From Mycetocola zhadangensis (GTDB lineage Bacteria; Actinomycetota; Actinomycetes; Actinomycetales; Microbacteriaceae), in the NCBI RefSeq assembly GCF_003668565.1, contig NZ_RCWJ01000001.1, positions 992,001 to 1,056,000 of the forward strand: 64,000 nt of DNA, read 5' to 3'. Below are positions 1 through 64,000 of this stretch, piece after piece. Every line of letters starts with the position of its first letter. Positions within the stretch are counted from its first letter, which is position 1. A program made the position numbers and the translations under genes. The notes beneath the pieces are model-generated. The model saw only the letters and a list, made by a program, of their open reading frames with translations. It had not been told where the DNA came from and ran no database searches.

Positions 1-150
1 GCCCTCGACACGGATGCCACCTTCGGCGAGACCGAGAAGGAAGAGGAATCCGGGGAGGTCATTGACCTGATGGAAGCCCTCCGTCGCAGCGTCGAAAAGT
101 CGCGAGACGCCAAGAAGAAGAAAGCCCCGTCGAAGAAAAAGCCCGCCTAA
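1..150 (+). CDS. ku: Ku protein, C-terminal end (partial)
   Basis: This is the last 49 codons of a gene that begins before the window. The frame reads through an acidic stretch into EVIDLMEALRRSVE and ends in a lysine-rich tail (KKKKAPSKKKPA) at a TAA. That arrangement is typical of the C-terminus of bacterial Ku, the homodimeric DNA-end-binding protein of non-homologous end joining, where the basic tail helps DNA binding and LigD recruitment. Only the tail is visible, so the family call rests on this motif and on composition. LigD is not in the window. Confidence 0.7.
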   Translation, partial: ALDTDATFGETEKEEESGEVIDLMEALRRSVEKSRDAKKKKAPSKKKPA

Positions 151-171
151 GTTCCGGCGAACGCTTACACG

Positions 172-1671
172 TCAGTTGCGCAGCCCGGTCACGGAAGGGC
201 CCTCGAGCACGTCGCCTGTCGCGCTGAATCGCGAACCGTGAAGCGGGCAGTCCCAGGACCGCTCGACATCGTTCCAGGCGACGATGCCACCGAGGTGTGG
301 ACAGACAGCGGAGGTGCGTGAGACGACCCCGTCGACGCGGCACACGGCGACAGGCTTGACGCCGTCGCGAACGACGACGCCTTCGCCCTCCGCTGGCCCG
401 TCCTCCGGCAGGCTTGAGAGCTCAGCACCAACCCAGCCCTTGGCGAGGTCGCCGGCCACGGTCGCCCCAGCGGCAAGCGTTGTGCGAATGGCGCTGCCCG
501 TCGGCACCCGGCCGCGAAGAGCGGTTGCCCAGCCGGGGGCTGTGTCCGCGAACTGCCCTGCGAGTGAGATACCGGCTGCTGCTGCGTTCGCCATTCCCCA
601 TTTGTTGTAACCGGTAGCGACGAACACGTGATCGTCACCCGGGGAGATCGGGCCGAAGTGGGGGAGCCCGTCTGAGACCCGATAGTCCTGTGCCGACCAG
701 GAGTGCGTCTCGGTTAACGCTCCGAAAGTCCCCGCGGTCCAATCGGCCAGATCGGCCACACGTGCTGCGGTCGGCTGGCCTGTTCCGACCCGGTGGTCGT
801 TGCCTCCAACCACGAGGTAACGGCCGTCCGGCTGTTCCGAATCGCGGACGGAGCGTGACGGAGAGTCGACGGACAGATACATCCCGCTGAGCGCCGGCTG
901 GTCCCAGCGATAGGCCAGAGCATAGGAGCGGTGCGCCTGGATAGTTGCGAACTGCGCTCCGCGCTTGAGGAACGGCATGCCGGTCGCCAGGACGACACGG
1001 TCACCCCGAACGTCGCCGCGTTCCGTCTCCACCACGCACGGAGAGCTTGAGTGGACGTCGAGCCCGCGGACTCCCTCGATGATGATGCCACCGTTGCGGC
1101 GGACAGCAGCGGCCAGCGCTGCAAGCAGCTCAACAGCATCGAGTTGGAACTGGCCGGGGAGGCATACCGCCCCTGTGATGTCGACGGGAAGCTCGAGGGA
1201 CGACAGTGCGGTAACGCCGAGTCCGAGAGACGACGCCGTCTCAAGTTCAGCCTCGATGGTCGGAGCGCCCTCGTCCGTTGCCGCGTAAGTAATGGCATCC
1301 CGGACCTCGATCGTCACTCCTTCGGTCTCGGCGAACGCCCGGATCCACTCCTGCCCGGCACGGTTGGCGGACACGTAGGCCTCAAGCAACTCCCGTGGCA
1401 CCGTCTTGTCGAGTGAGGAAAGCTGGGACCCCTGCAGCAGGGAAACCTTGCCTGTGGTGTGCCCGGTGGACACCGCCCCGATGTATCGAGCCTCAAGCAC
1501 AACGACCGAGCTGCCCTGTTCAAGGAGAGTGAGGGCGGTTGCAAGTCCGGTCAGGCCAGCGCCAAGCACGACAACGTCAGCGGAGAGTCCGTCGCGCCAG
1601 GGATCCGTCTCGATACGGTTCGGGCGATCGAGCCAAAGCGAGGGTCCCTGGGGGACTGAGGGCGTTGTCAT
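172..1671 (-). CDS. FAD-dependent oxidoreductase with C-terminal Rieske domain
   Basis: A 499-residue protein. Residues 30-60 carry an ADP-binding Rossmann motif (VVVLGAGLTGLATAL) followed by the DAO-type FAD fold. The last 100 residues form a Rieske [2Fe-2S] domain with CPHLG and CPLHGSRF supplying the two Cys-His ligand pairs. This DAO-plus-Rieske architecture occurs in gamma-glutamylputrescine-oxidase-like proteins of soil bacteria; the substrate cannot be read from the sequence. The ATG has an AGGAG-type ribosome site about ten bases upstream. It is divergent from the neighbouring dehydrogenase and convergent with ku. Confidence 0.85.
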   Translation of the reverse strand: MTTPSVPQGPSLWLDRPNRIETDPWRDGLSADVVVLGAGLTGLATALTLLEQGSSVVVLEARYIGAVSTGHTTGKVSLLQGSQLSSLDKTVPRELLEAYVSANRAGQEWIRAFAETEGVTIEVRDAITYAATDEGAPTIEAELETASSLGLGVTALSSLELPVDITGAVCLPGQFQLDAVELLAALAAAVRRNGGIIIEGVRGLDVHSSSPCVVETERGDVRGDRVVLATGMPFLKRGAQFATIQAHRSYALAYRWDQPALSGMYLSVDSPSRSVRDSEQPDGRYLVVGGNDHRVGTGQPTAARVADLADWTAGTFGALTETHSWSAQDYRVSDGLPHFGPISPGDDHVFVATGYNKWGMANAAAAGISLAGQFADTAPGWATALRGRVPTGSAIRTTLAAGATVAGDLAKGWVGAELSSLPEDGPAEGEGVVVRDGVKPVAVCRVDGVVSRTSAVCPHLGGIVAWNDVERSWDCPLHGSRFSATGDVLEGPSVTGLRN

Positions 1672-1922
1672 GACGAATGTCTCCTGGTTGAATCCGCCGG
1701 GTGGGCGGTGCCAGGGTTGCAGGATTCTCTGCGCCCGCTGGCGCGGCGGCTCGTCCGACCGTAGCGGGGCGAACGGTGTTTCGCCACCCCTTGAGCGTCC
1801 GAATTTGTGCCGCGTATTGTTGGGGCAGTTTCCGGCGATTGGGGACGCACGCAGCGACTCAGCGGAGTGTGTCCGCCGTTCAAACGCCGGACCGGAAGTC
1901 GATACTCAAGGAGAGAGAGCAC

Positions 1923-2810
1923 GTGGCAACCCAGGCGCAGAATCCGGACCCGAGAAACAAGTACCACGTCGGAGGTTTCCCCAAACAGGAGCAGGACCAG
2001 CCGGGGCTGACCGAGCGGACCGACCCTCGGCCTGATCACGGCGAGAACGACTACACGGGCTCGGGCAAGCTCACCGACCGGGTGGCGCTGATCACAGGTG
2101 GAGACTCCGGAATTGGTCGCGCTGTCGCGATCGCGTACGCCCGTGAGGGTGCCGACGTTGCTATCTCCTACCTGCCTGAAGAGCAGGACGACGCCGAGGA
2201 AACCGCCGAGTGGGTGGAGAAGGCTGGCCGCCGGGCGCTTCTTCTCCCGGGAGACGCCCGCGACGAGCAGTACGCCACCGAGATTGTCGAGATGACAGTG
2301 GCGGAGTTTGGCCGCCTCGACGTTGTCGTGCTCAATGCGGCATACCAGGAGAACAGGGAAGGTCTCGAGAATCTGCCGACCGACGAGTTCGACCGGGTCT
2401 TCAAGACGAACCTGTACGCCATCATGTGGACGGCGCGGGCAGCGATTCCGCACCTGCATGCTGGGGCGTCGATCATCACGACGTCCTCCATCCAGGCATT
2501 CGACCCGTCACCGGAACTCATCGACTACGCCATGACGAAGGCCGCGCAGGTGGCCTTCACGAAGGCGTTGGCCCAGCAGCTCGGGGAAAAGGGCGTCCGG
2601 GTGAACGCCGTCGCTCCTGGCCCGATCTGGACTCCGTTGATTCCTGCGACATCCTGGCCGGACAAGCTTGAGAACTTCGGCGGAGACACTCCGATCGGAC
2701 GCGCCGGGCAACCAGCCGAACTGGCGGGCGCATATGTGTACCTCGCGTCGGATGATGCGTCATACGTGTCGGGTGCTGTCCTCCCTGTCACCGGCGGCAC
2801 CGGGCTGTAG
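1923..2810 (+). CDS. SDR-family oxidoreductase (general-stress type)
   Basis: A 295-residue short-chain dehydrogenase. It has the N-terminal extension typical of the YghA/YhdF group (PGLTERTDPRPDHGE), a nucleotide-binding GGDSGIGRAVA, the catalytic Ser region at TTSSIQAF and the YAMTKAA motif (Tyr and Lys). The frame is open further upstream. I chose the GTG at 1923 because AAGGAG lies nine bases before it and homologues begin with a short disordered segment like this one. It probably reduces an aldehyde or ketone with NAD(P)H; the substrate is unknown. It is followed nine bases later by the small gene at 2820, likely in one transcript. Confidence 0.88.
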   Translation: MATQAQNPDPRNKYHVGGFPKQEQDQPGLTERTDPRPDHGENDYTGSGKLTDRVALITGGDSGIGRAVAIAYAREGADVAISYLPEEQDDAEETAEWVEKAGRRALLLPGDARDEQYATEIVEMTVAEFGRLDVVVLNAAYQENREGLENLPTDEFDRVFKTNLYAIMWTARAAIPHLHAGASIITTSSIQAFDPSPELIDYAMTKAAQVAFTKALAQQLGEKGVRVNAVAPGPIWTPLIPATSWPDKLENFGGDTPIGRAGQPAELAGAYVYLASDDASYVSGAVLPVTGGTGL

Positions 2811-2819
2811 GGGACCGGA

Positions 2820-3086
2820 ATGCCACAAAACGCGGCTTCACGACTGAAGGATCCCGGGCTCTACGACAAGCTTCGGGACGACGGTCAGTCGAAGCAGAAG
2901 GCAGCGCGCATCGCCAACGCGGCCGGAACACAGGGCAGGTCGAAACTGGGCCAAAAGGGTGGCGAGTTCGGCAGCTACGAAGACTGGATGGTGGACGACC
3001 TGCGAAAGCGCGCGAAGGAGATTGGTCAGGCCGGGTACTCGCGAAAGAAGAAGTCGGACCTCATTTCAGCGCTGCGCAACTCGTGA
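2820..3086 (+). CDS. Small DUF7218/Rho-N-like protein
   Basis: An 88-residue basic protein. The N-terminal half (LKDPGLYDKLRDDGQSKQKAA) resembles small actinobacterial stress proteins. The C-terminal half (WMVDDLRKRAKEIGQAGYS, then KKKSDLISALRNS) matches the SAP/Rho N-terminal helix-extended-helix pattern that binds nucleic acid. It follows the SDR gene after nine bases and precedes topoisomerase IB, so it may be co-transcribed with both. A DNA- or RNA-binding role is inference from the motif. Confidence 0.75.
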   Translation: MPQNAASRLKDPGLYDKLRDDGQSKQKAARIANAAGTQGRSKLGQKGGEFGSYEDWMVDDLRKRAKEIGQAGYSRKKKSDLISALRNS

Positions 3087-3135
3087 GCGGCGACGCTTTC
3101 CCCCTCCTGCTTCCTGTACACACCGGGGGATCCTC

Positions 3136-4107
3136 ATGCCACGGTTGAGAAAGAGCAATACCAGGGGAGTTGGGCTCGGCCGGCGGAAGACTCGATCGGG
3201 CTTCCGCTACATCGACGCGAACGGTCAACCGGTCCACGACGCTGAGACCGTCGAGAGGATCGCCGCCCTGGTCATTCCCCCCGCGTGGACGGATGTCTGG
3301 ATTTCGCCGTATCCAAACGGACACATCCAGGCGGTCGGAACCGACCTCGCCGGTCGGAAACAATACCTCTACCACGAGGTATGGCGGCAGAAACAGGACG
3401 AACGGAAGTTTGATCGCGCACTCGAGCTCGCCCTCGCTCTGCCGTCAGCGCGAAGGCGAGTCACCGCCGACCTGCGAGGTCCAACCGGCTCACGCGATCG
3501 GGCGTTGGCCACCGGGTTCCGACTCCTCGATTCTGCCCGTCTGCGCGTTGGCAGCGAACGCTTTGCGCTCGAACACGGCAGCCATGGACTCACCACGCTG
3601 CTGTGCGCGCATGCAACGGTCTCAGGCAACACAGTCTCGCTCGATTTTCCCGGCAAGAGCGGCCAGGCCTGGTCGAGCGACACCACAGACGAGGACCTCG
3701 CGAAGGTCATCCGTTCGCTGAAAACCCGGGGAGGCGACTCGCGTCTTCTCGCCTGGAAAAACGGGCGAGAGTGGCGAGGGCTCAGCGCCCAGGACATGAA
3801 CGACTATGTGCGCCTCCGCACCAACGGCGACTTCACGGCCAAGGACTTCCGCACGCTGCACGGCAGCATCATCGCGGCGCGGGCGTTGCGTGACTTCGGC
3901 GTGGTGAAGTCGGGGCGCCAGCAGGCCAAGGTGATCAGCGCGGCCGTCGCGGAGACAGCTGACGCACTCGGCAACACGCCTGCGATCGCTCGGGCAAGCT
4001 ATATCGACCCGCGAGTGCTCGATCGATATCGTGCCGGGGAGGTGCTCGACAGCCGCGGAACACAACCAGAGCCCGCTCTGCGGCGCCTGATCCTCGGCGA
4101 TGACTGA
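3136..4107 (+). CDS. DNA topoisomerase IB
   Basis: A 323-residue poxvirus-like bacterial type IB topoisomerase, which relaxes supercoils through a 3'-phosphotyrosyl intermediate. The N-terminal domain carries RSGFRYIDANG and the IPPAWTDVWISP motif. The catalytic domain has the TAKDFRTLHGS segment with catalytic Lys/Arg residues, and ARASYIDPRV at the C-terminus supplies the nucleophilic Tyr. Length is normal for the family. The frame is open upstream to 2959, but the ATG at 3136 begins the conserved region. The enzyme is typical of soil actinobacteria and often lies near ku/ligD genes, as here. Confidence 0.9.
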   Translation: MPRLRKSNTRGVGLGRRKTRSGFRYIDANGQPVHDAETVERIAALVIPPAWTDVWISPYPNGHIQAVGTDLAGRKQYLYHEVWRQKQDERKFDRALELALALPSARRRVTADLRGPTGSRDRALATGFRLLDSARLRVGSERFALEHGSHGLTTLLCAHATVSGNTVSLDFPGKSGQAWSSDTTDEDLAKVIRSLKTRGGDSRLLAWKNGREWRGLSAQDMNDYVRLRTNGDFTAKDFRTLHGSIIAARALRDFGVVKSGRQQAKVISAAVAETADALGNTPAIARASYIDPRVLDRYRAGEVLDSRGTQPEPALRRLILGDD

Positions 4108-4162
4108 GCCTTTCCGGTGTCAACCCCTTGGCGCGGTGCCGACGTGCCGAAAGAATCAAAGA

Positions 4163-4684
4163 ATGACCGCGCCAGACTCCCCGTCCTCCGCAGACCAGGC
4201 ACGTGAACTCGCCGAGTCCATCGCGGCGCGCATCGAAGGATCGACCCTTCACATTGCGATTGCCGAGTCTCTCACCGGCGGACAGTTGAGCATGCGACTG
4301 GCTGCGGCAGCAAACTCATCGTCGTGGTTCGCCGGAAGTCTCGTCGCGTACATGACTGAGACGAAACATCGGGTGCTCGGCCTGTCACCCGGGCCGGTTG
4401 TGTCGGCGAGGGCCGCCGAAGAGATGGCGGCGGGAATCGCCAAACTCACCGGCGCGAACCTCGCACTGTCGATCACGGGTGTCGGTGGTCCAGATGAGCA
4501 GGACGGCTGCGAGGTAGGCACCGTGTTTATTGGCCTGCGTTCTCCGCACGGTGAGATTTACGTCGCAGAGCGGATGCTTGGCGGCAGTCCAGAGGAAATC
4601 GTCGAGTCAGCTGTGGTCGCGTCTCTTCGGCTCCTGGACGCTAGGGTCGACGCGCTTGCCTCTGCTCACCCCACGCGTCGCTGA
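4163..4684 (+). CDS. pncC: CinA C-terminal domain protein (nicotinamide-nucleotide amidohydrolase)
   Basis: A 173-residue stand-alone CinA C-terminal domain. It has the hallmark AESLTGGQLSMRL near residue 35, the SWFAGSLVAYMTETKHRVLG segment, and the ITGVGGPDEQDGCEVGTVFIGL loop. The family deamidates NMN to NaMN in pyridine-nucleotide recycling; the CinA N-terminal domain is absent, as in many actinobacteria. Its last 19 bases overlap the 3' end of the convergent idi gene. Confidence 0.88.
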   Translation: MTAPDSPSSADQARELAESIAARIEGSTLHIAIAESLTGGQLSMRLAAAANSSSWFAGSLVAYMTETKHRVLGLSPGPVVSARAAEEMAAGIAKLTGANLALSITGVGGPDEQDGCEVGTVFIGLRSPHGEIYVAERMLGGSPEEIVESAVVASLRLLDARVDALASAHPTRR

Positions 4685-5205
4685 GCCAGCGCTGAGAGCA
4701 GGGGAAGCTGCAGTGTCAGCCACGGGCTGAACGCCCATGGTGTTGCCGTCACGGCGCGTTCGAGAGCATCGGGGTCAACCCAGTGCCACTCCGAGACCTC
4801 ATCGTGGCGCGGGCGAAGTGGTCCATCCACCGTTGCCCGGTAGACGGGGCAGACTTCATTTTCGACAATGCCCGACGCGTCAACGGCGCGGTACCTGAAG
4901 TCGGGCAGCGCCAGTTCGACCGAATTCAGGCGCACCCCGAGCTCATGCTCGGCCCTGCGGTGCACTGCCCGTTCGATGTCCTCTCCCGGAGCGGGGTGAC
5001 CACAGAATGAGTTCGTCCACACTCCAGGCCACGCCACCTTGGTCAACGCGCGCCTGGTGACCAGAATGCGTCCAGTCTCGTCAAACAGATGGCAGGAAAA
5101 TGCGAGGTGGAGAGGTGTCGCCTCGGTGTGCACTGCCGCCTTGTCAGCAACTCCGATCGCCGAACCATCGTCGGCGAGCAAAACCACCTGTTCTAGTGAA
5201 CTCAT
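4666..5205 (-). CDS. idi: Isopentenyl-diphosphate delta-isomerase, type 1
   Basis: A 179-residue Nudix-fold isomerase that interconverts IPP and DMAPP for prenyl-chain synthesis. Visible features are HLAFSCHLFDE, the NSFCGHP motif with the catalytic Cys, and the degenerate Nudix box around EDIERAVHRRAEHELG followed by ENEVCPVY. The frame is open far upstream, but the ATG at 5205 begins the conserved protein and lies six bases after a CAGAAT hexamer, consistent with leaderless transcription. It is divergent from crtE and belongs functionally to the carotenoid cluster. Confidence 0.92.
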   Translation of the reverse strand: MSSLEQVVLLADDGSAIGVADKAAVHTEATPLHLAFSCHLFDETGRILVTRRALTKVAWPGVWTNSFCGHPAPGEDIERAVHRRAEHELGVRLNSVELALPDFRYRAVDASGIVENEVCPVYRATVDGPLRPRHDEVSEWHWVDPDALERAVTATPWAFSPWLTLQLPLLSALAQRRVG

Positions 5206-5317
5206 GTGACCATTCTGTGCCCCGTCGGCGGGAAGGACAAAGGCGAGCACGCAGGGACCGGGTGAAATCAACCGAAAGTATGTGACACCCGTGAGGCGTC
5301 TCGGATACGTTGGACGG
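5206..5317. promoter_or_regulatory. Divergent promoter region idi / crtE
   Basis: This 112-base gap separates the divergent idi and crtE starts. On the plus strand TACGTT (5306-5311) lies six bases before the crtE ATG. On the minus strand CAGAAT (5212-5217) lies six bases before the idi ATG. Both placements fit the actinobacterial leaderless arrangement in which the -10 element directs initiation at the start codon. No clear -35 element or operator palindrome was found, and no regulator gene such as a MarR-type crtR adjoins the cluster. Confidence 0.45.
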
Positions 5318-6388
5318 ATGGACCAGCACGAGCTCATCGCGGTGCCCTGGCGTGGGGCCGAACACGTCGACGCGGCGCTCGCGCGGTACTTCAGTTTGTC
5401 GAGAACGCAGGCCGGCAAGTACGGGCATCGTTTCGAGCGTCTCTGGGACGTGATCGAACGCAACACGACAGGGGGCAAACGCTTTCGCCCCCGCATGGTC
5501 ATGGCCGCGTACACGTCGCTCGGTGGAGCAGACCTCGAGGCTGCAGCGCAACTCGCTGCGGCGTACGAGATGCTTCACACAGCGCTCATCGTGCACGACG
5601 ACGTCATCGACCGTGATTTTGTCCGGCGTGGCCACGCCAACGTCTCCGGCAGTTACCGCGACATCGCAACAACGGCCGGGATCCCGCTGCCTGCCGCTGA
5701 ACACCGGGGCATGTCAGCCGCCGTGATCGCCGGCGACCTTGCCCTCTCCGGCGCATACCGCCTCGTCGATCGCACAGGAGCGGCCGACAATGTGCGCTTC
5801 CGGCTGCGCGAGATCCTCGACGACGCTGTCACGGCAGCTGCCGCGGGAGAGCTCGCTGACGTGGACTTCTCCCTCAGCCCTCGGCCGCCGTCCGTCGATG
5901 ACATTGTCGAGATGGAACGGCAGAAGACGGCAGTCTATTCGTTTGAGGCGCCGCTCCAATCGGGTGCAGTGCTTGCCGGGGCATTCGACGAGACCATCGA
6001 TGAACTGGGTGAGTTCGGGCGCAACATCGGCATCGCCTACCAGATCGTCGACGACATCCTCGGGGTGTTCGGTCGGCAGGAGTCGACGGGGAAGAGCACC
6101 CTCGGTGACCTGCGCGAAGGCAAGCGCACAGTTCTCACGGCGCAGGCGTTCTCGTCGGAGTTGTGGGGCTCGGTCGCCGACCTCTTCGGCAAGTCAGACC
6201 TGAATGAAGACGAGGCCGCCCGGATCCGCGGTGTACTCGTAGACTCTGGAGCGAAAGGCTTCGCTGAGCGGCTCGCCGCCGACTTCGCGAATCGGGCCTG
6301 GGAACACCTGGCCTCCGACGCAATTCCGGCCAGCCTGAGGGATGAGCTGTCTCCCGTCGTACGAAAAGTTTTGGAGCGTGTCCGTTGA
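5318..6388 (+). CDS. crtE: Geranylgeranyl diphosphate synthase
   Basis: A 356-residue trans-prenyltransferase that elongates DMAPP/FPP with IPP to GGPP, the precursor of phytoene. The first aspartate-rich motif is HDDVIDRD and the second is QIVDDILGVFG; GGKRFRP near residue 50 binds the diphosphate. A GTG at 5282 is in frame upstream, but the ATG at 5318 fits homologues and sits six bases after a TACGTT hexamer. The stop overlaps the crtB start by four bases, indicating translational coupling. It is the first gene of the carotenoid operon. Confidence 0.93.
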   Translation: MDQHELIAVPWRGAEHVDAALARYFSLSRTQAGKYGHRFERLWDVIERNTTGGKRFRPRMVMAAYTSLGGADLEAAAQLAAAYEMLHTALIVHDDVIDRDFVRRGHANVSGSYRDIATTAGIPLPAAEHRGMSAAVIAGDLALSGAYRLVDRTGAADNVRFRLREILDDAVTAAAAGELADVDFSLSPRPPSVDDIVEMERQKTAVYSFEAPLQSGAVLAGAFDETIDELGEFGRNIGIAYQIVDDILGVFGRQESTGKSTLGDLREGKRTVLTAQAFSSELWGSVADLFGKSDLNEDEAARIRGVLVDSGAKGFAERLAADFANRAWEHLASDAIPASLRDELSPVVRKVLERVR

Positions 6389-7284
6389 ATTTTCCTGCCC
6401 TCCGAGTGCGGCCTTCGGGTGCAGCAACCGGGAGTGCGCTGTACGACGATGTGGCAATTGAAACGTCCGCACGCGTCATCGCTCGCTATTCCACTTCGTT
6501 CGGTATGGCATCCCGCCTTCTGGCTCCCGACGTCCGCACGCACATCCGGAACATTTATGCGCTCGTGCGTGTCGCCGATGAGATCGTTGACGGAGTCGCC
6601 CAGGAGGCTGGCCTCAGCGCTGAGGAGATCGCCCGCCGGCTGGACGCGTTCGAAGCAGAGACCGACCTGGCCTGCGCGACCGGGTACAGCACCAATCTGG
6701 TCATCCACGCCTTCGCTCTGACCGCGCGGCGGATGGGGATCCCTGGGGACCTCACCCGTCCGTTCTTCGCATCGATGCGAGCCGACTGCACAGAGACCAC
6801 CCACACCGCTGAGAGCTTCACGGCATACGTATACGGTTCAGCGGAGGTGATCGGTCTCATGTGCCTTCGCGCGTTCCTCTACGGCCACACGGTGACCGCT
6901 GACGAAGAAGCACGACTGGTGGACGGTGCACGTCACCTGGGCGCTGCGTTCCAGAAAGTCAACTTCCTGCGCGACCTGTCCGCTGACTTCGACGGCCTCG
7001 GCCGCAACTACTTCCCTGGCGTGGAGCTCAGCTCGTTCTCCGAGAACGACAAGAGCAGGCTCCTCGCTGACATCGACACCGACCTCGCAGCGTCGTCCGC
7101 AGCACTTCCCGGGCTTCCGGCGTCGTCGAGACGCGCTGTCGCACTCGCGCAACTGCTTTTTGGTGAGCTCACCGAGCGAATCCGCTCCACCCCGGCAAGC
7201 GCACTGATCCAGACCCGGGTTCGAGTTCCGAACTCGGTGAAGCTGCGTCTCGCCGCAGCCGCAGCGGCCGGAAAACTGCCGTGA
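6385..7284 (+). CDS. crtB: Phytoene synthase
   Basis: A 299-residue squalene/phytoene synthase condensing two GGPP into phytoene. The first aspartate-rich motif is RVADEIVDG (DEIVD at residues 65-69). The second region is QKVNFLRDLSADFDGLGRNY. Translation starts at a TTG that overlaps the crtE stop (TTGA), which explains the non-ATG start by coupling. The end overlaps crtI in the same four-base manner. Confidence 0.93.
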   Translation: MNFPALRVRPSGAATGSALYDDVAIETSARVIARYSTSFGMASRLLAPDVRTHIRNIYALVRVADEIVDGVAQEAGLSAEEIARRLDAFEAETDLACATGYSTNLVIHAFALTARRMGIPGDLTRPFFASMRADCTETTHTAESFTAYVYGSAEVIGLMCLRAFLYGHTVTADEEARLVDGARHLGAAFQKVNFLRDLSADFDGLGRNYFPGVELSSFSENDKSRLLADIDTDLAASSAALPGLPASSRRAVALAQLLFGELTERIRSTPASALIQTRVRVPNSVKLRLAAAAAAGKLP

Positions 7285-8888
7285 GCCGCGGCACGTCAGC
7301 CGTCGTCATCGGCGGCGGTATCTCTGGTCTGGCCACCGCGGCGCTGCTGGCGCGTGACGGTTACTCGGTGACCCTCCTCGAAAAGCGGGAGAACGTCGGC
7401 GGTCGCGCCGGCCTGAGCGAGAACAGCGGGTTCCGCTTCGACACCGGCCCGAGCTGGTATCTCATGCCTGAGGTGTTCGACCACTTCTACCGCTCGCTCG
7501 GCACGACGGCGGCTGAGCAGCTCGACCTCGTTCGCCTCGACCCCGCCTACCGGGTCTTCTTCGAAGGTCGAACCGACCCTGTCACCGTCGCGGCATCCAA
7601 AGAGGAGAACGTCGCGCTCTTCGAAAGCATCGAAAACGGGGCTGGGGCGAAGCTCGAGCGCTACCTCGACTCCGCTGCGGTGACGTACGAGATCGCGAAA
7701 AAGCGGTTCCTCTACACGACGTTCGAATCTTTCCTCCCGCTGCTCCGCCGCGACGTGCTTCGCCGGACAAAGCTGCTTGTGCGCCTTCTCACCGAGTCGC
7801 TCGACAGCTTCACCTCGCGCTTTTTCCGCGACGAACGGCTGAAACAGATTCTCGGCTACCCGGCCGTCTTCCTCGGCTCCAGCCCGTTCACCACACCGAG
7901 CATGTACCACCTGATGAGCCACCTCGACCTCGTAGACGGCGTGCTGTACCCACGCGGCGGTTTCACAACGATCATCGACAGCATCGCTGCGCTCGCCCGG
8001 TCAGAGGGCGTCGATATTCGCACCAACGCCACGGTGACGTCCATCGATACCGCACCGACGGCATCCGCTCGCAAACCGTCGGTGACAGGCGTCACCTGGA
8101 CAAACGCGACCGGCGACACTCAGCGGCTGACCGCCGACATCGTTGTCTCTACCGCAGACCTGCACCACAGCGAGACACAGTTGCTGCCGAGGGCGCTGCA
8201 GACCTATCCGGAGAAGTACTGGCGTTCCAAGACCGCTGGCCCGAGCGCTGTGCTGGTCTCGCTCGGCGTCCGAGGAACGCTGCCGCAGCTGCCGCACCAC
8301 AGCCTGTTCTTCACGAGCGACTGGAAGCACAACTTCGAGCAGATCTTCACCGAGCCGACCAGCGTGCCGTTCCCCGCTTCGCTCTACGTCTGCAAGCCGA
8401 GCGCGTCCGACAGCAGCGTTGCGCCAGAGGGCACCGAAAACCTCTTTATCCTCGTTCCTGTTCCAGCCGACGTCACGATCGGCGGGCGAGCGGATGCCAC
8501 GGTGCAGGCGATCGCGGATCGTGCCCTCACGCAGGTGGCCGAGTGGGCAGATGTCCCTGACCTGGCCGAGCGCATCGTGGTGCGCGAGGTGACGGGGCCA
8601 GCCGACTTCGCCAGCGACCTCAACGCCTGGAAGGGTACAGCGCTTGGCCCGGCGCACATCCTCACCCAGAGCGCGTTCTTCCGTGCTGGCAACGTCAGCA
8701 AGAAGGTCGACGGGCTGTTCTACGCTGGCGGGTCGAGCATTCCGGGAATCGGACTGCCGATGTGCCTGATCAGCGCCGAGCTGGTGATCAAGCGGCTTCG
8801 CGGTGACCTCAGCACAGAAGCGATGCCCACGCCCTTGTTTCCCACCCAAACTGTTGTGCCCGCCCGGGATGCAGGCGCGGCCAGCTGA
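7281..8888 (+). CDS. crtI: Phytoene desaturase
   Basis: A 535-residue FAD-dependent CrtI-type desaturase that converts phytoene to lycopene in four steps. It has the N-terminal dinucleotide fold VVIGGGISGLATAALLA, the NVGGRAG motif, and the C-terminal signature GGSSIPGIGLPMCLISAELV. The GTG start overlaps the crtB stop (GTGA) and the TGA overlaps the crtYe ATG by one base. Length is normal for bacterial CrtI. Confidence 0.94.
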   Translation: MSRGTSAVVIGGGISGLATAALLARDGYSVTLLEKRENVGGRAGLSENSGFRFDTGPSWYLMPEVFDHFYRSLGTTAAEQLDLVRLDPAYRVFFEGRTDPVTVAASKEENVALFESIENGAGAKLERYLDSAAVTYEIAKKRFLYTTFESFLPLLRRDVLRRTKLLVRLLTESLDSFTSRFFRDERLKQILGYPAVFLGSSPFTTPSMYHLMSHLDLVDGVLYPRGGFTTIIDSIAALARSEGVDIRTNATVTSIDTAPTASARKPSVTGVTWTNATGDTQRLTADIVVSTADLHHSETQLLPRALQTYPEKYWRSKTAGPSAVLVSLGVRGTLPQLPHHSLFFTSDWKHNFEQIFTEPTSVPFPASLYVCKPSASDSSVAPEGTENLFILVPVPADVTIGGRADATVQAIADRALTQVAEWADVPDLAERIVVREVTGPADFASDLNAWKGTALGPAHILTQSAFFRAGNVSKKVDGLFYAGGSSIPGIGLPMCLISAELVIKRLRGDLSTEAMPTPLFPTQTVVPARDAGAAS

Positions 8889-9223
8889 TGGGGTTTCTCT
8901 ACCTCGGCGCGCTTCTCGTCTCACTCGGCTGCATGGTGCTGCTCGACTCCCGGTTTCGGCTGTTCTTCTGGGCAGACGCCCGCCGCGCAAGCATCGTTCT
9001 CGTCGTGGGGATCGTGTTCTTCCTGGCCTGGGACCTCGCAGGCATCGGCCTGTCGATCTTCTATCGCGGTGAGACGGAGTTCATGACCGGTGTCCTGCTT
9101 GCACCGGAGCTGCCGCTCGAAGAGGTCTTCTTCCTCACCCTGCTCTGCTATGTCGCCATGAACGTGTTCTCAGGCGCCAGGCTGGTGCTCGACCGTCGTT
9201 CGGCCGCGGGGCAGGCGTCGTGA
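8888..9223 (+). CDS. crtYe: Lycopene cyclase subunit, CrtYe-type
   Basis: A 111-residue membrane protein with three predicted transmembrane helices and the PLEEVFFLTLLCYV motif of the heterodimeric lycopene cyclase domain. With the next gene it should form the cyclase that closes the rings of a C50 carotenoid. The ATG shares one base with the crtI stop, and the stop overlaps the crtYf GTG by four. Whether the product rings are epsilon or gamma type cannot be read here. Confidence 0.88.
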   Translation: MGFLYLGALLVSLGCMVLLDSRFRLFFWADARRASIVLVVGIVFFLAWDLAGIGLSIFYRGETEFMTGVLLAPELPLEEVFFLTLLCYVAMNVFSGARLVLDRRSAAGQAS

Positions 9224-9546
9224 CCTACTGGCTGCTCAATCTGGTGTTCCTGGTGCCCGCGCTGGTGATCGGTCTTTCGGGAGCGGCTCGAGCGCAACGC
9301 GCAACGCCGCATCAGCGTCCGTTTGCCCGCATGGGTCTCACGCTGGTCGTCGTCCTGGTCATGACGGCCATCTTTGACAACCTCATGATCGCGGTCGGGC
9401 TGTTCGGCTACAACCCGGACAGAATTAGCGGACTGTTCCTCGGTCTGGCGCCGCTCGAGGACTTCGCGTACGCCATCGCGGCGTCCATCCTGCTGCCTGG
9501 CCTGTGGCTGCTGTTGCCTGCGAAGAAAGCGGAGGGTGCCCGATGA
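9220..9546 (+). CDS. crtYf: Lycopene cyclase subunit, CrtYf-type
   Basis: A 108-residue membrane protein with three hydrophobic helices and the APLEDFAYAIAASILLPGLW motif matching the second half of the lycopene cyclase domain. It pairs with CrtYe. The GTG start overlaps the preceding stop (GTGA), and the end overlaps the crtEb ATG (ATGA). The split-cyclase pair followed by a prenyltransferase is the arrangement known from decaprenoxanthin-type C50 pathways. Confidence 0.87.
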   Translation: MTYWLLNLVFLVPALVIGLSGAARAQRATPHQRPFARMGLTLVVVLVMTAIFDNLMIAVGLFGYNPDRISGLFLGLAPLEDFAYAIAASILLPGLWLLLPAKKAEGAR

Positions 9547-10406
9547 AAAGTCTTGGCGCAATCCTGTTGTCCTCCCGCCCGCTCAGCTGGGTGAACACCG
9601 CCTTCCCGTTTGCGGCCGCCTACTTCCTCACCACGCGTGAACTCGACCTGACGTTCTGGGTCGGAACTCTCTACTTCCTGATTCCGTACAACCTCGCCAT
9701 GTACGGCATCAACGATGTCTTCGACTACGAGTCCGACCTCCGCAACCCGCGTAAGGGCGGTGTCGAAGGTGCCGTTCTCGACCGGTCCTTGCACCGGCCG
9801 ATCCTTGTCGCCGTCGCCGTAACCAACATCCCATTCCTCGTCTATCTCGTTGTGGTCGGTTCCCCCCTGTCCTGGCTGGTGCTTGCCGTGAGCATCTTCG
9901 CGGTGATCGCGTACAGCGCCGCGGGCCTGCGGTTCAAGGAGATCCCCTTTCTCGACTCGGTGACCTCGTCGACACACTTCGTCAGTCCTGCCGTTTACGG
10001 CCTCGCCCTGGCTGGAGCGTCCTTCGCCGACGCCGGACTTCTCGCCATCCTCGGCAGTTTCTTCCTGTGGGGCATGGGGAGCCACGCTTTCGGTGCCGTC
10101 CAGGACGTCCTCGCTGACCGTGAGGGAGGCATCCGTTCAATTGCCACCGAGATCGGTGCGCGCGCCACGGTTCGGTTTTCGGTACTCGCCTATCTGCTCG
10201 CCGGGTTGCTTCTGCTTGTCACGAGCTGGCCGGGGTCGCTCGCCGCGATTCTGGCGATCCCGTATGTCGTGAACGCCCTGCCGTTCTGGAACATCACGGA
10301 CGAAACGGCCGAGTCGGCCAACCGTGGCTGGAAACACTTCCTGGCCCTCAACTTCGTCTCCGGGTTCTGCGTGACCCTTCTGCTGATCTGGTCTGTCCTC
10401 GGCTGA
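9543..10406 (+). CDS. crtEb: Lycopene elongase (UbiA-family prenyltransferase)
   Basis: A 287-residue UbiA-fold membrane prenyltransferase with about eight transmembrane segments. The first aspartate-rich motif is GINDVFDYESD and the second is QDVLADREGG. In C50 pathways this enzyme adds C5 units to each end of lycopene before cyclisation. Coupling with crtYf (ATGA overlap) and position as the last operon gene support this role over a quinone-pathway function. The ATG at 9543 was chosen over upstream in-frame codons because of that overlap. Confidence 0.9.
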   Translation: MKSLGAILLSSRPLSWVNTAFPFAAAYFLTTRELDLTFWVGTLYFLIPYNLAMYGINDVFDYESDLRNPRKGGVEGAVLDRSLHRPILVAVAVTNIPFLVYLVVVGSPLSWLVLAVSIFAVIAYSAAGLRFKEIPFLDSVTSSTHFVSPAVYGLALAGASFADAGLLAILGSFFLWGMGSHAFGAVQDVLADREGGIRSIATEIGARATVRFSVLAYLLAGLLLLVTSWPGSLAAILAIPYVVNALPFWNITDETAESANRGWKHFLALNFVSGFCVTLLLIWSVLG

Positions 10407-10489
10407 GACCCGTCTCGCACGCTCGCGAGGCACGGCTGAGCGCCGCCCTGTAACGTGAACAACACCCTCTCCTCGAACAAAGGATCCCC

Positions 10490-10666
10490 ATGGATGCTGA
10501 CGAAAAGCGCCACGACCAGCTGACCACAGCGCCGCAGGCCGATGAGTCCGATGCCGCACCGCGCATCGATGTGACCGAGAAACCGGATGGTGTGACGAGG
10601 ATCGACGTCAGGGACGACGCGAAGTACCGCCCCGGCGACCCTGAAGCCGACGAGACCGACGCCTGA
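10490..10666 (+). CDS. Small acidic protein, 58 aa, unknown function
   Basis: A short frame from an ATG preceded by AAAGGA, ending at TGA. The product is acidic (MDADEKRHDQ start; RIDVRDDAKYRPGDPE near the end) and has no membrane segment. Similar tiny acidic proteins are common in Microbacteriaceae; I know no function for them. Its last 59 bases overlap the 3' end of the convergent DUF2809 gene, so one of the two ends could be shorter than drawn. Confidence 0.5.
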   Translation: MDADEKRHDQLTTAPQADESDAAPRIDVTEKPDGVTRIDVRDDAKYRPGDPEADETDA

Positions 10667-11084
10667 CAAGGCCGTCGATTCCGGCAACTGCGGTAGCGCC
10701 GATAGCGTAGAAGATCAGGTCGGTGGCGACGAACGTGGTGCCGAACACCAGTCGTGCTGGTGGAAACACCACCGCGAGGGCGGCCGGAATGCCGGTCAGC
10801 TGCGAGAACTCGATGACCGCCGAGACCGCGAAGGCCGCACAGCCGACGACGATCGGGCTGAGCCGCAGCACTGCCGCGGCCACCAGCAGGTACACGAGCA
10901 CCGTGTAGAGCGCGTCGGCTACGGCGTCAGCGACGAAACCCGAGAGCAACGTCGACACGGCGAGGCCGACGCCGACAGTGACGAGCGCGACCAGGACCAA
11001 ACGAAAGCGACGACGGATGCCGGTGGGCACGTCAACGTCGAACGGTCGGTCTTCCGACGCGGCCGGTGTCGCGCGATCAGACAC
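10608..11084 (-). CDS. DUF2809 family membrane protein
   Basis: A 158-residue protein with four hydrophobic helices and the VIEFSQLTGIPAAL and FYAIGATAVAGID motifs typical of the DUF2809 family, whose function is unknown. The GTG at 11084 is preferred because it overlaps the upstream gene's stop by only eight bases (GTGTCTGA); the in-frame ATG at 11114 would overlap by 38. The C-terminus is arginine-rich. It is likely co-transcribed with the gene at 11077-11982. Confidence 0.7.
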   Translation of the reverse strand: MSDRATPAASEDRPFDVDVPTGIRRRFRLVLVALVTVGVGLAVSTLLSGFVADAVADALYTVLVYLLVAAAVLRLSPIVVGCAAFAVSAVIEFSQLTGIPAALAVVFPPARLVFGTTFVATDLIFYAIGATAVAGIDGLVRRRSRRLQGRRGGTSRRP

Positions 11085-11982
11085 GGTGGAGTACCTCGAC
11101 GTGGTCGAGAACAACTCCCTCCGGGCTGATCAGGAACTCGCGGTCGTGGCTGCGCGGAGCGAACCAAAGCGACGTCACTGGCACCCGAATGCTCACCACA
11201 ACACTGCTCGGGGTTCCCGGATCGTCGCCGAGCGGCCAGTCGCGGGCAGCGGAGATGTCTGAGGCCCAGGCGGAGAGCGTGCGGAACGGAGCCATCGCCC
11301 GTAGGGCGTTCGCCGTATCCGGGTCGGCGAGTTGCTCTCGACCGAGCGGGCCCATCCGGTGCAGGGCGAGGATATCCTCGGCGCTGATGTTGGGGATGCG
11401 GCGATGCAGGAGCACACTGTCCAGCCCCATTCGTGCGGCGCGGAGTCCGATCGCGTCGCGCGACGATGTGACGAAGATGGTGATGGCCGGGAGCAGTGTC
11501 GGCAGTTCGTCGACGAGCCGGTTCGCGGTGGTGCGCGCTTCGGAAGCCGCGAAAAACAGGCCGTTGTCGTCACTGTCATAGAGCACGTTCGAGATGGCGC
11601 GGCTCATCAGTACAAGGAGCGGCGTGACGGTGAGGCCAGGCCCACCGCTCGTCGCGTCGAGAAGATCCTGAAGCAGCGCTTCCCACAGCACAGGCTGGCC
11701 AGCGGCCACTGCGGCCAGAGAATGGGAGAAAACGGACCTCGACGACGTGCGCTGTGGCTCGTCCAGCGCTGTTCGAAGGTGCTCACCGATGGGCGCGCAC
11801 AGTTCCTCCAGCGTCTCGAGCCTGGTCGGCTGCGTCCTCAGGTACGCACGAAGATGATCGACGCCCGTTCCGAGAAGGTCACAGCCCTCAGCCGGAGGTG
11901 AATAGGACGTGTCCTGGCCGTGCGAAGCGACGGGTCGTTGGCGCATTCGCGAGAGGAAACTGAGGGTCACAAACTCCATCAT
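11077..11982 (-). CDS. Hypothetical protein, 301 aa
   Basis: I do not recognise this family. The protein is mostly soluble, with a Leu/Ala-rich helical centre (residues 60-180). Its C-terminus, VTSLWFAPRSHDREFLISPEG then VVLDHVEV, resembles in outline the R...RE[FV] strand-turn pattern of some ADP-ribosyltransferase-like folds; that likeness is weak and is not used as a call. Two adjacent ATGs (11982 and 11979) are possible starts. It lies upstream of, and overlaps, the DUF2809 gene. Confidence 0.6.
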   Translation of the reverse strand: MMEFVTLSFLSRMRQRPVASHGQDTSYSPPAEGCDLLGTGVDHLRAYLRTQPTRLETLEELCAPIGEHLRTALDEPQRTSSRSVFSHSLAAVAAGQPVLWEALLQDLLDATSGGPGLTVTPLLVLMSRAISNVLYDSDDNGLFFAASEARTTANRLVDELPTLLPAITIFVTSSRDAIGLRAARMGLDSVLLHRRIPNISAEDILALHRMGPLGREQLADPDTANALRAMAPFRTLSAWASDISAARDWPLGDDPGTPSSVVVSIRVPVTSLWFAPRSHDREFLISPEGVVLDHVEVLHRV

Positions 11983-12075
11983 GACCCACGCCGGCGCCCT
12001 TTCGCCGCTTTGACCTCTGACCCCGAACGGGGTTGACGGCGCTGCGATCGATGTGCACGACGTTATTCTTGCTGA

Positions 12076-12951
12076 ATGTCGATCGAGTCCGTGGCCGCCG
12101 AGCTCTATGCGTTGCCGCTGAACGGGTTCGTCCGAGCTCGTACCGCTGCGGCGACGGCAGCCAAAGAGACGGGGGAGAAGGAGCTCGCACGCGAGATCGG
12201 TGCTCTGCCGAAACCGTCGACCGGTGCCTGGCTCGTCAATCTGCTCGTCGCTGAGCGGAGAGACAGCGTCGAGGAGGTCGTGTCGCTGGGGAAAGACCTG
12301 CGGGATGCTGAGCAGAAGCTCGACCCCCAGGAGTTACGCAAACTGGGGCGCACCCGTCAGCAGCTGCTCGCTTCGGTGTCACGGATCGGCGCTGAGCTCG
12401 GCAAGAACGCCGGTTCGAAGGCCAGCGCAGCCGCTGTGCACGAGTTGGAGCAAACGCTGCAGGCGGCTCTCGCTGATCCGGCCGCTGCCGACGCTGTCCT
12501 CACCGGTGTGCTCGTTCGTGGGTTGACCTCGAACGGTGTCGAACCGGTCGATCTGGCAGGCGCACTCGCGGTCGATGCCCCGTCTGCTCCGCTGGCGTCA
12601 AAAAGAGTATCCGCACCACGGCTTCGCGCGGTCGACACAACCGAGTCAGAACGTGATGTCAACGAAGCACGACGCAAGCTTCGAGATGCCGAAGACCGTG
12701 CCGACGATGCGCTTGACGCCGTCGAAGCGTTGCGAAAGCAACTGAACGATGTGGTACCAGACCTCGATCGGCTGGCAGAGGAACGGCGAACGCTAAGAGC
12801 TCAGCTTGCCGACGTTGAGGCGGAGTTAGCCGAACGCTCGGCTGAGAACGACAAGCTCTCCCGAGAAATCGGGGACGCCCGCACCGAGTCGGACGTTGCG
12901 GAACGCGCGGTGTCGCGGGCGCGGGAACGCGTGAAGCGGCTCAGCGACTGA
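12076..12951 (+). CDS. Actinobacterial coiled-coil protein of unknown function
   Basis: A 291-residue protein. The N-terminal segment AELYALPLNGFVRARTAAA and KPSTGAWLVNLLVAE match a widespread but uncharacterised actinobacterial family. Residues 195-290 form a long charged coiled coil (EARRKLRDAEDRADDALDAVE onward). TATTCT at 12064-12069 sits six bases before the ATG, so transcription is probably leaderless. A scaffolding or DNA-organising role is possible but is not shown by the sequence. Confidence 0.78.
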   Translation: MSIESVAAELYALPLNGFVRARTAAATAAKETGEKELAREIGALPKPSTGAWLVNLLVAERRDSVEEVVSLGKDLRDAEQKLDPQELRKLGRTRQQLLASVSRIGAELGKNAGSKASAAAVHELEQTLQAALADPAAADAVLTGVLVRGLTSNGVEPVDLAGALAVDAPSAPLASKRVSAPRLRAVDTTESERDVNEARRKLRDAEDRADDALDAVEALRKQLNDVVPDLDRLAEERRTLRAQLADVEAELAERSAENDKLSREIGDARTESDVAERAVSRARERVKRLSD

Positions 12952-12970
12952 ACACACAGGCTGGCATATC

Positions 12971-12995
12971 CAAGCCAAGCCAAGCCGAGCCGAGC
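12971..12995. repeat. Pentanucleotide tandem repeat
   Basis: Three CAAGC units are followed directly by two CGAGC units between two convergent genes. The following bases (CGGTCAGGCTCGG) could pair with the last units as a GAGCC-GGCTC hairpin, so the block may double as a weak terminator. It is short and may vary in copy number between strains. Confidence 0.6.
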
Positions 12996-12998
12996 CGG

Positions 12999-13346
12999 TC
13001 AGGCTCGGTCGGGGAACTCCAGAATGTCGCCTCCCCCAGGAAACACCTCGGTGTCCGAATACTGCGGGTGTGAGTCGCCGAGCGCAAGAGTGGCCCTGCG
13101 GATCTTTTCGACCAGTTCGTCATCGGTGAGTTCGGGGTACTCACTGTCCTCGGACTCCGCCACCAACTGGCTGGCCGGACCGACGAGGAACATCGCGTTC
13201 CCGACGCTGCCGTCTTCGTGCCGCGTCGGAATGTCGACGGATGCGGACGAACCCACCTTGGCGAGGGCCTCCGCGTAGAGCACGAGTGCGCGAGCGATGT
13301 CTGTACCGGTGAGAACCGAATCCGTCGCGTAAAAAATACGTTCCAT
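12999..13346 (-). CDS. Hypothetical protein, 115 aa
   Basis: A small soluble acidic protein (MERIFYATDSVLTGTDIARAL start) with alternating helix and strand; it ends in GGGDILEFPDRA. The N-terminal segment looks like a small dinucleotide- or effector-binding fold, but I do not recognise the family. An in-frame codon at 13358 is an alternative start; the ATG at 13346 begins the regular protein. It is convergent with the coiled-coil gene across a short repeat-rich gap. Confidence 0.6.
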   Translation of the reverse strand: MERIFYATDSVLTGTDIARALVLYAEALAKVGSSASVDIPTRHEDGSVGNAMFLVGPASQLVAESEDSEYPELTDDELVEKIRRATLALGDSHPQYSDTEVFPGGGDILEFPDRA

Positions 13347-13560
13347 ACCGGAAGTCAACCGTCGGATCGCGCTCCGTTCAACCCCTCACCAATTCGAGTC
13401 CGATGAGCTATAGGAGCGCACAGGAGAGTGTCTCACCAACGCACACCGTGGCATCCGCTGTGAATATCTGCCACCGGGTCTGCACAGGCGTATCGTGACA
13501 AACAGGTTGCCCAAGACCCCGGTTACCGACGCGAATTGCCGCTCGGACGGAGGTCTTTCC

Positions 13561-14658
13561 ATGACTACTTTGCACAGCTCCGGAATACGCCGGACTCATC
13601 CTCGCCAGCCTGGGGTGCGAGCGCCGGGAAGCGATTTCACGGCGCTATCCCGCCAGGTGCAGGCCGCGGGGTTGCTTCGCCGCCGCTATGGCTATTACTG
13701 GACGAAGCTGCTCGCCGTGCCTGTGGTCTTCGCGGGCGCCGGTGTCGCGTTTGTCTGGATCGGCGATACCTGGTGGCAGTTGTTCCTCGCCGCTGGCCTT
13801 GCCGTGCTGTTCACCCAGACGGCGTTTCTCGGTCATGATGCCGCTCACAGGCAGATCTTTCGGTCTGGCAGGTGGAACGAGTGGACCAGCCTCGTGATCG
13901 CCAACCTGTTCGTCGGAATGAGTTACGGCTGGTGGCAGCACAAGCACACCAGGCATCACGCCCGGCCCAACCAGGAGGGTGCCGACCCCGACCTCGAGCT
14001 GCCGGTTCTCTCGTTCACGCCTGAGCAGGCGAACATTCGCCGTAACCCTGTGACGTCGTGGCTGATTGGCCACCAGGGCTGGTTCTTCTTTCCGATCCTG
14101 TTTCTCGAGGGCCTCTCACTGCACGCATCGAGTGTGCGGCGGCTGTTCTCGCGCGAGCCGCTGCAGCGGCGCTGGATTGAGCTGACCTTCACCATTCTGC
14201 GCATCGCCGGCTACCTCACGCTGGTGTTTCTCGTGCTCTCGCCTGGCATCGGCTTCGCCTTCCTCGGTGTGCAGCTCGGGCTGTTCGGCTTTTATATGGG
14301 TATGGCGTTCGCACCGAACCACAAGGGCATGCCGTTGCTACCGCGCGGGATCGAGGTCGATTTCCTGCGGCGACAGGTGCTGATGAGTCGTAACATCCGG
14401 GGGAGTCGGTTCGTGGATGTGCTGATGGGCGGCCTCAACTATCAGGTCGAGCACCACCTCTTCCCGTCGATGCCGCGCCCGCACCTGCGCAGGGCGGCGC
14501 CAATGGTCGCCGCGTATTGCAGGTCGCTGGATGTTCCATACACGCAGACCGGCCTGTTCGAGTCGTACGGAATCGTCGTACGGCACATCAACCGGGTCGG
14601 GCTCGGCGAGAGCGACCCGTTCTACTGCCCTCTCGCGGCGCAACGACAAAGTATCTAG
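13561..14658 (+). CDS. Membrane fatty-acid desaturase
   Basis: A 365-residue integral membrane acyl-lipid or acyl-CoA desaturase with the three diiron histidine boxes: GHDAAHRQ (HxxxH), KHTRHHA (HxxHH) and YQVEHHLFP (HxxHH). Four hydrophobic helices flank the boxes. The ATG at 13561 has GGAGG seven bases upstream and replaces a longer in-frame start at 13495. The enzyme inserts double bonds into membrane lipids, often for cold adaptation; which carbon it attacks cannot be told from the sequence. Confidence 0.9.
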   Translation: MTTLHSSGIRRTHPRQPGVRAPGSDFTALSRQVQAAGLLRRRYGYYWTKLLAVPVVFAGAGVAFVWIGDTWWQLFLAAGLAVLFTQTAFLGHDAAHRQIFRSGRWNEWTSLVIANLFVGMSYGWWQHKHTRHHARPNQEGADPDLELPVLSFTPEQANIRRNPVTSWLIGHQGWFFFPILFLEGLSLHASSVRRLFSREPLQRRWIELTFTILRIAGYLTLVFLVLSPGIGFAFLGVQLGLFGFYMGMAFAPNHKGMPLLPRGIEVDFLRRQVLMSRNIRGSRFVDVLMGGLNYQVEHHLFPSMPRPHLRRAAPMVAAYCRSLDVPYTQTGLFESYGIVVRHINRVGLGESDPFYCPLAAQRQSI

Positions 14659-14739
14659 CCCCCTTCGTTCAACATTGCGAAACGGATGCTGTGAGCATCC
14701 GTTCTCGAAATTGACTTCCGGTTGTTCTGCCTGGTCGCG

Positions 14740-14994
14740 TCAGCGCTGGCGCGCTCGCCGAAACACGTTGATAGCGAGCAGCGTGCACCAGACGGCGAAC
14801 AGAAGGAGCAGCGGACTGGACACTCCGTACGGGATCGGCAAGCGCGTCGACATTTCCCCCGGGGGCTGGAACAGCCCATATATGCCCAATCCGAACGCGA
14901 CGACAGCTACGAGAAGAAGCCCAGCACCGCCCTCGGTGCGCGCGCCCTTTCTCACCGGTGCGATGACGTCAAGCCAATGCTTTCGATCGCTCAT
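14740..14994 (-). CDS. Small two-helix membrane protein
   Basis: An 84-residue protein with two hydrophobic helices (GLLLVAVVAFGLGIYGLF and PLLLLFAVWCTLLAINVF) and basic ends. GAGGTGA lies just before the ATG at 14994; a GTG six bases earlier is also in frame. I do not recognise a named family. Confidence 0.6.
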   Translation of the reverse strand: MSDRKHWLDVIAPVRKGARTEGGAGLLLVAVVAFGLGIYGLFQPPGEMSTRLPIPYGVSSPLLLLFAVWCTLLAINVFRRARQR

Positions 14995-15059
14995 GTTCAC
15001 CTCAGCGGGACTAGGGGGTGACGCAAGGTGTGTGGGTTGCGTGCGGGAAGATCTGCGTC

Positions 15060-15512
15060 TTACGAAGCGTCGGCCGGTCTTGCCTCGTGGTGGCGAGCGT
15101 GTGGTGTGCGGCGGTCTTCCTTCATTTCCGCTTCGAACAGGTGGCGTTTGCCGTCGGCAAGCTGGGTTCGAGCCGAACGTTCCGCGTCTTTGAACGCCGT
15201 GTAGTAGTTGTCGTCGTAGTCCTCGACGATCTGGAAGGTCCAGCGTCCTTCGAGCACGTTGCGGCCAACAATCTCGCGATCGATCGAATCGGCGATGTCG
15301 TCATGACCGGCCTCGCGCAGCAGATCGACGGCTTCACCGAGGGCGAGATCCGCCGTACCGGTGAGCCTGTGGAAACCGTAAAGGAGGCCGCGGGCGTGTT
15401 CGACAACCTCAAGCGCCTCGGAGAGTTTGCCGAGCGCTGTGACCGTGGCATCGTCGAGGCCTTCGGGGCGCTGGTGGGCGAAATCGGGACCGTTCGCGGG
15501 GGAAGAGTTCAT
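15060..15512 (-). CDS. Hypothetical actinobacterial protein, 150 aa
   Basis: A helical soluble protein with a central block (ARGLLYGFHRLTGTADLALG) and a second block (GRWTFQIVEDYDDNYYTAF) found in many actinobacterial proteins of unknown function. The C-terminus is rich in His and Arg (HARHHEARPADAS). No catalytic motif is evident. It is transcribed away from the small membrane gene at 15789. Confidence 0.7.
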   Translation of the reverse strand: MNSSPANGPDFAHQRPEGLDDATVTALGKLSEALEVVEHARGLLYGFHRLTGTADLALGEAVDLLREAGHDDIADSIDREIVGRNVLEGRWTFQIVEDYDDNYYTAFKDAERSARTQLADGKRHLFEAEMKEDRRTPHARHHEARPADAS

Positions 15513-15788
15513 AGTGAGCCATTATTGCGGCGGCCGCATTCGGCGCGCTAGCCGCGCGGAGTCCCTTGCGTTCGGTGCCGATTCGTGTCAGCGGGAGAAC
15601 GTCTGCGGGCCGCTGTCGGGCAAAACTTCAGAGCGGTGGTGGGCGCGGCTCGGAGGCGACGACGAGCGCGGGTAGACCAACTCCGACCCGTTGCCGGGTT
15701 CGCGTCGGGCCTCCGGCGCGTCTGCCGCGCAGCGCCTCGCCCACAGCGGGTCTTCTTCCAGGACGACCCAGCGCGATAGGGTTCCAGC

Positions 15789-16028
15789 ATGACCAATCCT
15801 GAGGACCACAAATCCGAAGCCGGCTCGACAAGTACCGCGGTCGTCTATCTCTGCGGTGCGATCATCGTGCTGATGTTCTCAGTACTCACGTTCGGGAACG
15901 CGTCGGAGTGGTTCAACTACGTTTCCGGTGTCATCTTCATCGCTCTCGCGGCGACACTTGCCCACCAGGGGATCCGGCTGCTGGCGGCGGGTCGGCGCAC
16001 CCCTGACGTGCGGACGCCCGAGAGATAG
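15789..16028 (+). CDS. Small two-helix membrane protein
   Basis: A 79-residue protein with a polar N-terminus, two hydrophobic helices (VVYLCGAIIVLMFSVLTFG and FNYVSGVIFIALAATLAHQG) and an Arg-rich tail. TAGGGT at 15777-15782 sits six bases before the ATG, supporting this start as leaderless. Function is unknown. Confidence 0.6.
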   Translation: MTNPEDHKSEAGSTSTAVVYLCGAIIVLMFSVLTFGNASEWFNYVSGVIFIALAATLAHQGIRLLAAGRRTPDVRTPER

Positions 16029-16225
16029 TGACTGGAGACGCCTCGAAGCGAATCGTTCCGCTTGCCGATCTGAAACCCTTCTGCAGCATTCAACGACTGC
16101 GCGCGTCACCGTCCGGGTTTGCTCGACGTTCCATCCGGGCAAAGCCTCAGCCCGCTCAGGGTCCCCAAACCGCGGATCCCCGGTTTCGTTGTTCGCCGAT
16201 CCAGCTCACGCCCGGGTCACAACTC

Positions 16226-16453
16226 TCAAGCACAGACGCGAACTCTGCGTCCGTCGAAGCTGACGATGTCGCCGAGTTCCAGCTGCCTTCCGCGTCGGCG
16301 ATCGACCTCGCCGTTCACGGCCACAAAGCCGTCGATGATGGCCTCTTTCACGTTTCCTCCGGAGTCGAGGAGTCCGGCGAATTTCAAGAATTGCCCGAGG
16401 CGAATGGTCTCTCCACCAATCGCGACATCGTCGATGGGGAGTGGGTTCGTCAT
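16226..16453 (-). CDS. S4-domain RNA-binding protein
   Basis: A 75-residue stand-alone S4 domain of the YaaA/YbcJ type: IRLGQFLKFAGLLDSGGNVK, then the VAVNGEVDRRRGRQL loop that contacts RNA, ending FDGRRVRV. Such proteins are thought to bind ribosomal or other structured RNA. TACCAT (minus strand, 16460-16465) lies six bases before the ATG, so the gene is probably leaderless. Confidence 0.85.
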   Translation of the reverse strand: MTNPLPIDDVAIGGETIRLGQFLKFAGLLDSGGNVKEAIIDGFVAVNGEVDRRRGRQLELGDIVSFDGRRVRVCA

Positions 16454-16498
16454 ACCCGAATGGTAGTCGACCAGATGTGGGCCCGGCCTATCGCTTCA

Positions 16499-16906
16499 TC
16501 AGTTCGAAACGGCGGCGACAGCCTCGATCTCAACAAGCTGGTTGTCGTACCCGAGAACAGTGACACCGAGGAGCGTGCTGGGAACATCGTGGTCACCAAA
16601 TGCCTCGCGAACGACACTCCAGGCGGTCACAAGGTCTGACCGTTGGGTCGATGCGACGAGAACGCGCGTGCTGATCACATCATCGATGCCTGCGCCCGCG
16701 CCGGCGAGGGCTGTATTCAGGTTCTGGATACACTTTGCGGCTTGCGCGGCATAGTCTCCGACGGCGCCGATTGAGCCGTCGGACTCGAGCGGGCAGGCTC
16801 CAGCGAGGAAGATCAAACGCGCGTCCGCGGGGGCAGTGGCCGCGTAGGCGTACTCAGCAGCGGCAAAAAGCGCGTCTGAGCGAATAAGGGTTACAACGTT
16901 GGGCAT
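16499..16906 (-). CDS. RidA/YjgF-family protein
   Basis: A 135-residue chorismate-mutase-like trimer-forming protein with the family signature LIFLAGACPLESDGSIGAVG in its first half and the VEIEAVAAV end. RidA enzymes hydrolyse reactive enamine/imine intermediates from PLP enzymes. The catalytic Arg of true RidA is expected near ISTRVLVAS, where an Arg is present. GAAGGAAG precedes the ATG. Confidence 0.85.
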   Translation of the reverse strand: MPNVVTLIRSDALFAAAEYAYAATAPADARLIFLAGACPLESDGSIGAVGDYAAQAAKCIQNLNTALAGAGAGIDDVISTRVLVASTQRSDLVTAWSVVREAFGDHDVPSTLLGVTVLGYDNQLVEIEAVAAVSN

Positions 16907-17140
16907 GGCTTCCTTCGGTGTTGGGACCCAATGAGCGGATGCTATTCATTGGTTGGAAAATCGCGGACCAAGGCTGGCCGGAAAAACGCCCAGCAAGCGA
17001 TGCCGTGGAAATCTGAGGCAAGGTGCGAGTCAGTTCTGCATAGCCGAACCGTTCCACTGGGGAACGGTGCGGTGGAGTGCCCCAGGTCGCCACGGTCCGA
17101 GCGCACCAGCCGTGTCGACCGCGCTCGACGACACTTTGAG

Positions 17141-17650
17141 TCAGTCGGCCAGATCGGGTGGCCACACCACGCGGAATCGTTCAAGCACAATCTCGTCCCT
17201 CTCGGAGAAAATGGCGCCCCGGGCAGCGCAGGTTCGTTCCCAGAAACGCCGATGTTCGCGCCGCCAACTCTCCAGAGAGCGGTCACCCTCGCCCTCGTCA
17301 AACGCGAATGCGGCGTCGACCGTGTCGAATGTTTCGATCCGCAACTCCGTACTGCGAACAATGATGCGCGGTCTCCCAGCCCCGTCGCACACAACCCAGT
17401 GAGAGCCGACACGGGGGAGCGGATCGCCGTCCGCTAGGAAGGCCTCCGTGAGTTCAGACGTTGCCCGCTTGGAACCGTGCAGCACTTGACCGAGCAGTGC
17501 GTCCGCCAGCTCGGCAGAGTCACCGAATGCCTCAATGGTGTAGTCAGGACATGCGCGCACGGAGTCGGGGAAAGCGGTCGCGTACGCCTCCCACATGGCT
17601 ATGGATTCTGCTCTGGCAAGTGGGGCGTTGGGAGATCGTTCCATAACCAT
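17141..17650 (-). CDS. ASCH-domain protein
   Basis: A 169-residue PUA-like ASCH protein. Visible are the helical start with MWEAYATAFPD, the core VLHGSKRATSEL, the strand LPRVGSHWVVCDGAG and the C-terminal FDEGEGDRSLESWRREHRRFWE segment characteristic of the YqfB/ASCH group, thought to bind RNA or act on modified nucleosides. The ATG at 17650 has GGAGG seven to eight bases upstream. A decayed relative of its 3' half lies at about 19285-19500. Confidence 0.85.
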   Translation of the reverse strand: MVMERSPNAPLARAESIAMWEAYATAFPDSVRACPDYTIEAFGDSAELADALLGQVLHGSKRATSELTEAFLADGDPLPRVGSHWVVCDGAGRPRIIVRSTELRIETFDTVDAAFAFDEGEGDRSLESWRREHRRFWERTCAARGAIFSERDEIVLERFRVVWPPDLAD

Positions 17651-17852
17651 GGAGCCATCCTCCCATTCCGATCGATCCTGCTTCTGCCCTCAGCGGTTCG
17701 GACCCGTCCCAGCAGACCGCGGCCCTGCCGCCCGATTGTTGGGGTGCTCTCGGCCCACGTTTACATTGGACGCGGCGGTAGCCTCTTCCTACATCGAGCT
17801 ATTGCGTGCCGACCGTCTGGGTCACCAGGAAGCCTGGTGTAAGAATGTTCAC

Positions 17853-18419
17853 GTGAACGACAGTGACAGCCCGCGTCGACCCGATGTAACAACCGTACAA
17901 ATCGTCGGGGGAGCTGAGCCTCTCTCCGTCACAATTCATCCCTACGACGACGGTTGGGTTGGCATTTTCCTGGAGCACCGACGAACGATCCGCAATGTCC
18001 TCGGAGATTTCGCCATCCAGATCGAGCACATCGGGTCCACCTCGGTTCCCGGGCTAGCAGCGAAGCCGATCGTGGACATCGTGGTCGCGGTGCCCGACAT
18101 CACCGCTGAGGAGGACTACCTCGATCCGCTCCTTGCTGCCGGATTTGAGCTGCGGGTCCGCGAGCCGGGCCATCGCCTTGTCCGCACGCCGACCCGCGAC
18201 GTCCATGTGCACCTCTACGAGCAGGGCGCTCCTGCTGTCGACGAGTATCTGCTGTTCCGTGATCATCTGCGGTCCGATGCCGACGACCGCAGTCTGTACG
18301 AGAACACCAAGCGAGCGTTGCTCAACCAGCGGTGGGACGACATGAACGACTATGCAGACGCAAAGACCGACGTCGTCCTCGCGATCAAAGAGCGCGCACG
18401 GGCGGCCCGCGAAATATAA
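17853..18419 (+). CDS. GrpB/UPF0157 family protein
   Basis: A 188-residue protein of the GrpB family, a nucleotidyltransferase-like fold. The signature IEHIGSTSVPGLAAKPIVDI and the HVHLYEQGAP and LLFRDHLRSD motifs are all present. The biochemical role of stand-alone members is unsettled. The GTG at 17853 is preferred: AAGAAT lies six bases upstream and the conserved region starts soon after; the frame is open further upstream without family similarity. Confidence 0.85.
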   Translation: MNDSDSPRRPDVTTVQIVGGAEPLSVTIHPYDDGWVGIFLEHRRTIRNVLGDFAIQIEHIGSTSVPGLAAKPIVDIVVAVPDITAEEDYLDPLLAAGFELRVREPGHRLVRTPTRDVHVHLYEQGAPAVDEYLLFRDHLRSDADDRSLYENTKRALLNQRWDDMNDYADAKTDVVLAIKERARAAREI

Positions 18420-18633
18420 CCCCGCACGCGGGCGTGAAAGCTCCTCCCGCAGCAGCTTGTTGCGTTCCGAACCTCGGCAGGCTTGACCGATCGCGCCCGG
18501 AATCGCGTTCAGATGAACCCACCATGAACGGACTCTGGCGGCGGAATTGAGAGTTTCGGCCCCCATAGATCGGCGTCACAATGGACGGACCCGGATCCGG
18601 GAAACGACGAGGGGTCGGCTCAGAGGAGTCTCG

Positions 18634-19281
18634 ATGCCCGAAGTCCCCGAACCGCCCGCAAAAAAGACGCAATCCAGCCGTTGGAGCATGAAAAAGGCGT
18701 CCGTGGCCGTTGGGGTGGCTGCTGGGTTGGTGACCATACTCGCCGGTGTTACCGCGATCGTCGGAGCCTTCAGCAGTTCCCGGGTGGCCAACGCCCCAAC
18801 CTGCAACGACCCGGGCTCGCTCAAAGAAGTCGCCGTCGAGGGACTCGTCGCCAGTAGCGAACTCGCGGAGCCACCGATCGTGCATAGCGCGAGTCGGCTG
18901 ATCGATGGAAATCTCAACCGCGCTTGGGTTGAAGGAGCCGAAGGCTATGGGGTCGGCGAACAACTGGACTTCACGTTCGACGAACCCGTGGATTTGAAAC
19001 TCATCTGTGTTGTGAACGGGTACGCGGGGACGCTTGCACAGTATGAAAAGAACGCCAGGGTCGGTCAGTTTGAGATCACGACTCAAACCGGAACGAGTAC
19101 CGACTCTCTCGGTGTGAAGGCCCCGAGTGAGTACGCGAACGCGCAGGAACTTGAGTTCCAACAGGGGATGACCGCAACCGTACGGCTTGTACTCACGTCC
19201 GCTCGACCGGGCACGGGCGCAAACGCCACCGAAGACACTTCCATCAGCGAGGTGACGTTCTGGGCGAGTACCTCGGATTGA
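18634..19281 (+). CDS. Membrane-anchored protein with NADase-type glycan-binding (discoidin-like) domain
   Basis: A 215-residue protein with a cytoplasmic Pro/Lys-rich start, one membrane helix (VAVGVAAGLVTILAGVTAIVG, residues about 23-45) and an extracytoplasmic beta domain. That domain has the sequence pattern VASSELAEP, LIDGNLNRAWVEGAEGYGVG and VVNGYAG found in NADase-type glycan-binding/F5-8C-like domains. AGAGGAG precedes the ATG; the frame extends upstream to 18547 without support. It probably binds surface carbohydrate. Confidence 0.75.
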   Translation: MPEVPEPPAKKTQSSRWSMKKASVAVGVAAGLVTILAGVTAIVGAFSSSRVANAPTCNDPGSLKEVAVEGLVASSELAEPPIVHSASRLIDGNLNRAWVEGAEGYGVGEQLDFTFDEPVDLKLICVVNGYAGTLAQYEKNARVGQFEITTQTGTSTDSLGVKAPSEYANAQELEFQQGMTATVRLVLTSARPGTGANATEDTSISEVTFWASTSD

Positions 19282-19284
19282 TCT

Positions 19285-19500
19285 GATCGGTGTCAGTCGG
19301 CCAGTTTCGGTGGCCGCATTGCCGAAAGGATCCGGGAACACCGTGGCCCTATTCAACAAACGGTGTCCGTGGCCCGCCTCGCTCTGCCAGTAGAGGCGGT
19401 GGTCATGCGACCGACTCCTCGACGAAAGGTGGTCCTCGCCCTCGCCAAACGCGAAAGCAGCGTCGGCCGACTGAAAGGCCCCCGCGGCTGGACGTTGGGC
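19285..19500 (-). pseudogene. Decayed ASCH-domain gene remnant
   Basis: Read on the minus strand, this stretch encodes ADAAFAFGEGEDHLSS, then RSRSHDHRLYWQ, then a remnant ending ATETGRL. It parallels the end of the intact ASCH protein at 17141 (VDAAFAFDEGEGDRSLESW; ending PPDLAD). The DNA also matches in part, for example the CAGTCGGCCAG at both 3' ends. No intact start or N-terminal half is present and the frame runs into unrelated sequence. It is a relic of a duplicated or exchanged ASCH gene just outside the island's left end. Confidence 0.6.
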
Positions 19501-19786
19501 CTGCCTGTGGCGGGTCGGGGCCGTTCTCGACGCTCACGAGTAGATGGAAATTGTCCATCGACCGGCCGAACCACTCGCCAAACATCCTTAGAGTTCCTCC
19601 GCGAACGCGTGCAATCTGCGAGGAGAGGTCAGCGCTAAGGTCACCCGCGCCGTTCAGGGGATGAGGCTGTACCGCTCAGGGCCCGGCTTCGGTGTTCGGG
19701 CGGAACCGCTCGCCAGCATCACGCCCCGCAAAAGAAAGCCCCTCCACTCCCGCGTATTCGCTGGGAAGAAGAGGGGTCAAACGGTT

Positions 19787-19815
19787 GTGCCGGTGGTGGG
19801 ACTCGAACCCACACG
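19787..19815. other. Left attachment site of the genomic island (tRNA-Leu 3' end copy)
   Basis: These 29 bases are identical to 37676-37704, which hold the T-arm and acceptor 3' half of the intact tRNA-Leu. The rest of the tRNA is missing here. The copy sits at the end of a 77-base imperfect repeat (19739-19815 versus 37628-37704, about ten mismatches) that also includes a terminator-like hairpin. This is the classical result of site-specific integration into a tRNA 3' end. Confidence 0.9.
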
Positions 19816-19970
19816 ACGCCCCTCTCCGAACCAACGTTTCCGCGCAATTCCGGGCCTGTAACAACACAGCATGCCACGAAATGACTTGGAATAAAGGGAT
19901 GATCCCTTCATTTCGAACCGCAAAAATCCCCGCATGATCCATCGACACCGAAACGTGCGAGGTCGTCAAG

Positions 19971-20225
19971 CTACCGGCGCGCGCGTCGCTCCAGGTTTCT
20001 CAGTGCACCCGCGGAGAGACCGGTGCGCTGTTGGCTGGCCCCCGAAACGATCGGTTGGCTCTTCGCAACTATGAACTCCTGAATGGCGTCCTCTGGAAAT
20101 GCCCAGGTACGGGAAATCTTCATGCCCCTGATTTCTCCGTTCCTCGCCAGCGTGCAGAGGTGTCGTGGCGTGGTTCGCAGGATGGCTGCTGCCTCTTCTG
20201 CGGTGTAGATCTGCTGGATTGACAT
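19971..20225 (-). CDS. Excisionase-like helix-turn-helix protein
   Basis: An 84-residue MerR/excisionase-type HTH protein (YTAEEAAAILRTTPRHLCTL, then ISRTWAFPEDAIQEFI), the usual form of Xis/AlpA-like proteins that direct recombination or control integrase. AAGGGA precedes the ATG at a suitable distance. Its place 156 bases inside the left attachment site, with the integrase at the other end, fits a recombination directionality factor; a transcriptional role is the alternative. Confidence 0.8.
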   Translation of the reverse strand: MSIQQIYTAEEAAAILRTTPRHLCTLARNGEIRGMKISRTWAFPEDAIQEFIVAKSQPIVSGASQQRTGLSAGALRNLERRARR

Positions 20226-20738
20226 TGGCTTCCCTTCAAGCTGCCGGTCCTAGCTCTATGCGGGTCGAGTCCATCCAGGTGTTCGACCGCGAAATGCCGG
20301 CGTAGCGGTTACGCATCTGTGGTCTCACGGGTGCAGCGGACGTCACGCCAGGGGGAGCCAGCCAGCGGGATCATGTCGTGGGCGTTGCGTTGCGCCGGGC
20401 GACGATGGACGGAGCAGCCCGGGCATCACACCAGCGGCGCTATGGTGATCTTCCCTGGTCCTGACGCCAGTGTGTCCTGACCTCCCCTGAGATATGCGCA
20501 CGGCTAAGGATGCGCCGCCCATAAAGGATGCGGAGGGCACCCTCTGCGGGTCGGTCGCTTCCTTGTGCAAGGAGAGGCGGCCGGCCATTTCCTGTTGAGA
20601 GCAGAGACGTCACGGCGCCGTCTAAGCCGGCAGTGCCGCAAGGCGGGCTACCAGACGGAGGGCCGGGCAAGCCCCGCAGCGGGCCTCACAGCAAGCTACC
20701 AAGCGCATCACAGGGTCGGCGCCGCGCATGAACCAGAC
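20226..20738. other. Intergenic stretch, no gene recognised
   Basis: About 510 bases between the excisionase-like gene and the HELAH protein gene. Frames here are short and compositionally unlike protein. I see no tRNA, strong terminator or repeat. It must hold the promoters of the divergent neighbours. Confidence 0.5.
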
Positions 20739-21476
20739 ATGGAACACAAACCGCGCCGTCAGATGGTTCTTCCCACGCTCGCGGTCGCCCTCTCAGTGCT
20801 GCTTTTCGCCCCTGTGGCTGTGCAGGTCTTCGCTGGTCCGACGGGCCAAACACGGACAGACGTGACTGCCGCTGCTCAAAGAATCTTCGCCATTTACGAT
20901 GTTGAGGGCGTGGAAAACATCGTCATCACGGAGGTGGAAGGCCTGACCGTTCTCGGCGAGACACCGGAGGGCACTGTCGCCGCTCTGGGGCCCGCTACGA
21001 CCGAGATTCTGATGGCGCCGAAGAGCCGGTTTCGGACCGCTGGTGAGTGGGCGACCGTCCTCCTCCACGAGCTTGCACATATTCGCCAGAAACAGATAGT
21101 GGATGCCCGAGCGCCTCACGGTGGTTGGGCCAGGCTATTTGCTTGGGCCGAGCTAAATGCCGTGTTGACAACCGATGCGCCGCCAATCCATGAGCGGCAT
21201 GGGCGCCTGGTGCTCGGTGCGCTCGAGGCCAGTGCTTCATGTTCTGTGGACCTGGCGAACCGCGGAGACAAACCGTACATCGAATCCGGCTGCACTTGGC
21301 CACAGCGTGCGGCAGCGGCCTTGATTGACGACGCGCTTTGGCCAACCGGAGAGCGAGTTCAGGAGCGGGCAGCAGAGCTCGAGGCTGCGGACACCGTGGC
21401 ACGGGAAGCCTCGCAGCGGTTGCGTGACAGAGCGGAATGTGTTCTCGTTGGTCGCGGCATGGCGAAGATCTGCTGA
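20739..21476 (+). CDS. Membrane-anchored or secreted HExxH protein
   Basis: A 245-residue protein with a basic start and a hydrophobic segment (LPTLAVALSVLLFAPVAVQVF, about residues 10-32) acting as signal peptide or anchor. Near the middle it has VLLHELAHIRQKQ, the HExxH zinc-metalloprotease motif. The rest is Ala/Glu-rich with four cysteines. A third zinc ligand cannot be assigned with certainty. I do not recognise a named peptidase family; HELAH alone is suggestive, not proof. The ATG at 20739 lies just ahead of the signal segment; the frame is open upstream. Confidence 0.65.
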   Translation: MEHKPRRQMVLPTLAVALSVLLFAPVAVQVFAGPTGQTRTDVTAAAQRIFAIYDVEGVENIVITEVEGLTVLGETPEGTVAALGPATTEILMAPKSRFRTAGEWATVLLHELAHIRQKQIVDARAPHGGWARLFAWAELNAVLTTDAPPIHERHGRLVLGALEASASCSVDLANRGDKPYIESGCTWPQRAAAALIDDALWPTGERVQERAAELEAADTVAREASQRLRDRAECVLVGRGMAKIC

Positions 21477-21819
21477 GGGCCGCCCCAGTGTGCACCTTCC
21501 TACGGCGACACCGCCCGACCCTCCTGCACCTCATGCCGGTCCGCCGCAACTCCTACACCGGCTGTTGACCGTGCTGGTGGGCGTTCCGGCAACGGCAGAG
21601 GCGGGTCGTGAGCAGCCGCGAGGAACGAGCGGGGCCTCATGTGGAGCCGCTACATAGACACGCTCTCGCTTGTGCGACATCGACGCTGGAGTTGATCGTG
21701 GTGGTCCGCACGACGGTCGCTTCGTCTGCGCGCCTGAGAGAGGCGTCCGCGTAGCTCGGTCCGACAACCACAATAAGACCGCGACAGGCGAACGGGACGA
21801 CTATTGGTACAACTTAAGC
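21477..21819. other. Intergenic stretch, no gene recognised
   Basis: About 340 bases between the HELAH gene and the DUF2971 gene. It contains no convincing frame, hairpin terminator or repeat. TACAAC at 21808-21813, six bases before the downstream GTG, may be a leaderless-type -10 element. Confidence 0.4.
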
Positions 21820-22761
21820 GTGACCGTTTACCAGCCCCCGCTGCCGGGGATGGATGCACCTCCGGCAAGCACGCGTGGAGTGCTCTGGCACTATACGTCT
21901 GTCAATTCGCTGGAGGCGATCGTGGGCTCGAGTATCTGGCGCGCCTCGTCCGTTCGCGACATGAACGACTTGGATGAGTTGCGGCTTGGCCAGCGCCGCC
22001 TGAGGAGAGCCGTGCGAGAGATGCGCGCGGCGCGTGGGGAGTTCGTCGGGGATCTTGAGGATGTCGTCGAGGCAGCTGTTGAGAACGTCTTCGAGACAGG
22101 CGGGTTCGGTATCTCCTTCAGCAGGGACGGTGACGACAACTCGCAGTGGGAGCGTTATGCCGGAACTGACGGAGTAGCAATTGGCGTCAACCGATGGCAC
22201 TTCCCAATGCTGTTCGATCGAACGGGGCAGTTCTCGTCGGCGGTCGACACCAACCTGATGGACTACCCGCTGCATTGGATGACGATGCGATATACCAAAC
22301 GCAACCAACTTCAGATTGCGCGAGAACGGTTGGCGGCTGCTGCGGACTTGATGGAGCGGGCCGATTCTGATTCAGTATCCTTTTCGATGTGGCAGAGGGC
22401 GAATGTGTCGGCCGGGTTCGCCCTCTCGGAGCTGATTATCTCGTGCAAGAACCGCGGGTTCCGATCCGAGCGCGAGATCCGCTATGTGGTTGGCGCTCCC
22501 TGGGATCGGACTCTTATCAAGGACGGACCTGGCGGACGAAGGTTCGTGGAGGTCACCGGAGGCGCCGAACGGGCGGGGCACCCGAGCGGAAGCCCCCAAC
22601 ATTCCACGAGATTTACGTCACCGCTCCCGATCGCATTCGTGCGCACCGGCCCTGCATGCACGACGCGGACCCGTCAGTATGTTTGTGCGCTTCTTTATCG
22701 GGACTACCCGCAGACAGCGGTGTTGCCTTCGAAGAGCACCCTGCGCGTCACAACACGATGA
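21820..22761 (+). CDS. DUF2971 family protein
   Basis: A 313-residue protein. The start of the conserved part, VLWHYTSVNSLEAIV then RASSVRDMNDLDEL, together with GISFSRDGDDNSQWERYAG, VAIGV and the later CKNRGFRSEREIRYVV, reproduces the order of motifs in DUF2971 proteins. These are common in prophages and islands and have no established function. The GTG at 21820 is chosen because TACAAC lies six bases upstream; an ATG at 21850 or a longer frame is possible. Confidence 0.75.
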   Translation: MTVYQPPLPGMDAPPASTRGVLWHYTSVNSLEAIVGSSIWRASSVRDMNDLDELRLGQRRLRRAVREMRAARGEFVGDLEDVVEAAVENVFETGGFGISFSRDGDDNSQWERYAGTDGVAIGVNRWHFPMLFDRTGQFSSAVDTNLMDYPLHWMTMRYTKRNQLQIARERLAAAADLMERADSDSVSFSMWQRANVSAGFALSELIISCKNRGFRSEREIRYVVGAPWDRTLIKDGPGGRRFVEVTGGAERAGHPSGSPQHSTRFTSPLPIAFVRTGPACTTRTRQYVCALLYRDYPQTAVLPSKSTLRVTTR

Positions 22762-22783
22762 AGGGCCCCGCGTGCGCACGATA

Positions 22784-22816
22784 GAGCCGCCCTTCACCTG
22801 AGCTGTAGGGCGGCTC
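22784..22816. terminator. Hairpin terminator after the DUF2971 gene
   Basis: A perfect 10-base inverted repeat (GAGCCGCCCT / AGGGCGGCTC) with a 13-base loop lies 22 bases past the DUF2971 stop. Only a short T-containing run follows (TTCGTT), so it is a GC-rich stem typical of actinobacterial terminators. Confidence 0.6.
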
Positions 22817-23591
22817 TTCGTTCAGCGCTTTAGGCCGCTCGGCGGTCGAGGCCGTTCAGCGACCAACTGCTCGGCGTCGGCGAACCCGGCCTAAACAGGC
22901 GGGAGGGGGAGCGGTTGGAGGACTGTCGAGCCGCGCGGCGTGGAGCGCCCTCGAGCGATTGAGATGGCCAGTCAAGAGCGCATTCATGCTGCGGCGCTCA
23001 GGGGCAGGCCACGAGCCTCCTGGTTGACACTCGGCTGGCCCATGCCGAGGCGCACGCTCTAGCCGGGGCCGATCGGAGATCCACATCTCTGGCTCCGAGC
23101 AGCACCGTCGTTCTGATGACGCGGGACATCAACCGGTTTGACGAGTGGATCCACAAGCGGTTGTTGTCAGGGAGTGTCAGCGCCCGAGTCCTTGCATTGG
23201 TCCCGCGGGCTCGGTGCTCGAGCAGAAGATAACTGTAGCCCCGTCCGATCGGTTGGAGCTGTAACGCGCAGCGACAGTTACGGGAGGCGGCGGTGTGTAT
23301 GCGCTCTTCGGGTGTGGACTGAACGACCGACGGAAGGGCGCGACGAAGTCGCCTTCACCGGGGGAGCGTCGAGTGAGCTGAACGCGGTTCGGCCGCCCCG
23401 GACTGGGGAACGGAACTGTTCGGCGGCATCGATAGGCTGACCATAATCGGCCCGAAAGAGCGCCTCAAGTTCACCTCCGACTCTTGGAAGGAGCCCGTTG
23501 CGACGGGTGGCTGATCGCTACAAGATGGAGGAAAACTTTGCGCAGTATGCCACCGTGGGCGATTGAGATGCGCACGACTCCGCGCTAAGAA
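22817..23591. other. Long intergenic stretch with a possible gene fragment
   Basis: About 775 bases without a convincing gene. On the plus strand near 23020-23230 an open frame reads LLVDTRLAHAEAHALAG and TVVLMTRDINRFDEW, ending at a TAA. The second piece has the shape of a PIN-domain C-terminal strand (TVVLTxD), which could be a toxin remnant, but no start or N-terminal acidic motif is visible. Otherwise I see no RNA gene or repeat. Confidence 0.3.
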
Positions 23592-24260
23592 TTGCTGGTC
23601 AACCTACTGGTCGAAGAGCCTGATGAAGGTACAGCAGGGTTGTTTCGAATCCACTTGCTTGAAGCTTACGAACGCGTGAAGCATCAAAATCCCGTCAGCA
23701 TAGAAGATCCGCTCCTTCGCCTGATGGTTCGACTTTCGGACCAACGCGCATATTCCTTGGGCACGGACAACGGGACATGGCTCGCGCTGTTCGCCATCCT
23801 TCGCGAGGAGTCTCCGGAAACCTTCGCGAGCTGGGTGAACTACCACCACGAAGACTTCTGGTTGGATCAAGACATTGGACAGGTCGCCGCTTGGGCCTAC
23901 GAGAACGCCGACGGCGTTATCGTTGAGCGCTTCCCCGGCTTAAATGAGGCTTTATTGAGAGCGGCTACTGAGGCAAGGCGACAGGCCACAGAGCGAAACA
24001 CATCCCAAACAAGCGGTAATGAGGCCAAGGGTGGTTGTTACATTGCCACCGCAGTGTACGGCTCATACGACGCAGATCCGGTGCTCACGCTTCGCCGTTT
24101 CCGCGATGAACGGCTGTCCCTCTCAGCGGCAGGGCGCGGTTTCATCCACTGGTACTACGTCATAAGCCCGGTGCTCGTTCGGCGGTTCGGGCACGTGGAC
24201 GCGCTGCATCGGTCCGCGAAGTTTCTGCTCGACAGAATCGTGCGGCGGCTCGAGAGCTAG
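23592..24260 (+). CDS. CFI-box-CTERM domain protein
   Basis: A 222-residue protein. Residues 1-130 are helical and not recognised. After a polar linker (RNTSQTSGNEAKG) comes GGCYIATAVYGSYDADPVLT and LRRFRDERLSLSAAGR, then WYYVISPVL: the CFI-box C-terminal domain, here CYIATAVYG. Its function is unknown, though it recurs at the ends of many otherwise different proteins. The start is uncertain: a TTG at 23592 is the first in-frame candidate and has no clear ribosome site, so the N-terminus may be truncated. It lies 338 bases upstream of the AIPR gene in the same direction. Confidence 0.65.
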   Translation: MLVNLLVEEPDEGTAGLFRIHLLEAYERVKHQNPVSIEDPLLRLMVRLSDQRAYSLGTDNGTWLALFAILREESPETFASWVNYHHEDFWLDQDIGQVAAWAYENADGVIVERFPGLNEALLRAATEARRQATERNTSQTSGNEAKGGCYIATAVYGSYDADPVLTLRRFRDERLSLSAAGRGFIHWYYVISPVLVRRFGHVDALHRSAKFLLDRIVRRLES

Positions 24261-24586
24261 ACGCCTCGATCTCGAGAGAAGGGATCCCCGTGTGCTCCAG
24301 GAGCACGCCGCCTCGTTGCGCAACTGAAGGTCGGGCTGGCCAGATGTGTAACAGCCGGAGCAAAAATGCCCTGCACGACGACGACGCTATCCGGGCTCAA
24401 ACTGGCTATTGCCCTCATGAGCCGGCTATCGATAGACCGCATATCGGTGCCGACGAGGGATCAGGCACACCTCGATTCGGCGAACGAGGAAAGCGACAGA
24501 GCTGGCTGCTTGGTTCGAACCTCAACGCCCCGAACTCGGGTCAGGAAGATTCCGTCGAGTAGCGCGAAGCGATCGAGCCGCGCATA

Positions 24587-24592
24587 TAGGGT
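24587..24592 (+). promoter_or_regulatory. Probable -10 element of leaderless AIPR gene
   Basis: TAGGGT, within TATAGGGT, six bases upstream of the ATG. It follows the same TAnnnT-N6-start pattern as at least eight other genes in this window. No convincing -35 is visible. Confidence 0.5.
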
Positions 24593-24598
24593 TTGGGC

Positions 24599-26284
24599 AT
24601 GGATGTGAATGATCTTCGTTATAAGCCGCTCTCCGCCGAACTAGGCAGAGTTCAAACGGACACTGGGCTGCCCGAATCGGCGTCCTTTCTCTACTGGTTT
24701 TTGATCAATGTCTATCGGCTGGAGGAGACGGACGCTCGCGACGCGATTTGCGATAAGCCGAACGATAAAGGTATTGACGGAATCTATGTCGACCACAACG
24801 AACAAGAAGTGCATTTCCTTCAGGCCAAGATTCGTCAGAAGAACAACGGCACCGTAGGCGACGTTGGACCAAAGAATTTGATGTCGTCGATGCATCAGTT
24901 CGGGACCCCCGAAAAGGTGGCGACAATATTGGCTGGGAATGCGAGCCCGGAACTGAAACGACTCGTCCAGCGAATTCAACTCTCCGATCTTCTCTCTTCC
25001 GATTACTCGATCCGGGCCATATACGTATCCAATGAGCTCAGTGACACGGACTCGAACGCGTATGAAGCGCTGACACCGGAGTTGCGCATATTTGATCGAA
25101 AAGAGATTGCCGCCAGCGTTGTGGACCCAGCCGCCTCGACCGGCAAAGATGAGTTCACTTTCAACACCTCGTATGTCGAGCCGATGGAGGTTGAAGCTGG
25201 CACCCCTACATCACGATCGACGATGTACGTGTTCCCGGCTTCAGCCCTACAGCTCGTCCATATGGAGGGGATAAGCGATGGCTCCTTATTTGAGGACAAC
25301 GTCAGGTTCACTCTGGGCAATACCTCCGTCAACAAATCCATCAAGGCTTCGGTGGTGGACAAGTCCACACATGCTAACTTCCTGCTCTTCCACAACGGGA
25401 TTACGGTCTTGTGCAAAGAAGTCGATGCCAGCACCGAAGGCCAACTGAAGGTAAAGACTTATACCGTGGTGAACGGTGCTCAGAGTCTCACAAACTTCTA
25501 TAACAACAAGGCGAAGCTGACGGACGATCTTCGCGTTCTAGTGAAAGTAATTGCCCTAGGTGACGACGCACTCGCTCGCACCATCACCGAAAACAGCAAC
25601 AATCAGAACGCAATCAAGCCGAGAGACATGAGGTCGAACCACGTCCTTATGACCAGGCTCCAAACGGAAATGTCGTCGTCGAGGCCAGACTATTTCTTCG
25701 AGATCAAAAGGGGCGAAAAAACGCCCACTGGGAAGACAACCATTACCAATGAGCTGGCCGGACGAATACTGCTTTCATTTGACTTGAACGAACCCTGGTC
25801 CGCCCACCAAATCTACAAAGTGTTCGATGAAAAGTACGCGGCTATCTTCGGCCGTCCCGAGGTCAACGCTGCTCGCATTGTTTTCCTGTACCGACTCAAC
25901 TTGGTCGTCCAAGACAGCATGGCGCGAGTGAAGAATCGGCCAATGGCGTCTTACACCCTCACACGATTCTTTATTCTGAGCGTATTAGCGGAAATCCTCA
26001 GGGGGGGTTCGGCGTCGGGTCAAGTGATCAAAAATCCCTCGATCTTTGACGAGCGGACTATCGAGTCGTTGTTACTGACCTCTGCCGAGATTCTGAAGAC
26101 CCTCATCGTCGACCTCAACGTCGCAGCTGCTGGCGAATTCGATTACAAATCAGTTTTGAAGAGCCCTTCGCAGTCGAACGCCATTGCTGCAACCCTCCGA
26201 AAAGATTACGAAAAGGATGTGCTTCGCGAGAAGGCCGAGCCGATCGAGACCTGGGTGATTCCTGACTCCAAGAAAGCATCGTAG
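24599..26284 (+). CDS. AIPR-family protein with N-terminal nuclease-like domain
   Basis: A 561-residue protein. Residues 45-85 show NDKGIDGIYVD followed by VHFLQAKI, the D...QxK spacing of a restriction-endonuclease-like (PD-(D/E)xK) core. The remainder matches AIPR (abortive infection phage resistance) proteins: HNGITVLCKEV, the TYTVVNGAQSLTNFYNN motif, then NSNNQNAIKPRDMR and a long helical C-terminus. AIPR members are tied to phage resistance in several bacteria, with mechanism poorly known. TAGGGT (24587-24592) lies six bases before the ATG, suggesting leaderless expression. The gene is clearly more A+T-rich than the chromosome, indicating transfer. Confidence 0.85.
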   Translation: MDVNDLRYKPLSAELGRVQTDTGLPESASFLYWFLINVYRLEETDARDAICDKPNDKGIDGIYVDHNEQEVHFLQAKIRQKNNGTVGDVGPKNLMSSMHQFGTPEKVATILAGNASPELKRLVQRIQLSDLLSSDYSIRAIYVSNELSDTDSNAYEALTPELRIFDRKEIAASVVDPAASTGKDEFTFNTSYVEPMEVEAGTPTSRSTMYVFPASALQLVHMEGISDGSLFEDNVRFTLGNTSVNKSIKASVVDKSTHANFLLFHNGITVLCKEVDASTEGQLKVKTYTVVNGAQSLTNFYNNKAKLTDDLRVLVKVIALGDDALARTITENSNNQNAIKPRDMRSNHVLMTRLQTEMSSSRPDYFFEIKRGEKTPTGKTTITNELAGRILLSFDLNEPWSAHQIYKVFDEKYAAIFGRPEVNAARIVFLYRLNLVVQDSMARVKNRPMASYTLTRFFILSVLAEILRGGSASGQVIKNPSIFDERTIESLLLTSAEILKTLIVDLNVAAAGEFDYKSVLKSPSQSNAIAATLRKDYEKDVLREKAEPIETWVIPDSKKAS

Positions 26285-26333
26285 TGGAAACGCAAGTTTG
26301 ATCCTTGCGCCTGTGTGGGTCGTCCGCGTCAGA

Positions 26334-27581
26334 TCATTTCCGCTCGTAGGCGACCGCGTTCCGAACGCCCGCCTGGCCGCTGACGTCGAGCGGGCTGGTC
26401 AGGACAGCGTCACGTAGAGCCGTCGCGAAGACCCGGACCGCCGTGAGTTGAGCCGGGTCGGCCAGATTGGTTATCCGCGGCGCGCCGCCGAAGTGGGCTA
26501 CGAGGTCCCGGCCCCATTGGCCACCATTGACGTAGTTCGTTTTGGCCACGGCGGCCAGCTCGGCTTTGGCTGCGGCCTTGGCGATGTTGGCCTCATGCAG
26601 TTTGGCCTTGGCCTGCCCAGCGTTCGCGGCGGCCAAGTCCAGCTGATCGGCCAACGGTTGACTAGTCGCCAGATTCGGTAGGGCCAGGATGCCCTGGCCG
26701 GCCAAAGCCTTGAAGGTCTTCTGGCCAGAGCCAGCCACAATGCCAAAGCACCAGCCTTCGGCCAGGCTTCGCGACGGAGCCGTCATGTCGGCCAGTAGGC
26801 GGAAGAAGACGCGCCTGCTGAGGCCAGCTTCGGCACCGAACGACCAAGCCGGGTGCGTGGCCGTCATGATGAGTTCGGCTGCCTCGTGCGAATCGAAAGC
26901 GCCGGTGGCTAGCGCTGTGATGAGATCCTCATTCGCCGCGGCGGTGGCTCGGGCAGCGTCTGACCGGAGCGGAGCGACCCGGTACCGGGGCGTGCCATTC
27001 GCAGTGCCAACCCTCGTCAGCCACCCTGCCTTGACTGCATCAGCCGCAGCCTTCGACGCGGTCGTCGATTTTCCCATCTGCATCGCGAGCCAACCGCCCG
27101 TCATCAACACTGCGTTCTGAGACTTCTCGTCCAAGAGAGTCCCGGTGATGGTGGCTCCTGCAATCAACAGAGCATCCCTTGCGTTCACCTCCGCCTGCGG
27201 TTTCAATCGCGGCCGATCCGGGTTCTGTTCAGTGAGGAGGTGACCTACGAACTTGCGCGCGTGGGCGATCCGCTCTGCCACGCGGGCCGCGTCCTCAGGA
27301 GCGAAAGAGCGAAGGGCGCGCGCCTGTAGCGCTTTACGAACAGCGAGACGCCATTGCCGTTGGCTCTTCGTGACGGCGCGGTAGCGCTCGTCCGTGTCGA
27401 TACGAGACAGCGAAAACCTGACGTCGGTCGGTGTGACGTGCGGGTACTCGAGCAGGCGACAAAGGACGGTGAGAACGCAAGAGAAAGCGTCGGAGTCGGA
27501 ACGCCCGGCCATAGCTTTACGGGCGGCAGCATCGAGGACGGCAATGGAGGGTTTCGGGGTGTAGGAGGAGAAGGTGACCAT
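26334..27581 (-). CDS. Ala-rich protein with winged-helix-like segment; candidate replication protein
   Basis: A 415-residue protein that I cannot place in a family. Residues 75-110 are basic (RQWRLAVRKALQARALRSF). Residues 165-200 (LAMQMGKSTTASKAAADAVK, AGWLTRVG, PRYRVAPL) look like a winged-helix DNA-binding unit. Residues 305-350 are an Ala/Lys helix that may be a coiled coil. Size, position facing the long noncoding region and the DNA-binding segment would suit a replication initiator of an integrative element, but this is inference. The ATG at 27581 has GGAAC-type spacing; longer frames upstream lack support. It is convergent with AIPR. Confidence 0.55.
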   Translation of the reverse strand: MVTFSSYTPKPSIAVLDAAARKAMAGRSDSDAFSCVLTVLCRLLEYPHVTPTDVRFSLSRIDTDERYRAVTKSQRQWRLAVRKALQARALRSFAPEDAARVAERIAHARKFVGHLLTEQNPDRPRLKPQAEVNARDALLIAGATITGTLLDEKSQNAVLMTGGWLAMQMGKSTTASKAAADAVKAGWLTRVGTANGTPRYRVAPLRSDAARATAAANEDLITALATGAFDSHEAAELIMTATHPAWSFGAEAGLSRRVFFRLLADMTAPSRSLAEGWCFGIVAGSGQKTFKALAGQGILALPNLATSQPLADQLDLAAANAGQAKAKLHEANIAKAAAKAELAAVAKTNYVNGGQWGRDLVAHFGGAPRITNLADPAQLTAVRVFATALRDAVLTSPLDVSGQAGVRNAVAYERK

Positions 27582-28596
27582 GGCCGGGAGTTCCTTTCGA
27601 AGATTTGAAGCAAACGAGTTGAAAAGCCAGGTCCAACAAGCCCGAAGTAGCGGCGGCGCGAAGCAGAGCCGTCTCTTCGGTGCGCGGTAGTACAACGGCT
27701 TCGAAAACAATGTGTGCGGCAAGGCGTCAGAAACACAGACAACGACCAAGCAATATGGGTGGAGCCTGCATCCCCCTCGCAGGCTCGGGGCGCCACTCAT
27801 TGACAGCGCATCGAGACGTCATGCAACGCACAGGAAGAGCGCGGTGTGGAGGGCAGGTTGTGACAGCGAGAAAGCATCACGAGAAGCGGTCGAATCGACA
27901 CCGTTGTGATCGGCAGCACGGAGAAGCGAACCGCCGGGGAGTGCAGACCACGGGCTGAGTACAGAATGCGGGGGAGCGAGGGAGCGCTAGCGAGCGGTGG
28001 GGGATCGCGATGCGAGGGGAAGCAGGCGAAGAGGGGCAAGCCCCTTGGTGGCCGAGCGATGACTACATGCTTCTAAGAGAGAGCTACCTCTCTCCCTCTC
28101 AGATGATCACTTCTTTCCTCCGGTCAGTCGAGATCCTCTGTTCAGTCAGAGCTAGTTCTGTCTTGAAACAAAAGCTCTCTCATTCAGATGCTTTCCTCTC
28201 CTTCTGCTTTTTGTAGTTTCCTCCCTCTCTTGCGCGCTCTTCGCTTCCCCCTGTCTTTCCTTCCGGCTCGGCTCCGCGGTCGGTCTTCCCGGCTCGGGCA
28301 ACCATTGCGGTGTCGCTCCCGCCATCGGTGTCGCTGCTGCGGGCGTTATTCGCTCGGGTCCCGCAGACCGGTCCCGCTGTCAGGCGTTGCTGCTTTTGCT
28401 CCGGTCCGACTGGTGTCTCATCACCTGATGCACTCTGTGCTTGCTCTTCGCAAAATTTGCACCCGGCCCTTGAGAACCGAACCTGTCGCAGACCGGAGTT
28501 CGCCTCGAACGACTCTGTCGTCAACCGGAACATCGGATGGGGCCGAGCTGTATTTCCTTTCACAAGCATGGCGCTGCTCACCGGTATTCTGAGCCG
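27582..28596. other. 1-kb noncoding region with pyrimidine-rich strand
   Basis: No convincing gene lies here. From about 28085 to 28270 the plus strand is strongly C/T-biased (many CTCTC and TTTCCT runs). Just before it, GAGAGAG (28077-28083) and CTCTCTC (28088-28094) form a small hairpin. The region separates the candidate replication gene from the next plus-strand gene. Origins of replication or transfer can look like this, but no iterons or nic consensus were recognised. Confidence 0.4.
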
Positions 28597-29064
28597 GTGA
28601 CTATCACCTTGTCTATCCCGGACCTCACCACTGTGCTCGCCTGGATCGGTGCCCTCACTGGCGTCGCCGCTCTGGTGTGGCAGGTCGCGACCTGGCGGAA
28701 GTCCACGCATAACGTCAAGGTCCGAGCTGAGAATCGATGGATCGCATACGCCGATGGCAGCCTGAGTGAAGACCTGGTCTGCGTAATAGCCCACAACACC
28801 GGTTCGGGTGCTGTCACTATCGAAAATTGGGGGATCGCTGTCCGAAAACATGGCAATCTCGCTGCGATTAGGCCACATCCGCAGTCCGCGATCTTGCCGC
28901 ATCGTCTGGAGCCGGGCGCCAGCGCAGCGTTCCACATCGAGGCCAATTCGCTTAGGCAAAAGAGCTCTGAGCGGGGCGTACCTTTCGGACAGATGAAGCC
29001 GTGGGTTCGCTTAGGGACCGGACAGCGCATACTGGCAGGTCGGGGCGTGCCGTTGAAGAGATAG
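28597..29064 (+). CDS. Single-pass membrane protein, 155 aa
   Basis: The N-terminal hydrophobic helix (TTVLAWIGALTGVAALVWQV) is followed by a basic stop and a beta-rich cytoplasmic domain (VCVIAHNTGSGAVTIENWGI, then LPHRLEPGASAAFHIEA). This resembles Ig-like accessory proteins of mobile elements with no known function. TATTCT at 28585-28590 lies exactly six bases before the GTG, which fixes the start and implies leaderless transcription. Confidence 0.65.
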   Translation: MTITLSIPDLTTVLAWIGALTGVAALVWQVATWRKSTHNVKVRAENRWIAYADGSLSEDLVCVIAHNTGSGAVTIENWGIAVRKHGNLAAIRPHPQSAILPHRLEPGASAAFHIEANSLRQKSSERGVPFGQMKPWVRLGTGQRILAGRGVPLKR

Positions 29065-29157
29065 GCAAGCGTCCGAGTCGTCGTACTGTTCAAACCATCG
29101 GGACACCTTCCGGGCTTCGGCCGGCGGCGCGGGATGGCAGCGATGAGGCGCTAAGGG

Positions 29158-30111
29158 TTATGCCCCGTTGGACTCAGCTCGACGAAGCAGGCGTACCGGG
29201 TGCTCAGGTAGGTCGAGCAGCCCCGCAATCTCGGGAGCCAGCGCGAGGTGTGACCACTCGACCCAGGTCGGCGTTTTTTGACCTATCAGCGGGCAGTTGC
29301 GCTCGTCAAAGAGCTCCAGCGCGACCTCAATCATGTCCAGTGCGGCTGTGTAGAACATTGCAAGTACTCCGACACTTGTAGTCAAACGGTGTTCAGATGT
29401 GCCATTGACCGGCAGCGTCAGTCGTTTCCGCTCCAGCAAGTTCAGAAACATCGCTGAGTTGCCGTGGGCCATTCCGCTGGAGAGCATCCACAGGGCCACG
29501 GGCGTTTCAAAGGCGTTTGGAACCAGTGGGCTGATTTCTCGCAGACGAGAGGTGAGGAAATCCGGCTTGAGCGACTTTCCAAAATTCCCCGGTCGCGCGT
29601 CTCGCAACTCGATCATCCGAGCGTTCATGCGGTCAAAGCCGGGGTCGTCTCGGCCAAGCTCCAGCATCACCTTGTTAACGCTCCTCCGCGAATCATGCGT
29701 GATTTGGAGCGACCGGAGTACCCGCGTGTCTCGCTGCCTCGGGCTCATAAGCCATAGAGCGTTGCCGCACGATTCGTAAGCGGATCGAATGAGCGTCCAC
29801 CACGCGAAGGTCATGATCTTCCAGTTCGAATCTTCGATCGCCACTCGAAGACCCATCAAATGGTCTGTCGCCACCGCAATGGCTGAGTTCACCTGTGAGG
29901 AGAGAGGGGCGTATGGGGTTGCCCGGTCATCGCCAGCCAACGACGTCGTTGGGGCCACTCGAGCCTGGTCGGCTCTTCCTGTGAGCGTGTCCAGGCGCTG
30001 AAAGCTCAGTTGCAGAAGCGCGACGCCCTGCTGCTCGGTAACTTCGGGGGACTGGACGTCGTCTGCATCGTCATGACCATCATCGCGTTCGGGCTGCACA
30101 GCATTCACCAT
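29158..30111 (-). CDS. Hypothetical helical protein, about 317 aa
   Basis: I do not recognise a named family. The protein is nearly all alpha-helical, with a conserved-looking centre (TLIRSAYESCGNALWLM, RDTRVLRSLQITHDSRRS) reminiscent of uncharacterised actinobacterial proteins with a HEPN-like helical core, but the HEPN RxxxxH pair is not clearly present. The start is uncertain: in-frame codons at 30258, 30135 and 30111 are possible and none has a good ribosome site. It is transcribed in the same direction as the CoiA-like gene upstream. Confidence 0.5.
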   Translation of the reverse strand: MVNAVQPERDDGHDDADDVQSPEVTEQQGVALLQLSFQRLDTLTGRADQARVAPTTSLAGDDRATPYAPLSSQVNSAIAVATDHLMGLRVAIEDSNWKIMTFAWWTLIRSAYESCGNALWLMSPRQRDTRVLRSLQITHDSRRSVNKVMLELGRDDPGFDRMNARMIELRDARPGNFGKSLKPDFLTSRLREISPLVPNAFETPVALWMLSSGMAHGNSAMFLNLLERKRLTLPVNGTSEHRLTTSVGVLAMFYTAALDMIEVALELFDERNCPLIGQKTPTWVEWSHLALAPEIAGLLDLPEHPVRLLRRAESNGA

Positions 30112-30288
30112 ATCGACCCGAACTATGCCGACCATCGGCTGGGGCTTCGGCCTGTGCATGATCGAGGCTGGCCGTCTGTCACGGCCAATCCGTTCTCGTC
30201 GCCCCGAGGGCAGAATCAACAACAGAAACGGGTTCCTCTTAGAGCGCGAACCACTCACGATGGTTAGCCCTTCGTCAAAGGCCGGCCT

Positions 30289-31806
30289 TCAGCAAATTAC
30301 ATGCAGCCCGATGTCCCACAGAACTGGGTCCAGCGGCTTCTCGCAGCGCCCACAGGTACGCACCGCGGCTTTTTGGGGGACGGGTACTGGCGCTGGTCTC
30401 GCACGGCCAAGCATCGGACTCGGTCGACGTGGTCGGTCCCACCTGGGGCGGTGCGTCTCTATCTCGTCATCTTCCAGAGGCAATGGGTCGATCCAATCCA
30501 CTTTCCTTTGTGCGTGCACCTGGCGCCGCCGTTCTGCATCCTCGCGGCTGATGATGAGGAACTTGGACTCATCGCTTCCCACCCACCAGGGGGCGTTTGA
30601 CGTTCTCGTCAGCAGGCCAGCTTTCTCTAGCCCTGTTAGCCATGCGGCGGCGATCGAGTATCGGATCTCGTGGTTAGCGGCGACGGAGCCGGAAAGCGCG
30701 CGTGCACACTCATCAATGCTGACCGTGCGGCCATCCCGGTCGCCCTGAACAAAGCGCTCGTAGAGAAAGCACTGCCATGCAGCTGGAACGACCGGTAGCT
30801 TTCCCCCGATCGGTGCCTCGAGGTAGCCAGGCAAAGCACCACCGAAGCGTTTGAGAATCCGTTGGCGCAAAAGCGATTGCGCCCATTCTGCTTCCGCCAT
30901 TTGAAGTGTTTGTGCGCGTGCCACCTCGCGCTGCCGAAGTTGCTTTGCCTGTCGGGCCTGACGTTCCATCTCGCGCCTGGCGAGCTCATCTCGATTGGCA
31001 TGGTGCTGGCGAACCGGTTCGTTCCAGAAACCGGTTTCAAACAGGGCAAACGACTCAAGGTCGTAGACCGCCAACTCGCCATGGTGGCTTGTGGCGGGAA
31101 CCGGATACTCGCGGCCGTCAGCGGTAACCAGATTCACAGCCGCCGCAATCTTTTGGGCGAACGGGTTGAACCAGTACACGGGTTGGCCGCTAGCTGCCAC
31201 CATCTCGTGGGTGGGGTTCAAGAGGACGGAGCGATCCTCGCGCGCGTAACGCCGGAACTGCGCCCCGGTGCTCCCGAACAGCCAAATGTCCACAATCTCT
31301 TGACGCCGATACGACTCGTGCCGCCTTTTCCACTCGGCAGGGGTGAGGGCTGAGAACTGGATCTCAAATGCCATCTTGCGACCGTTCGGGTTTTCAATCA
31401 TGACGTCGGCTATCCGCTCACGATCAGTCGTCGACTGTTCCTCAGTCACTTTGCAATGTGGGTAGCGGCGCCGCAGCCATTCAGCGATTCTGCCCTTCGA
31501 CTCAAGGTGCGCATAGGACTCGGCGCTATGTCCACCGCTGCCGCCACCGATGTGGGTGAATCCATCGCGCTTGTGCGGGTGGCGAGCAACCGTCCGAAGT
31601 TCCGGGGAGGGGCACCCGGGGATGGGGCAGCGCAGCTCAGTCTTCGTGCGCTCACGCCATTGCTTCGCCTCCCCGTCAGGGAGTAAGAGTAGGTCTCCGC
31701 CGTCGATGTGCCGGGCGAAGATCATTCGGCGCTCACCCTCCGCGAACGCAGCGATCAGGTTCGGGGCATGGCGCACGTTTTCAAGGTACTGAGAACGGTT
31801 GTCCAC
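30289..31806 (-). CDS. CoiA-like nuclease-domain protein
   Basis: A 505-residue protein from a GTG start. The segment AESYAHLESKGRIAEWL, then CKVTEEQSTT, RIADVMI, MAFEIQFSALTPAEWKRR and YRRQEIVDIWLFG follows the CoiA competence-protein pattern, with the D...ExQ residues of a restriction-endonuclease-like fold. The C-terminal half has an Arg/Gln-rich helix (residues 280-330) and ends with a possible zinc-binding CGRCEKPL. CoiA acts in processing of incoming DNA in transformable bacteria; stand-alone relatives on islands may be nucleases of other use. Confidence 0.75.
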   Translation of the reverse strand: MDNRSQYLENVRHAPNLIAAFAEGERRMIFARHIDGGDLLLLPDGEAKQWRERTKTELRCPIPGCPSPELRTVARHPHKRDGFTHIGGGSGGHSAESYAHLESKGRIAEWLRRRYPHCKVTEEQSTTDRERIADVMIENPNGRKMAFEIQFSALTPAEWKRRHESYRRQEIVDIWLFGSTGAQFRRYAREDRSVLLNPTHEMVAASGQPVYWFNPFAQKIAAAVNLVTADGREYPVPATSHHGELAVYDLESFALFETGFWNEPVRQHHANRDELARREMERQARQAKQLRQREVARAQTLQMAEAEWAQSLLRQRILKRFGGALPGYLEAPIGGKLPVVPAAWQCFLYERFVQGDRDGRTVSIDECARALSGSVAANHEIRYSIAAAWLTGLEKAGLLTRTSNAPWWVGSDESKFLIISREDAERRRQVHAQRKVDWIDPLPLEDDEIETHRPRWDRPRRPSPMLGRARPAPVPVPQKAAVRTCGRCEKPLDPVLWDIGLHVIC

Positions 31807-31922
31807 GGGCAGCCCACGAAATAGGGGCGCTCAGGTCGGAGGACGCTTCGCGAGTCACACTCTCCATGAGGCCGGCGACTATCCAAATTTCGTATTTGCC
31901 AGGTGAAGCATCGACGTCGATC

Positions 31923-32240
31923 CTAGAAGTCGCGCACAGCCACGTCAGCCGCGAAGTTCATTGCCAGCTCGGAGAGCAGCAACGAGGTGATGATCGCCAC
32001 GACAATCACCGTCGGCCAAAGCCACTTCGGCGCGGCACCCTTCCCAGGCTTCGTTCGACCGGCTGGTATTGGGACCTCGGAAGTATTCGGCGCGATCACT
32101 GGAGGCAGAGGAGCGGGCAGCGTCCGCGGTGCGGTGTTCTCGGTCCACGCGGTTGCGTTCCAATACCGCCACACGCGGGCGTCGGACGGATCTGGGTACC
32201 ATCCCGCTGGAATCTGCGAGGGAGGAGGCAATGAAGACAC
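31923..32240 (-). CDS. DUF2510 domain membrane protein
   Basis: A 105-residue protein. It begins with the DUF2510 motif (PAGWYPDPSDARVWRYWNATA, with WT next), continues with a Pro-rich linker and ends in one membrane helix (WLWPTVIVVAIITSLLLSEL). DUF2510 is a short extracytoplasmic or cytoplasmic module common in actinobacterial membrane proteins; its role is unknown. TAACTT on the minus strand (32247-32252) lies six bases before the GTG start. Confidence 0.75.
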   Translation of the reverse strand: MSSLPPPSQIPAGWYPDPSDARVWRYWNATAWTENTAPRTLPAPLPPVIAPNTSEVPIPAGRTKPGKGAAPKWLWPTVIVVAIITSLLLSELAMNFAADVAVRDF

Positions 32241-32456
32241 AATCCAAAGTTAGCGGCGCGCCACATCGAGCATCCGCCGCCTCGGTGCCCCAATTCGGGC
32301 TGAGCACCCGGTCGCCTCCATCTGCCGGCGTTGCTCAGCGCGAGCCAATCGCTGACGGGAACAGCCCCGGTGCGGTTGGCGCGGTTGCACGAGCGCATTC
32401 CAGCGCTTGAGGGTTCGCTCCCGCTGCATTCACGGAGAGGCCATTACGATCGACCC

Positions 32457-32879
32457 ATGCCTTCGGAACCCCACCCCATGAACACTGCCGAACGTCGTCG
32501 GCGCGCTCAGTTTGAATCTCGACGTGACGCTCCCGCGGTGAAAAGGCCGCGCGCTGGGGCGAAGTCGTGGACGCGCGCCCCTGGAGCTCGCGTGTTGATG
32601 GCGGGGCTCCTCGCGTTCATAATCTCGAACGTCATCGTGCTTGCGCCGAGTTCGAACCCCTCCATCGAGGTATACGGGCGACTCGCAGGTATTGCCTTTT
32701 CCCTGGCCGCGACAGTCCTCGCGGCGGTCGCGGCGGTGCTATCTGGTGTGGAATTGGCGAGCAGACGGAGGCCGGTTCACGGGAACGTGCCGCTCGTCAT
32801 CTTGATCGCCTCCATAGTTTTGTTCGCCATAACGGTCCCGGTGGCCTTTGGCGTCAACGTGCTTTTGAGCGTGATCTAA
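32457..32879 (+). CDS. Three-helix membrane protein, 140 aa
   Basis: A basic N-terminus (about 40 residues) is followed by three hydrophobic helices (VLMAGLLAFIISNVIVLA, GIAFSLAATVLAAVAAVL, LVILIASIVLFAITVPVA). No family is recognised. TACGAT at 32445-32450 lies six bases before the ATG, supporting this start over longer in-frame ones. Confidence 0.6.
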   Translation: MPSEPHPMNTAERRRRAQFESRRDAPAVKRPRAGAKSWTRAPGARVLMAGLLAFIISNVIVLAPSSNPSIEVYGRLAGIAFSLAATVLAAVAAVLSGVELASRRRPVHGNVPLVILIASIVLFAITVPVAFGVNVLLSVI

Positions 32880-33175
32880 AAGGGTGTCGACCGTGCCGCG
32901 GGCATGGCAATAGAACCGCGGACGGGGCCGTTACGACCCCGGAAAATTACCATTTGGCGTCGAGCCGACTAACTCGGAAGCGGCGCCAGCATTGCCTGCA
33001 TGTTTTTTAGTTCGCTCACGACGGCCAAATCGTGATCGACGAACCCATCGGTCCGACACCTCGACGAGCGTTTTTGATTGATCGCAGAACTTTCTCGAGT
33101 AGCTCTTGACCGAACCGTCTTCAGCTTCCGAGGCGTGCGTCCAACCGGCAAAGAAACGGAGGGGGAAGGCTTCGC

Positions 33176-34363
33176 CTACGCCTGGCGCTCATTCCTCGCA
33201 CCAGCGTTACTGAGTGCCGGCGAGGTGTGGCCCGCTCGTCGCTCGGGTATTAACCCATCAATGAGGGTGAGGACGTCTTCGGCCACCCAAGTGGTGCCGG
33301 CACGCGGCACATGCTTGGGTGTAATGACGCCGGCTTCCGCAAGCTGGTTGAGGTGCCGGTAGGCGTTTGTCGGCGCGATGCCCATGTGCGCAGCCAGCAG
33401 CTCTGCGGTGACGACGGGCTGCCTGGCCAAGAGGTCGAGGACATGCCACACTCCGGAGCTGCCGCGAGCGTGAACTCGGCTGCGCAAGCCAGCCTGAGCG
33501 TCGGTCAGTTCGCGTCGAAGCGTTCGAGCGATGTGGACGCCGCGGAGGATTGATTCCGCAAAGAATCGAACAATCTGCTCGACGTCCCCACTCCGGTAGG
33601 CCTCGAGCGCTGAAACATAACCCCGAGGGTCAGCCAAAATCCCGGCGGCGAGGGGCGTAACGGTGGTTCGGGTGAGGCCACGGGTGCGGAATAAAGGGTG
33701 CACGAGCGCCCGGCCAACCCTGCCATTGCCGTCTCCGTGAGGGTGCACAGTCTCATACTGCGCGTGGGCGATGGCGGTCAGGGTGAGCGCAGGTATTCCC
33801 ACTCGATTGGTGAACCCCGCGAGATCCTTGGTCGCCCCGGCGATCCGTTCGGATGCAGGCGGCACGAAGTCGGCGGTGGCAGGGGAGGATCCGGGCCGCC
33901 CGATCCAGACCGGTCTGCTTCGGTACTCGCCGGGATTCTCATCGGCGATGCCATTCACCAGTTCAGCATGAACTGATTGCATGCCGCCGCCGCCGATCGT
34001 CGGCAGGTTCGAGGCCATTAGTGTGGCTCGCCGGTTCGCGGCAACGGCGCGTGCGTCCGACTCGCCAACCCCGGTGAGTTCCACGGCCAGCACCGCACCG
34101 GCGGTCGCAACTACACCCTCGATTCGGGAAGAGGAGATTGCCTCGACCAGCGGTGTCAATGACTGGACGGCGGCGTTTCCAGCGAGTTCAGCATCCAACC
34201 TCACAAGTTCGAAAGAGGCCCCCTCAGCCAACGCCGCGATATCTGGGGAGAGCTCAGGAGTGAGGTCCCCGATTAGGGCGGGGATGGCTGCCTCATATAA
34301 AACCGCGGGCAGCCCCGGGCGTCGCCATTCGAGGATCTCGTACTTCACGGCGCGCCAACTCAT
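33176..34363 (-). CDS. Fic/DOC family protein with N-terminal inhibitory helix and C-terminal winged helix
   Basis: A 395-residue Fic protein. The catalytic loop reads ETVHPHGDGNGRVGRAL (His, Asp, Gly-Asn-Gly-Arg of HPFx[D/E]GNGRxxR, with His in place of Phe). The inhibitory helix motif SSRIEG (S/TxxxEG) near residue 78 marks a class II Fic, self-restrained by its own Glu. A winged-helix domain fills the last 90 residues (VTAELLAAHMGIAPTNAYRH). Fic proteins AMPylate target proteins. GGAG lies seven bases before the ATG, and a palindrome just upstream probably controls the promoter. Confidence 0.88.
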   Translation of the reverse strand: MSWRAVKYEILEWRRPGLPAVLYEAAIPALIGDLTPELSPDIAALAEGASFELVRLDAELAGNAAVQSLTPLVEAISSSRIEGVVATAGAVLAVELTGVGESDARAVAANRRATLMASNLPTIGGGGMQSVHAELVNGIADENPGEYRSRPVWIGRPGSSPATADFVPPASERIAGATKDLAGFTNRVGIPALTLTAIAHAQYETVHPHGDGNGRVGRALVHPLFRTRGLTRTTVTPLAAGILADPRGYVSALEAYRSGDVEQIVRFFAESILRGVHIARTLRRELTDAQAGLRSRVHARGSSGVWHVLDLLARQPVVTAELLAAHMGIAPTNAYRHLNQLAEAGVITPKHVPRAGTTWVAEDVLTLIDGLIPERRAGHTSPALSNAGARNERQA

Positions 34364-34389
34364 CTAGGTGCTCCGTTCGTACTGGGAAG

Positions 34390-34416
34390 TGATAATCCGG
34401 TACTAGCAGATTATCA
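34390..34416. promoter_or_regulatory. Palindromic operator upstream of the Fic gene
   Basis: TGATAATC and GATTATCA form a perfect eight-base inverted repeat with an 11-base spacer, 27 bases upstream of the Fic start. The arm centres are 19 bases apart, about two helical turns. The A/T-rich arms can overlap a -10 element for minus-strand transcription. A dimeric HTH protein, perhaps the Fic winged helix itself, could bind here. Confidence 0.6.
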
Positions 34417-34456
34417 GCACGCTGTTCAGCTAATAAGAAGCACAAAACCTAGCCCA

Positions 34457-34488
34457 GAAAGCCCCCACCGCCCGCCGGCGGGGCTTTC
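34457..34488. terminator. GC-rich hairpin upstream of the 132-aa gene
   Basis: GAAAGCCCC pairs perfectly with GGGGCTTTC around a 14-base G/C-rich loop. It lies between the divergent Fic gene and the plus-strand gene at 34617. Without a T-run its termination role is uncertain. Confidence 0.4.
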
Positions 34489-34616
34489 AGGCCCTCGTCG
34501 TCCAGCCGGACCGCGTACTGCGCAGGGGGCTCAGAGAGGCGTACAGCGTGCGTGGCGGCACCGCCGGCGTGAGCGGGTTCTGAACGGCGAGCAGGGCAGC
34601 CGCACACATTACGGGT

Positions 34617-35015
34617 ATGACCACGCGTCTTGCGGGGTCGCCAGTCACGAACGCCCGCTTGAGGAGAATCGGATTCACCATGACCGCCACACATGATACG
34701 AGCCGCTATCACCGCAAGGTGCTGCCGAAGGCACTGCCCAACCCTGATGACCGCGCGGCCTGGAGCCTCGACGCGAGGTTCCATCGGATCTGCGATTTCC
34801 CCAGCCACCGCGCAAGCGTTCGTGAGGAGCAGGGCGAGCCATTCGAGGAATTCATCGTCGCGGTTCGAACCCTCCTAGAAGGCCCATTAGGACAAGCAGG
34901 GGCCGAAGAGGCGATCGATCGCAAACGCACGGTCATGCGGGAAGCGCACATGCGCCAAACGGACCCAGCCTTCATGGTGCAAGAGCTACTCGACGCCTAC
35001 TTCAACCCGGCATGA
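34617..35015 (+). CDS. Hypothetical protein, 132 aa
   Basis: A soluble helical protein (AAWSLDARFHRICDFPSHRAS; ending MVQELLDAYFNPA) with no recognised family. Two starts are possible: ATG 34617, and ATG 34680 with GAGGAG 11 bases upstream. It lies 78 bases ahead of the DUF2637 gene in the same direction, probably in one operon of the element. Confidence 0.6.
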   Translation: MTTRLAGSPVTNARLRRIGFTMTATHDTSRYHRKVLPKALPNPDDRAAWSLDARFHRICDFPSHRASVREEQGEPFEEFIVAVRTLLEGPLGQAGAEEAIDRKRTVMREAHMRQTDPAFMVQELLDAYFNPA

Positions 35016-35093
35016 CCCATGCCGACATGCCATCGGCGCACCTGGCAATTGGTGCCGCGCATACAACAACTGAGAGAACCGGAGCACAACCCC

Positions 35094-35975
35094 ATGAGCA
35101 CAACAGCAGCCCCCGCCTTCGGCCAGTACCGAGGCGCCCCTATGAGTAAGCCGGCAACCGAACCGGCACCCGCAGCAGCGCATGCGGTGACGGTCGCACC
35201 CCGCCGCTCATCACAGGTCGAGGCCGATACGCGGCCGATCGTCATGACGGCCGTCGCGTTCACTGGGTTGCTCGCCGTTGCTTCCTTTGCGGCGGGAGTT
35301 CCCGGGCTATACGCCATGGGCCAGCTGGCATTGCTCCCCGGCGTCATGCCGGCCCTCGTGCCGGTGCTCCTTGATGGCGGCTTGGTGGTGTTCAGCCTCT
35401 CGGCGTTGGTACTTCGCGGGCGCAATCAGGGCAATAAGTTTCCTTGGACGGCGGTAGCTGTACTTACCGCCGCGTCGATGGCTCTACAGGCGGCTCACGT
35501 CGTGCTGGATGCGGCCACTATCACCGCCGAAACGTATGTAGGTGCCGGTCTCGCAGCCTCATTCCCCGCAATCGTGTTCGCTGCAACCCACGCCTTGCAG
35601 ACCCTCGCCATCGCCGATGCGCCGAAACGGAAGATCCGCCCGGGGCGGAGGAAGAAGGGTGTCCCGGTGGGTTCGACCGGCAAGGGAGGCAGCAAGGCAG
35701 CCAAGCCGACCATCGCTCCAGTACATCGTGCGACGGCGGCCCCCTCATCAAATGTTGCGAAGCCGGTACAGCAGGTGACGGACGCCAGCACCTCTATCGC
35801 GACGGTGCCACTGACGCTGGAACTCTTCGATCGGGTGAAGGATCGTGTCCTCTCTGGTGACATCTCGGTGCGAGGGGCCGCGAAGGAAATCAACGTCTCG
35901 AAGAACACGCTCACCAACCGCATCAACTCAGAGAAGGCCCGCCGCGCCGCACTAGTAGAAGGAGCTACATCATGA
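35094..35975 (+). CDS. DUF2637/SpdB-like membrane protein with C-terminal HTH
   Basis: A 293-residue protein. Residues 45-165 match DUF2637: four membrane helices with MTAVAFTGLLAVASFAAGVP and LVPVLLDGGLVVFSLSALVL. This family is a staple of actinobacterial conjugative plasmids and AICEs, where SpdB-like proteins aid plasmid spread between mycelial compartments or cells. The tail has a helix-turn-helix (ISVRGAAKEINVSKNTLTNR). Its presence is the best hint that the island derives from an AICE. The stop overlaps a tiny downstream frame. Confidence 0.8.
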   Translation: MSTTAAPAFGQYRGAPMSKPATEPAPAAAHAVTVAPRRSSQVEADTRPIVMTAVAFTGLLAVASFAAGVPGLYAMGQLALLPGVMPALVPVLLDGGLVVFSLSALVLRGRNQGNKFPWTAVAVLTAASMALQAAHVVLDAATITAETYVGAGLAASFPAIVFAATHALQTLAIADAPKRKIRPGRRKKGVPVGSTGKGGSKAAKPTIAPVHRATAAPSSNVAKPVQQVTDASTSIATVPLTLELFDRVKDRVLSGDISVRGAAKEINVSKNTLTNRINSEKARRAALVEGATS

Positions 35976-36049
35976 CCGAATCCACCTCGTGCACCATTGC
36001 CTCAGGAGTCGCCGGAACGCAACCTATACCGTTTGGGTTGCTCTCATAA
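35972..36049 (+). CDS. Tiny translationally coupled frame, 25 aa
   Basis: ATG overlaps the DUF2637 stop (ATGA) and has AGAAGGAG eight bases upstream, a strong ribosome site. The product (MTESTSCTIASG start) has no recognised motif and ends at TAA before the convergent integrase. The good ribosome site argues it is translated; it could also be the stub of a longer gene cut by decay, since a neighbouring frame stays open further. Confidence 0.35.
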   Translation: MTESTSCTIASGVAGTQPIPFGLLS

Positions 36050-36074
36050 GAAGTTGCGCGATTTCCGCTATGGC

Positions 36075-37505
36075 TCAATCGGCTTCCACACCACACATCG
36101 TGCCCTCGATTTCCACGAGGCGTGCCGCCAATACCCGGGGCGAATGCCGGCTATCGTTCGCTCCAGTCCTACGAGACACGGCCGGTCCTCCATCATTAGT
36201 TTGAACGTCCTCTTCCGAACTGCCTGGGGACGATAATGAGCCATATGGCGCCGTGACGAAGTCGCTCATTTCAGCAATGATCCTTGAACCCGCTGCCGCC
36301 GACGCGTTGATCCGCTCCGGTGCCATGTGCGAGTAGCGGTCAACGGTCGTCGTGATCGATTCGTGGCCAAGTAACCGTTGCAGAACATCCATAGCGACAC
36401 CTTCGGCGAGCATCCAGGAAGCGAACGTGTGCCGCAGGTCATGTATTCGGATCTCCTTCCCGATGGCGATGTCAGCGTCGATGGGGGACTTATCCCAGTC
36501 GTATCCCTCTCTTGGCTTATAGACACCGCCGGCAGCCTTACCGCGATAGTTGAATGCCGGACGTCCATTTGCTAGATTCCGGGCTGGAACCCAGACCCAC
36601 TGCCAGAAGTACTGCTGACGGATCGCTTCCCCATTCTTCTTGGTAAACAAGAGGTCGCGGCGTGATCCCGACTCGAGCAGGGTCATGAGCGCTTTCAGAA
36701 TCTCAGGCGGAAGTCGCACATGACGCTTGCCTCGTTTCGTCTTTGGTGGCCCGATCCTCAGACCGCCCGTCGCCATACGGTCCTTCACCCAGGCTTTATT
36801 AACGGAGATGAGCCCCGTCTCGCGGTTGACGTCCCCTTTAGTCAGACACGTCACTTCGCCCCATCGAAGCCCCGTGAAGGCCATGGTCCTAACTAGTGCT
36901 TTGTAGTGATCCGGGATGAACGCGACAATCCGGCTGAACTCGTCGAGCGTGAGCCATTCCATCTCTCGGGAGACGGTCCGGGGGATAACCGTCTCTTTGC
37001 ACGGGTTTATGCGGATCTCACCGCCGTCGTATGCCTGCTTGAACACCATTGAAACGAAACCGTGTCGATTCTTCATTGTCTTCTCGGCGAGACCTGCCTC
37101 ACTCAGCCCGAGAACCCATTGTTGAACATCATCTTGGGTGACGTCGCCGAGCAGCATGAAGCCGAAGGCGTCTGGGATGCTTGAACGCATCCAGTATGAG
37201 TAGTCGTCGATGCTCTTCTGTCCGATGACACCGCGCCTGATGTCGATGGCGCCCCAGGCATACTCAGCGAACGTCGTTCCGGCGGCGGTCTCTGAAAGCA
37301 ACATCTGCATGGCTTTCTCCGACCCGACACGTCGTGTGCGACTCGCGAACTCTTCTGCGGCCATTTGGCCGTCGAACGAGATTGAACGCTGCTTCTTTCC
37401 CGGGTCGGTATAACGGACGACAAATTTGGTCGCTCCTGAAGCGGCGGTTCTGGTTTGGACGCTCGCAAATGCGAGCTCCTTCGGGTTCTTTTTTGCTGCT
37501 GGCAC
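36075..37505 (-). CDS. int: Tyrosine-type site-specific integrase
   Basis: A 476-residue tyrosine recombinase. It has an N-terminal arm-binding region (ASGATKFVVRYTDPGKK), a core-binding SAM-like domain, and a catalytic domain with TGLRWGE (Arg I), HDLRHTFASW (His-x-x-Arg), LGHESITTT and VDRYSHM (nucleophile Tyr). The GTG at 37505 has GGAGG just upstream; the frame runs back into the tRNA but that part is not protein. Position 171 bases from the tRNA 3' end, inside the island, marks it as the enzyme that inserted the element into tRNA-Leu. Confidence 0.93.
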   Translation of the reverse strand: MPAAKKNPKELAFASVQTRTAASGATKFVVRYTDPGKKQRSISFDGQMAAEEFASRTRRVGSEKAMQMLLSETAAGTTFAEYAWGAIDIRRGVIGQKSIDDYSYWMRSSIPDAFGFMLLGDVTQDDVQQWVLGLSEAGLAEKTMKNRHGFVSMVFKQAYDGGEIRINPCKETVIPRTVSREMEWLTLDEFSRIVAFIPDHYKALVRTMAFTGLRWGEVTCLTKGDVNRETGLISVNKAWVKDRMATGGLRIGPPKTKRGKRHVRLPPEILKALMTLLESGSRRDLLFTKKNGEAIRQQYFWQWVWVPARNLANGRPAFNYRGKAAGGVYKPREGYDWDKSPIDADIAIGKEIRIHDLRHTFASWMLAEGVAMDVLQRLLGHESITTTVDRYSHMAPERINASAAAGSRIIAEMSDFVTAPYGSLSSPGSSEEDVQTNDGGPAVSRRTGANDSRHSPRVLAARLVEIEGTMCGVEAD

Positions 37506-37626
37506 AGTGCCTCCGGGTCGATGGATCGTTACCCGGTGTCTGTGCGGTGTCGTCGACCTCAGGTGCACGAACCGAACCCAATGAAGGGACGAAAGGAGGG
37601 ATGACCGTGCACACCAAAATAGAACG

Positions 37627-37666
37627 ACCCCTCTACTTCCGCGTATTCGTTGGGAAGTAGAGGGGT
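37627..37666 (-). terminator. Hairpin terminator of tRNA-Leu
   Basis: Perfect 14-base arms (37627-37640 and 37653-37666, core CCCCTCTACTTCC) with a 12-base loop lie directly downstream of the tRNA 3' end. A worn copy with several mismatches stands at 19739-19777 beside the left attachment site. The element thus appears to supply a fresh terminator to the tRNA it enters. Confidence 0.65.
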
Positions 37667-37675
37667 CTAGGTGCC

Positions 37676-37704
37676 GTGCCGGTGGTGGGACTCGAACCCA
37701 CACG
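37676..37704. other. Right attachment site within tRNA-Leu 3' end
   Basis: This 29-base stretch covers the discriminator base, acceptor 3' strand and T-arm of tRNA-Leu and is repeated exactly at 19787-19815. The 48 bases beyond it (37628-37675) also resemble the left flank, giving a 77-base imperfect repeat. Confidence 0.9.
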
Positions 37705-37759
37705 CCCTTTCGAGCAAAGCATTTTGAGTGCTCCGCGTCTGCCATTCCGCCACACCGGC
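37677..37759 (-). tRNA. tRNA-Leu (anticodon CAA)
   Basis: An 83-base class II tRNA. The acceptor arm GCCGGTG pairs with CACCGGC, the D-arm region is GCGGAATGGCAGACGC, the anticodon loop CTCAAAA has anticodon CAA (reads UUG), a short variable arm follows, and the T-arm is GTGGGTTCGAGTCCCAC. CCA is not encoded. It is the insertion target of the island to its left; the integration copy preserves the mature sequence. Confidence 0.93.
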
Positions 37760-37785
37760 GCACAACAACGTCCACAAGATTACCG

Positions 37786-37791
37786 TAGGAT
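37786..37791 (+). promoter_or_regulatory. Probable -10 element of leaderless pdtaR
   Basis: TAGGAT six bases before the GTG start at 37798, in the gap between the divergent tRNA-Leu and pdtaR. Same spacing as the other leaderless candidates in the window. Confidence 0.5.
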
Positions 37792-37797
37792 TAAGTC

Positions 37798-38403
37798 GTG
37801 ACCGAGCAAGAAGCATCAACCCCAGCCCCGCGACGTGTCGTCGTAGCAGAAGACGAATCACTGATTCGCCTCGACATCGTCGAAATCCTTCGAGACAACG
37901 GCTTTGAAGTTGTCGGTGAAGCGGGTGATGGAGAGACCGCAGTCGCGCTCGCGACGGAGCTCCGCCCTGACCTCGTCATCATGGATGTCAAGATGCCCCA
38001 GCTCGACGGAATCTCCGCAGCTGAGCGCCTGCACAAGGCGCAGATCGCTCCCGTCGTCCTCCTGACCGCGTTCAGCCAGAAGGAGCTCGTCGAGCGCGCA
38101 AGCGAAGCGGGCGCCCTCGCCTACGTCGTCAAGCCGTTCACTCCGAACGACCTGCTCCCCGCCATCGAGATCGCACTCAGCCGTTACCAGCAGATCATCA
38201 CCCTCGAGGCCGAAGTCGCCGACATGGTCGAGCGTTTCGAGACCCGCAAGCTCGTCGACCGGGCCAAGGGACTCCTCAACGAGAAGATGGGCCTGACCGA
38301 GCCCGAAGCCTTCCGCTGGATCCAGAAGGCATCCATGGACCGCCGCCTCACCATGCACGACGTCGCCCAGGCGATCGTCGAGCAGCTCACAGCGAAGAAG
38401 TAG
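37798..38403 (+). CDS. pdtaR: ANTAR-domain response regulator
   Basis: A 201-residue two-domain regulator. The receiver domain has VVAEDESLIRL, the phospho-acceptor Asp in LVIMDVKMPQ, LTAF and the VVKPF Lys. The ANTAR RNA-binding domain (residues 135-195) has VDRAKGLLNEKMGLTEPEAF and WIQKASMDRRLT. Phosphorylated ANTAR regulators bind paired hairpins and prevent transcription termination; mycobacterial PdtaR is the nearest known relative. A GTG start with TAGGAT six bases upstream suggests no leader. A strong terminator follows. Confidence 0.9.
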   Translation: MTEQEASTPAPRRVVVAEDESLIRLDIVEILRDNGFEVVGEAGDGETAVALATELRPDLVIMDVKMPQLDGISAAERLHKAQIAPVVLLTAFSQKELVERASEAGALAYVVKPFTPNDLLPAIEIALSRYQQIITLEAEVADMVERFETRKLVDRAKGLLNEKMGLTEPEAFRWIQKASMDRRLTMHDVAQAIVEQLTAKK

Positions 38404-38420
38404 TTCGCAAAATTTTTCAC

Positions 38421-38460
38421 ACGAGGCGGGCCGGTTTATCCGGCCCGCCTCGTGCTTTTT
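38421..38460 (+). terminator. Intrinsic terminator of pdtaR
   Basis: A perfect 14-base stem (ACGAGGCGGGCCGG / CCGGCCCGCCTCGT) with a five-base loop TTTAT, followed by GCTTTTT. It starts 18 bases after the pdtaR stop. Confidence 0.92.
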
Positions 38461-38511
38461 GTGGGCTGTGCAGGTATCAGTGCGTCTGCACCGGGCGGAT
38501 AGCGACAGTCA

Positions 38512-38812
38512 GGACCGATGAATCGCGCTCCGCCGAAGCACCCTTCGCTCATCGGTCCGTACCGTAAAGAAGCGTCTCCTCGACAAAGAGGGACACACGG
38601 GACCGATGAACCACGCTCCGCCGAAGCACCCTTCGCTCATCGGTCCGAAAAGAAGCGTCTCCTCGACAAAGCGACACACACGGGACCGATGAACCACGCT
38701 CCGCCGAAGCACCCTTCGCTCATCGGTCCGTAAAGAAGCGTCTCCTCGACGAAGCGGCACACACGGGACCGATGAACCACGCTCCGCCGAACAACGCTTC
38801 GCTCATCGGTCC
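38512..38812. repeat. Tandem array of four hairpin repeats
   Basis: Four near-identical units begin at 38512, 38600, 38683 and 38766 (periods 88, 83, 83). Each starts GGACCGATGA and reaches its exact inverse TCATCGGTCC about 37 bases later, with an inner CGAAG/CTTCG pairing, then a linker containing AAGCGTCTCCTCGAC. The period is not a multiple of three, so frames through the array are not conserved and it is noncoding. The last unit is the most diverged. It lies between pdtaR and a thioesterase gene. Confidence 0.9.
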
Positions 38813-38913
38813 GAAAAGGAGCCTTTCCCCATTGAAACCCAACAAGGGGAACGATCCATCAGCGCTGGGAGCCGGCACCTGTTCTGCGGCCGAACTCAAG
38901 ACAGCGGATGCCG

Positions 38914-39336
38914 TCAGCTGGTCGGCGCGTCCTTGATCAGGTTCGTGATCCGAATGGTCGAACACCGACGGCCCTGCTCGTCTGTGACGGCGATCTCGTG
39001 GACGGTCATCGAACGGCCGAGATGAATCGGTGTGCACACTCCGGTGACGACGCCCGATGTGGCCGAACGTGTGTGCGTCGCGTTGATGTCGATACCGACC
39101 GCGAGCTTCCCCGGTCCAGCCCACAGGTTTGCAGACATCGAGCCGAGTGACTCGCCGAGCACCACATAGGCGCCGCCATGGAGCAGCATCGCCGGTTGAG
39201 TATTACCTTCGACCGGCATTGTCGCCACTGCCCGGTCGAGAGAAAACTCGGTGAACTCGATGCCCATCTTCGCCGCGAGAGCTCCACCCCCACGCTGTAG
39301 GACGTATTCGAGTGCGTTCTCGGTGGTTTCAGTCAT
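38914..39336 (-). CDS. PaaI-type hotdog thioesterase
   Basis: A 140-residue hotdog-fold protein. Features are the LLHGGAYVVLGESLGS motif (His-Gly-Gly and the catalytic acidic residue) and the strand VGIDINATHTRSATSG. The family hydrolyses aromatic or acyl-CoA thioesters; DHNA-CoA thioesterase activity in menaquinone synthesis is one possibility. AAAGG lies just before the ATG at 39336. It is divergent from polA. Confidence 0.85.
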   Translation of the reverse strand: MTETTENALEYVLQRGGGALAAKMGIEFTEFSLDRAVATMPVEGNTQPAMLLHGGAYVVLGESLGSMSANLWAGPGKLAVGIDINATHTRSATSGVVTGVCTPIHLGRSMTVHEIAVTDEQGRRCSTIRITNLIKDAPTS

Positions 39337-39406
39337 CGTCGCCTTTGCTTCTACACGAAACCTCGCGCCGCGATCGGCTGTCACCGGTCGCTTGTAGGCT
39401 GGGAGG

Positions 39407-42067
39407 GTGTCGGACAACGAAAAGCCTACCCTCCTCGTCATTGACGGTCATTCCCTAGCATTCCGGGCGTTTTACGCGCTCCCGGTCGACAGTTTCTCCA
39501 CCAAAGACGGTCAACACACGAACGCGATCCACGGCTTCTTGGCCATGCTGATCAACCTCATTCGTGATCACAAGCCGACGCACGTCGCCGTTGCCTTCGA
39601 TATCTCTCGATTCAGCTTCCGCACCCGTGAATATCCGGATTACAAGGGCACCCGTGGTGAGACCCCGTCCGAGTTCATCGGCCAGGTCCCTCTGCTGCAG
39701 GACGTTCTCGCCGCGATGAACATCACCACGATTTCGATCGAGGACTACGAGGCGGACGACATCCTCGCGACGCTTAGCGTCCAGGGCCGCGAGCAGGGCT
39801 ACCGCGTGCTCGTCGTGTCCGGTGACCGCGACACGATCCAGCTCGTCAACGACGACGTCACACTGCTGTACCCGTCGAGGATGGGCGTTTCCGACCTGAC
39901 GCGATACGACGCAGCCAAGGTAATGGAGCGGTACGGCATCCAGCCGCACCAGTATCCCGAGGTCGCCGCCCTCGTCGGCGAGACCAGCGACAATCTTCCT
40001 GGCATCCCGAAGGTTGGCGAGAAGACGGCCGTGAAGTGGCTTAACCAGTACGGGAGCCTCGATGCCATCCTCGAGAACGCAGACAAGATCACAGGCAAGG
40101 TGGGGGAGAGCCTCCGCGAGCACAAGGAAAACGCGGTCCGCAACCGTCGCCTGAACCACCTGCTCACCGATGTCGAGCTGCCCGTCACCGTCGGCTCGCT
40201 CGAGAAGCGGCCGATCGACGAAGAGGCCGTGCGCGAGATCTTCGCGCGCCTCGAGTTCCGCACCATGCTCGACCGCCTGCTCAAGGCCGAGGGGCTCGAT
40301 GAAGAAACCACGGGCATCCCGTCCGTTCGTGCTGGCGCGGAGAAAATCCCCGTGCCTCAGCAGCTGCTCGATGAGGAACTCGGCGCCTGGTTGAATCGCG
40401 CGACAGCCGCGAACCCCGGCGGCCTTGGCCTCTCGTTCGACATTTTCGACGGCAAACCCGTCGGTGCGGGCATCGCAACACCCACCGAGACCGTCGCTCT
40501 TGCCTGGCAGCCCGGGCGGGCTGACTACGCGCCGTTCGAAGCATGGCTGGCCAGCGATGCGCCCAAGCTCATGACCGACTCGAAGAAGCAGCTCAAGGCC
40601 CTCAAGAGTGTCGGTCTGGCCTTCGACGGAATTTCGTTCGACACCCATATCGCCGGGTGGCTGTTGCGCCCGAACGGCACGGAGAAGACTCTCGCCGACC
40701 TCGTTTCGCGCTACCTCGACGAGTCGCTGCCGAAGTCAGACCCGAACCAGCTTTCCCTCGACGACCCTGCCACCGCTCCGCTCGAAGCCTGGTATACCCT
40801 GCGCCTCGTCGCCCCGCTGACCGAGGCACTCGATGAGGGTTCGCTGCGGGTTCTTCGCGACATCGAGATGCCGACGCTCCTTACCCTCGTCGACATCGAG
40901 TTGCGCGGCGTCACGGTCAATCACGAGCAGCTCTCAGAGCTCTCGGGCCAGCTGGCCGCGCGCGCCGCCGACCTGGCCAGCCAGGCCTACGCGATCATCG
41001 GGCACGAGGTGAACCTGGGGTCGCCAAAGCAGCTCCAGGAGGTCCTCTTCAACGAGCTCGACATGCCGAAGACTCGTGCCAACAAGACCGGTTATTCGAC
41101 GGATGCCGGCGCTCTCGCCGACCTTCAAGCCTCCAATCCGCATCCCTTCCTTGGTCTCCTGCTCGAACACCGTGACGCGTCAAAGCTGCGCCAGATCGTT
41201 GAAACCGTCGATAAGGCGATCGGCTCCGACGGGCGCGTGCACACCAGCTACGTTCAGACCGGAACCACGACCGGACGCATCTCGTCAACCGATCCGAACC
41301 TACAAAACATTCCGGTCCGCACCGAAGAAGGTCGTCGCATCCGTGCCGCCTTCCAGGCCGGTGAGGGCTACGAGACGCTCCTCACCGCTGACTACTCGCA
41401 GATCGAGATGCGGATCATGGCCCACCTCTCGGGTGACCCCGGCCTGATCGAAGCGTTCCGCACAGGTGAAGACCTGCACAGGTTTGTCGGCTCGAAGATA
41501 TTCCTGGTCGACCCGGAAGACGTCACCAACGAAATGCGAACCAAGGTCAAAGCCATGTCGTACGGGCTCGCCTACGGGCTCAGTGCGTTCGGGCTCTCGA
41601 AGCAGCTGCGGATCGACTCGTCCGAAGCGAAAAAACTTATGGCCGGGTACTTCGAACGGTTCGGAGCCGTGCGCGACTACCTGCGCAACGTCGTCGAACA
41701 GGCCGTCGAAGACGGATATACGACAACGATCTTCGGCAGGCGCCGGCCGTTCCCCGACCTGAAGAGCCCCAACCGGGTTCTGCGCGACAACGCCCAGCGT
41801 GCCGCGCTCAACGCCCCCATCCAGGGTTCGGCCGCGGACATCATGAAGATCGCCATGGTGAACATCGAGAAGGACATCACCGAGAAGCAACTGTCGAGCC
41901 GCATGCTCATGCAGGTGCACGATGAGCTCATCTTTGAGGTCACACCTGGGGAGTGGGACGACCTCGAAGCCGTCGTGCGGCAGCACATGGCGTCGGCTGG
42001 CGAACTCGTCGTCCCGCTCGACGTTCAGGTCGGCCGCGGCCACAACTGGGACGCCGCAGCGCACTAA
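39407..42067 (+). CDS. polA: DNA polymerase I
   Basis: An 886-residue family A polymerase for Okazaki maturation and repair synthesis. Residues 1-290 are the 5' nuclease (LLVIDGHSLAFRAFYALP; YEADDILATL). Residues about 320-480 keep the 3' exonuclease fold but read LGLSFDIFDG where an active enzyme has DxE, so proofreading is probably lost, as in other actinobacteria. The polymerase domain has motif A (DYSQIEMRI), motif B (KAMSYGLAYGLSAFGL) and motif C (QVHDELIFE). TAGGCT (39395-39400) lies six bases before the GTG. Confidence 0.96.
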   Translation: MSDNEKPTLLVIDGHSLAFRAFYALPVDSFSTKDGQHTNAIHGFLAMLINLIRDHKPTHVAVAFDISRFSFRTREYPDYKGTRGETPSEFIGQVPLLQDVLAAMNITTISIEDYEADDILATLSVQGREQGYRVLVVSGDRDTIQLVNDDVTLLYPSRMGVSDLTRYDAAKVMERYGIQPHQYPEVAALVGETSDNLPGIPKVGEKTAVKWLNQYGSLDAILENADKITGKVGESLREHKENAVRNRRLNHLLTDVELPVTVGSLEKRPIDEEAVREIFARLEFRTMLDRLLKAEGLDEETTGIPSVRAGAEKIPVPQQLLDEELGAWLNRATAANPGGLGLSFDIFDGKPVGAGIATPTETVALAWQPGRADYAPFEAWLASDAPKLMTDSKKQLKALKSVGLAFDGISFDTHIAGWLLRPNGTEKTLADLVSRYLDESLPKSDPNQLSLDDPATAPLEAWYTLRLVAPLTEALDEGSLRVLRDIEMPTLLTLVDIELRGVTVNHEQLSELSGQLAARAADLASQAYAIIGHEVNLGSPKQLQEVLFNELDMPKTRANKTGYSTDAGALADLQASNPHPFLGLLLEHRDASKLRQIVETVDKAIGSDGRVHTSYVQTGTTTGRISSTDPNLQNIPVRTEEGRRIRAAFQAGEGYETLLTADYSQIEMRIMAHLSGDPGLIEAFRTGEDLHRFVGSKIFLVDPEDVTNEMRTKVKAMSYGLAYGLSAFGLSKQLRIDSSEAKKLMAGYFERFGAVRDYLRNVVEQAVEDGYTTTIFGRRRPFPDLKSPNRVLRDNAQRAALNAPIQGSAADIMKIAMVNIEKDITEKQLSSRMLMQVHDELIFEVTPGEWDDLEAVVRQHMASAGELVVPLDVQVGRGHNWDAAAH

Positions 42068-42073
42068 CCAGGG

Positions 42074-42113
42074 CGCCCCGCGAGCTCGTTCGGAAACCGG
42101 CCTGTGCTCGCGG
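42074..42113 (+). terminator. Possible GC hairpin after polA
   Basis: CCCCGCGAG (42074-42082) pairs with CTCGCGGGG (42105-42113) just past the polA stop, without a clear T-run. The downstream arm ends shortly before the TAGGCT element of the next gene. Confidence 0.45.
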
Positions 42114-42139
42114 GGCGGCCCTGTCGTAGGCTCGCAGTC

Positions 42140-43816
42140 ATGACTGAACTGCAGCGCACGCCGACCCCCATCGACGCCATCGCCGAGGACTGGGTCAATA
42201 CCCTCGTCGACATCGATCCGCTCGTCGGCACCTACATCGGCCGCGACGAGGCCAACGGGCGCTTCGGCGACTTCTCACCGGCCGGACACGAGCGTTTTAT
42301 CGACGAGGCGCGCAAGGTTATCACCGCACTCGATCACGCCGAACCCGTCGACGACGTCGACCGTGTCACCCGCACCGACCTGCGCAACGAATTACTACTC
42401 GACGTCGAGAGCGCGGACGCCGGTCTCCACCTGCGCGACCTGAACGTCATCGCGTCACCCGCCCAGGGCATCCGCGAGATTTTTGATCTCATGCCAACGG
42501 CAACCGTTTCCGACTGGGAGAACGTCTCGTCCCGCCTGAACGCGCTTCCCGAGGCGATCGACGGCTACATCGAGACGCTCAGGCTCGGTATCGAACGCGG
42601 CATCACTCCGGCGAAGCGTCAGGTTCGCGAGGTCTTCGAACAGACAAAAAAACTCTACGCCGACCAGGGTTTCTTCGTGGAACTTGCCGCGACGGCCGCT
42701 CCGACTGAAGGCCAACTGCCCGCCTCGCTCGCGTCCGACCTCTCTCAGAACGCGGGCAAGGCTGCCGTCGCCTATCGTTCGCTGGCCGAGTTCCTGGCTC
42801 ACGAACTCGAACCTGTAGCAACAGAAGCGGATGCCGTCGGCCGGGAGATCTATGCCCTCCAGTCACGCAGATTCCTCGGAGCAACGATCGACCTCGACGA
42901 AACCTACGAGTGGGGTATCGAGGAACTGCGCAGTATGGTCGCCGAGCAGGAAGCCATTGCGCGCGAGATCAAGCCAGGCGCAAGCGTCGAAGAAGCGATC
43001 GCCTTCCTCGACAACGACCAGAGCCGGAAATTGCACGGCACGGACGCCCTGCAGAGGTGGATGCAGGAGACGAGCGATCGCGCCGTCGAGGAGCTGGGCC
43101 GCTCGCACTTCGACATTCCCGAGGAGATCCGCACGCTGGAGTGCATGATCGCGCCGACCCAGGAGGGCGGGATCTACTACACCGGCCCCACCGATGACTT
43201 CTCGCGGCCGGGCCGCATGTGGTGGTCAGTGCCGGAGGGCGTCACCGAATTTGACACCTGGCGCGAACTGACAACCGTGTACCACGAGGGTATTCCCGGG
43301 CACCACCTGCAGATCGGCCAGGCCGTCTACAACCGTGCGAAGCTCAACACCTGGCGGCGGCAACTGGCCGGCACGTCCGGGCACGCGGAAGGCTGGGCGC
43401 TGTACGCCGAGCGTCTCATGCAGCAGCTGGGTTACCTCGACGACCCGGCCGACCGGTTGGGCATGCTTGACGGGCAGCGGATGCGGGCAGCGCGTGTTGT
43501 CCTCGACATCGGAGTGCACCTGGGCAAGCAGCACCCAGACGGTACGGGAACGTGGACGGCGGAGGACGCATTCGAGTTCCTCGGCAGGAACGTCAACATG
43601 AACGAGGGCTTCGTGCATTTCGAAGTCAACAGGTACCTCGGCTGGCCAGGCCAGGCACCGTCGTACAAGGTGGGCCAGCGGATCTGGGAAGAGCTGCGCG
43701 ACGAGTCGAAACGCAGGAAGGGCGACGCGTTCGACATCAAGGAGTTCCATCGGAACGCCCTCGACCTCGGTGGCGTCGGACTCGATACGTTGAAGCACTT
43801 CCTTCTTGCCGACTGA
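42140..43816 (+). CDS. DUF885 family metallo-carboxypeptidase-like protein
   Basis: A 558-residue protein of the DUF885 family, a gluzincin-type peptidase relative. The zinc motif is VYHEGIPGHHLQIGQ, and later GTSGHAEGWALYAERLM provides the other conserved segment. No signal peptide is seen, so it is cytoplasmic. The peptide substrate is unknown. The ATG at 42140 follows TAGGCT by seven bases; a codon at 42104 is in frame but precedes the hairpin and lacks homology. Confidence 0.88.
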   Translation: MTELQRTPTPIDAIAEDWVNTLVDIDPLVGTYIGRDEANGRFGDFSPAGHERFIDEARKVITALDHAEPVDDVDRVTRTDLRNELLLDVESADAGLHLRDLNVIASPAQGIREIFDLMPTATVSDWENVSSRLNALPEAIDGYIETLRLGIERGITPAKRQVREVFEQTKKLYADQGFFVELAATAAPTEGQLPASLASDLSQNAGKAAVAYRSLAEFLAHELEPVATEADAVGREIYALQSRRFLGATIDLDETYEWGIEELRSMVAEQEAIAREIKPGASVEEAIAFLDNDQSRKLHGTDALQRWMQETSDRAVEELGRSHFDIPEEIRTLECMIAPTQEGGIYYTGPTDDFSRPGRMWWSVPEGVTEFDTWRELTTVYHEGIPGHHLQIGQAVYNRAKLNTWRRQLAGTSGHAEGWALYAERLMQQLGYLDDPADRLGMLDGQRMRAARVVLDIGVHLGKQHPDGTGTWTAEDAFEFLGRNVNMNEGFVHFEVNRYLGWPGQAPSYKVGQRIWEELRDESKRRKGDAFDIKEFHRNALDLGGVGLDTLKHFLLAD

Positions 43817-43915
43817 GCCTGGTCACCGACGAGGCGTCGAGGTGCCCCGACTCGCTACGCTTCAGAAAGACTGCGGGACCGCTCGGTATCCCGTTGCCAC
43901 CGGGGGAGAACCACT

Positions 43916-44914
43916 ATGACCAACCGCATTGTCATCGCTGGCGCTTCGGGCTTTCTCGGACGACACCTTGTCGCCCACTATCGCGCCGACGGCGCAATCG
44001 TGAGCACGATCGGCCGCGGTTCGGCTGACGTCGCGTGGGGCGACAGTGACGGGATTGTCCGGCTTCTTGATGGGGCTGACATGGTCGTGAACCTCGCCGG
44101 CAAGAGCGTCAACTGCCGGTACACGGCGCGAAACCGTGACGAGATTTTCCGGTCTCGAGTTGAAACCACCCGAGAACTCCGCACGGCGATCTCGCGCTGC
44201 GCTGCTCCGCCAGAGCTGTGGGTCAACTCATCGACAGCGACCATCTATCGGCACGCGGACGACCGGCCGATGACCGAGTCCTCGGGCGACATCGGCTCAG
44301 GGTTCAGTGTGAGCATCGCCCGCGCGTGGGAAGAGGAGTTCTTCACCGGGAACCTTCCGAGCACGCGCCGGGTGGCTCTTCGGATGGCCATCGTGCTCGG
44401 TGACGGTGGTGCACTTCGCCCGTTGGTGATGCTGGCCCGTTTCGGCCTCGGAGGCCCTCAGCTCGACGGGCGATGGCTCGCCGGGCGACGCCGCCGGGAC
44501 GCGGGGACATTCCACGAGTTCCGCACCCCAGGTGGCCGTCAGAAGTTCAGCTGGGTACACATTGATGACGTGGTCGGCGTGCTCCGGTTCGTTCGAGAGC
44601 GCCCCGACATCGACGGCGCGCTCAACGTCTCGTCACCGAACCCCAGCGACAACCGAACGGTCATGGCCACGATCCGGCGCATCCTGACGGTACCGATCGG
44701 CCTTCCTGCGTTCCGTTGGATGCTCGAGCTCGGCATGTTTGTTCTCCGAACAGAACCCGAACTCGTGCTCAAGAGCCGGTGGGTGCTGCCCGAGCGGCTG
44801 GTCGAGGCCGGCTATCGGTTCTCCCACCCGCACCTCGGCGCCGCCCTCACCGAGATCCTCCGTCCCAGCCCGACACGCAGCTCTCACCCCCGAAGGCAGG
44901 AGCACACCACATGA
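43916..44914 (+). CDS. NAD-dependent epimerase/dehydratase (TIGR01777-like)
   Basis: A 332-residue extended-SDR protein. It has IVIAGASGFLGRHLVAHY for the nucleotide, VVNLAGKSVNCRYTARNRDEI with RSRVETTRELR typical of the TIGR01777/YfcH group, and FSWVHIDDVVGVL near residue 210. The substrate is unknown. GGGGGAG precedes the ATG. Its stop overlaps the ATP-grasp gene (ATGA), so the two are coupled and probably act in one pathway. Confidence 0.85.
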   Translation: MTNRIVIAGASGFLGRHLVAHYRADGAIVSTIGRGSADVAWGDSDGIVRLLDGADMVVNLAGKSVNCRYTARNRDEIFRSRVETTRELRTAISRCAAPPELWVNSSTATIYRHADDRPMTESSGDIGSGFSVSIARAWEEEFFTGNLPSTRRVALRMAIVLGDGGALRPLVMLARFGLGGPQLDGRWLAGRRRRDAGTFHEFRTPGGRQKFSWVHIDDVVGVLRFVRERPDIDGALNVSSPNPSDNRTVMATIRRILTVPIGLPAFRWMLELGMFVLRTEPELVLKSRWVLPERLVEAGYRFSHPHLGAALTEILRPSPTRSSHPRRQEHTT

Positions 44915-45837
44915 CCCGAGGCCGCATCGCACTGGTGACCAACGCTCGGCCCGCGCCATATGTGGATACCGACTTGCCGTTCCTCGAAACCGGGCTGACA
45001 GCATCCGGATTCGCCCCACGCATCGTGGTCTGGAACGATCCCCACGTGGACTGGGCGAGCTTCGAGCTGATCGTGATCCGCTCGCCGTGGGATTATCCCG
45101 ACTCGCCGTCCGAATTCCTCGACTGGCTGGATCGCGCAGCGGCAGTTGCCCCCGTGCTCAACGCCCCGAGTCTCATCCGCTGGAATATCGACAAGGTGCA
45201 CCTGCGCGAGCTCGGTTCCGTCTCCGATGTGCCTATTGTGCCGACCACTTTCTGCCTCACGTCGAACGAGGTTCGGGCGGCCCTGTCGACCGTCTCGGAA
45301 GAACGCGTCGTGGTCAAACCCTCGGTGTCAGCCGGTTCGCAGAACACCGGGCTCTTCGAGCGAAACGACCCCGCAGCACTCCTCCTCGCCGGGCACATTC
45401 TGCGGATCGGCAAGACCGTCATGGTTCAACCGGCGATCCCATCGGTCCAGCACCGCGGCGAACGCGCGCTGCTGTACTTCGACGGCGACTTCTCGCACGC
45501 CATTTCGAAGGGCCCGCTCCTGGCTGTGGGCGGAGGGCTTCGCGGCGGAACCTACGTCGAAGAGATCGCCCCGGTCACCCCGACGCCCGAAGAGCGTGCG
45601 GTGGGCGACCAGCTCATCGCCGCGGTGCATACCGTGCTACTGGCGCGTGGCCTGTCCGAGTTCGACGCGCTCCCGCTTTACGCTCGCGTTGACATCGTCG
45701 ACGACCCGTCGACTGGACCGCTTGTCCTCGAAGCTGAGCTCTTCGAACCGTCACTTTTCATCGATACCGATCCGGATGCCGTTAGGCGATTTGTCGAGGC
45801 CGTCTCGCGACGGATCGAGACGATCCGAAGCCGCTGA
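44911..45837 (+). CDS. ATP-grasp domain protein
   Basis: A 308-residue protein with an RimK/glutathione-synthetase-like layout: N-terminal Rossmann part (RIALVTNARPAPYVDTDLPF), central RVVVKPSVSAGSQNTGLF for ATP binding, and the C-terminal metal-site segment PLVLEAELFEPSLF. It likely ligates an amine to a carboxylate; no substrate can be named. It begins inside the stop of the upstream epimerase gene. Confidence 0.82.
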   Translation: MTRGRIALVTNARPAPYVDTDLPFLETGLTASGFAPRIVVWNDPHVDWASFELIVIRSPWDYPDSPSEFLDWLDRAAAVAPVLNAPSLIRWNIDKVHLRELGSVSDVPIVPTTFCLTSNEVRAALSTVSEERVVVKPSVSAGSQNTGLFERNDPAALLLAGHILRIGKTVMVQPAIPSVQHRGERALLYFDGDFSHAISKGPLLAVGGGLRGGTYVEEIAPVTPTPEERAVGDQLIAAVHTVLLARGLSEFDALPLYARVDIVDDPSTGPLVLEAELFEPSLFIDTDPDAVRRFVEAVSRRIETIRSR

Positions 45838-46017
45838 GATGGCATCCGCCCGCCGTCGTTTCGCCGTTTGCTCTCGCGGCAATTTTCCAGCTAAACTGGC
45901 ATGTCACATTTGTGACGTTCTATCCGTTCGCCTGGCGCGGTAACAGCCTTCGATGATCCCTTGATTATGGAAGGTCGCGCACGGCCCGAAATATGTCCTC
46001 ACTGGAGCAACTACTAC

Positions 46018-47463
46018 ATGACAACCGCAACGACCGCCAAGCAGGTCGCTATCAACGACATCGGATCGGCTGAAGACTTCCTGGCCGCGGTCGAAAAAAC
46101 CCTGAAGTTCTTCAACGACGGTGACCTCATCGAAGGCACAGTCGTGAAGATCGACCGCGACGAGGTTCTCCTCGACGTTGGCTACAAGACCGAGGGTGTC
46201 ATTCCCTCGCGCGAACTTTCCATCAAGCATGACGTTGACCCGAGCGAAGTTGTTCAGGTCGGCGACACGGTTGAAGCCCTCGTCCTCCAGAAGGAAGACA
46301 AAGAAGGCCGCCTCATCCTGTCCAAGAAGCGCGCACAGTACGAGCGTGCGTGGGGCGACGTTGAGAAGATCAAGGAAACCGATGGCGTCGTGACCGGTTC
46401 GGTCATCGAGGTCGTCAAGGGTGGACTTATCGTCGACATCGGACTCCGTGGCTTCCTGCCGGCATCGCTCATCGAGCTTCGCCGCGTTCGCGACCTGACT
46501 CCGTACCTCGGCCAGGAGATCGAGGCCAAGATCCTCGAGCTCGACAAGAACCGCAACAACGTTGTGCTTTCGCGTCGCGCGCTCCTCGAGCAGACTCAGT
46601 CCGAGAGCCGCACCACGTTCCTCAACAACCTCCAGAAGGGACAGGTCCGCAAGGGCATCGTCTCGTCGATCGTCAACTTCGGTGCGTTCGTCGACCTCGG
46701 TGGCGTTGACGGTCTGGTTCACGTCTCCGAGCTCAGCTGGAAGCACATCGAGCACGCATCTGAGGTTGTCGAGGTTGGCCAGGAGGTCACCGTCGAGATC
46801 CTCGAGGTCGACCTCGAGCGCGAGCGTGTCTCCCTGTCGCTCAAGGCGACGCAGGAAGACCCGTGGCAGGTCTTTGCCCGCACCCACGCCATCGGCCAGG
46901 TTGCACCGGGCAAGGTCACCAAGCTCGTTCCGTTCGGTGCGTTCGTTCGCGTCGCAGACGGCATCGAAGGCCTCGTTCACATCTCCGAGCTCAGCGGCAA
47001 GCACGTTGAACTCGCCGAGCAGGTCGTTTCGGTTGGCGACGAGGTCTTCGTCAAGGTCATCGACATCGACCTCGAGCGTCGCCGCATCTCGCTGAGCCTC
47101 AAGCAGGCCAACGAGGGTGTCGACCCCGAGGGCACCGAGTTCGACCCGGCACTCTACGGAATGCTCACGGAGTACGACGAGCAGGGCAACTACAAGTACC
47201 CTGAGGGCTTCGACGCCGAGACCAACGAGTGGAAAGAGGGCTTCGAGACCCAGCGCGAGAAGTGGGAGCAGGACTACGCTGCAGCCCAGGCTCGCTGGGA
47301 AGCTCACAAGAAGCAGGTTGTCGCTTCCGCAGCTGTCGAAGAGGCAGCAGCAGCGGCTCCGGCCGCCGGATCCTCGTTCTCGAGCGAGACCGCAGGCGCA
47401 GGAACCCTTGCTGACGACGAGTCCCTCGCGGCTCTTCGCGAGAAGCTCTCGAGCAACTCCTAA
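46018..47463 (+). CDS. rpsA: 30S ribosomal protein S1
   Basis: A 481-residue S1 protein with four S1 RNA-binding repeats: residues about 35-105 (GDLIEGTVVKIDRDEVLLDV), 120-190, 207-277 (GIVSSIVNFGAFVDLGGVDG) and 293-363, the usual actinobacterial number. An acidic then Ala-rich C-terminal tail follows (EEAAAAAPAAG). It helps load mRNA on the 30S subunit. The ATG at 46018 starts the conserved MTTATT form; the upstream in-frame extension from 45961 is not conserved. A terminator follows directly. Confidence 0.96.
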   Translation: MTTATTAKQVAINDIGSAEDFLAAVEKTLKFFNDGDLIEGTVVKIDRDEVLLDVGYKTEGVIPSRELSIKHDVDPSEVVQVGDTVEALVLQKEDKEGRLILSKKRAQYERAWGDVEKIKETDGVVTGSVIEVVKGGLIVDIGLRGFLPASLIELRRVRDLTPYLGQEIEAKILELDKNRNNVVLSRRALLEQTQSESRTTFLNNLQKGQVRKGIVSSIVNFGAFVDLGGVDGLVHVSELSWKHIEHASEVVEVGQEVTVEILEVDLERERVSLSLKATQEDPWQVFARTHAIGQVAPGKVTKLVPFGAFVRVADGIEGLVHISELSGKHVELAEQVVSVGDEVFVKVIDIDLERRRISLSLKQANEGVDPEGTEFDPALYGMLTEYDEQGNYKYPEGFDAETNEWKEGFETQREKWEQDYAAAQARWEAHKKQVVASAAVEEAAAAAPAAGSSFSSETAGAGTLADDESLAALREKLSSNS

Positions 47464-47473
47464 GCAACACCCG

Positions 47474-47512
47474 AAAACTGGCCGGCTCCACCTGGGGCCG
47501 GCCAGTTTTTTC
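47474..47512 (+). terminator. Intrinsic terminator of rpsA
   Basis: AAAACTGGCCGGC pairs with GCCGGCCAGTTTT across a ten-base loop and is followed by a T-run (TTTTTT). It begins 11 bases past the rpsA stop. Confidence 0.92.
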
Positions 47513-47631
47513 GGCCCACGCAACACGAAGCGCGGTCGGAGCGCCTCCAGCTTCCCCGAGGAATCCGCTGATAACGTTGCGGCGCGGCCGATTGCCGACA
47601 TCAAAGCCCAAACACTATTCGAAGGTGCGAC

Positions 47632-48291
47632 GTGGACGTTGAATCCCTGAAGCAGTACCTCGAAACGGACACGTCCGCCGAGAAGTCACTGAGAAACAAT
47701 CCGCAGCAGGAACGCAGCAGGCAGAGTCTCGAGTCGATTCTTCGGGTCTGCGGACAGATCATTGACGAATCCGGACACGCCGGGGTGACAACGGCCGAGG
47801 TCGCGAAGCGCGCCGAGATGGCGATTGGCACCGTTTACCGGTTCTTCCCCGATCGCATCGCACTCATGATCGGTGTCTACCAGTACATGCAGGACCAGTT
47901 TGTGGCCCTGTGCATCGATCGTTTGCTTGAGGAAAAGCCGGACACCTGGCAAGACGCTCTCGGCATCATGATGGATACATCCGTCGTCGCGCGTCGCACA
48001 ATTCCGGGATTCAAGGCCACGCAGTATCGGATTCTCGGAGACGAGGACAGCCAAGAGCAGTACAGCCGCAGCCAGCGCGAGTACGTTGCCGCAGTTGTGA
48101 AGATGCTGTCGCAGTTCGACTTCCCCGGTGATGAGCGCTGGCGCGGGCACGTGAGTGTTGCGGTCGAGCTGTCCCGCGCACTGCAGCGCCTCGCGTTCGA
48201 CCAGTCACCGGATGGCGATTCCTGGCTTCTCCAGGAAGCTCGCGCTGTGCCCATCGCCTACCTCGAAGGCCACCTGGTTCCCGCCGTCTAG
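47632..48291 (+). CDS. TetR-family transcriptional regulator
   Basis: A 219-residue regulator with an N-terminal HTH (ERSRQSLESILRVCGQIID, GVTTAEVAKRAEMAIGTVYRFF) and a helical effector domain. The GTG start gives a 25-residue leader before the HTH. The target and ligand are unknown. It lies 28 bases upstream of coaE in the same direction and may share a transcript. Confidence 0.88.
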   Translation: MDVESLKQYLETDTSAEKSLRNNPQQERSRQSLESILRVCGQIIDESGHAGVTTAEVAKRAEMAIGTVYRFFPDRIALMIGVYQYMQDQFVALCIDRLLEEKPDTWQDALGIMMDTSVVARRTIPGFKATQYRILGDEDSQEQYSRSQREYVAAVVKMLSQFDFPGDERWRGHVSVAVELSRALQRLAFDQSPDGDSWLLQEARAVPIAYLEGHLVPAV

Positions 48292-48318
48292 GCGACAGCC
48301 AGTTCCCGAAAGGTACGT

Positions 48319-48960
48319 ATGTTCCTCGTCGGCCTCACCGGGGGAATCGGCTCCGGAAAGTCCACAATCGCCCGCCACCTCGCTGGTCTGGGCGCGGTTC
48401 ATATCGACGCAGATCAACTCGCTCGAGATGCTGTCGAGCCGGGTACAGCGGCCCTCGACCTGATCCGGGACGCTTTCGGCGAAAATGTGATTGCCGAAGA
48501 TGGTCGGCTCAATCGCGCTGCGCTTGGTGCGCTGGTCTTTTCTGACCCGAAGGCGCTCGCTACCCTCAACGGCATCGTGCACCCAGCCGTTCGAGCGCTC
48601 ACCGAGAAACGCATCGCGGAAGCCACCTCAAAAGACCCTGGCGCTGTGATCGTCTACGACGTCCCGTTGCTCGCCGAGGCGAAGCTGCCCCGCTCGTACG
48701 ACCTGATCGTCGTCGCGCACGCTGACGCTGGCACACGCCGGGAGCGCCTGGTGTCCCTCCGCGGGATGAGCCCGGAGGAGGCTGACCGACGCATCGGAGT
48801 GCAAGCCAGTGACGAGGAGAGGCTTGCTCTCGCCGACGTGGTCATCGATACAGACGGTACTCTCGCTGAGACCCTTCGCCAGGCCAACGACCTCTGGGCC
48901 AAGCTGATCGAAAAGTCAAGCGACGGCCCCAAGGGCAGCAATGTCAGTGGCGGTGCCTAA
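48319..48960 (+). CDS. coaE: Dephospho-CoA kinase
   Basis: A 213-residue P-loop kinase for the last step of CoA synthesis. The P-loop is LTGGIGSGKSTIA. The VHIDADQLARDAVEPG segment and the lid RLVSLRGMSPEEADRRIGVQ follow the family. AAAGG precedes the ATG. Its TAA forms part of the TAAACT hexamer located six bases before the uvrB ATG. Confidence 0.93.
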   Translation: MFLVGLTGGIGSGKSTIARHLAGLGAVHIDADQLARDAVEPGTAALDLIRDAFGENVIAEDGRLNRAALGALVFSDPKALATLNGIVHPAVRALTEKRIAEATSKDPGAVIVYDVPLLAEAKLPRSYDLIVVAHADAGTRRERLVSLRGMSPEEADRRIGVQASDEERLALADVVIDTDGTLAETLRQANDLWAKLIEKSSDGPKGSNVSGGA

Positions 48961-48969
48961 ACTCGAACT

Positions 48970-51030
48970 ATGGCAACCCGCGCAGTTCACCCCTTTGAAG
49001 TCGTCAGTGAATACTCGCCCTCAGGTGACCAGCCGAAGGCCATCGCCGAGCTCAGCGCGAGAATAAACGCAGGTGAGACCGACGTCGTCCTGCTCGGTGC
49101 GACCGGTACCGGAAAGTCCGCGACGACGGCCTGGCTGATCGAAGCAGTCCAGCGTCCGACGCTGGTGCTCGCCCACAACAAAACGCTCGCCGCGCAGCTG
49201 GCCAACGAATTTCGTGAGCTCATGCCGAACAACGCTGTCGAATACTTCGTGTCCTACTACGACTATTACCAGCCCGAAGCGTATGTTCCGCAGACCGACA
49301 CATTCATTGAAAAAGACTCATCCGTGAACGCGGAGGTGGAGAGGCTCAGGCACTCGACCACCAACTCGCTCCTTTCGCGGAGGGACGTCATCGTGGTCTC
49401 CACGGTGTCGTGCATCTATGGCCTCGGCACACCAGAGCAATACCTCGACGCGATGATGGCTCTGCAGGTGGGCATGCGGCTCGACCGTGACTGGCTCATC
49501 CGCAAGTTCATTTCGATGCAGTACAACCGCAACGACGTCGACTTCTCGCGCGGCAACTTCCGTGTCCGCGGCGACACGATCGAGATCATCCCGGTCTATG
49601 AAGAACTCGCCATTCGTATCGAGATGTTTGGCGACGAGATTGAGGGCCTGTACTCGCTCCACCCGCTCACGGGAGACATCGTTCGCAAGCTCGACAACGT
49701 CTCGATCTTCCCGGGCTCGCACTACGTTGCAAGCACTGACGTCATGCAGCGGGCTATCGGGACGATTCAGGAAGAGTTGGAGCAGCGCCTCGCCGAGCTT
49801 GAACGCCAAGGCAAGCTGCTGGAGGCACAGCGACTCCGGATGCGAACCACGTTCGATCTCGAGATGATGCAGCAGATCGGATTCTGCTCCGGAATCGAGA
49901 ACTACTCTCGCCACATGGAAGCCCGTGGACCGGGGGAGGCACCGCACTGCCTTATCGACTATTTCCCCGACGATTTCCTCGTCGTCATCGACGAGTCGCA
50001 TGTCACGGTGCCGCAGATCGGCGCAATGTACGAGGGTGACTCTTCCCGGAAGCGCACGCTCGTTGAGCACGGCTTCCGCTTGCCGAGCGCCCTGGACAAC
50101 CGGCCACTGAAGTGGAACGAGTTCAAAGATCGTGTTGGACAGACGGTGTACCTCTCGGCGACCCCTGGGCGCTACGAGATGGGCATCGCCGACGGAATCG
50201 TCGAGCAGATCATTCGGCCGACAGGGCTCGTCGACCCTCAGATCATTGTGAAGCCATCACACGGCCAGATCGACGACCTGCTCGAAGAGATCAGGATTCG
50301 CACCAGCCGCGACGAGCGCATCCTGGTGACGACGCTGACCAAGAAGATGGCGGAGGAGCTGACCGACTTCCTGACCGAGGCCGGCGTTCGTGTGCGCTAC
50401 CTGCACTCCGATGTCGACACGCTTCGCCGTGTTGAGCTTCTGAGCGAACTGAGGGCGGGCATATACGACGTCCTGGTGGGCATCAACCTCCTCCGTGAGG
50501 GACTCGACCTCCCTGAGGTCTCGCTTGTCGCCATCCTCGACGCAGATAAAGAAGGCTTCCTGCGCTCGTCGACATCACTCATTCAGACCATCGGTCGTGC
50601 AGCCCGAAACGTGTCGGGCGAAGTTCACATGTACGCCGATGTCCTGACGGACTCCATGAAGCGGGCAATCGACGAGACCACCCGGCGCCGCGACACCCAG
50701 ATCGCCTACAACCTCGAACACGGCATCGACCCAACGCCTCTTCGGAAGCGCATTGCAGACATCACGGAGGTACTCGCGCGCGAAGGTGCAGACACCGCAA
50801 AGATGTTGGCTGGTCGCGACGCGAAGAAGAAGAGCCCAACACCGCGGCTCAAACGGCAGGGAATTGCGGGGGAGGGCGCAGACCAGCTCGAGTCGATCAT
50901 CGCCGACCTCAACGACCAGATGCTGACGGCGGCCGCTGAACTCAAGTTCGAGCTGGCGGCGCGACTCCGCGACGAGCTCTCAGACCTCAAACGTGATCTG
51001 CGGCAGATGGAGAAGGCAGGGCACCTCTAA
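48970..51030 (+). CDS. uvrB: Excinuclease ABC subunit B
   Basis: A 686-residue UvrB, the helicase-like damage verifier of nucleotide excision repair. Motif I is [15 protein letters not shown]. The beta-hairpin region [18 protein letters not shown] follows. Motif VI is [12 protein letters not shown], and the C-terminal UVR motif [19 protein letters not shown] binds UvrC. It lies nine bases after coaE; TAAACT six bases before the ATG may also give a leaderless transcript. Confidence 0.97.
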
Positions 51031-51038
51031 CCCGCTCG

Positions 51039-51704
51039 TCAGCTCCGGTCGGAAACTCCGTACTCACCGATGAGAGGCACGAACGCGACAGCACCCAGGT
51101 TCTCCCGCCGGAGGGCTCCGTCCGATGACTTGGTCGCCCTGGTGAGAGCCTGGCCAAATCGGGAGTCGCCGATGGGCATCACAATGCGACCGCCGACCGC
51201 AAGTTGGTGCACCCACGGGGCGGGGATGCGAGGCCCGGCCGCGGCGGCAACGATCGCGTCGAATGGCGCCAGGTCGGGGTAGCCCAGCGTGCCGTCGCCT
51301 ACAATGACGGTGACTCTGTCGCAGCCGAGCCGTTTGAGTACCGATTCCGCGGCGGCGGCGAGTTCCGGGTGGCGTTCGATCGAGATAACGCGCCCCGCGA
51401 GCTCCGCTGCGACTGCTGCTGCGTAGCCGGAGCCGGTCCCCACGTCGAGCACGCAGTCGGTTTCTGCAAGCTGTGCGGCCTGAAGCGTCAACGCAACGAT
51501 GTAGGGCTGAGAGATCGTTTGTCCTTCATCGATCGGCAGCGGGTGATCTTCGTAGGCGTTGCGTCTCGTGCTCTGCCGTACGAACTCCTCGCGAGGCACC
51601 CGTCGCATAGCGTCGAGAACTCGCTCGTCCCGAATACCGCGGGACTCGAGTTGTTCCGAAACCATCCGCTCCCGCAGTCGACGAAAGTCGTACATGGGTC
51701 TCAT
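51039..51704 (-). CDS. pcm: Protein-L-isoaspartate O-methyltransferase
   Basis: A 221-residue SAM-dependent methyltransferase that repairs isoaspartyl residues. SAM motif I is CVLDVGTGSGYAAAVAAEL. The upstream GQTISQPYIVAL segment and VPREEF are family signatures. It lies convergent with uvrB (nine bases apart) and divergent from uvrA. Two nearby ATGs (51704, 51695) are possible starts. Confidence 0.9.
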   Translation of the reverse strand: MRPMYDFRRLRERMVSEQLESRGIRDERVLDAMRRVPREEFVRQSTRRNAYEDHPLPIDEGQTISQPYIVALTLQAAQLAETDCVLDVGTGSGYAAAVAAELAGRVISIERHPELAAAAESVLKRLGCDRVTVIVGDGTLGYPDLAPFDAIVAAAAGPRIPAPWVHQLAVGGRIVMPIGDSRFGQALTRATKSSDGALRRENLGAVAFVPLIGEYGVSDRS

Positions 51705-51754
51705 TGTGCTCCCGTGCCCAGCTTGATGTCAGCGGGTCATCGTAGACTTCTGAG

Positions 51755-54646
<2,892 letters not shown>

Positions 54647-56560
54647 GTGGCACCACCACTGAGTTACCGGCCCAAACCCGGTGAAATTCCGACGACCCCC
54701 GGCGTCTACAGGTTTCGCGATGAGAACTCCCGAGTGCTGTACGTCGGTAAAGCCAAAAACCTGCGGGCGCGGCTGAGCAATTACTTCGCCCCGTTGCGGA
54801 CGCTCCACGAGCGCACCCGACGGATGGTCACGACGGCGTCGAGCGTGGAGTGGACGGTCGTCGGAAGCGATATCGAAGCCCTGCAGCTCGAATACACCTG
54901 GATCAAAGAGTTCGATCCGCCCTTCAATGTGAAGTTTCGGGACGACAAGACCTATCCGTACATGGCGATCACCCTGGGCGATGAAGCGCCCAGGGTGCTC
55001 GTCACGCGAAACCCGCGGATCAAGGGAGCCAAATACTTCGGCCCGTATCCCAAGATCTGGGCAGTTCACGACACGATCGACCTGATGATCAAGGCATTCC
55101 CAATCCGCACGTGCTCGGACTCGAGCTACAAGCGAGCTACGCAGTCGGGCAAGCCCTGTTTTCCGGGCCAGATCGGGCGCTGCGGCGGGCCATGCTCAGG
55201 CAAGGTGACGCTCGAAGAGCATCGCGCCATGGTCAACGATTTCATCAGTTTCATGGCCGGTAACGATCGCCGATTTGTGACGGATGCCACGAAGAAGATG
55301 AAGGAAGCGGCGGCCGCGCAGGACTACGAGAGTGCTGCTCGATATCGCGACCGCCTCCAGGCTCTCGAAGCAGTTCTCGAGAAGAGCGCCGTCGTCCTCA
55401 ACGATTCGGTTGACGCCGACCTGTTCGGTGTGGAGCACGACGAATTGTCCGCGGCCGTGCAGCAGTTTCTCGTGCGCGGCGGACGAATTCGAGGAGTGCG
55501 CTCGTGGACCGTCGACAAGGAACTCGACCTGTCGACGGCGGAACTGGTCGACAGCATCCTCCAGCGCGCCTACGACGGCGCTGCCACTGAGGTTCCCAAG
55601 GAAGTGATCGTTCCCGAGCTCCCTGAGGACGCCGCCGAGCTGGAAACCTGGCTCGCTGAGATCCGTGGTAAGGGGCGGGTCAAGTTGAAAACCGCGCAGC
55701 GCGGCGAGAAAGCGGCGCTCATGCAGACCGCGAATGTCAACGCCAAGAATGCGCTTCAGCTCTACAAGATGCGTCGCACCGCTGATTTCGTTGCGCGCTC
55801 CCAGGCGCTCACGGACATCCAGGAAGCCATAGGGATGGAGCAGGCCCCGCTCCGCATCGAGTGCTACGACGTCTCACACCTTTCCGGCACCAACATCGTC
55901 GCGTCGATGGTCGTCTTTGAAGACGGCCTGGCTCGAAAGGATCACTATCGCCGGTTCAGTATCCCCAGCTCCACCGACGACACCGACTCGATCTATCAGG
56001 TCCTCACGCGGCGCCTCGCCTATCTCAGGGAGCCGGAAACCGTCGAACCAACTGTTGACCCGACGACAGACGAAGTGGTCGCCGATGACGTGAAGCGCAA
56101 GAAATTCGCGTACCCGCCACAACTGCTGATCGTTGATGGCGGCCAGCCTCAGGTGCAGGCGGCTCAGCGCGCGCTCGTGGAGTCAGGCCGGACCGATATC
56201 CAACTGGTGGGTATGGCGAAGCGCCTCGAGGAGATCTGGCTGCCAGACAACGACTATCCCGTCATCCTGCCCCGCAACTCGGAGGCCCTGTTCCTCCTCC
56301 AGCGGGCCCGCGATGAAGCACACAGGTTCGCTATCACCTACCAGCGCACCAAGCGTAAACGTGACATCGCAAGCGTGCTGACCGAGATCCCCGGCCTTGG
56401 CCCGGCACGCGTCAAGGCGTTACTCGTGCATTTCGGCTCGGTTGCGGCAATGCGTGACGCGACACCAGACGACATTGCAGCGGTCAAAGGGGTGGGCCCC
56501 GCCCTCGCACAAACCATCGCGGACACCCTTTCAAGCCGCGCTGGTGCGAACAGTCGGTAG
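54647..56560 (+). CDS. uvrC: Excinuclease ABC subunit C
   Basis: A 637-residue UvrC dual-incision nuclease. The N-terminal GIY-YIG domain ([20 protein letters not shown]), a central UVR motif ([19 protein letters not shown]), an RNase H-like domain ([20 protein letters not shown]) and a C-terminal helix-hairpin-helix pair ([18 protein letters not shown]) are all present. The GTG follows the uvrA stop with no gap, so expression is coupled. Confidence 0.96.
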
Positions 56561-56615
56561 GCTAGTAAGTCCAGCCCGACGGCAACGTCCGATCGAGCGA
56601 AGCGGAGAGTGAAGA

Positions 56616-57494
56616 GTGACAGACCAAGAGATCCCCACCCAGGAAGTTTTGATTGTCACGGGAATGTCTGGCGCAGGGCGCTCGACGGTAGCCAATGCGC
56701 TGGAAGATCTCGACTGGTACGTCGTAGACAACCTGCCACCGCAAATGCTGCGCCCTCTCGTCGATCTGGCCGGCCGGGCCGAAGGGGCGCTGCCGCGGAT
56801 CGCTGCCGTCGTTGACGTACGAGGCCGTGACTTTTTCACTGACCTGCAACAGATGATCCAGTCACTCCGCGACGGCACCAAACTCCGTGTTCTTTTCCTC
56901 GACGCAACCGACTCGGCACTGGTTCGACGGTTTGACGCTGTTCGCAGGCCTCATCCGCTCCAGGGCGGGGGAACAATCCTCGACGGCATTGCCACCGAGC
57001 GGGCCAGGCTGTCGACGATTCGCGAGTCGAGCGATATGGTGATCGACACCTCGGACCTCAACGTCCACCAGCTCGCCAACAGCGTCGCCGACCTGTTCGC
57101 GGCAGAAGGCACTCCGGGCGTCAAACTGACAGTCATGAGTTTCGGGTTCAAATATGGGGCCCCGTTTGATGCCGACATGATCGCGGACGCACGTTTCCTC
57201 CCAAATCCGTTTTGGGTTCCCGAGCTGCGGGCGCATACTGGACTCGACCCCGAGGTCAGAGACTACGTACTCGGCCAGGCAGGCGCATCCGAGTTCACTG
57301 ACGCGTACGCGGCGGCCCTCGCGCCGGTGTTGCACGGGTACCAGCGAGAGAGCAAGCGTTTTGCGACGTTCGCCATCGGCTGCACCGGCGGAAAACACAG
57401 GTCAGTGGCGCTCGCGAATGTGCTCGCCGACAAACTGAGGATGCTCCCCGGAGTGGCCGTGAACGTCAAACACCGCGACCTCGGCAAGGAATAG
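56616..57494 (+). CDS. rapZ: RapZ-type nucleotide-binding protein (RNase adapter family)
   Basis: A 292-residue P-loop protein of the RapZ/YvcJ family. Its Walker A reads [18 protein letters not shown] (Arg where many have Lys, a common actinobacterial form), followed by [11 protein letters not shown]. The C-terminal [19 protein letters not shown] is the family signature. In actinobacteria it belongs to the uvrC-rapZ-(yvcK)-whiA cluster; here yvcK is absent between this gene and whiA. GGAGA lies ahead of the GTG start. Confidence 0.92.
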
Positions 57495-57567
57495 CACACG
57501 CGGATCGAACGGCATCAAGCCGTTCCCGCCAGGAACAACAACAGACACGAATGAGATTGGACCCCGC

Positions 57568-58548
57568 TTGGCACTGACAGCTGAGGTCAAAGAAGAACTG
57601 GCCGACATCGTTGAAGAAAAGACGACGGTACGCGCTGCCGAGCTCACGTCCACCCTGCGCTTCAGCGGTGGGCTTCACCTGATCTCCAGCCGGATCGCGG
57701 TCGAGAGCGAACTTGACACACCACACCTCGCCCGGCGGGTTCGTAAAGCCCTCGCCGAACTGTACGGAGTACGAAGTGAGGTCACCTCAGTCAGCCCCTC
57801 GACGTCCCGGCGCGGCGAGTACTACCTCGTGCGTGTCGTTGACGGCGGCGAGACCCTTGCCAGGCAGACCGGACTGCTCGACGCTCGGCGGCGTCCGATT
57901 CGTGGGCTGCCCAACCGCCTGACCACCGGTTCACGCGCCGAGCTCGCCGCCGTGTGGCGAGGCGCCTTCCTCGCTGCCGGCTCGCTCACCGACCCCGGTC
58001 GTTCTGCTGCGCTCGAGATCACCTGCCCAGGTAACGAGAGCGCCATGGCGCTAGTCGGAGCAGCCGGGCGACTTGGTGTCCAGGCAAAGGCACGCGAGGT
58101 ACGCGGAGTTCATCGAGTCGTCATTCGTGACGGTGAAGCCATCAGCGCCATGCTGGTTCTTATGGGCGCGCACGGCACAGTGAAGGCGTGGGAAGAGCTT
58201 CGCCAGCGTCGCGAGGTCCGTGCAACGGCCAACCGCCTAGTCAACTTCGACGACGCTAACCTGCGCCGATCGGCTCAGGCTGCAGTCGCGGCGTGTGCCC
58301 GCGTGGAGCGTGCCATGGAGATCCTCGCCGACGACATTCCCGATCACCTCCGATATGCCGGTGAGCTTCGGCTCAGCCACCGCGAAGCCAGCCTCGACGA
58401 GCTCGGGCACTACGCCGATCCTCCGATGACAAAGGACGCCATCGCCGGGCGTATCCGTCGGTTGCTCGCGATGGCAGACAAACGCGCAACAGACCTCGGA
58501 CTTCCCGGAACTGATGCCAATCTGCCACCGGACTATGACGAGGTGTAA
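57568..58548 (+). CDS. whiA: Sporulation/cell-division regulator WhiA
   Basis: A 326-residue WhiA with a LAGLIDADG-like N-terminal fold ([21 protein letters not shown]) and a C-terminal HTH ([20 protein letters not shown]). In Streptomyces WhiA activates cell-division genes with WhiB; non-sporulating relatives keep it for division or envelope control. The start is a TTG without a good ribosome site and is therefore less certain than the gene itself. Confidence 0.93.
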
Positions 58549-58648
58549 CACCCAACACAATCGCGCAATCAGTCGACCTGACTAGACTGATGAGGTCGCC
58601 CGGACTGGATCCAGGCGCGCTGGCGACACACAAAGAGGAGAAATATAA

Positions 58649-59275
58649 ATGGCTGAATACACCCTCCCTGAACTCGCATACGACTACTCGGCGCTTGAGC
58701 CGAGCATCTCGGGCGCCATCATGGAGCTCCACCACTCGAAGCACCACCAGACCTACGTCACAGGTGCGAACACCGCCATCGCCCAGCTTGCCGAAGCTCG
58801 CGACTCAGACAATCTCGCGTACGTGAACAAGCTCGAGAAGGATCTCGCCTTTAACCTCGGCGGTCACGTCAATCACTCGATTTTCTGGACCAACATGTCC
58901 CCGAACGGTGGAGACAAGCCGACGGGTGAGTTGGCCGCTGCCATCGATGATTTCTTCGGATCATTCGACAAGTTCCGCGCCCACTTCACGGCTACGGCCC
59001 TTGGCGTCCAGGGTTCCGGCTGGTCCGTCCTCGCGTGGGACTCCATCGGCCAGCGACTCATCATCCAGCAGTTCTTCGACCAGCAGTCGAACTTCGCGGC
59101 CGGCACCATTCCGCTGCTCATGCTTGACGTCTGGGAGCACGCGTACTACCTCGACTACAAGAACGTACGCGCCGACTACGTGAAGGCCTTCTGGAACATC
59201 ACCAACTGGGAGAACGTGCAGGCCCGCTTCGTCGCCGCTCGTGAGCAGACCAAAGGCCTGCTGCTACTCTCGTAG
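58649..59275 (+). CDS. sodA: Superoxide dismutase (Fe/Mn type)
   Basis: A 208-residue Mn/Fe SOD converting superoxide to peroxide. Metal ligands lie in [25 protein letters not shown] and the [13 protein letters not shown] signature. AGAGGAG ten bases before the ATG is a strong ribosome site. Mn preference is likely from the family but is not proven. It is monocistronic, with TAGACT at 58583-58588 as a possible -10 element. Confidence 0.95.
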
Positions 59276-59340
59276 TCCCGACTTTGCCTGTCTGATTCCC
59301 CGGACAGCGCACCATATACCTTGTTCCATCAGCACAATAG

Positions 59341-60381
<1,041 letters not shown>

Positions 60382-60397
60382 GGGTCCTGGGCTAGCC

Positions 60398-61612
60398 GTG
60401 CCGCTTCGCACTCTCGAATCGCTGGGCTCGCTCGCAGGCAAGCGCGTCGTCGTTCGGTGTGACCTCAACGTTCCTCTCAAGGACGGGGTCATCACCGACG
60501 ACGGGCGCGTGCGTGCGTCGCTTCCCACACTCAACACGCTCCTCAACCAGGGAGCACGCGTCGTCGTTGTGTCCCACCTGGGCCGTCCCGACGGCGCCCC
60601 CGATGCCCAGTACAGCCTCGCGCCGGTCGCGCAGCGCCTCTCCGAACTCTTGGGTTCCGAGGTCACCTTCGCGACCGACACTGTTGGACAATCGGCGACG
60701 GATGCTGTCAGCAATCTTTCCGACGGACAAATCACTGTTCTCGAGAACCTCCGTTTCAACCCGGGGGAGACCAGCAAGGTCGAATCGGAACGCGCAGCGT
60801 TCGCAGAAAAGCTCGCTGCATTCGGCGACGCTTTCGTCTCAGACGGATTTGGCGTCGTGCACCGCAAGCAGGCGAGCGTGTATGAGCTCCCGAGCTTGCT
60901 GCCAAGCGCGGCTGGCGAACTGATCACGGCCGAGCTCACTGTGCTCGACCGTCTCACTGAGTCACCCGAGCGCCCATACACCGTGGTACTCGGTGGATCG
61001 AAGGTCTCCGACAAGCTGGGAGTCATCGGTCACCTCCTCCCACGGGTGAACACGCTGCTCATCGGTGGCGGAATGCTCTTCACGTTCCTCGCAGCACAGG
61101 GTCACAAGGTCGGTGCGAGCTTGCTCGAAGCCGATCAAATCGACACAGTGAAGAACTATCTGGCCGAGGCCGAGAAGCTGGGTGTGGAGATCATCCTCCC
61201 GACCGACGTCGTCGTAGCCAGCAAGTTCGGTGCGGATGCTGAGCACGTCGTCCAGCCGGCAGACGCCATCGAGGACACCGCATTCGGTGCCTCCGGTCTC
61301 GGACTCGACATCGGGCCTGAGACCGCTGAGCGTTTCGCGGGCATCATCAGCTCATCGAAGACAGTGTTCTGGAACGGCCCGATGGGCGTCTTCGAGCTCG
61401 AGCCGTTCGCGGCGGGAACGAAGACTGTCGCTCAGGCGCTCACCGAAACCGACGGCCTCAGTGTCGTCGGTGGCGGCGATTCAGCCGCGGCGGTCCGTGC
61501 CCTGGGCTTTGACGACGCACAGTTTGGACACATATCAACCGGAGGCGGTGCGAGCCTCGAATTCCTCGAAGGCAAACGTCTTCCTGGACTGGAGGTTTTG
61601 GGATGGCAGTAA
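60398..61612 (+). CDS. pgk: Phosphoglycerate kinase
   Basis: A 404-residue kinase making ATP from 1,3-bisphosphoglycerate. The N-domain has RVVVRCDLNVPL and SHLGRPDGAPDAQ; the C-domain has TVVLGGSKVSDKLGVI and the nucleotide loop SVVGGGDSAAAVRALG. The GTG at 60398 is chosen from length and homology; the frame is open far upstream inside gap. The end overlaps tpiA by ten bases. Confidence 0.95.
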   Translation: MPLRTLESLGSLAGKRVVVRCDLNVPLKDGVITDDGRVRASLPTLNTLLNQGARVVVVSHLGRPDGAPDAQYSLAPVAQRLSELLGSEVTFATDTVGQSATDAVSNLSDGQITVLENLRFNPGETSKVESERAAFAEKLAAFGDAFVSDGFGVVHRKQASVYELPSLLPSAAGELITAELTVLDRLTESPERPYTVVLGGSKVSDKLGVIGHLLPRVNTLLIGGGMLFTFLAAQGHKVGASLLEADQIDTVKNYLAEAEKLGVEIILPTDVVVASKFGADAEHVVQPADAIEDTAFGASGLGLDIGPETAERFAGIISSSKTVFWNGPMGVFELEPFAAGTKTVAQALTETDGLSVVGGGDSAAAVRALGFDDAQFGHISTGGGASLEFLEGKRLPGLEVLGWQ

Positions 61613-62391
61613 ATCGCGTTCCGCTCATTGCGGGCAACTGGAAGATGAACCTCGATCACCTGCAGTCGATCGCGTTCGTGCAAAAGCTGGCGTGGAGCCT
61701 CGCCGACGCTAAGCACGACGACGCGAGTGTCGAGGTTGCCGTCTTCCCTCCATTCACCGATCTTCGCAGTGTGCAGACGCTCGTCTCGGCGGACAAGCTC
61801 CCGATCGCCTTCGGCGCCCAGGACCTGTCCGAACACGACTCGGGTGCGTACACCGGCGAGATTTCCGGAGCCTTCCTGAAGGCCCTCGAGTGCGCATACG
61901 TCCTGATCGGTCACTCCGAACGTCGCACCCTCCACTCGGAGAGCGACGAACAGGTGGCTGCGAAGGTCTCCGCTGCGCTCAAGCACAACCTCGTTCCGAT
62001 CATCTGTGTCGGCGAGACCTCTGAGGACCTTGAGAAGCACGGCCCGAGTGCGGTTCCGGTAGCCCAGCTGAAGGCCGCGCTCTCCGGCGTCTCGGCGACG
62101 GCGGATATCGTCGTTGCGTACGAGCCGGTGTGGGCGATTGGATCCGGGCAGGCTGCAACTCCGGAGCAGGCTGAGCAGGTCGCTGCGGCGCTGCGCGCCG
62201 AACTCCGCGAGACTCTCGGGGAAGACGTCGCCGCCAAAACCCGCATCCTCTACGGCGGAAGTGTGAAGGCTGCGAACATCGCTGGTTTCATGCGTGAGCC
62301 CAACGTCGATGGTGCCCTTGTCGGTGGCGCGAGCCTGGATCTCAACGAGTTCTCCAGCATTGTGCGATACCAGAAGCACGTCGGCGTTTAG
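61603..62391 (+). CDS. tpiA: Triosephosphate isomerase
   Basis: A 262-residue TIM barrel interconverting DHAP and GAP. AGNWKMN holds the catalytic Lys. LIGHSERR supplies the catalytic His and VVAYEPVWAIGSG the catalytic Glu; LYGGSVKAANI binds phosphate. It overlaps the end of pgk, so translation is coupled. Confidence 0.96.
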   Translation: MAVNRVPLIAGNWKMNLDHLQSIAFVQKLAWSLADAKHDDASVEVAVFPPFTDLRSVQTLVSADKLPIAFGAQDLSEHDSGAYTGEISGAFLKALECAYVLIGHSERRTLHSESDEQVAAKVSAALKHNLVPIICVGETSEDLEKHGPSAVPVAQLKAALSGVSATADIVVAYEPVWAIGSGQAATPEQAEQVAAALRAELRETLGEDVAAKTRILYGGSVKAANIAGFMREPNVDGALVGGASLDLNEFSSIVRYQKHVGV

Positions 62392-62408
62392 CCGGACGGG
62401 CCTCAGGC

Positions 62409-62445
62409 TATAATTGGGGGCGGTCCATGGAATCATGGGCCGCCC
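62409..62445 (+). promoter_or_regulatory. secG promoter with leader hairpin
   Basis: A consensus -10 TATAAT lies at 62409-62414, 18 bases after the tpiA stop. Directly after it, 62418-62429 (GGGCGGTCCATG) pairs with 62434-62445 (CATGGGCCGCCC) apart from one T-G position. The stem would sit at the very 5' end of the secG leader; it could stabilise the mRNA or weakly terminate tpiA transcripts. Confidence 0.6.
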
Positions 62446-62461
62446 ACGTGAAAGGTCCTTT

Positions 62462-62713
62462 GTGGAGATACTTCAGGTCGTTCTGCAGGTTGTGCTCGGT
62501 ATAACGAGCCTCCTGCTCACTTTCCTCATCCTTTTGCACAAGGGTCGTGGTGGCGGACTGTCCGACATGTTCGGTGGCGGAATGGGTTCAAACCTCGGTT
62601 CATCCGGGGTCGCTGAGCGAAACCTGAACCGGTTCACCGTTGTGCTCGGACTGGTCTGGTTCAGTTCAATTGTTGCGCTTGGTCTCATCACCAAGTTCTC
62701 GACGGGTGCGTAG
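62462..62713 (+). CDS. secG: Preprotein translocase subunit SecG
   Basis: An 83-residue SecG with two membrane helices (ILQVVLQVVLGITSLLLTFLI and FTVVLGLVWFSSIVALGLI) around the conserved LLHKGRGGGLSDMFGGG loop. It assists SecYE. The GTG at 62462 follows AAAGG and gives the normal family length. Position after tpiA is conserved in actinobacteria. Confidence 0.94.
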   Translation: MEILQVVLQVVLGITSLLLTFLILLHKGRGGGLSDMFGGGMGSNLGSSGVAERNLNRFTVVLGLVWFSSIVALGLITKFSTGA

Positions 62714-62721
62714 GAGTACAT

Positions 62722-63084
62722 ATGGCTGCCGGTGGTAGTGCAATTCGAGGTTCGCGCGTTGGCGCTGGCCCCATGGGCGAACAGGATCACGGGTTCCACG
62801 CGGATCGCGTCGCGGTCTCGTACTGGGACGCACTCGGAAACGAGACTGTGCGGTATTTCTCCGCAAGCCTCCCTGATGAAGAGATCCCCGAGACAATCGA
62901 CAGCCCCTCGTCAGGTCTTCCTGCCGGAAGGGACCAGGCGAACCCGCCTGAGGTCGCAAAGCTGGAGCCGTACAAGACGCACCTCGCTTACGTGAAGGAA
63001 CGTCGTACGGAGGAAGAGGCAGAAGCTCTCCTCGATGAGGCACTTCAGGCCCTGCGTGCTCGCCGCGGAACCGCATCCGCGTAA
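62722..63084 (+). CDS. rbpA: RNA polymerase-binding protein RbpA (cysteine-free form)
   Basis: A 120-residue RbpA, an actinobacterial factor that stabilises RNA polymerase-sigma open complexes. The N-terminal AIRGSRVGAGPMGE and the C-terminal sigma-interaction part (GLPAGRDQANPPEVAKLEPY, then KTHLAYVKERR) are well kept. The central zinc cysteines of the family are replaced (SYWDALGNE; DSPSSGLPAG), so this protein cannot bind zinc at that site. It is nine bases after secG. A long bidirectional terminator follows. Confidence 0.92.
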   Translation: MAAGGSAIRGSRVGAGPMGEQDHGFHADRVAVSYWDALGNETVRYFSASLPDEEIPETIDSPSSGLPAGRDQANPPEVAKLEPYKTHLAYVKERRTEEEAEALLDEALQALRARRGTASA

Positions 63085-63096
63085 GGCACGCTCAAG

Positions 63097-63144
63097 AGAC
63101 ATAGGAAAAGCCCCTGTCCGAGGACAGGGGCTTTTCCTATGTCT
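63097..63144. terminator. Long bidirectional terminator between rbpA and pgl
   Basis: About 22 bases (63097-63118, AGACATAGGAAAAGCCCCTG onward) are the exact inverse of 63123-63144, leaving a tiny loop. A4 and T4 tracts flank the GC core on both sides, so it can stop transcription from rbpA and from pgl. Confidence 0.9.
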
Positions 63145-63159
63145 GGCGTTTGGTATGGC

Positions 63160-63930
63160 CTAGTAGGTCGGGGCGATGAGGTTCTCAGGAACCTCGGATG
63201 CCGCCTGCTGGTCAACAAAGAAGACCGTACGTTTGCGGCCCTTCATGCCGGCGATGGGCACCTCGCTGTAGGCAGCACCCGCGAGAGCGAGACCAAGAAC
63301 CGACGCTTTGTCTGCACCGGAGAGTTCCACCCAGATGCGCTGCGACGAGTTGATCACGTGCCGCGTCAGGCTGAGCCGCTCAGCCGGCGGCTTGGGGGAG
63401 TCCCGGACGGCGACGACAGTCGCCTCGCGTTCGAGTACTTCCTGCCGGTCGGGGAACAGCGATGCGGTGTGTCCGTCAGGACCGACTCCCAAAAAGGTGA
63501 TGTCGAATCGGGGGAGACCGTTCTCACCTGTGCCGTACTCGGCCAGGGTGGCCGCATAGCTCCGCGCGGCCTCGTCAAGATCGATGCCCGAATCAGAGGC
63601 GGGATAGCTGTGGACGTTTTCAGCCGGGATCTCGATGTGGTCGAGAAGTGCGCGACGTGCCTTGCCATCGTTGCGCTCGGGGTCATCCGCAGGCACCCAG
63701 CGCTCGTCGCCCCACCAGAAGTGCACTCGGGTCCAGTCGACGCTGTCGCGTGCCGGTGATGCGTTGATGCTCTCAAGCACCTTGATCGCAACCCGGCCTC
63801 CCTCGAGGACTACGTTGACGAACTCGAGTTCGTCGAGCAGATCGACGGTCTTGGTGAGGAATCGTGCCGCGATGGATGCAGCGAGGGCGTCGCTGTCCGT
63901 GGCAACAAGCACTCGGCGTTCATTCGTCAT
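63160..63930 (-). CDS. pgl: 6-phosphogluconolactonase
   Basis: A 256-residue SugarP-isomerase-fold lactonase of the oxidative pentose phosphate pathway. Visible motifs are VHFWWGDERWVPADDPERND, FLGVGPDGHTASLFPD and the C-terminal GMKGRKRTVFFVD. GGAAGG lies before the ATG. It follows the probable opcA gene directly on the minus strand, the usual zwf-opcA-pgl order of actinobacteria. Confidence 0.94.
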   Translation of the reverse strand: MTNERRVLVATDSDALAASIAARFLTKTVDLLDELEFVNVVLEGGRVAIKVLESINASPARDSVDWTRVHFWWGDERWVPADDPERNDGKARRALLDHIEIPAENVHSYPASDSGIDLDEAARSYAATLAEYGTGENGLPRFDITFLGVGPDGHTASLFPDRQEVLEREATVVAVRDSPKPPAERLSLTRHVINSSQRIWVELSGADKASVLGLALAGAAYSEVPIAGMKGRKRTVFFVDQQAASEVPENLIAPTY

Positions 63931-64000
63931 TCAGTTGGTACCTTCCGGTGCAAGGGCTTCGTTCTCGAGTTGAACGAGCCCCTTGGTGATCACTTCACCG
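63931..64000 (-). CDS. opcA: Probable OpcA, C-terminal end (partial)
   Basis: The last 22 codons of a minus-strand gene continuing past the window (GEVITKGLVQLENEALAPEG, then TN and stop). The stop abuts the pgl start. OpcA, the glucose-6-phosphate dehydrogenase assembly protein, normally precedes pgl in actinobacteria; the assignment rests mainly on this position. Confidence 0.55.
   Translation of the reverse strand, partial: GEVITKGLVQLENEALAPEGTN

Follow-up and report, generated by a model that had tools for sequence, protein, structure and literature searches.

The window, meaning here the whole stretch of DNA analysed, covers 64,000 nucleotides of Mycetocola zhadangensis (positions 992001-1056000 of contig 1 in a 3.32-Mb genome). 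At 24599-26284 of its forward strand lies an ORF that begins with ATG and stays open for 561 codons, encoding a protein of 561 aa that belongs to the AIPR/AbiU family. The ORF scan also offered an in-frame TTG at 24593 as an alternative start, and the ATG at 24599 is preferred because an ATG is found at the matching position in the two closest relatives, L002 (from Homoserinibacter sp. GY 40078, Microbacteriaceae) and L009. The gene and its parts are as follows:

24599..26284, + strand: AIPR/AbiU-family protein (ORF, PF10592 and AbiU profiles, third-position bias against relatives)
24587..24592, + strand: TAGGGT, a -10 box of the TANNNT type with its end 6 nt ahead of the ATG (comparison with L002 and L009)
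24599..25123, + strand: predicted PD-(D/E)xK (Mrr/MspJI-like) nuclease domain, residues 1-175 (AlphaFold2, VIA-align, Mrr_cat profile alignment)
24764..24829, + strand: codons 56-77 with the predicted metal/catalytic residues D56, D60, Q75 and K77 (conservation and Mrr alignment; catalytic role putative)
25184..25615, + strand: AIPR core, residues 196-339, a possible ParB/Srx-like nucleotide-binding domain (ParB fold matches, weak DndB profile match, conservation)
25616..26281, + strand: C-terminal region, residues 340-561, mostly helical (AlphaFold2 model)

Family membership and expression of the gene

The Pfam AIPR profile (PF10592) matches residues 231-378 with an E-value of 1.6e-30 and 107.3 bits against a gathering score of 25, while the PADLOC AbiU profile spans residues 228-533 (E 5.1e-37, 126 bits). 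The initial annotation, which assigned the C-terminal two thirds of the protein to AIPR, is thus right as regards the AbiU profile and too generous as regards the narrower Pfam match. The residues conserved in AIPR proteins (NVR, HNG/NNG, VNGxQ, NxQ) were found in the window protein as across its relatives, and the protein is 15 to 62% identical to the 21 others in alignment A2. Differences at codon positions 1/2/3 amount to 0.31/0.21/0.64 in comparison with L009 (62% identity) and to 0.32/0.24/0.59 in comparison with L002 (59%), and this concentration at the third position indicates that the gene is coding and constrained in its amino acids. The core is the best-kept part of the protein (0.74 with L009, 0.66 with L002).

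Protein searches detected relatives in 12 of 299 genomes of the family, own genome included, and in none of the five other genomes of the genus. PF10592 was present in 18 of 346 genomes of a phylum sample, again with ours included. Relatives also occurred in 61 plasmid records, only four of which cover at least 80% of the query, and three Salmonella phage records matched at residues 230-417 only. L008 was kept out of all alignments because of a stop inside its match; L010 was dropped as occupying the same place as L002, L028 was dropped from alignment A6 for a frame without the N-terminus, and L029-L033, L036, L037 and L040 were dropped because their contigs are identical to those of earlier loci, whereas the partial rows L007, L025, L026 and L046 were retained. 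In length and N-terminal motif the protein equals its AIPR/AbiU1 relatives, with no defining difference. The gene is ordinary in itself: another AIPR member, carried on a mobile element.

A leaderless start had been proposed for this gene, and it agrees with the TANNNT box, whose end lies 6 nt before the ATG in the window gene and L009 and 7 nt before it in L002, that is, in all three genes looked at; within the window, both strands counted, TANNNT at such spacing precedes 9 of 1459 ATGs. Since the upstream regions may share ancestry, the three boxes are not fully independent. Judging from these sequences, expression of the gene probably starts without a leader. The foreign composition ascribed to the gene is equally evident (GC 0.519 vs 0.622 for the window). 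Low GC may be a trait of the AIPR gene lineage, since in three other hosts, too, a relative of the gene has a lower GC than its locus (gene/locus GC 0.572/0.666 for L002, 0.520/0.597 for L009 and 0.492/0.604 for L003).

An integrative element at the tRNA-Leu gene

The surroundings of the gene are defined by four features:

19787..19815, + strand: left attachment-site repeat of 29 bp, identical to the 3' end of tRNA-Leu (repeat search)
37676..37704, + strand: right attachment-site repeat, inside the tRNA-Leu gene (repeat search)
37676..37759, - strand: tRNA-Leu (CAA), insertion site of the element (tRNA prediction)
36075..37685, - strand: tyrosine integrase of the element, adjoining tRNA-Leu (PF00589, E 5e-22)

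The description of the AIPR gene as island cargo is borne out by the exact 29-bp repeat, which flanks a 17.9-kb element (19787-37704) that carries the gene and has the integrase inside. The repeat has no other copy in the window at up to 3 mismatches (chance mean 0.00). The true start of the integrase is probably further into its gene, as the scanned frame touches the tRNA. Among the ORFs scanned, the larger genes of the element encode DUF2971, CFI-box-CTERM, AIPR, CoiA-like and Fic proteins, a protein of 488 aa, the integrase, and two products with weak matches, one zincin-like and one to DUF2637. The CoiA nuclease-like domain protein has 505 aa (30289-31806, - strand; PF06054, E 1.7e-13), and the Fic/DOC protein with a C-terminal helix-turn-helix (33176-34363, - strand) is possibly another conflict gene in the element. 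The protein encoded at 26334-27800 had matches in three other genomes (298 searched, own included).

The tRNA-Leu region and the sequence to its right were matched in all five other genomes of the genus, and the stretch 23592-27800 had no match in any of the five. At the tRNA site, stretches of 17-18 kb from four of these five genomes were compared with the window at E <= 1e-10. On the left of the tRNA, some 0.15 to 1.6 kb away from it, three genomes carry a relative of window 15.1-15.6 kb and the fourth carries one of window 13.0-13.4 kb, and nothing at their tRNA site matched window 19.8-37.6 kb. With the left flank so near the tRNA and the interval between unmatched, the site is without the element in those four genomes. 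Spread of the AIPR gene by a tRNA-Leu integrative element is the best explanation of its presence here. Window 15.6-19.7 kb was also unmatched beside the tRNA in the same four genomes. The roughly 4 kb to the left of the element (15600-19787) could possibly represent an older insertion, and sequence related to a part of it (about 18.0-18.4 kb) is present at other places in two genomes of the genus.

No defence partner or restriction-modification gene was found near the AIPR gene among the neighbouring ORFs scanned (8 ORFs with PADLOC). Comparison of the ORFs of 35 AIPR loci, many of them with 1.5-3 kb of flank or cut by a contig end, and of window 19816-31000 likewise revealed no conserved partner gene. 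Inspected by eye, shared neighbours were confined to L023/L028, L034/L035/L038 and L041/L043, with one distant neighbour pair each for L003/L023 and L003/L035, and the remaining listed matches were other frames within the AIPR genes. The neighbour in L035 is an impB/mucB-type polymerase. Scans of viral contigs with two distant AIPR sub-alignments gave no yield.

The N-terminal domain as a predicted nuclease

The motifs GIDGIYVD and FLQAKI, previously read as a restriction-endonuclease-like metal site, are present at residues 58-65 and 73-78. An N-terminus devoid of the alpha-beta nuclease core had been named as the outcome that would speak against that reading; in the AlphaFold2 model, built from a 24-row alignment (mean pLDDT 87.1, pTM 0.74), the core is present, with fold matches at Z 8.0 to 10.1. 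The reading thus agrees with both the model and the profile alignment described below. Foldseek by itself listed nothing at E <= 0.001, its best matches being Card1 (0.057) and MspJI (0.11), and its own match list was re-examined with VIA-align. Within residues 1-175, the latter gave AF1548 at Z 10.1 (112 residues, rmsd 3.0), MspJI at 8.9 (120 residues), AspBHI at 8.5 (126), FokI at 8.3 (129) and a Pyrococcus repair endonuclease, presumably NucS, at 8.0 (92), followed in order by EndoMS, Cdn1, HamA of Hachiman, Can2, Card1 and Shedu. The AF1548 entry is titled 'unknown function', and we take its fold to be the same PD-(D/E)xK nuclease fold. Cap-snatching endonucleases are also among the matches, as are Rpb5 chains of RNA polymerase at Z 4.0-5.7. 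VIA-align itself notes that models without a clear match typically reach a best Z of 7-8, so the values for AF1548 and MspJI are only slightly above that range. More telling is the composition of the first 16 rows, almost all of them named nucleases or nuclease parts.

Folding the N-domain alone as a single sequence without alignment gave no usable model (pLDDT 32). In sequence searches of solved structures, the single protein found no relative at E up to 1, and the alignment found only a designed construct (E 0.17) at E up to 10.

Comparison of profiles was more informative. The N-domain profile from the 35-row AIPR set (own protein included, rows with fewer than 40 residues in the N-domain omitted) matched a Mrr_cat profile, made of nine proteins from family genomes (9 of 11 matches used), at E 6.3e-5 and a probability of 64%, against E 0.32-0.75 for the controls, namely DndB (19 proteins), ParB (19 of 20 loci, with L097 dropped) and three reversed profiles. 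A wider AIPR set gave E 8.6e-5 and 60%, with controls at 0.22-0.74. The alignment places NDKGIDGIYV onto NDGGIDGII and LQAK onto VQAK of Mrr, within about one gap, and D60 and Q75xK77 align with the D...QxK of Mrr. In hmmscan at E up to 10, Mrr_cat was matched by six of 22 AIPR members (best 0.006) and Mrr_cat_2 by two, and these were the only families besides AIPR matched by more than one of the 22. The window protein was not listed for Mrr_cat (PF04471) in the same scan, where HMMER filters drop most weak matches, and it is therefore regarded as a relative and not a member of Mrr. The model and the profiles together predict a PD-(D/E)xK nuclease domain related to Mrr_cat at the N-terminus.

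Kinship with Mrr and MspJI favours DNA as the target of such a nuclease. It is also conceivable that the N-domain acts on RNA, as a toxin-like RNase of abortive infection. Can2, Card1 and cap-snatching endonucleases include RNA cutters, and all of them appear among the fold matches. Action on RNA would be in accordance with the statement, made in the accessible part of PMC3506569, that the N-terminal domain of AIPR proteins is a HEPN RNase. However, the sole Rx4-6H of the window protein (R342...H348) falls in the stretch matched by Pfam AIPR and has its R conserved in 26 and its H in six of 35 rows, the modelled N-domain is alpha-beta with no helical bundle, and the HEPN survey PMC3710099 covers AbiU2, the term 'AIPR' being absent from its available text. 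We regard an RNA target as quite improbable. A HEPN N-terminus as such (PMC3506569, accessible part) finds no support in this protein, its N-domain having no Rx4-6H and an alpha-beta model.

Alternatively, the same nuclease could work without any nucleotide gate, as a modification-dependent enzyme of type IV character in which the core and the helical C-terminus read modified DNA. In MspJI, a separate recognition domain reads modified DNA. MspJI is among the best fold matches, as is AspBHI, whose entry title calls it modification-dependent; the N-domain profile is akin to Mrr, and the lack of a methylase or restriction-modification gene among the neighbouring ORFs scanned is what a stand-alone type IV enzyme would lead one to expect. 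On the other hand, the fold matches attest to kinship of the nuclease only, Pfam detects neither an SRA nor any other known domain for reading DNA in the window protein, and the most conserved residues of the core (NVR, VNGxQ, NxQ) resemble ligand-binding motifs. In our opinion, this ungated enzyme is rather unlikely.

The predicted active site among relatives

All 22 proteins of alignment A2 have D56, D60 and Q75. In the 35-row set, among the rows with the residue, D56 and D60 are each kept in 33 of 34, Q75 in 33 of 33 and K77 in 30 of 33. The exception at both D56 and D60 is a fragment (L007), and K77 is replaced by Leu in L013, Tyr in L015 and Arg in L024. As both sets had been gathered by similarity to the window protein, a separate PF10592 sample of the phylum was taken. 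There, all four residues are intact in nine of the 17 proteins besides ours (L112, L114, L116-L119, L124, L125, L127), and three more keep D, D and Q with the lysine changed to Glu (L115), Ala (L120) or Tyr (L122). The frames read for L113, L123 and L126 do not span the region, and of these L113 retains Q and K. By alignment, the whole site is absent from L110 and L111 (open frames of 676 and 671 codons), which are the strongest Pfam AIPR matches in the phylum sample and could be natural dead-site variants as far as their sequences indicate. Seven relatives are without the lysine or the entire site, and cleavage is for this reason probably unnecessary across the whole AIPR family.

In one respect the initial annotation has to be revised. 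The fusion of a nuclease to AIPR had been taken as peculiar to this protein, a view rejected here because the same N-domain motif occurs in most of the AIPR relatives examined that have the region. Among the proteins examined, the nuclease-like front belongs to the usual architecture, and it has apparently decayed in some lineages.

The gene could also have no defence role in this host: it may be carried as passenger DNA or serve the element as an addiction gene, with a nuclease that is no longer relevant. Such an origin would fit the absence of a conserved partner gene and the loss of the active site in some relatives, but the motif is intact in the window copy, and the codon-position differences from the relatives disclose constraint on the amino acids. 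We consider it very improbable.

The AIPR core

The conserved motifs of the core are NVR (234-236), HNG (265-267), VNGxQ (291-295) and NxQ (334-336). In VIA-align, six ParB/Noc entries (6sdk, 7bnk, 7bnr, 5k5d, 7ng0, 7bm8) fall within residues 196-339 at Z 4.3-5.0, which is below the Z 7-8 typical of models without a clear match; the best of them, a structure with bound CDP, is 23% identical over 96 residues. No other listed row lies mainly on 196-339, but the tool warns that regions outside 1-174 are barely tested. Direct sequence kinship with ParB found no support: pairwise AIPR-ParB alignment scored no better than a control region (mean z 0.14 vs 0.34) and the ParB profile gave no match with AIPR profiles. 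The fold matches suggest a ParB/Srx-like nucleotide-binding fold for the core, a reading that we hold to be likely.

The core matched the DndB profile (19 proteins) at E 0.056 with a probability of 1% over 56 columns, compared with 0.59 for reversed DndB and 0.22 for the best control, reversed ParB; a shorter core gave 0.045, against 0.50 and 0.15, respectively. In this alignment, VVNGAQS of the core is placed opposite IVDGQHR of the DndB consensus, and SNNQN opposite the FADLN that comes next. The Pfam DndB family (DGQHR, PF14072) was not listed for the window protein, which has VNGAQS in place of DGQHR. The conserved elements of the DGQHR domain are a QR pair, DGQHR and FxxxN (PMC4619093, as far as its accessible text goes), and their order parallels that of NVR, VNGxQ and NxQ in the aligned AIPR sequences. 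In the part of PMC3506569 available, the N-terminal domain of DndB is itself assigned to AbiU1/AIPR. A distant likeness of the core to the DGQHR domain of DndB is therefore only suggested, the homology being not significant.

Discussion

We consider it reasonably probable that the protein is a solitary phage-defence effector of the AIPR/AbiU type, a Mrr-like nuclease gated by a nucleotide. In the computed layout, a predicted N-terminal PD-(D/E)xK domain (D60, Q75xK77 and probably D56) is followed by the AIPR core. Upon infection, the core would sense a phage-linked nucleotide, a nucleic acid or a DNA modification and might switch by binding or hydrolysing a nucleotide, and this switch could free the nuclease to cut DNA. 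As a consequence, phage DNA would be destroyed, or the cell would be lost along with it. Such logic would be like that of SspE/GmrSD, in that recognition, hydrolysis and activation follow one another; for SspE, the accessible text of PMC13251355 describes this same order, with GTP hydrolysis licensing the HNH nuclease. Extended to AIPR proteins overall, the proposal that they are Mrr-type nucleases fused to a ParB/Srx-like switch, and that several lineages kept the switch and lost the cutter, is a tentative one, with doubt slightly outweighing belief.

Several known systems show partial likeness. SspE/GmrSD (DUF262 and HNH) and DndB resemble the window protein in the possible ParB/Srx-like core and in the layout of a nuclease with a nucleotide switch. 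In the accessible text of PMC4619093, GmrS has a predicted ParB/Srx fold and GmrD is a putative HNH nuclease. In SspE/GmrSD, however, the HNH nuclease is C-terminal, whereas the window protein has a predicted PD-(D/E)xK nuclease at its N-terminus, and DndB has DGQHR where the window protein has VNGxQ. NCBIfam names an AIPR protein, MzaE (NF041935), as part of the MZA anti-phage system. The AIPR-family core is alike in both, with a profile match at residues 209-354 (E 6e-7), but the window protein is not MzaE, as it scores 28.3 bits where the cut-off is 1050, and none of the other ORFs scanned was named as MZA-like. The matches listed in our literature search for MZA held nothing on the subject. 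With the Mrr/MspJI endonucleases, the protein shares the predicted PD-(D/E)xK domain and its D...QxK site; it differs from them in having no other Mrr or SRA domain in Pfam and a nuclease joined to an AIPR core. Fusions of the ParB CTPase fold (PMC12704722) possibly have the fold of the core in common. The accessible text of that survey includes PF02195 among its ParB models and reports HNH and other fusions, and a term search of its main text found no AIPR, AbiU or Mrr.

The accessible portions of the literature compared on AIPR (PMC3506569, PMC2292703, PMC9122126, PMC5379612, PMC3710099, PMC10853773, PMC12839542, PMC4619093, PMC12704722) offer the HEPN prediction as the only mechanism. A Mrr-like front, loss of its site and a nucleotide switch are not stated for AIPR in that accessible literature, which mostly leaves aside subscription papers and preprints, and the nuclease/switch reading may already stand in print elsewhere. 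If true, it would supersede the published HEPN reading of AIPR. It would also define a class of nucleotide-gated single-protein defence with the reverse order and a different nuclease in comparison with SspE/GmrSD. The useful part of our results concerns the whole family: the predicted Mrr-like front, the loss of its site in some lineages and the possible nucleotide switch. With the predicted site (D60, Q75, K77) and the possible nucleotide pocket (NVR, VNGxQ, NxQ), the family can be tested with few mutants, and the relatives with a lost site represent natural controls.

Finally, a ResIII helicase-like gene (2-2911) lies directly upstream of the AIPR gene in L041, a viral contig, and is common to L043, another viral contig. 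This neighbour is consistent with the link between AIPR and restriction-modification published in PMC3506569, to judge by the part of that paper that is accessible.
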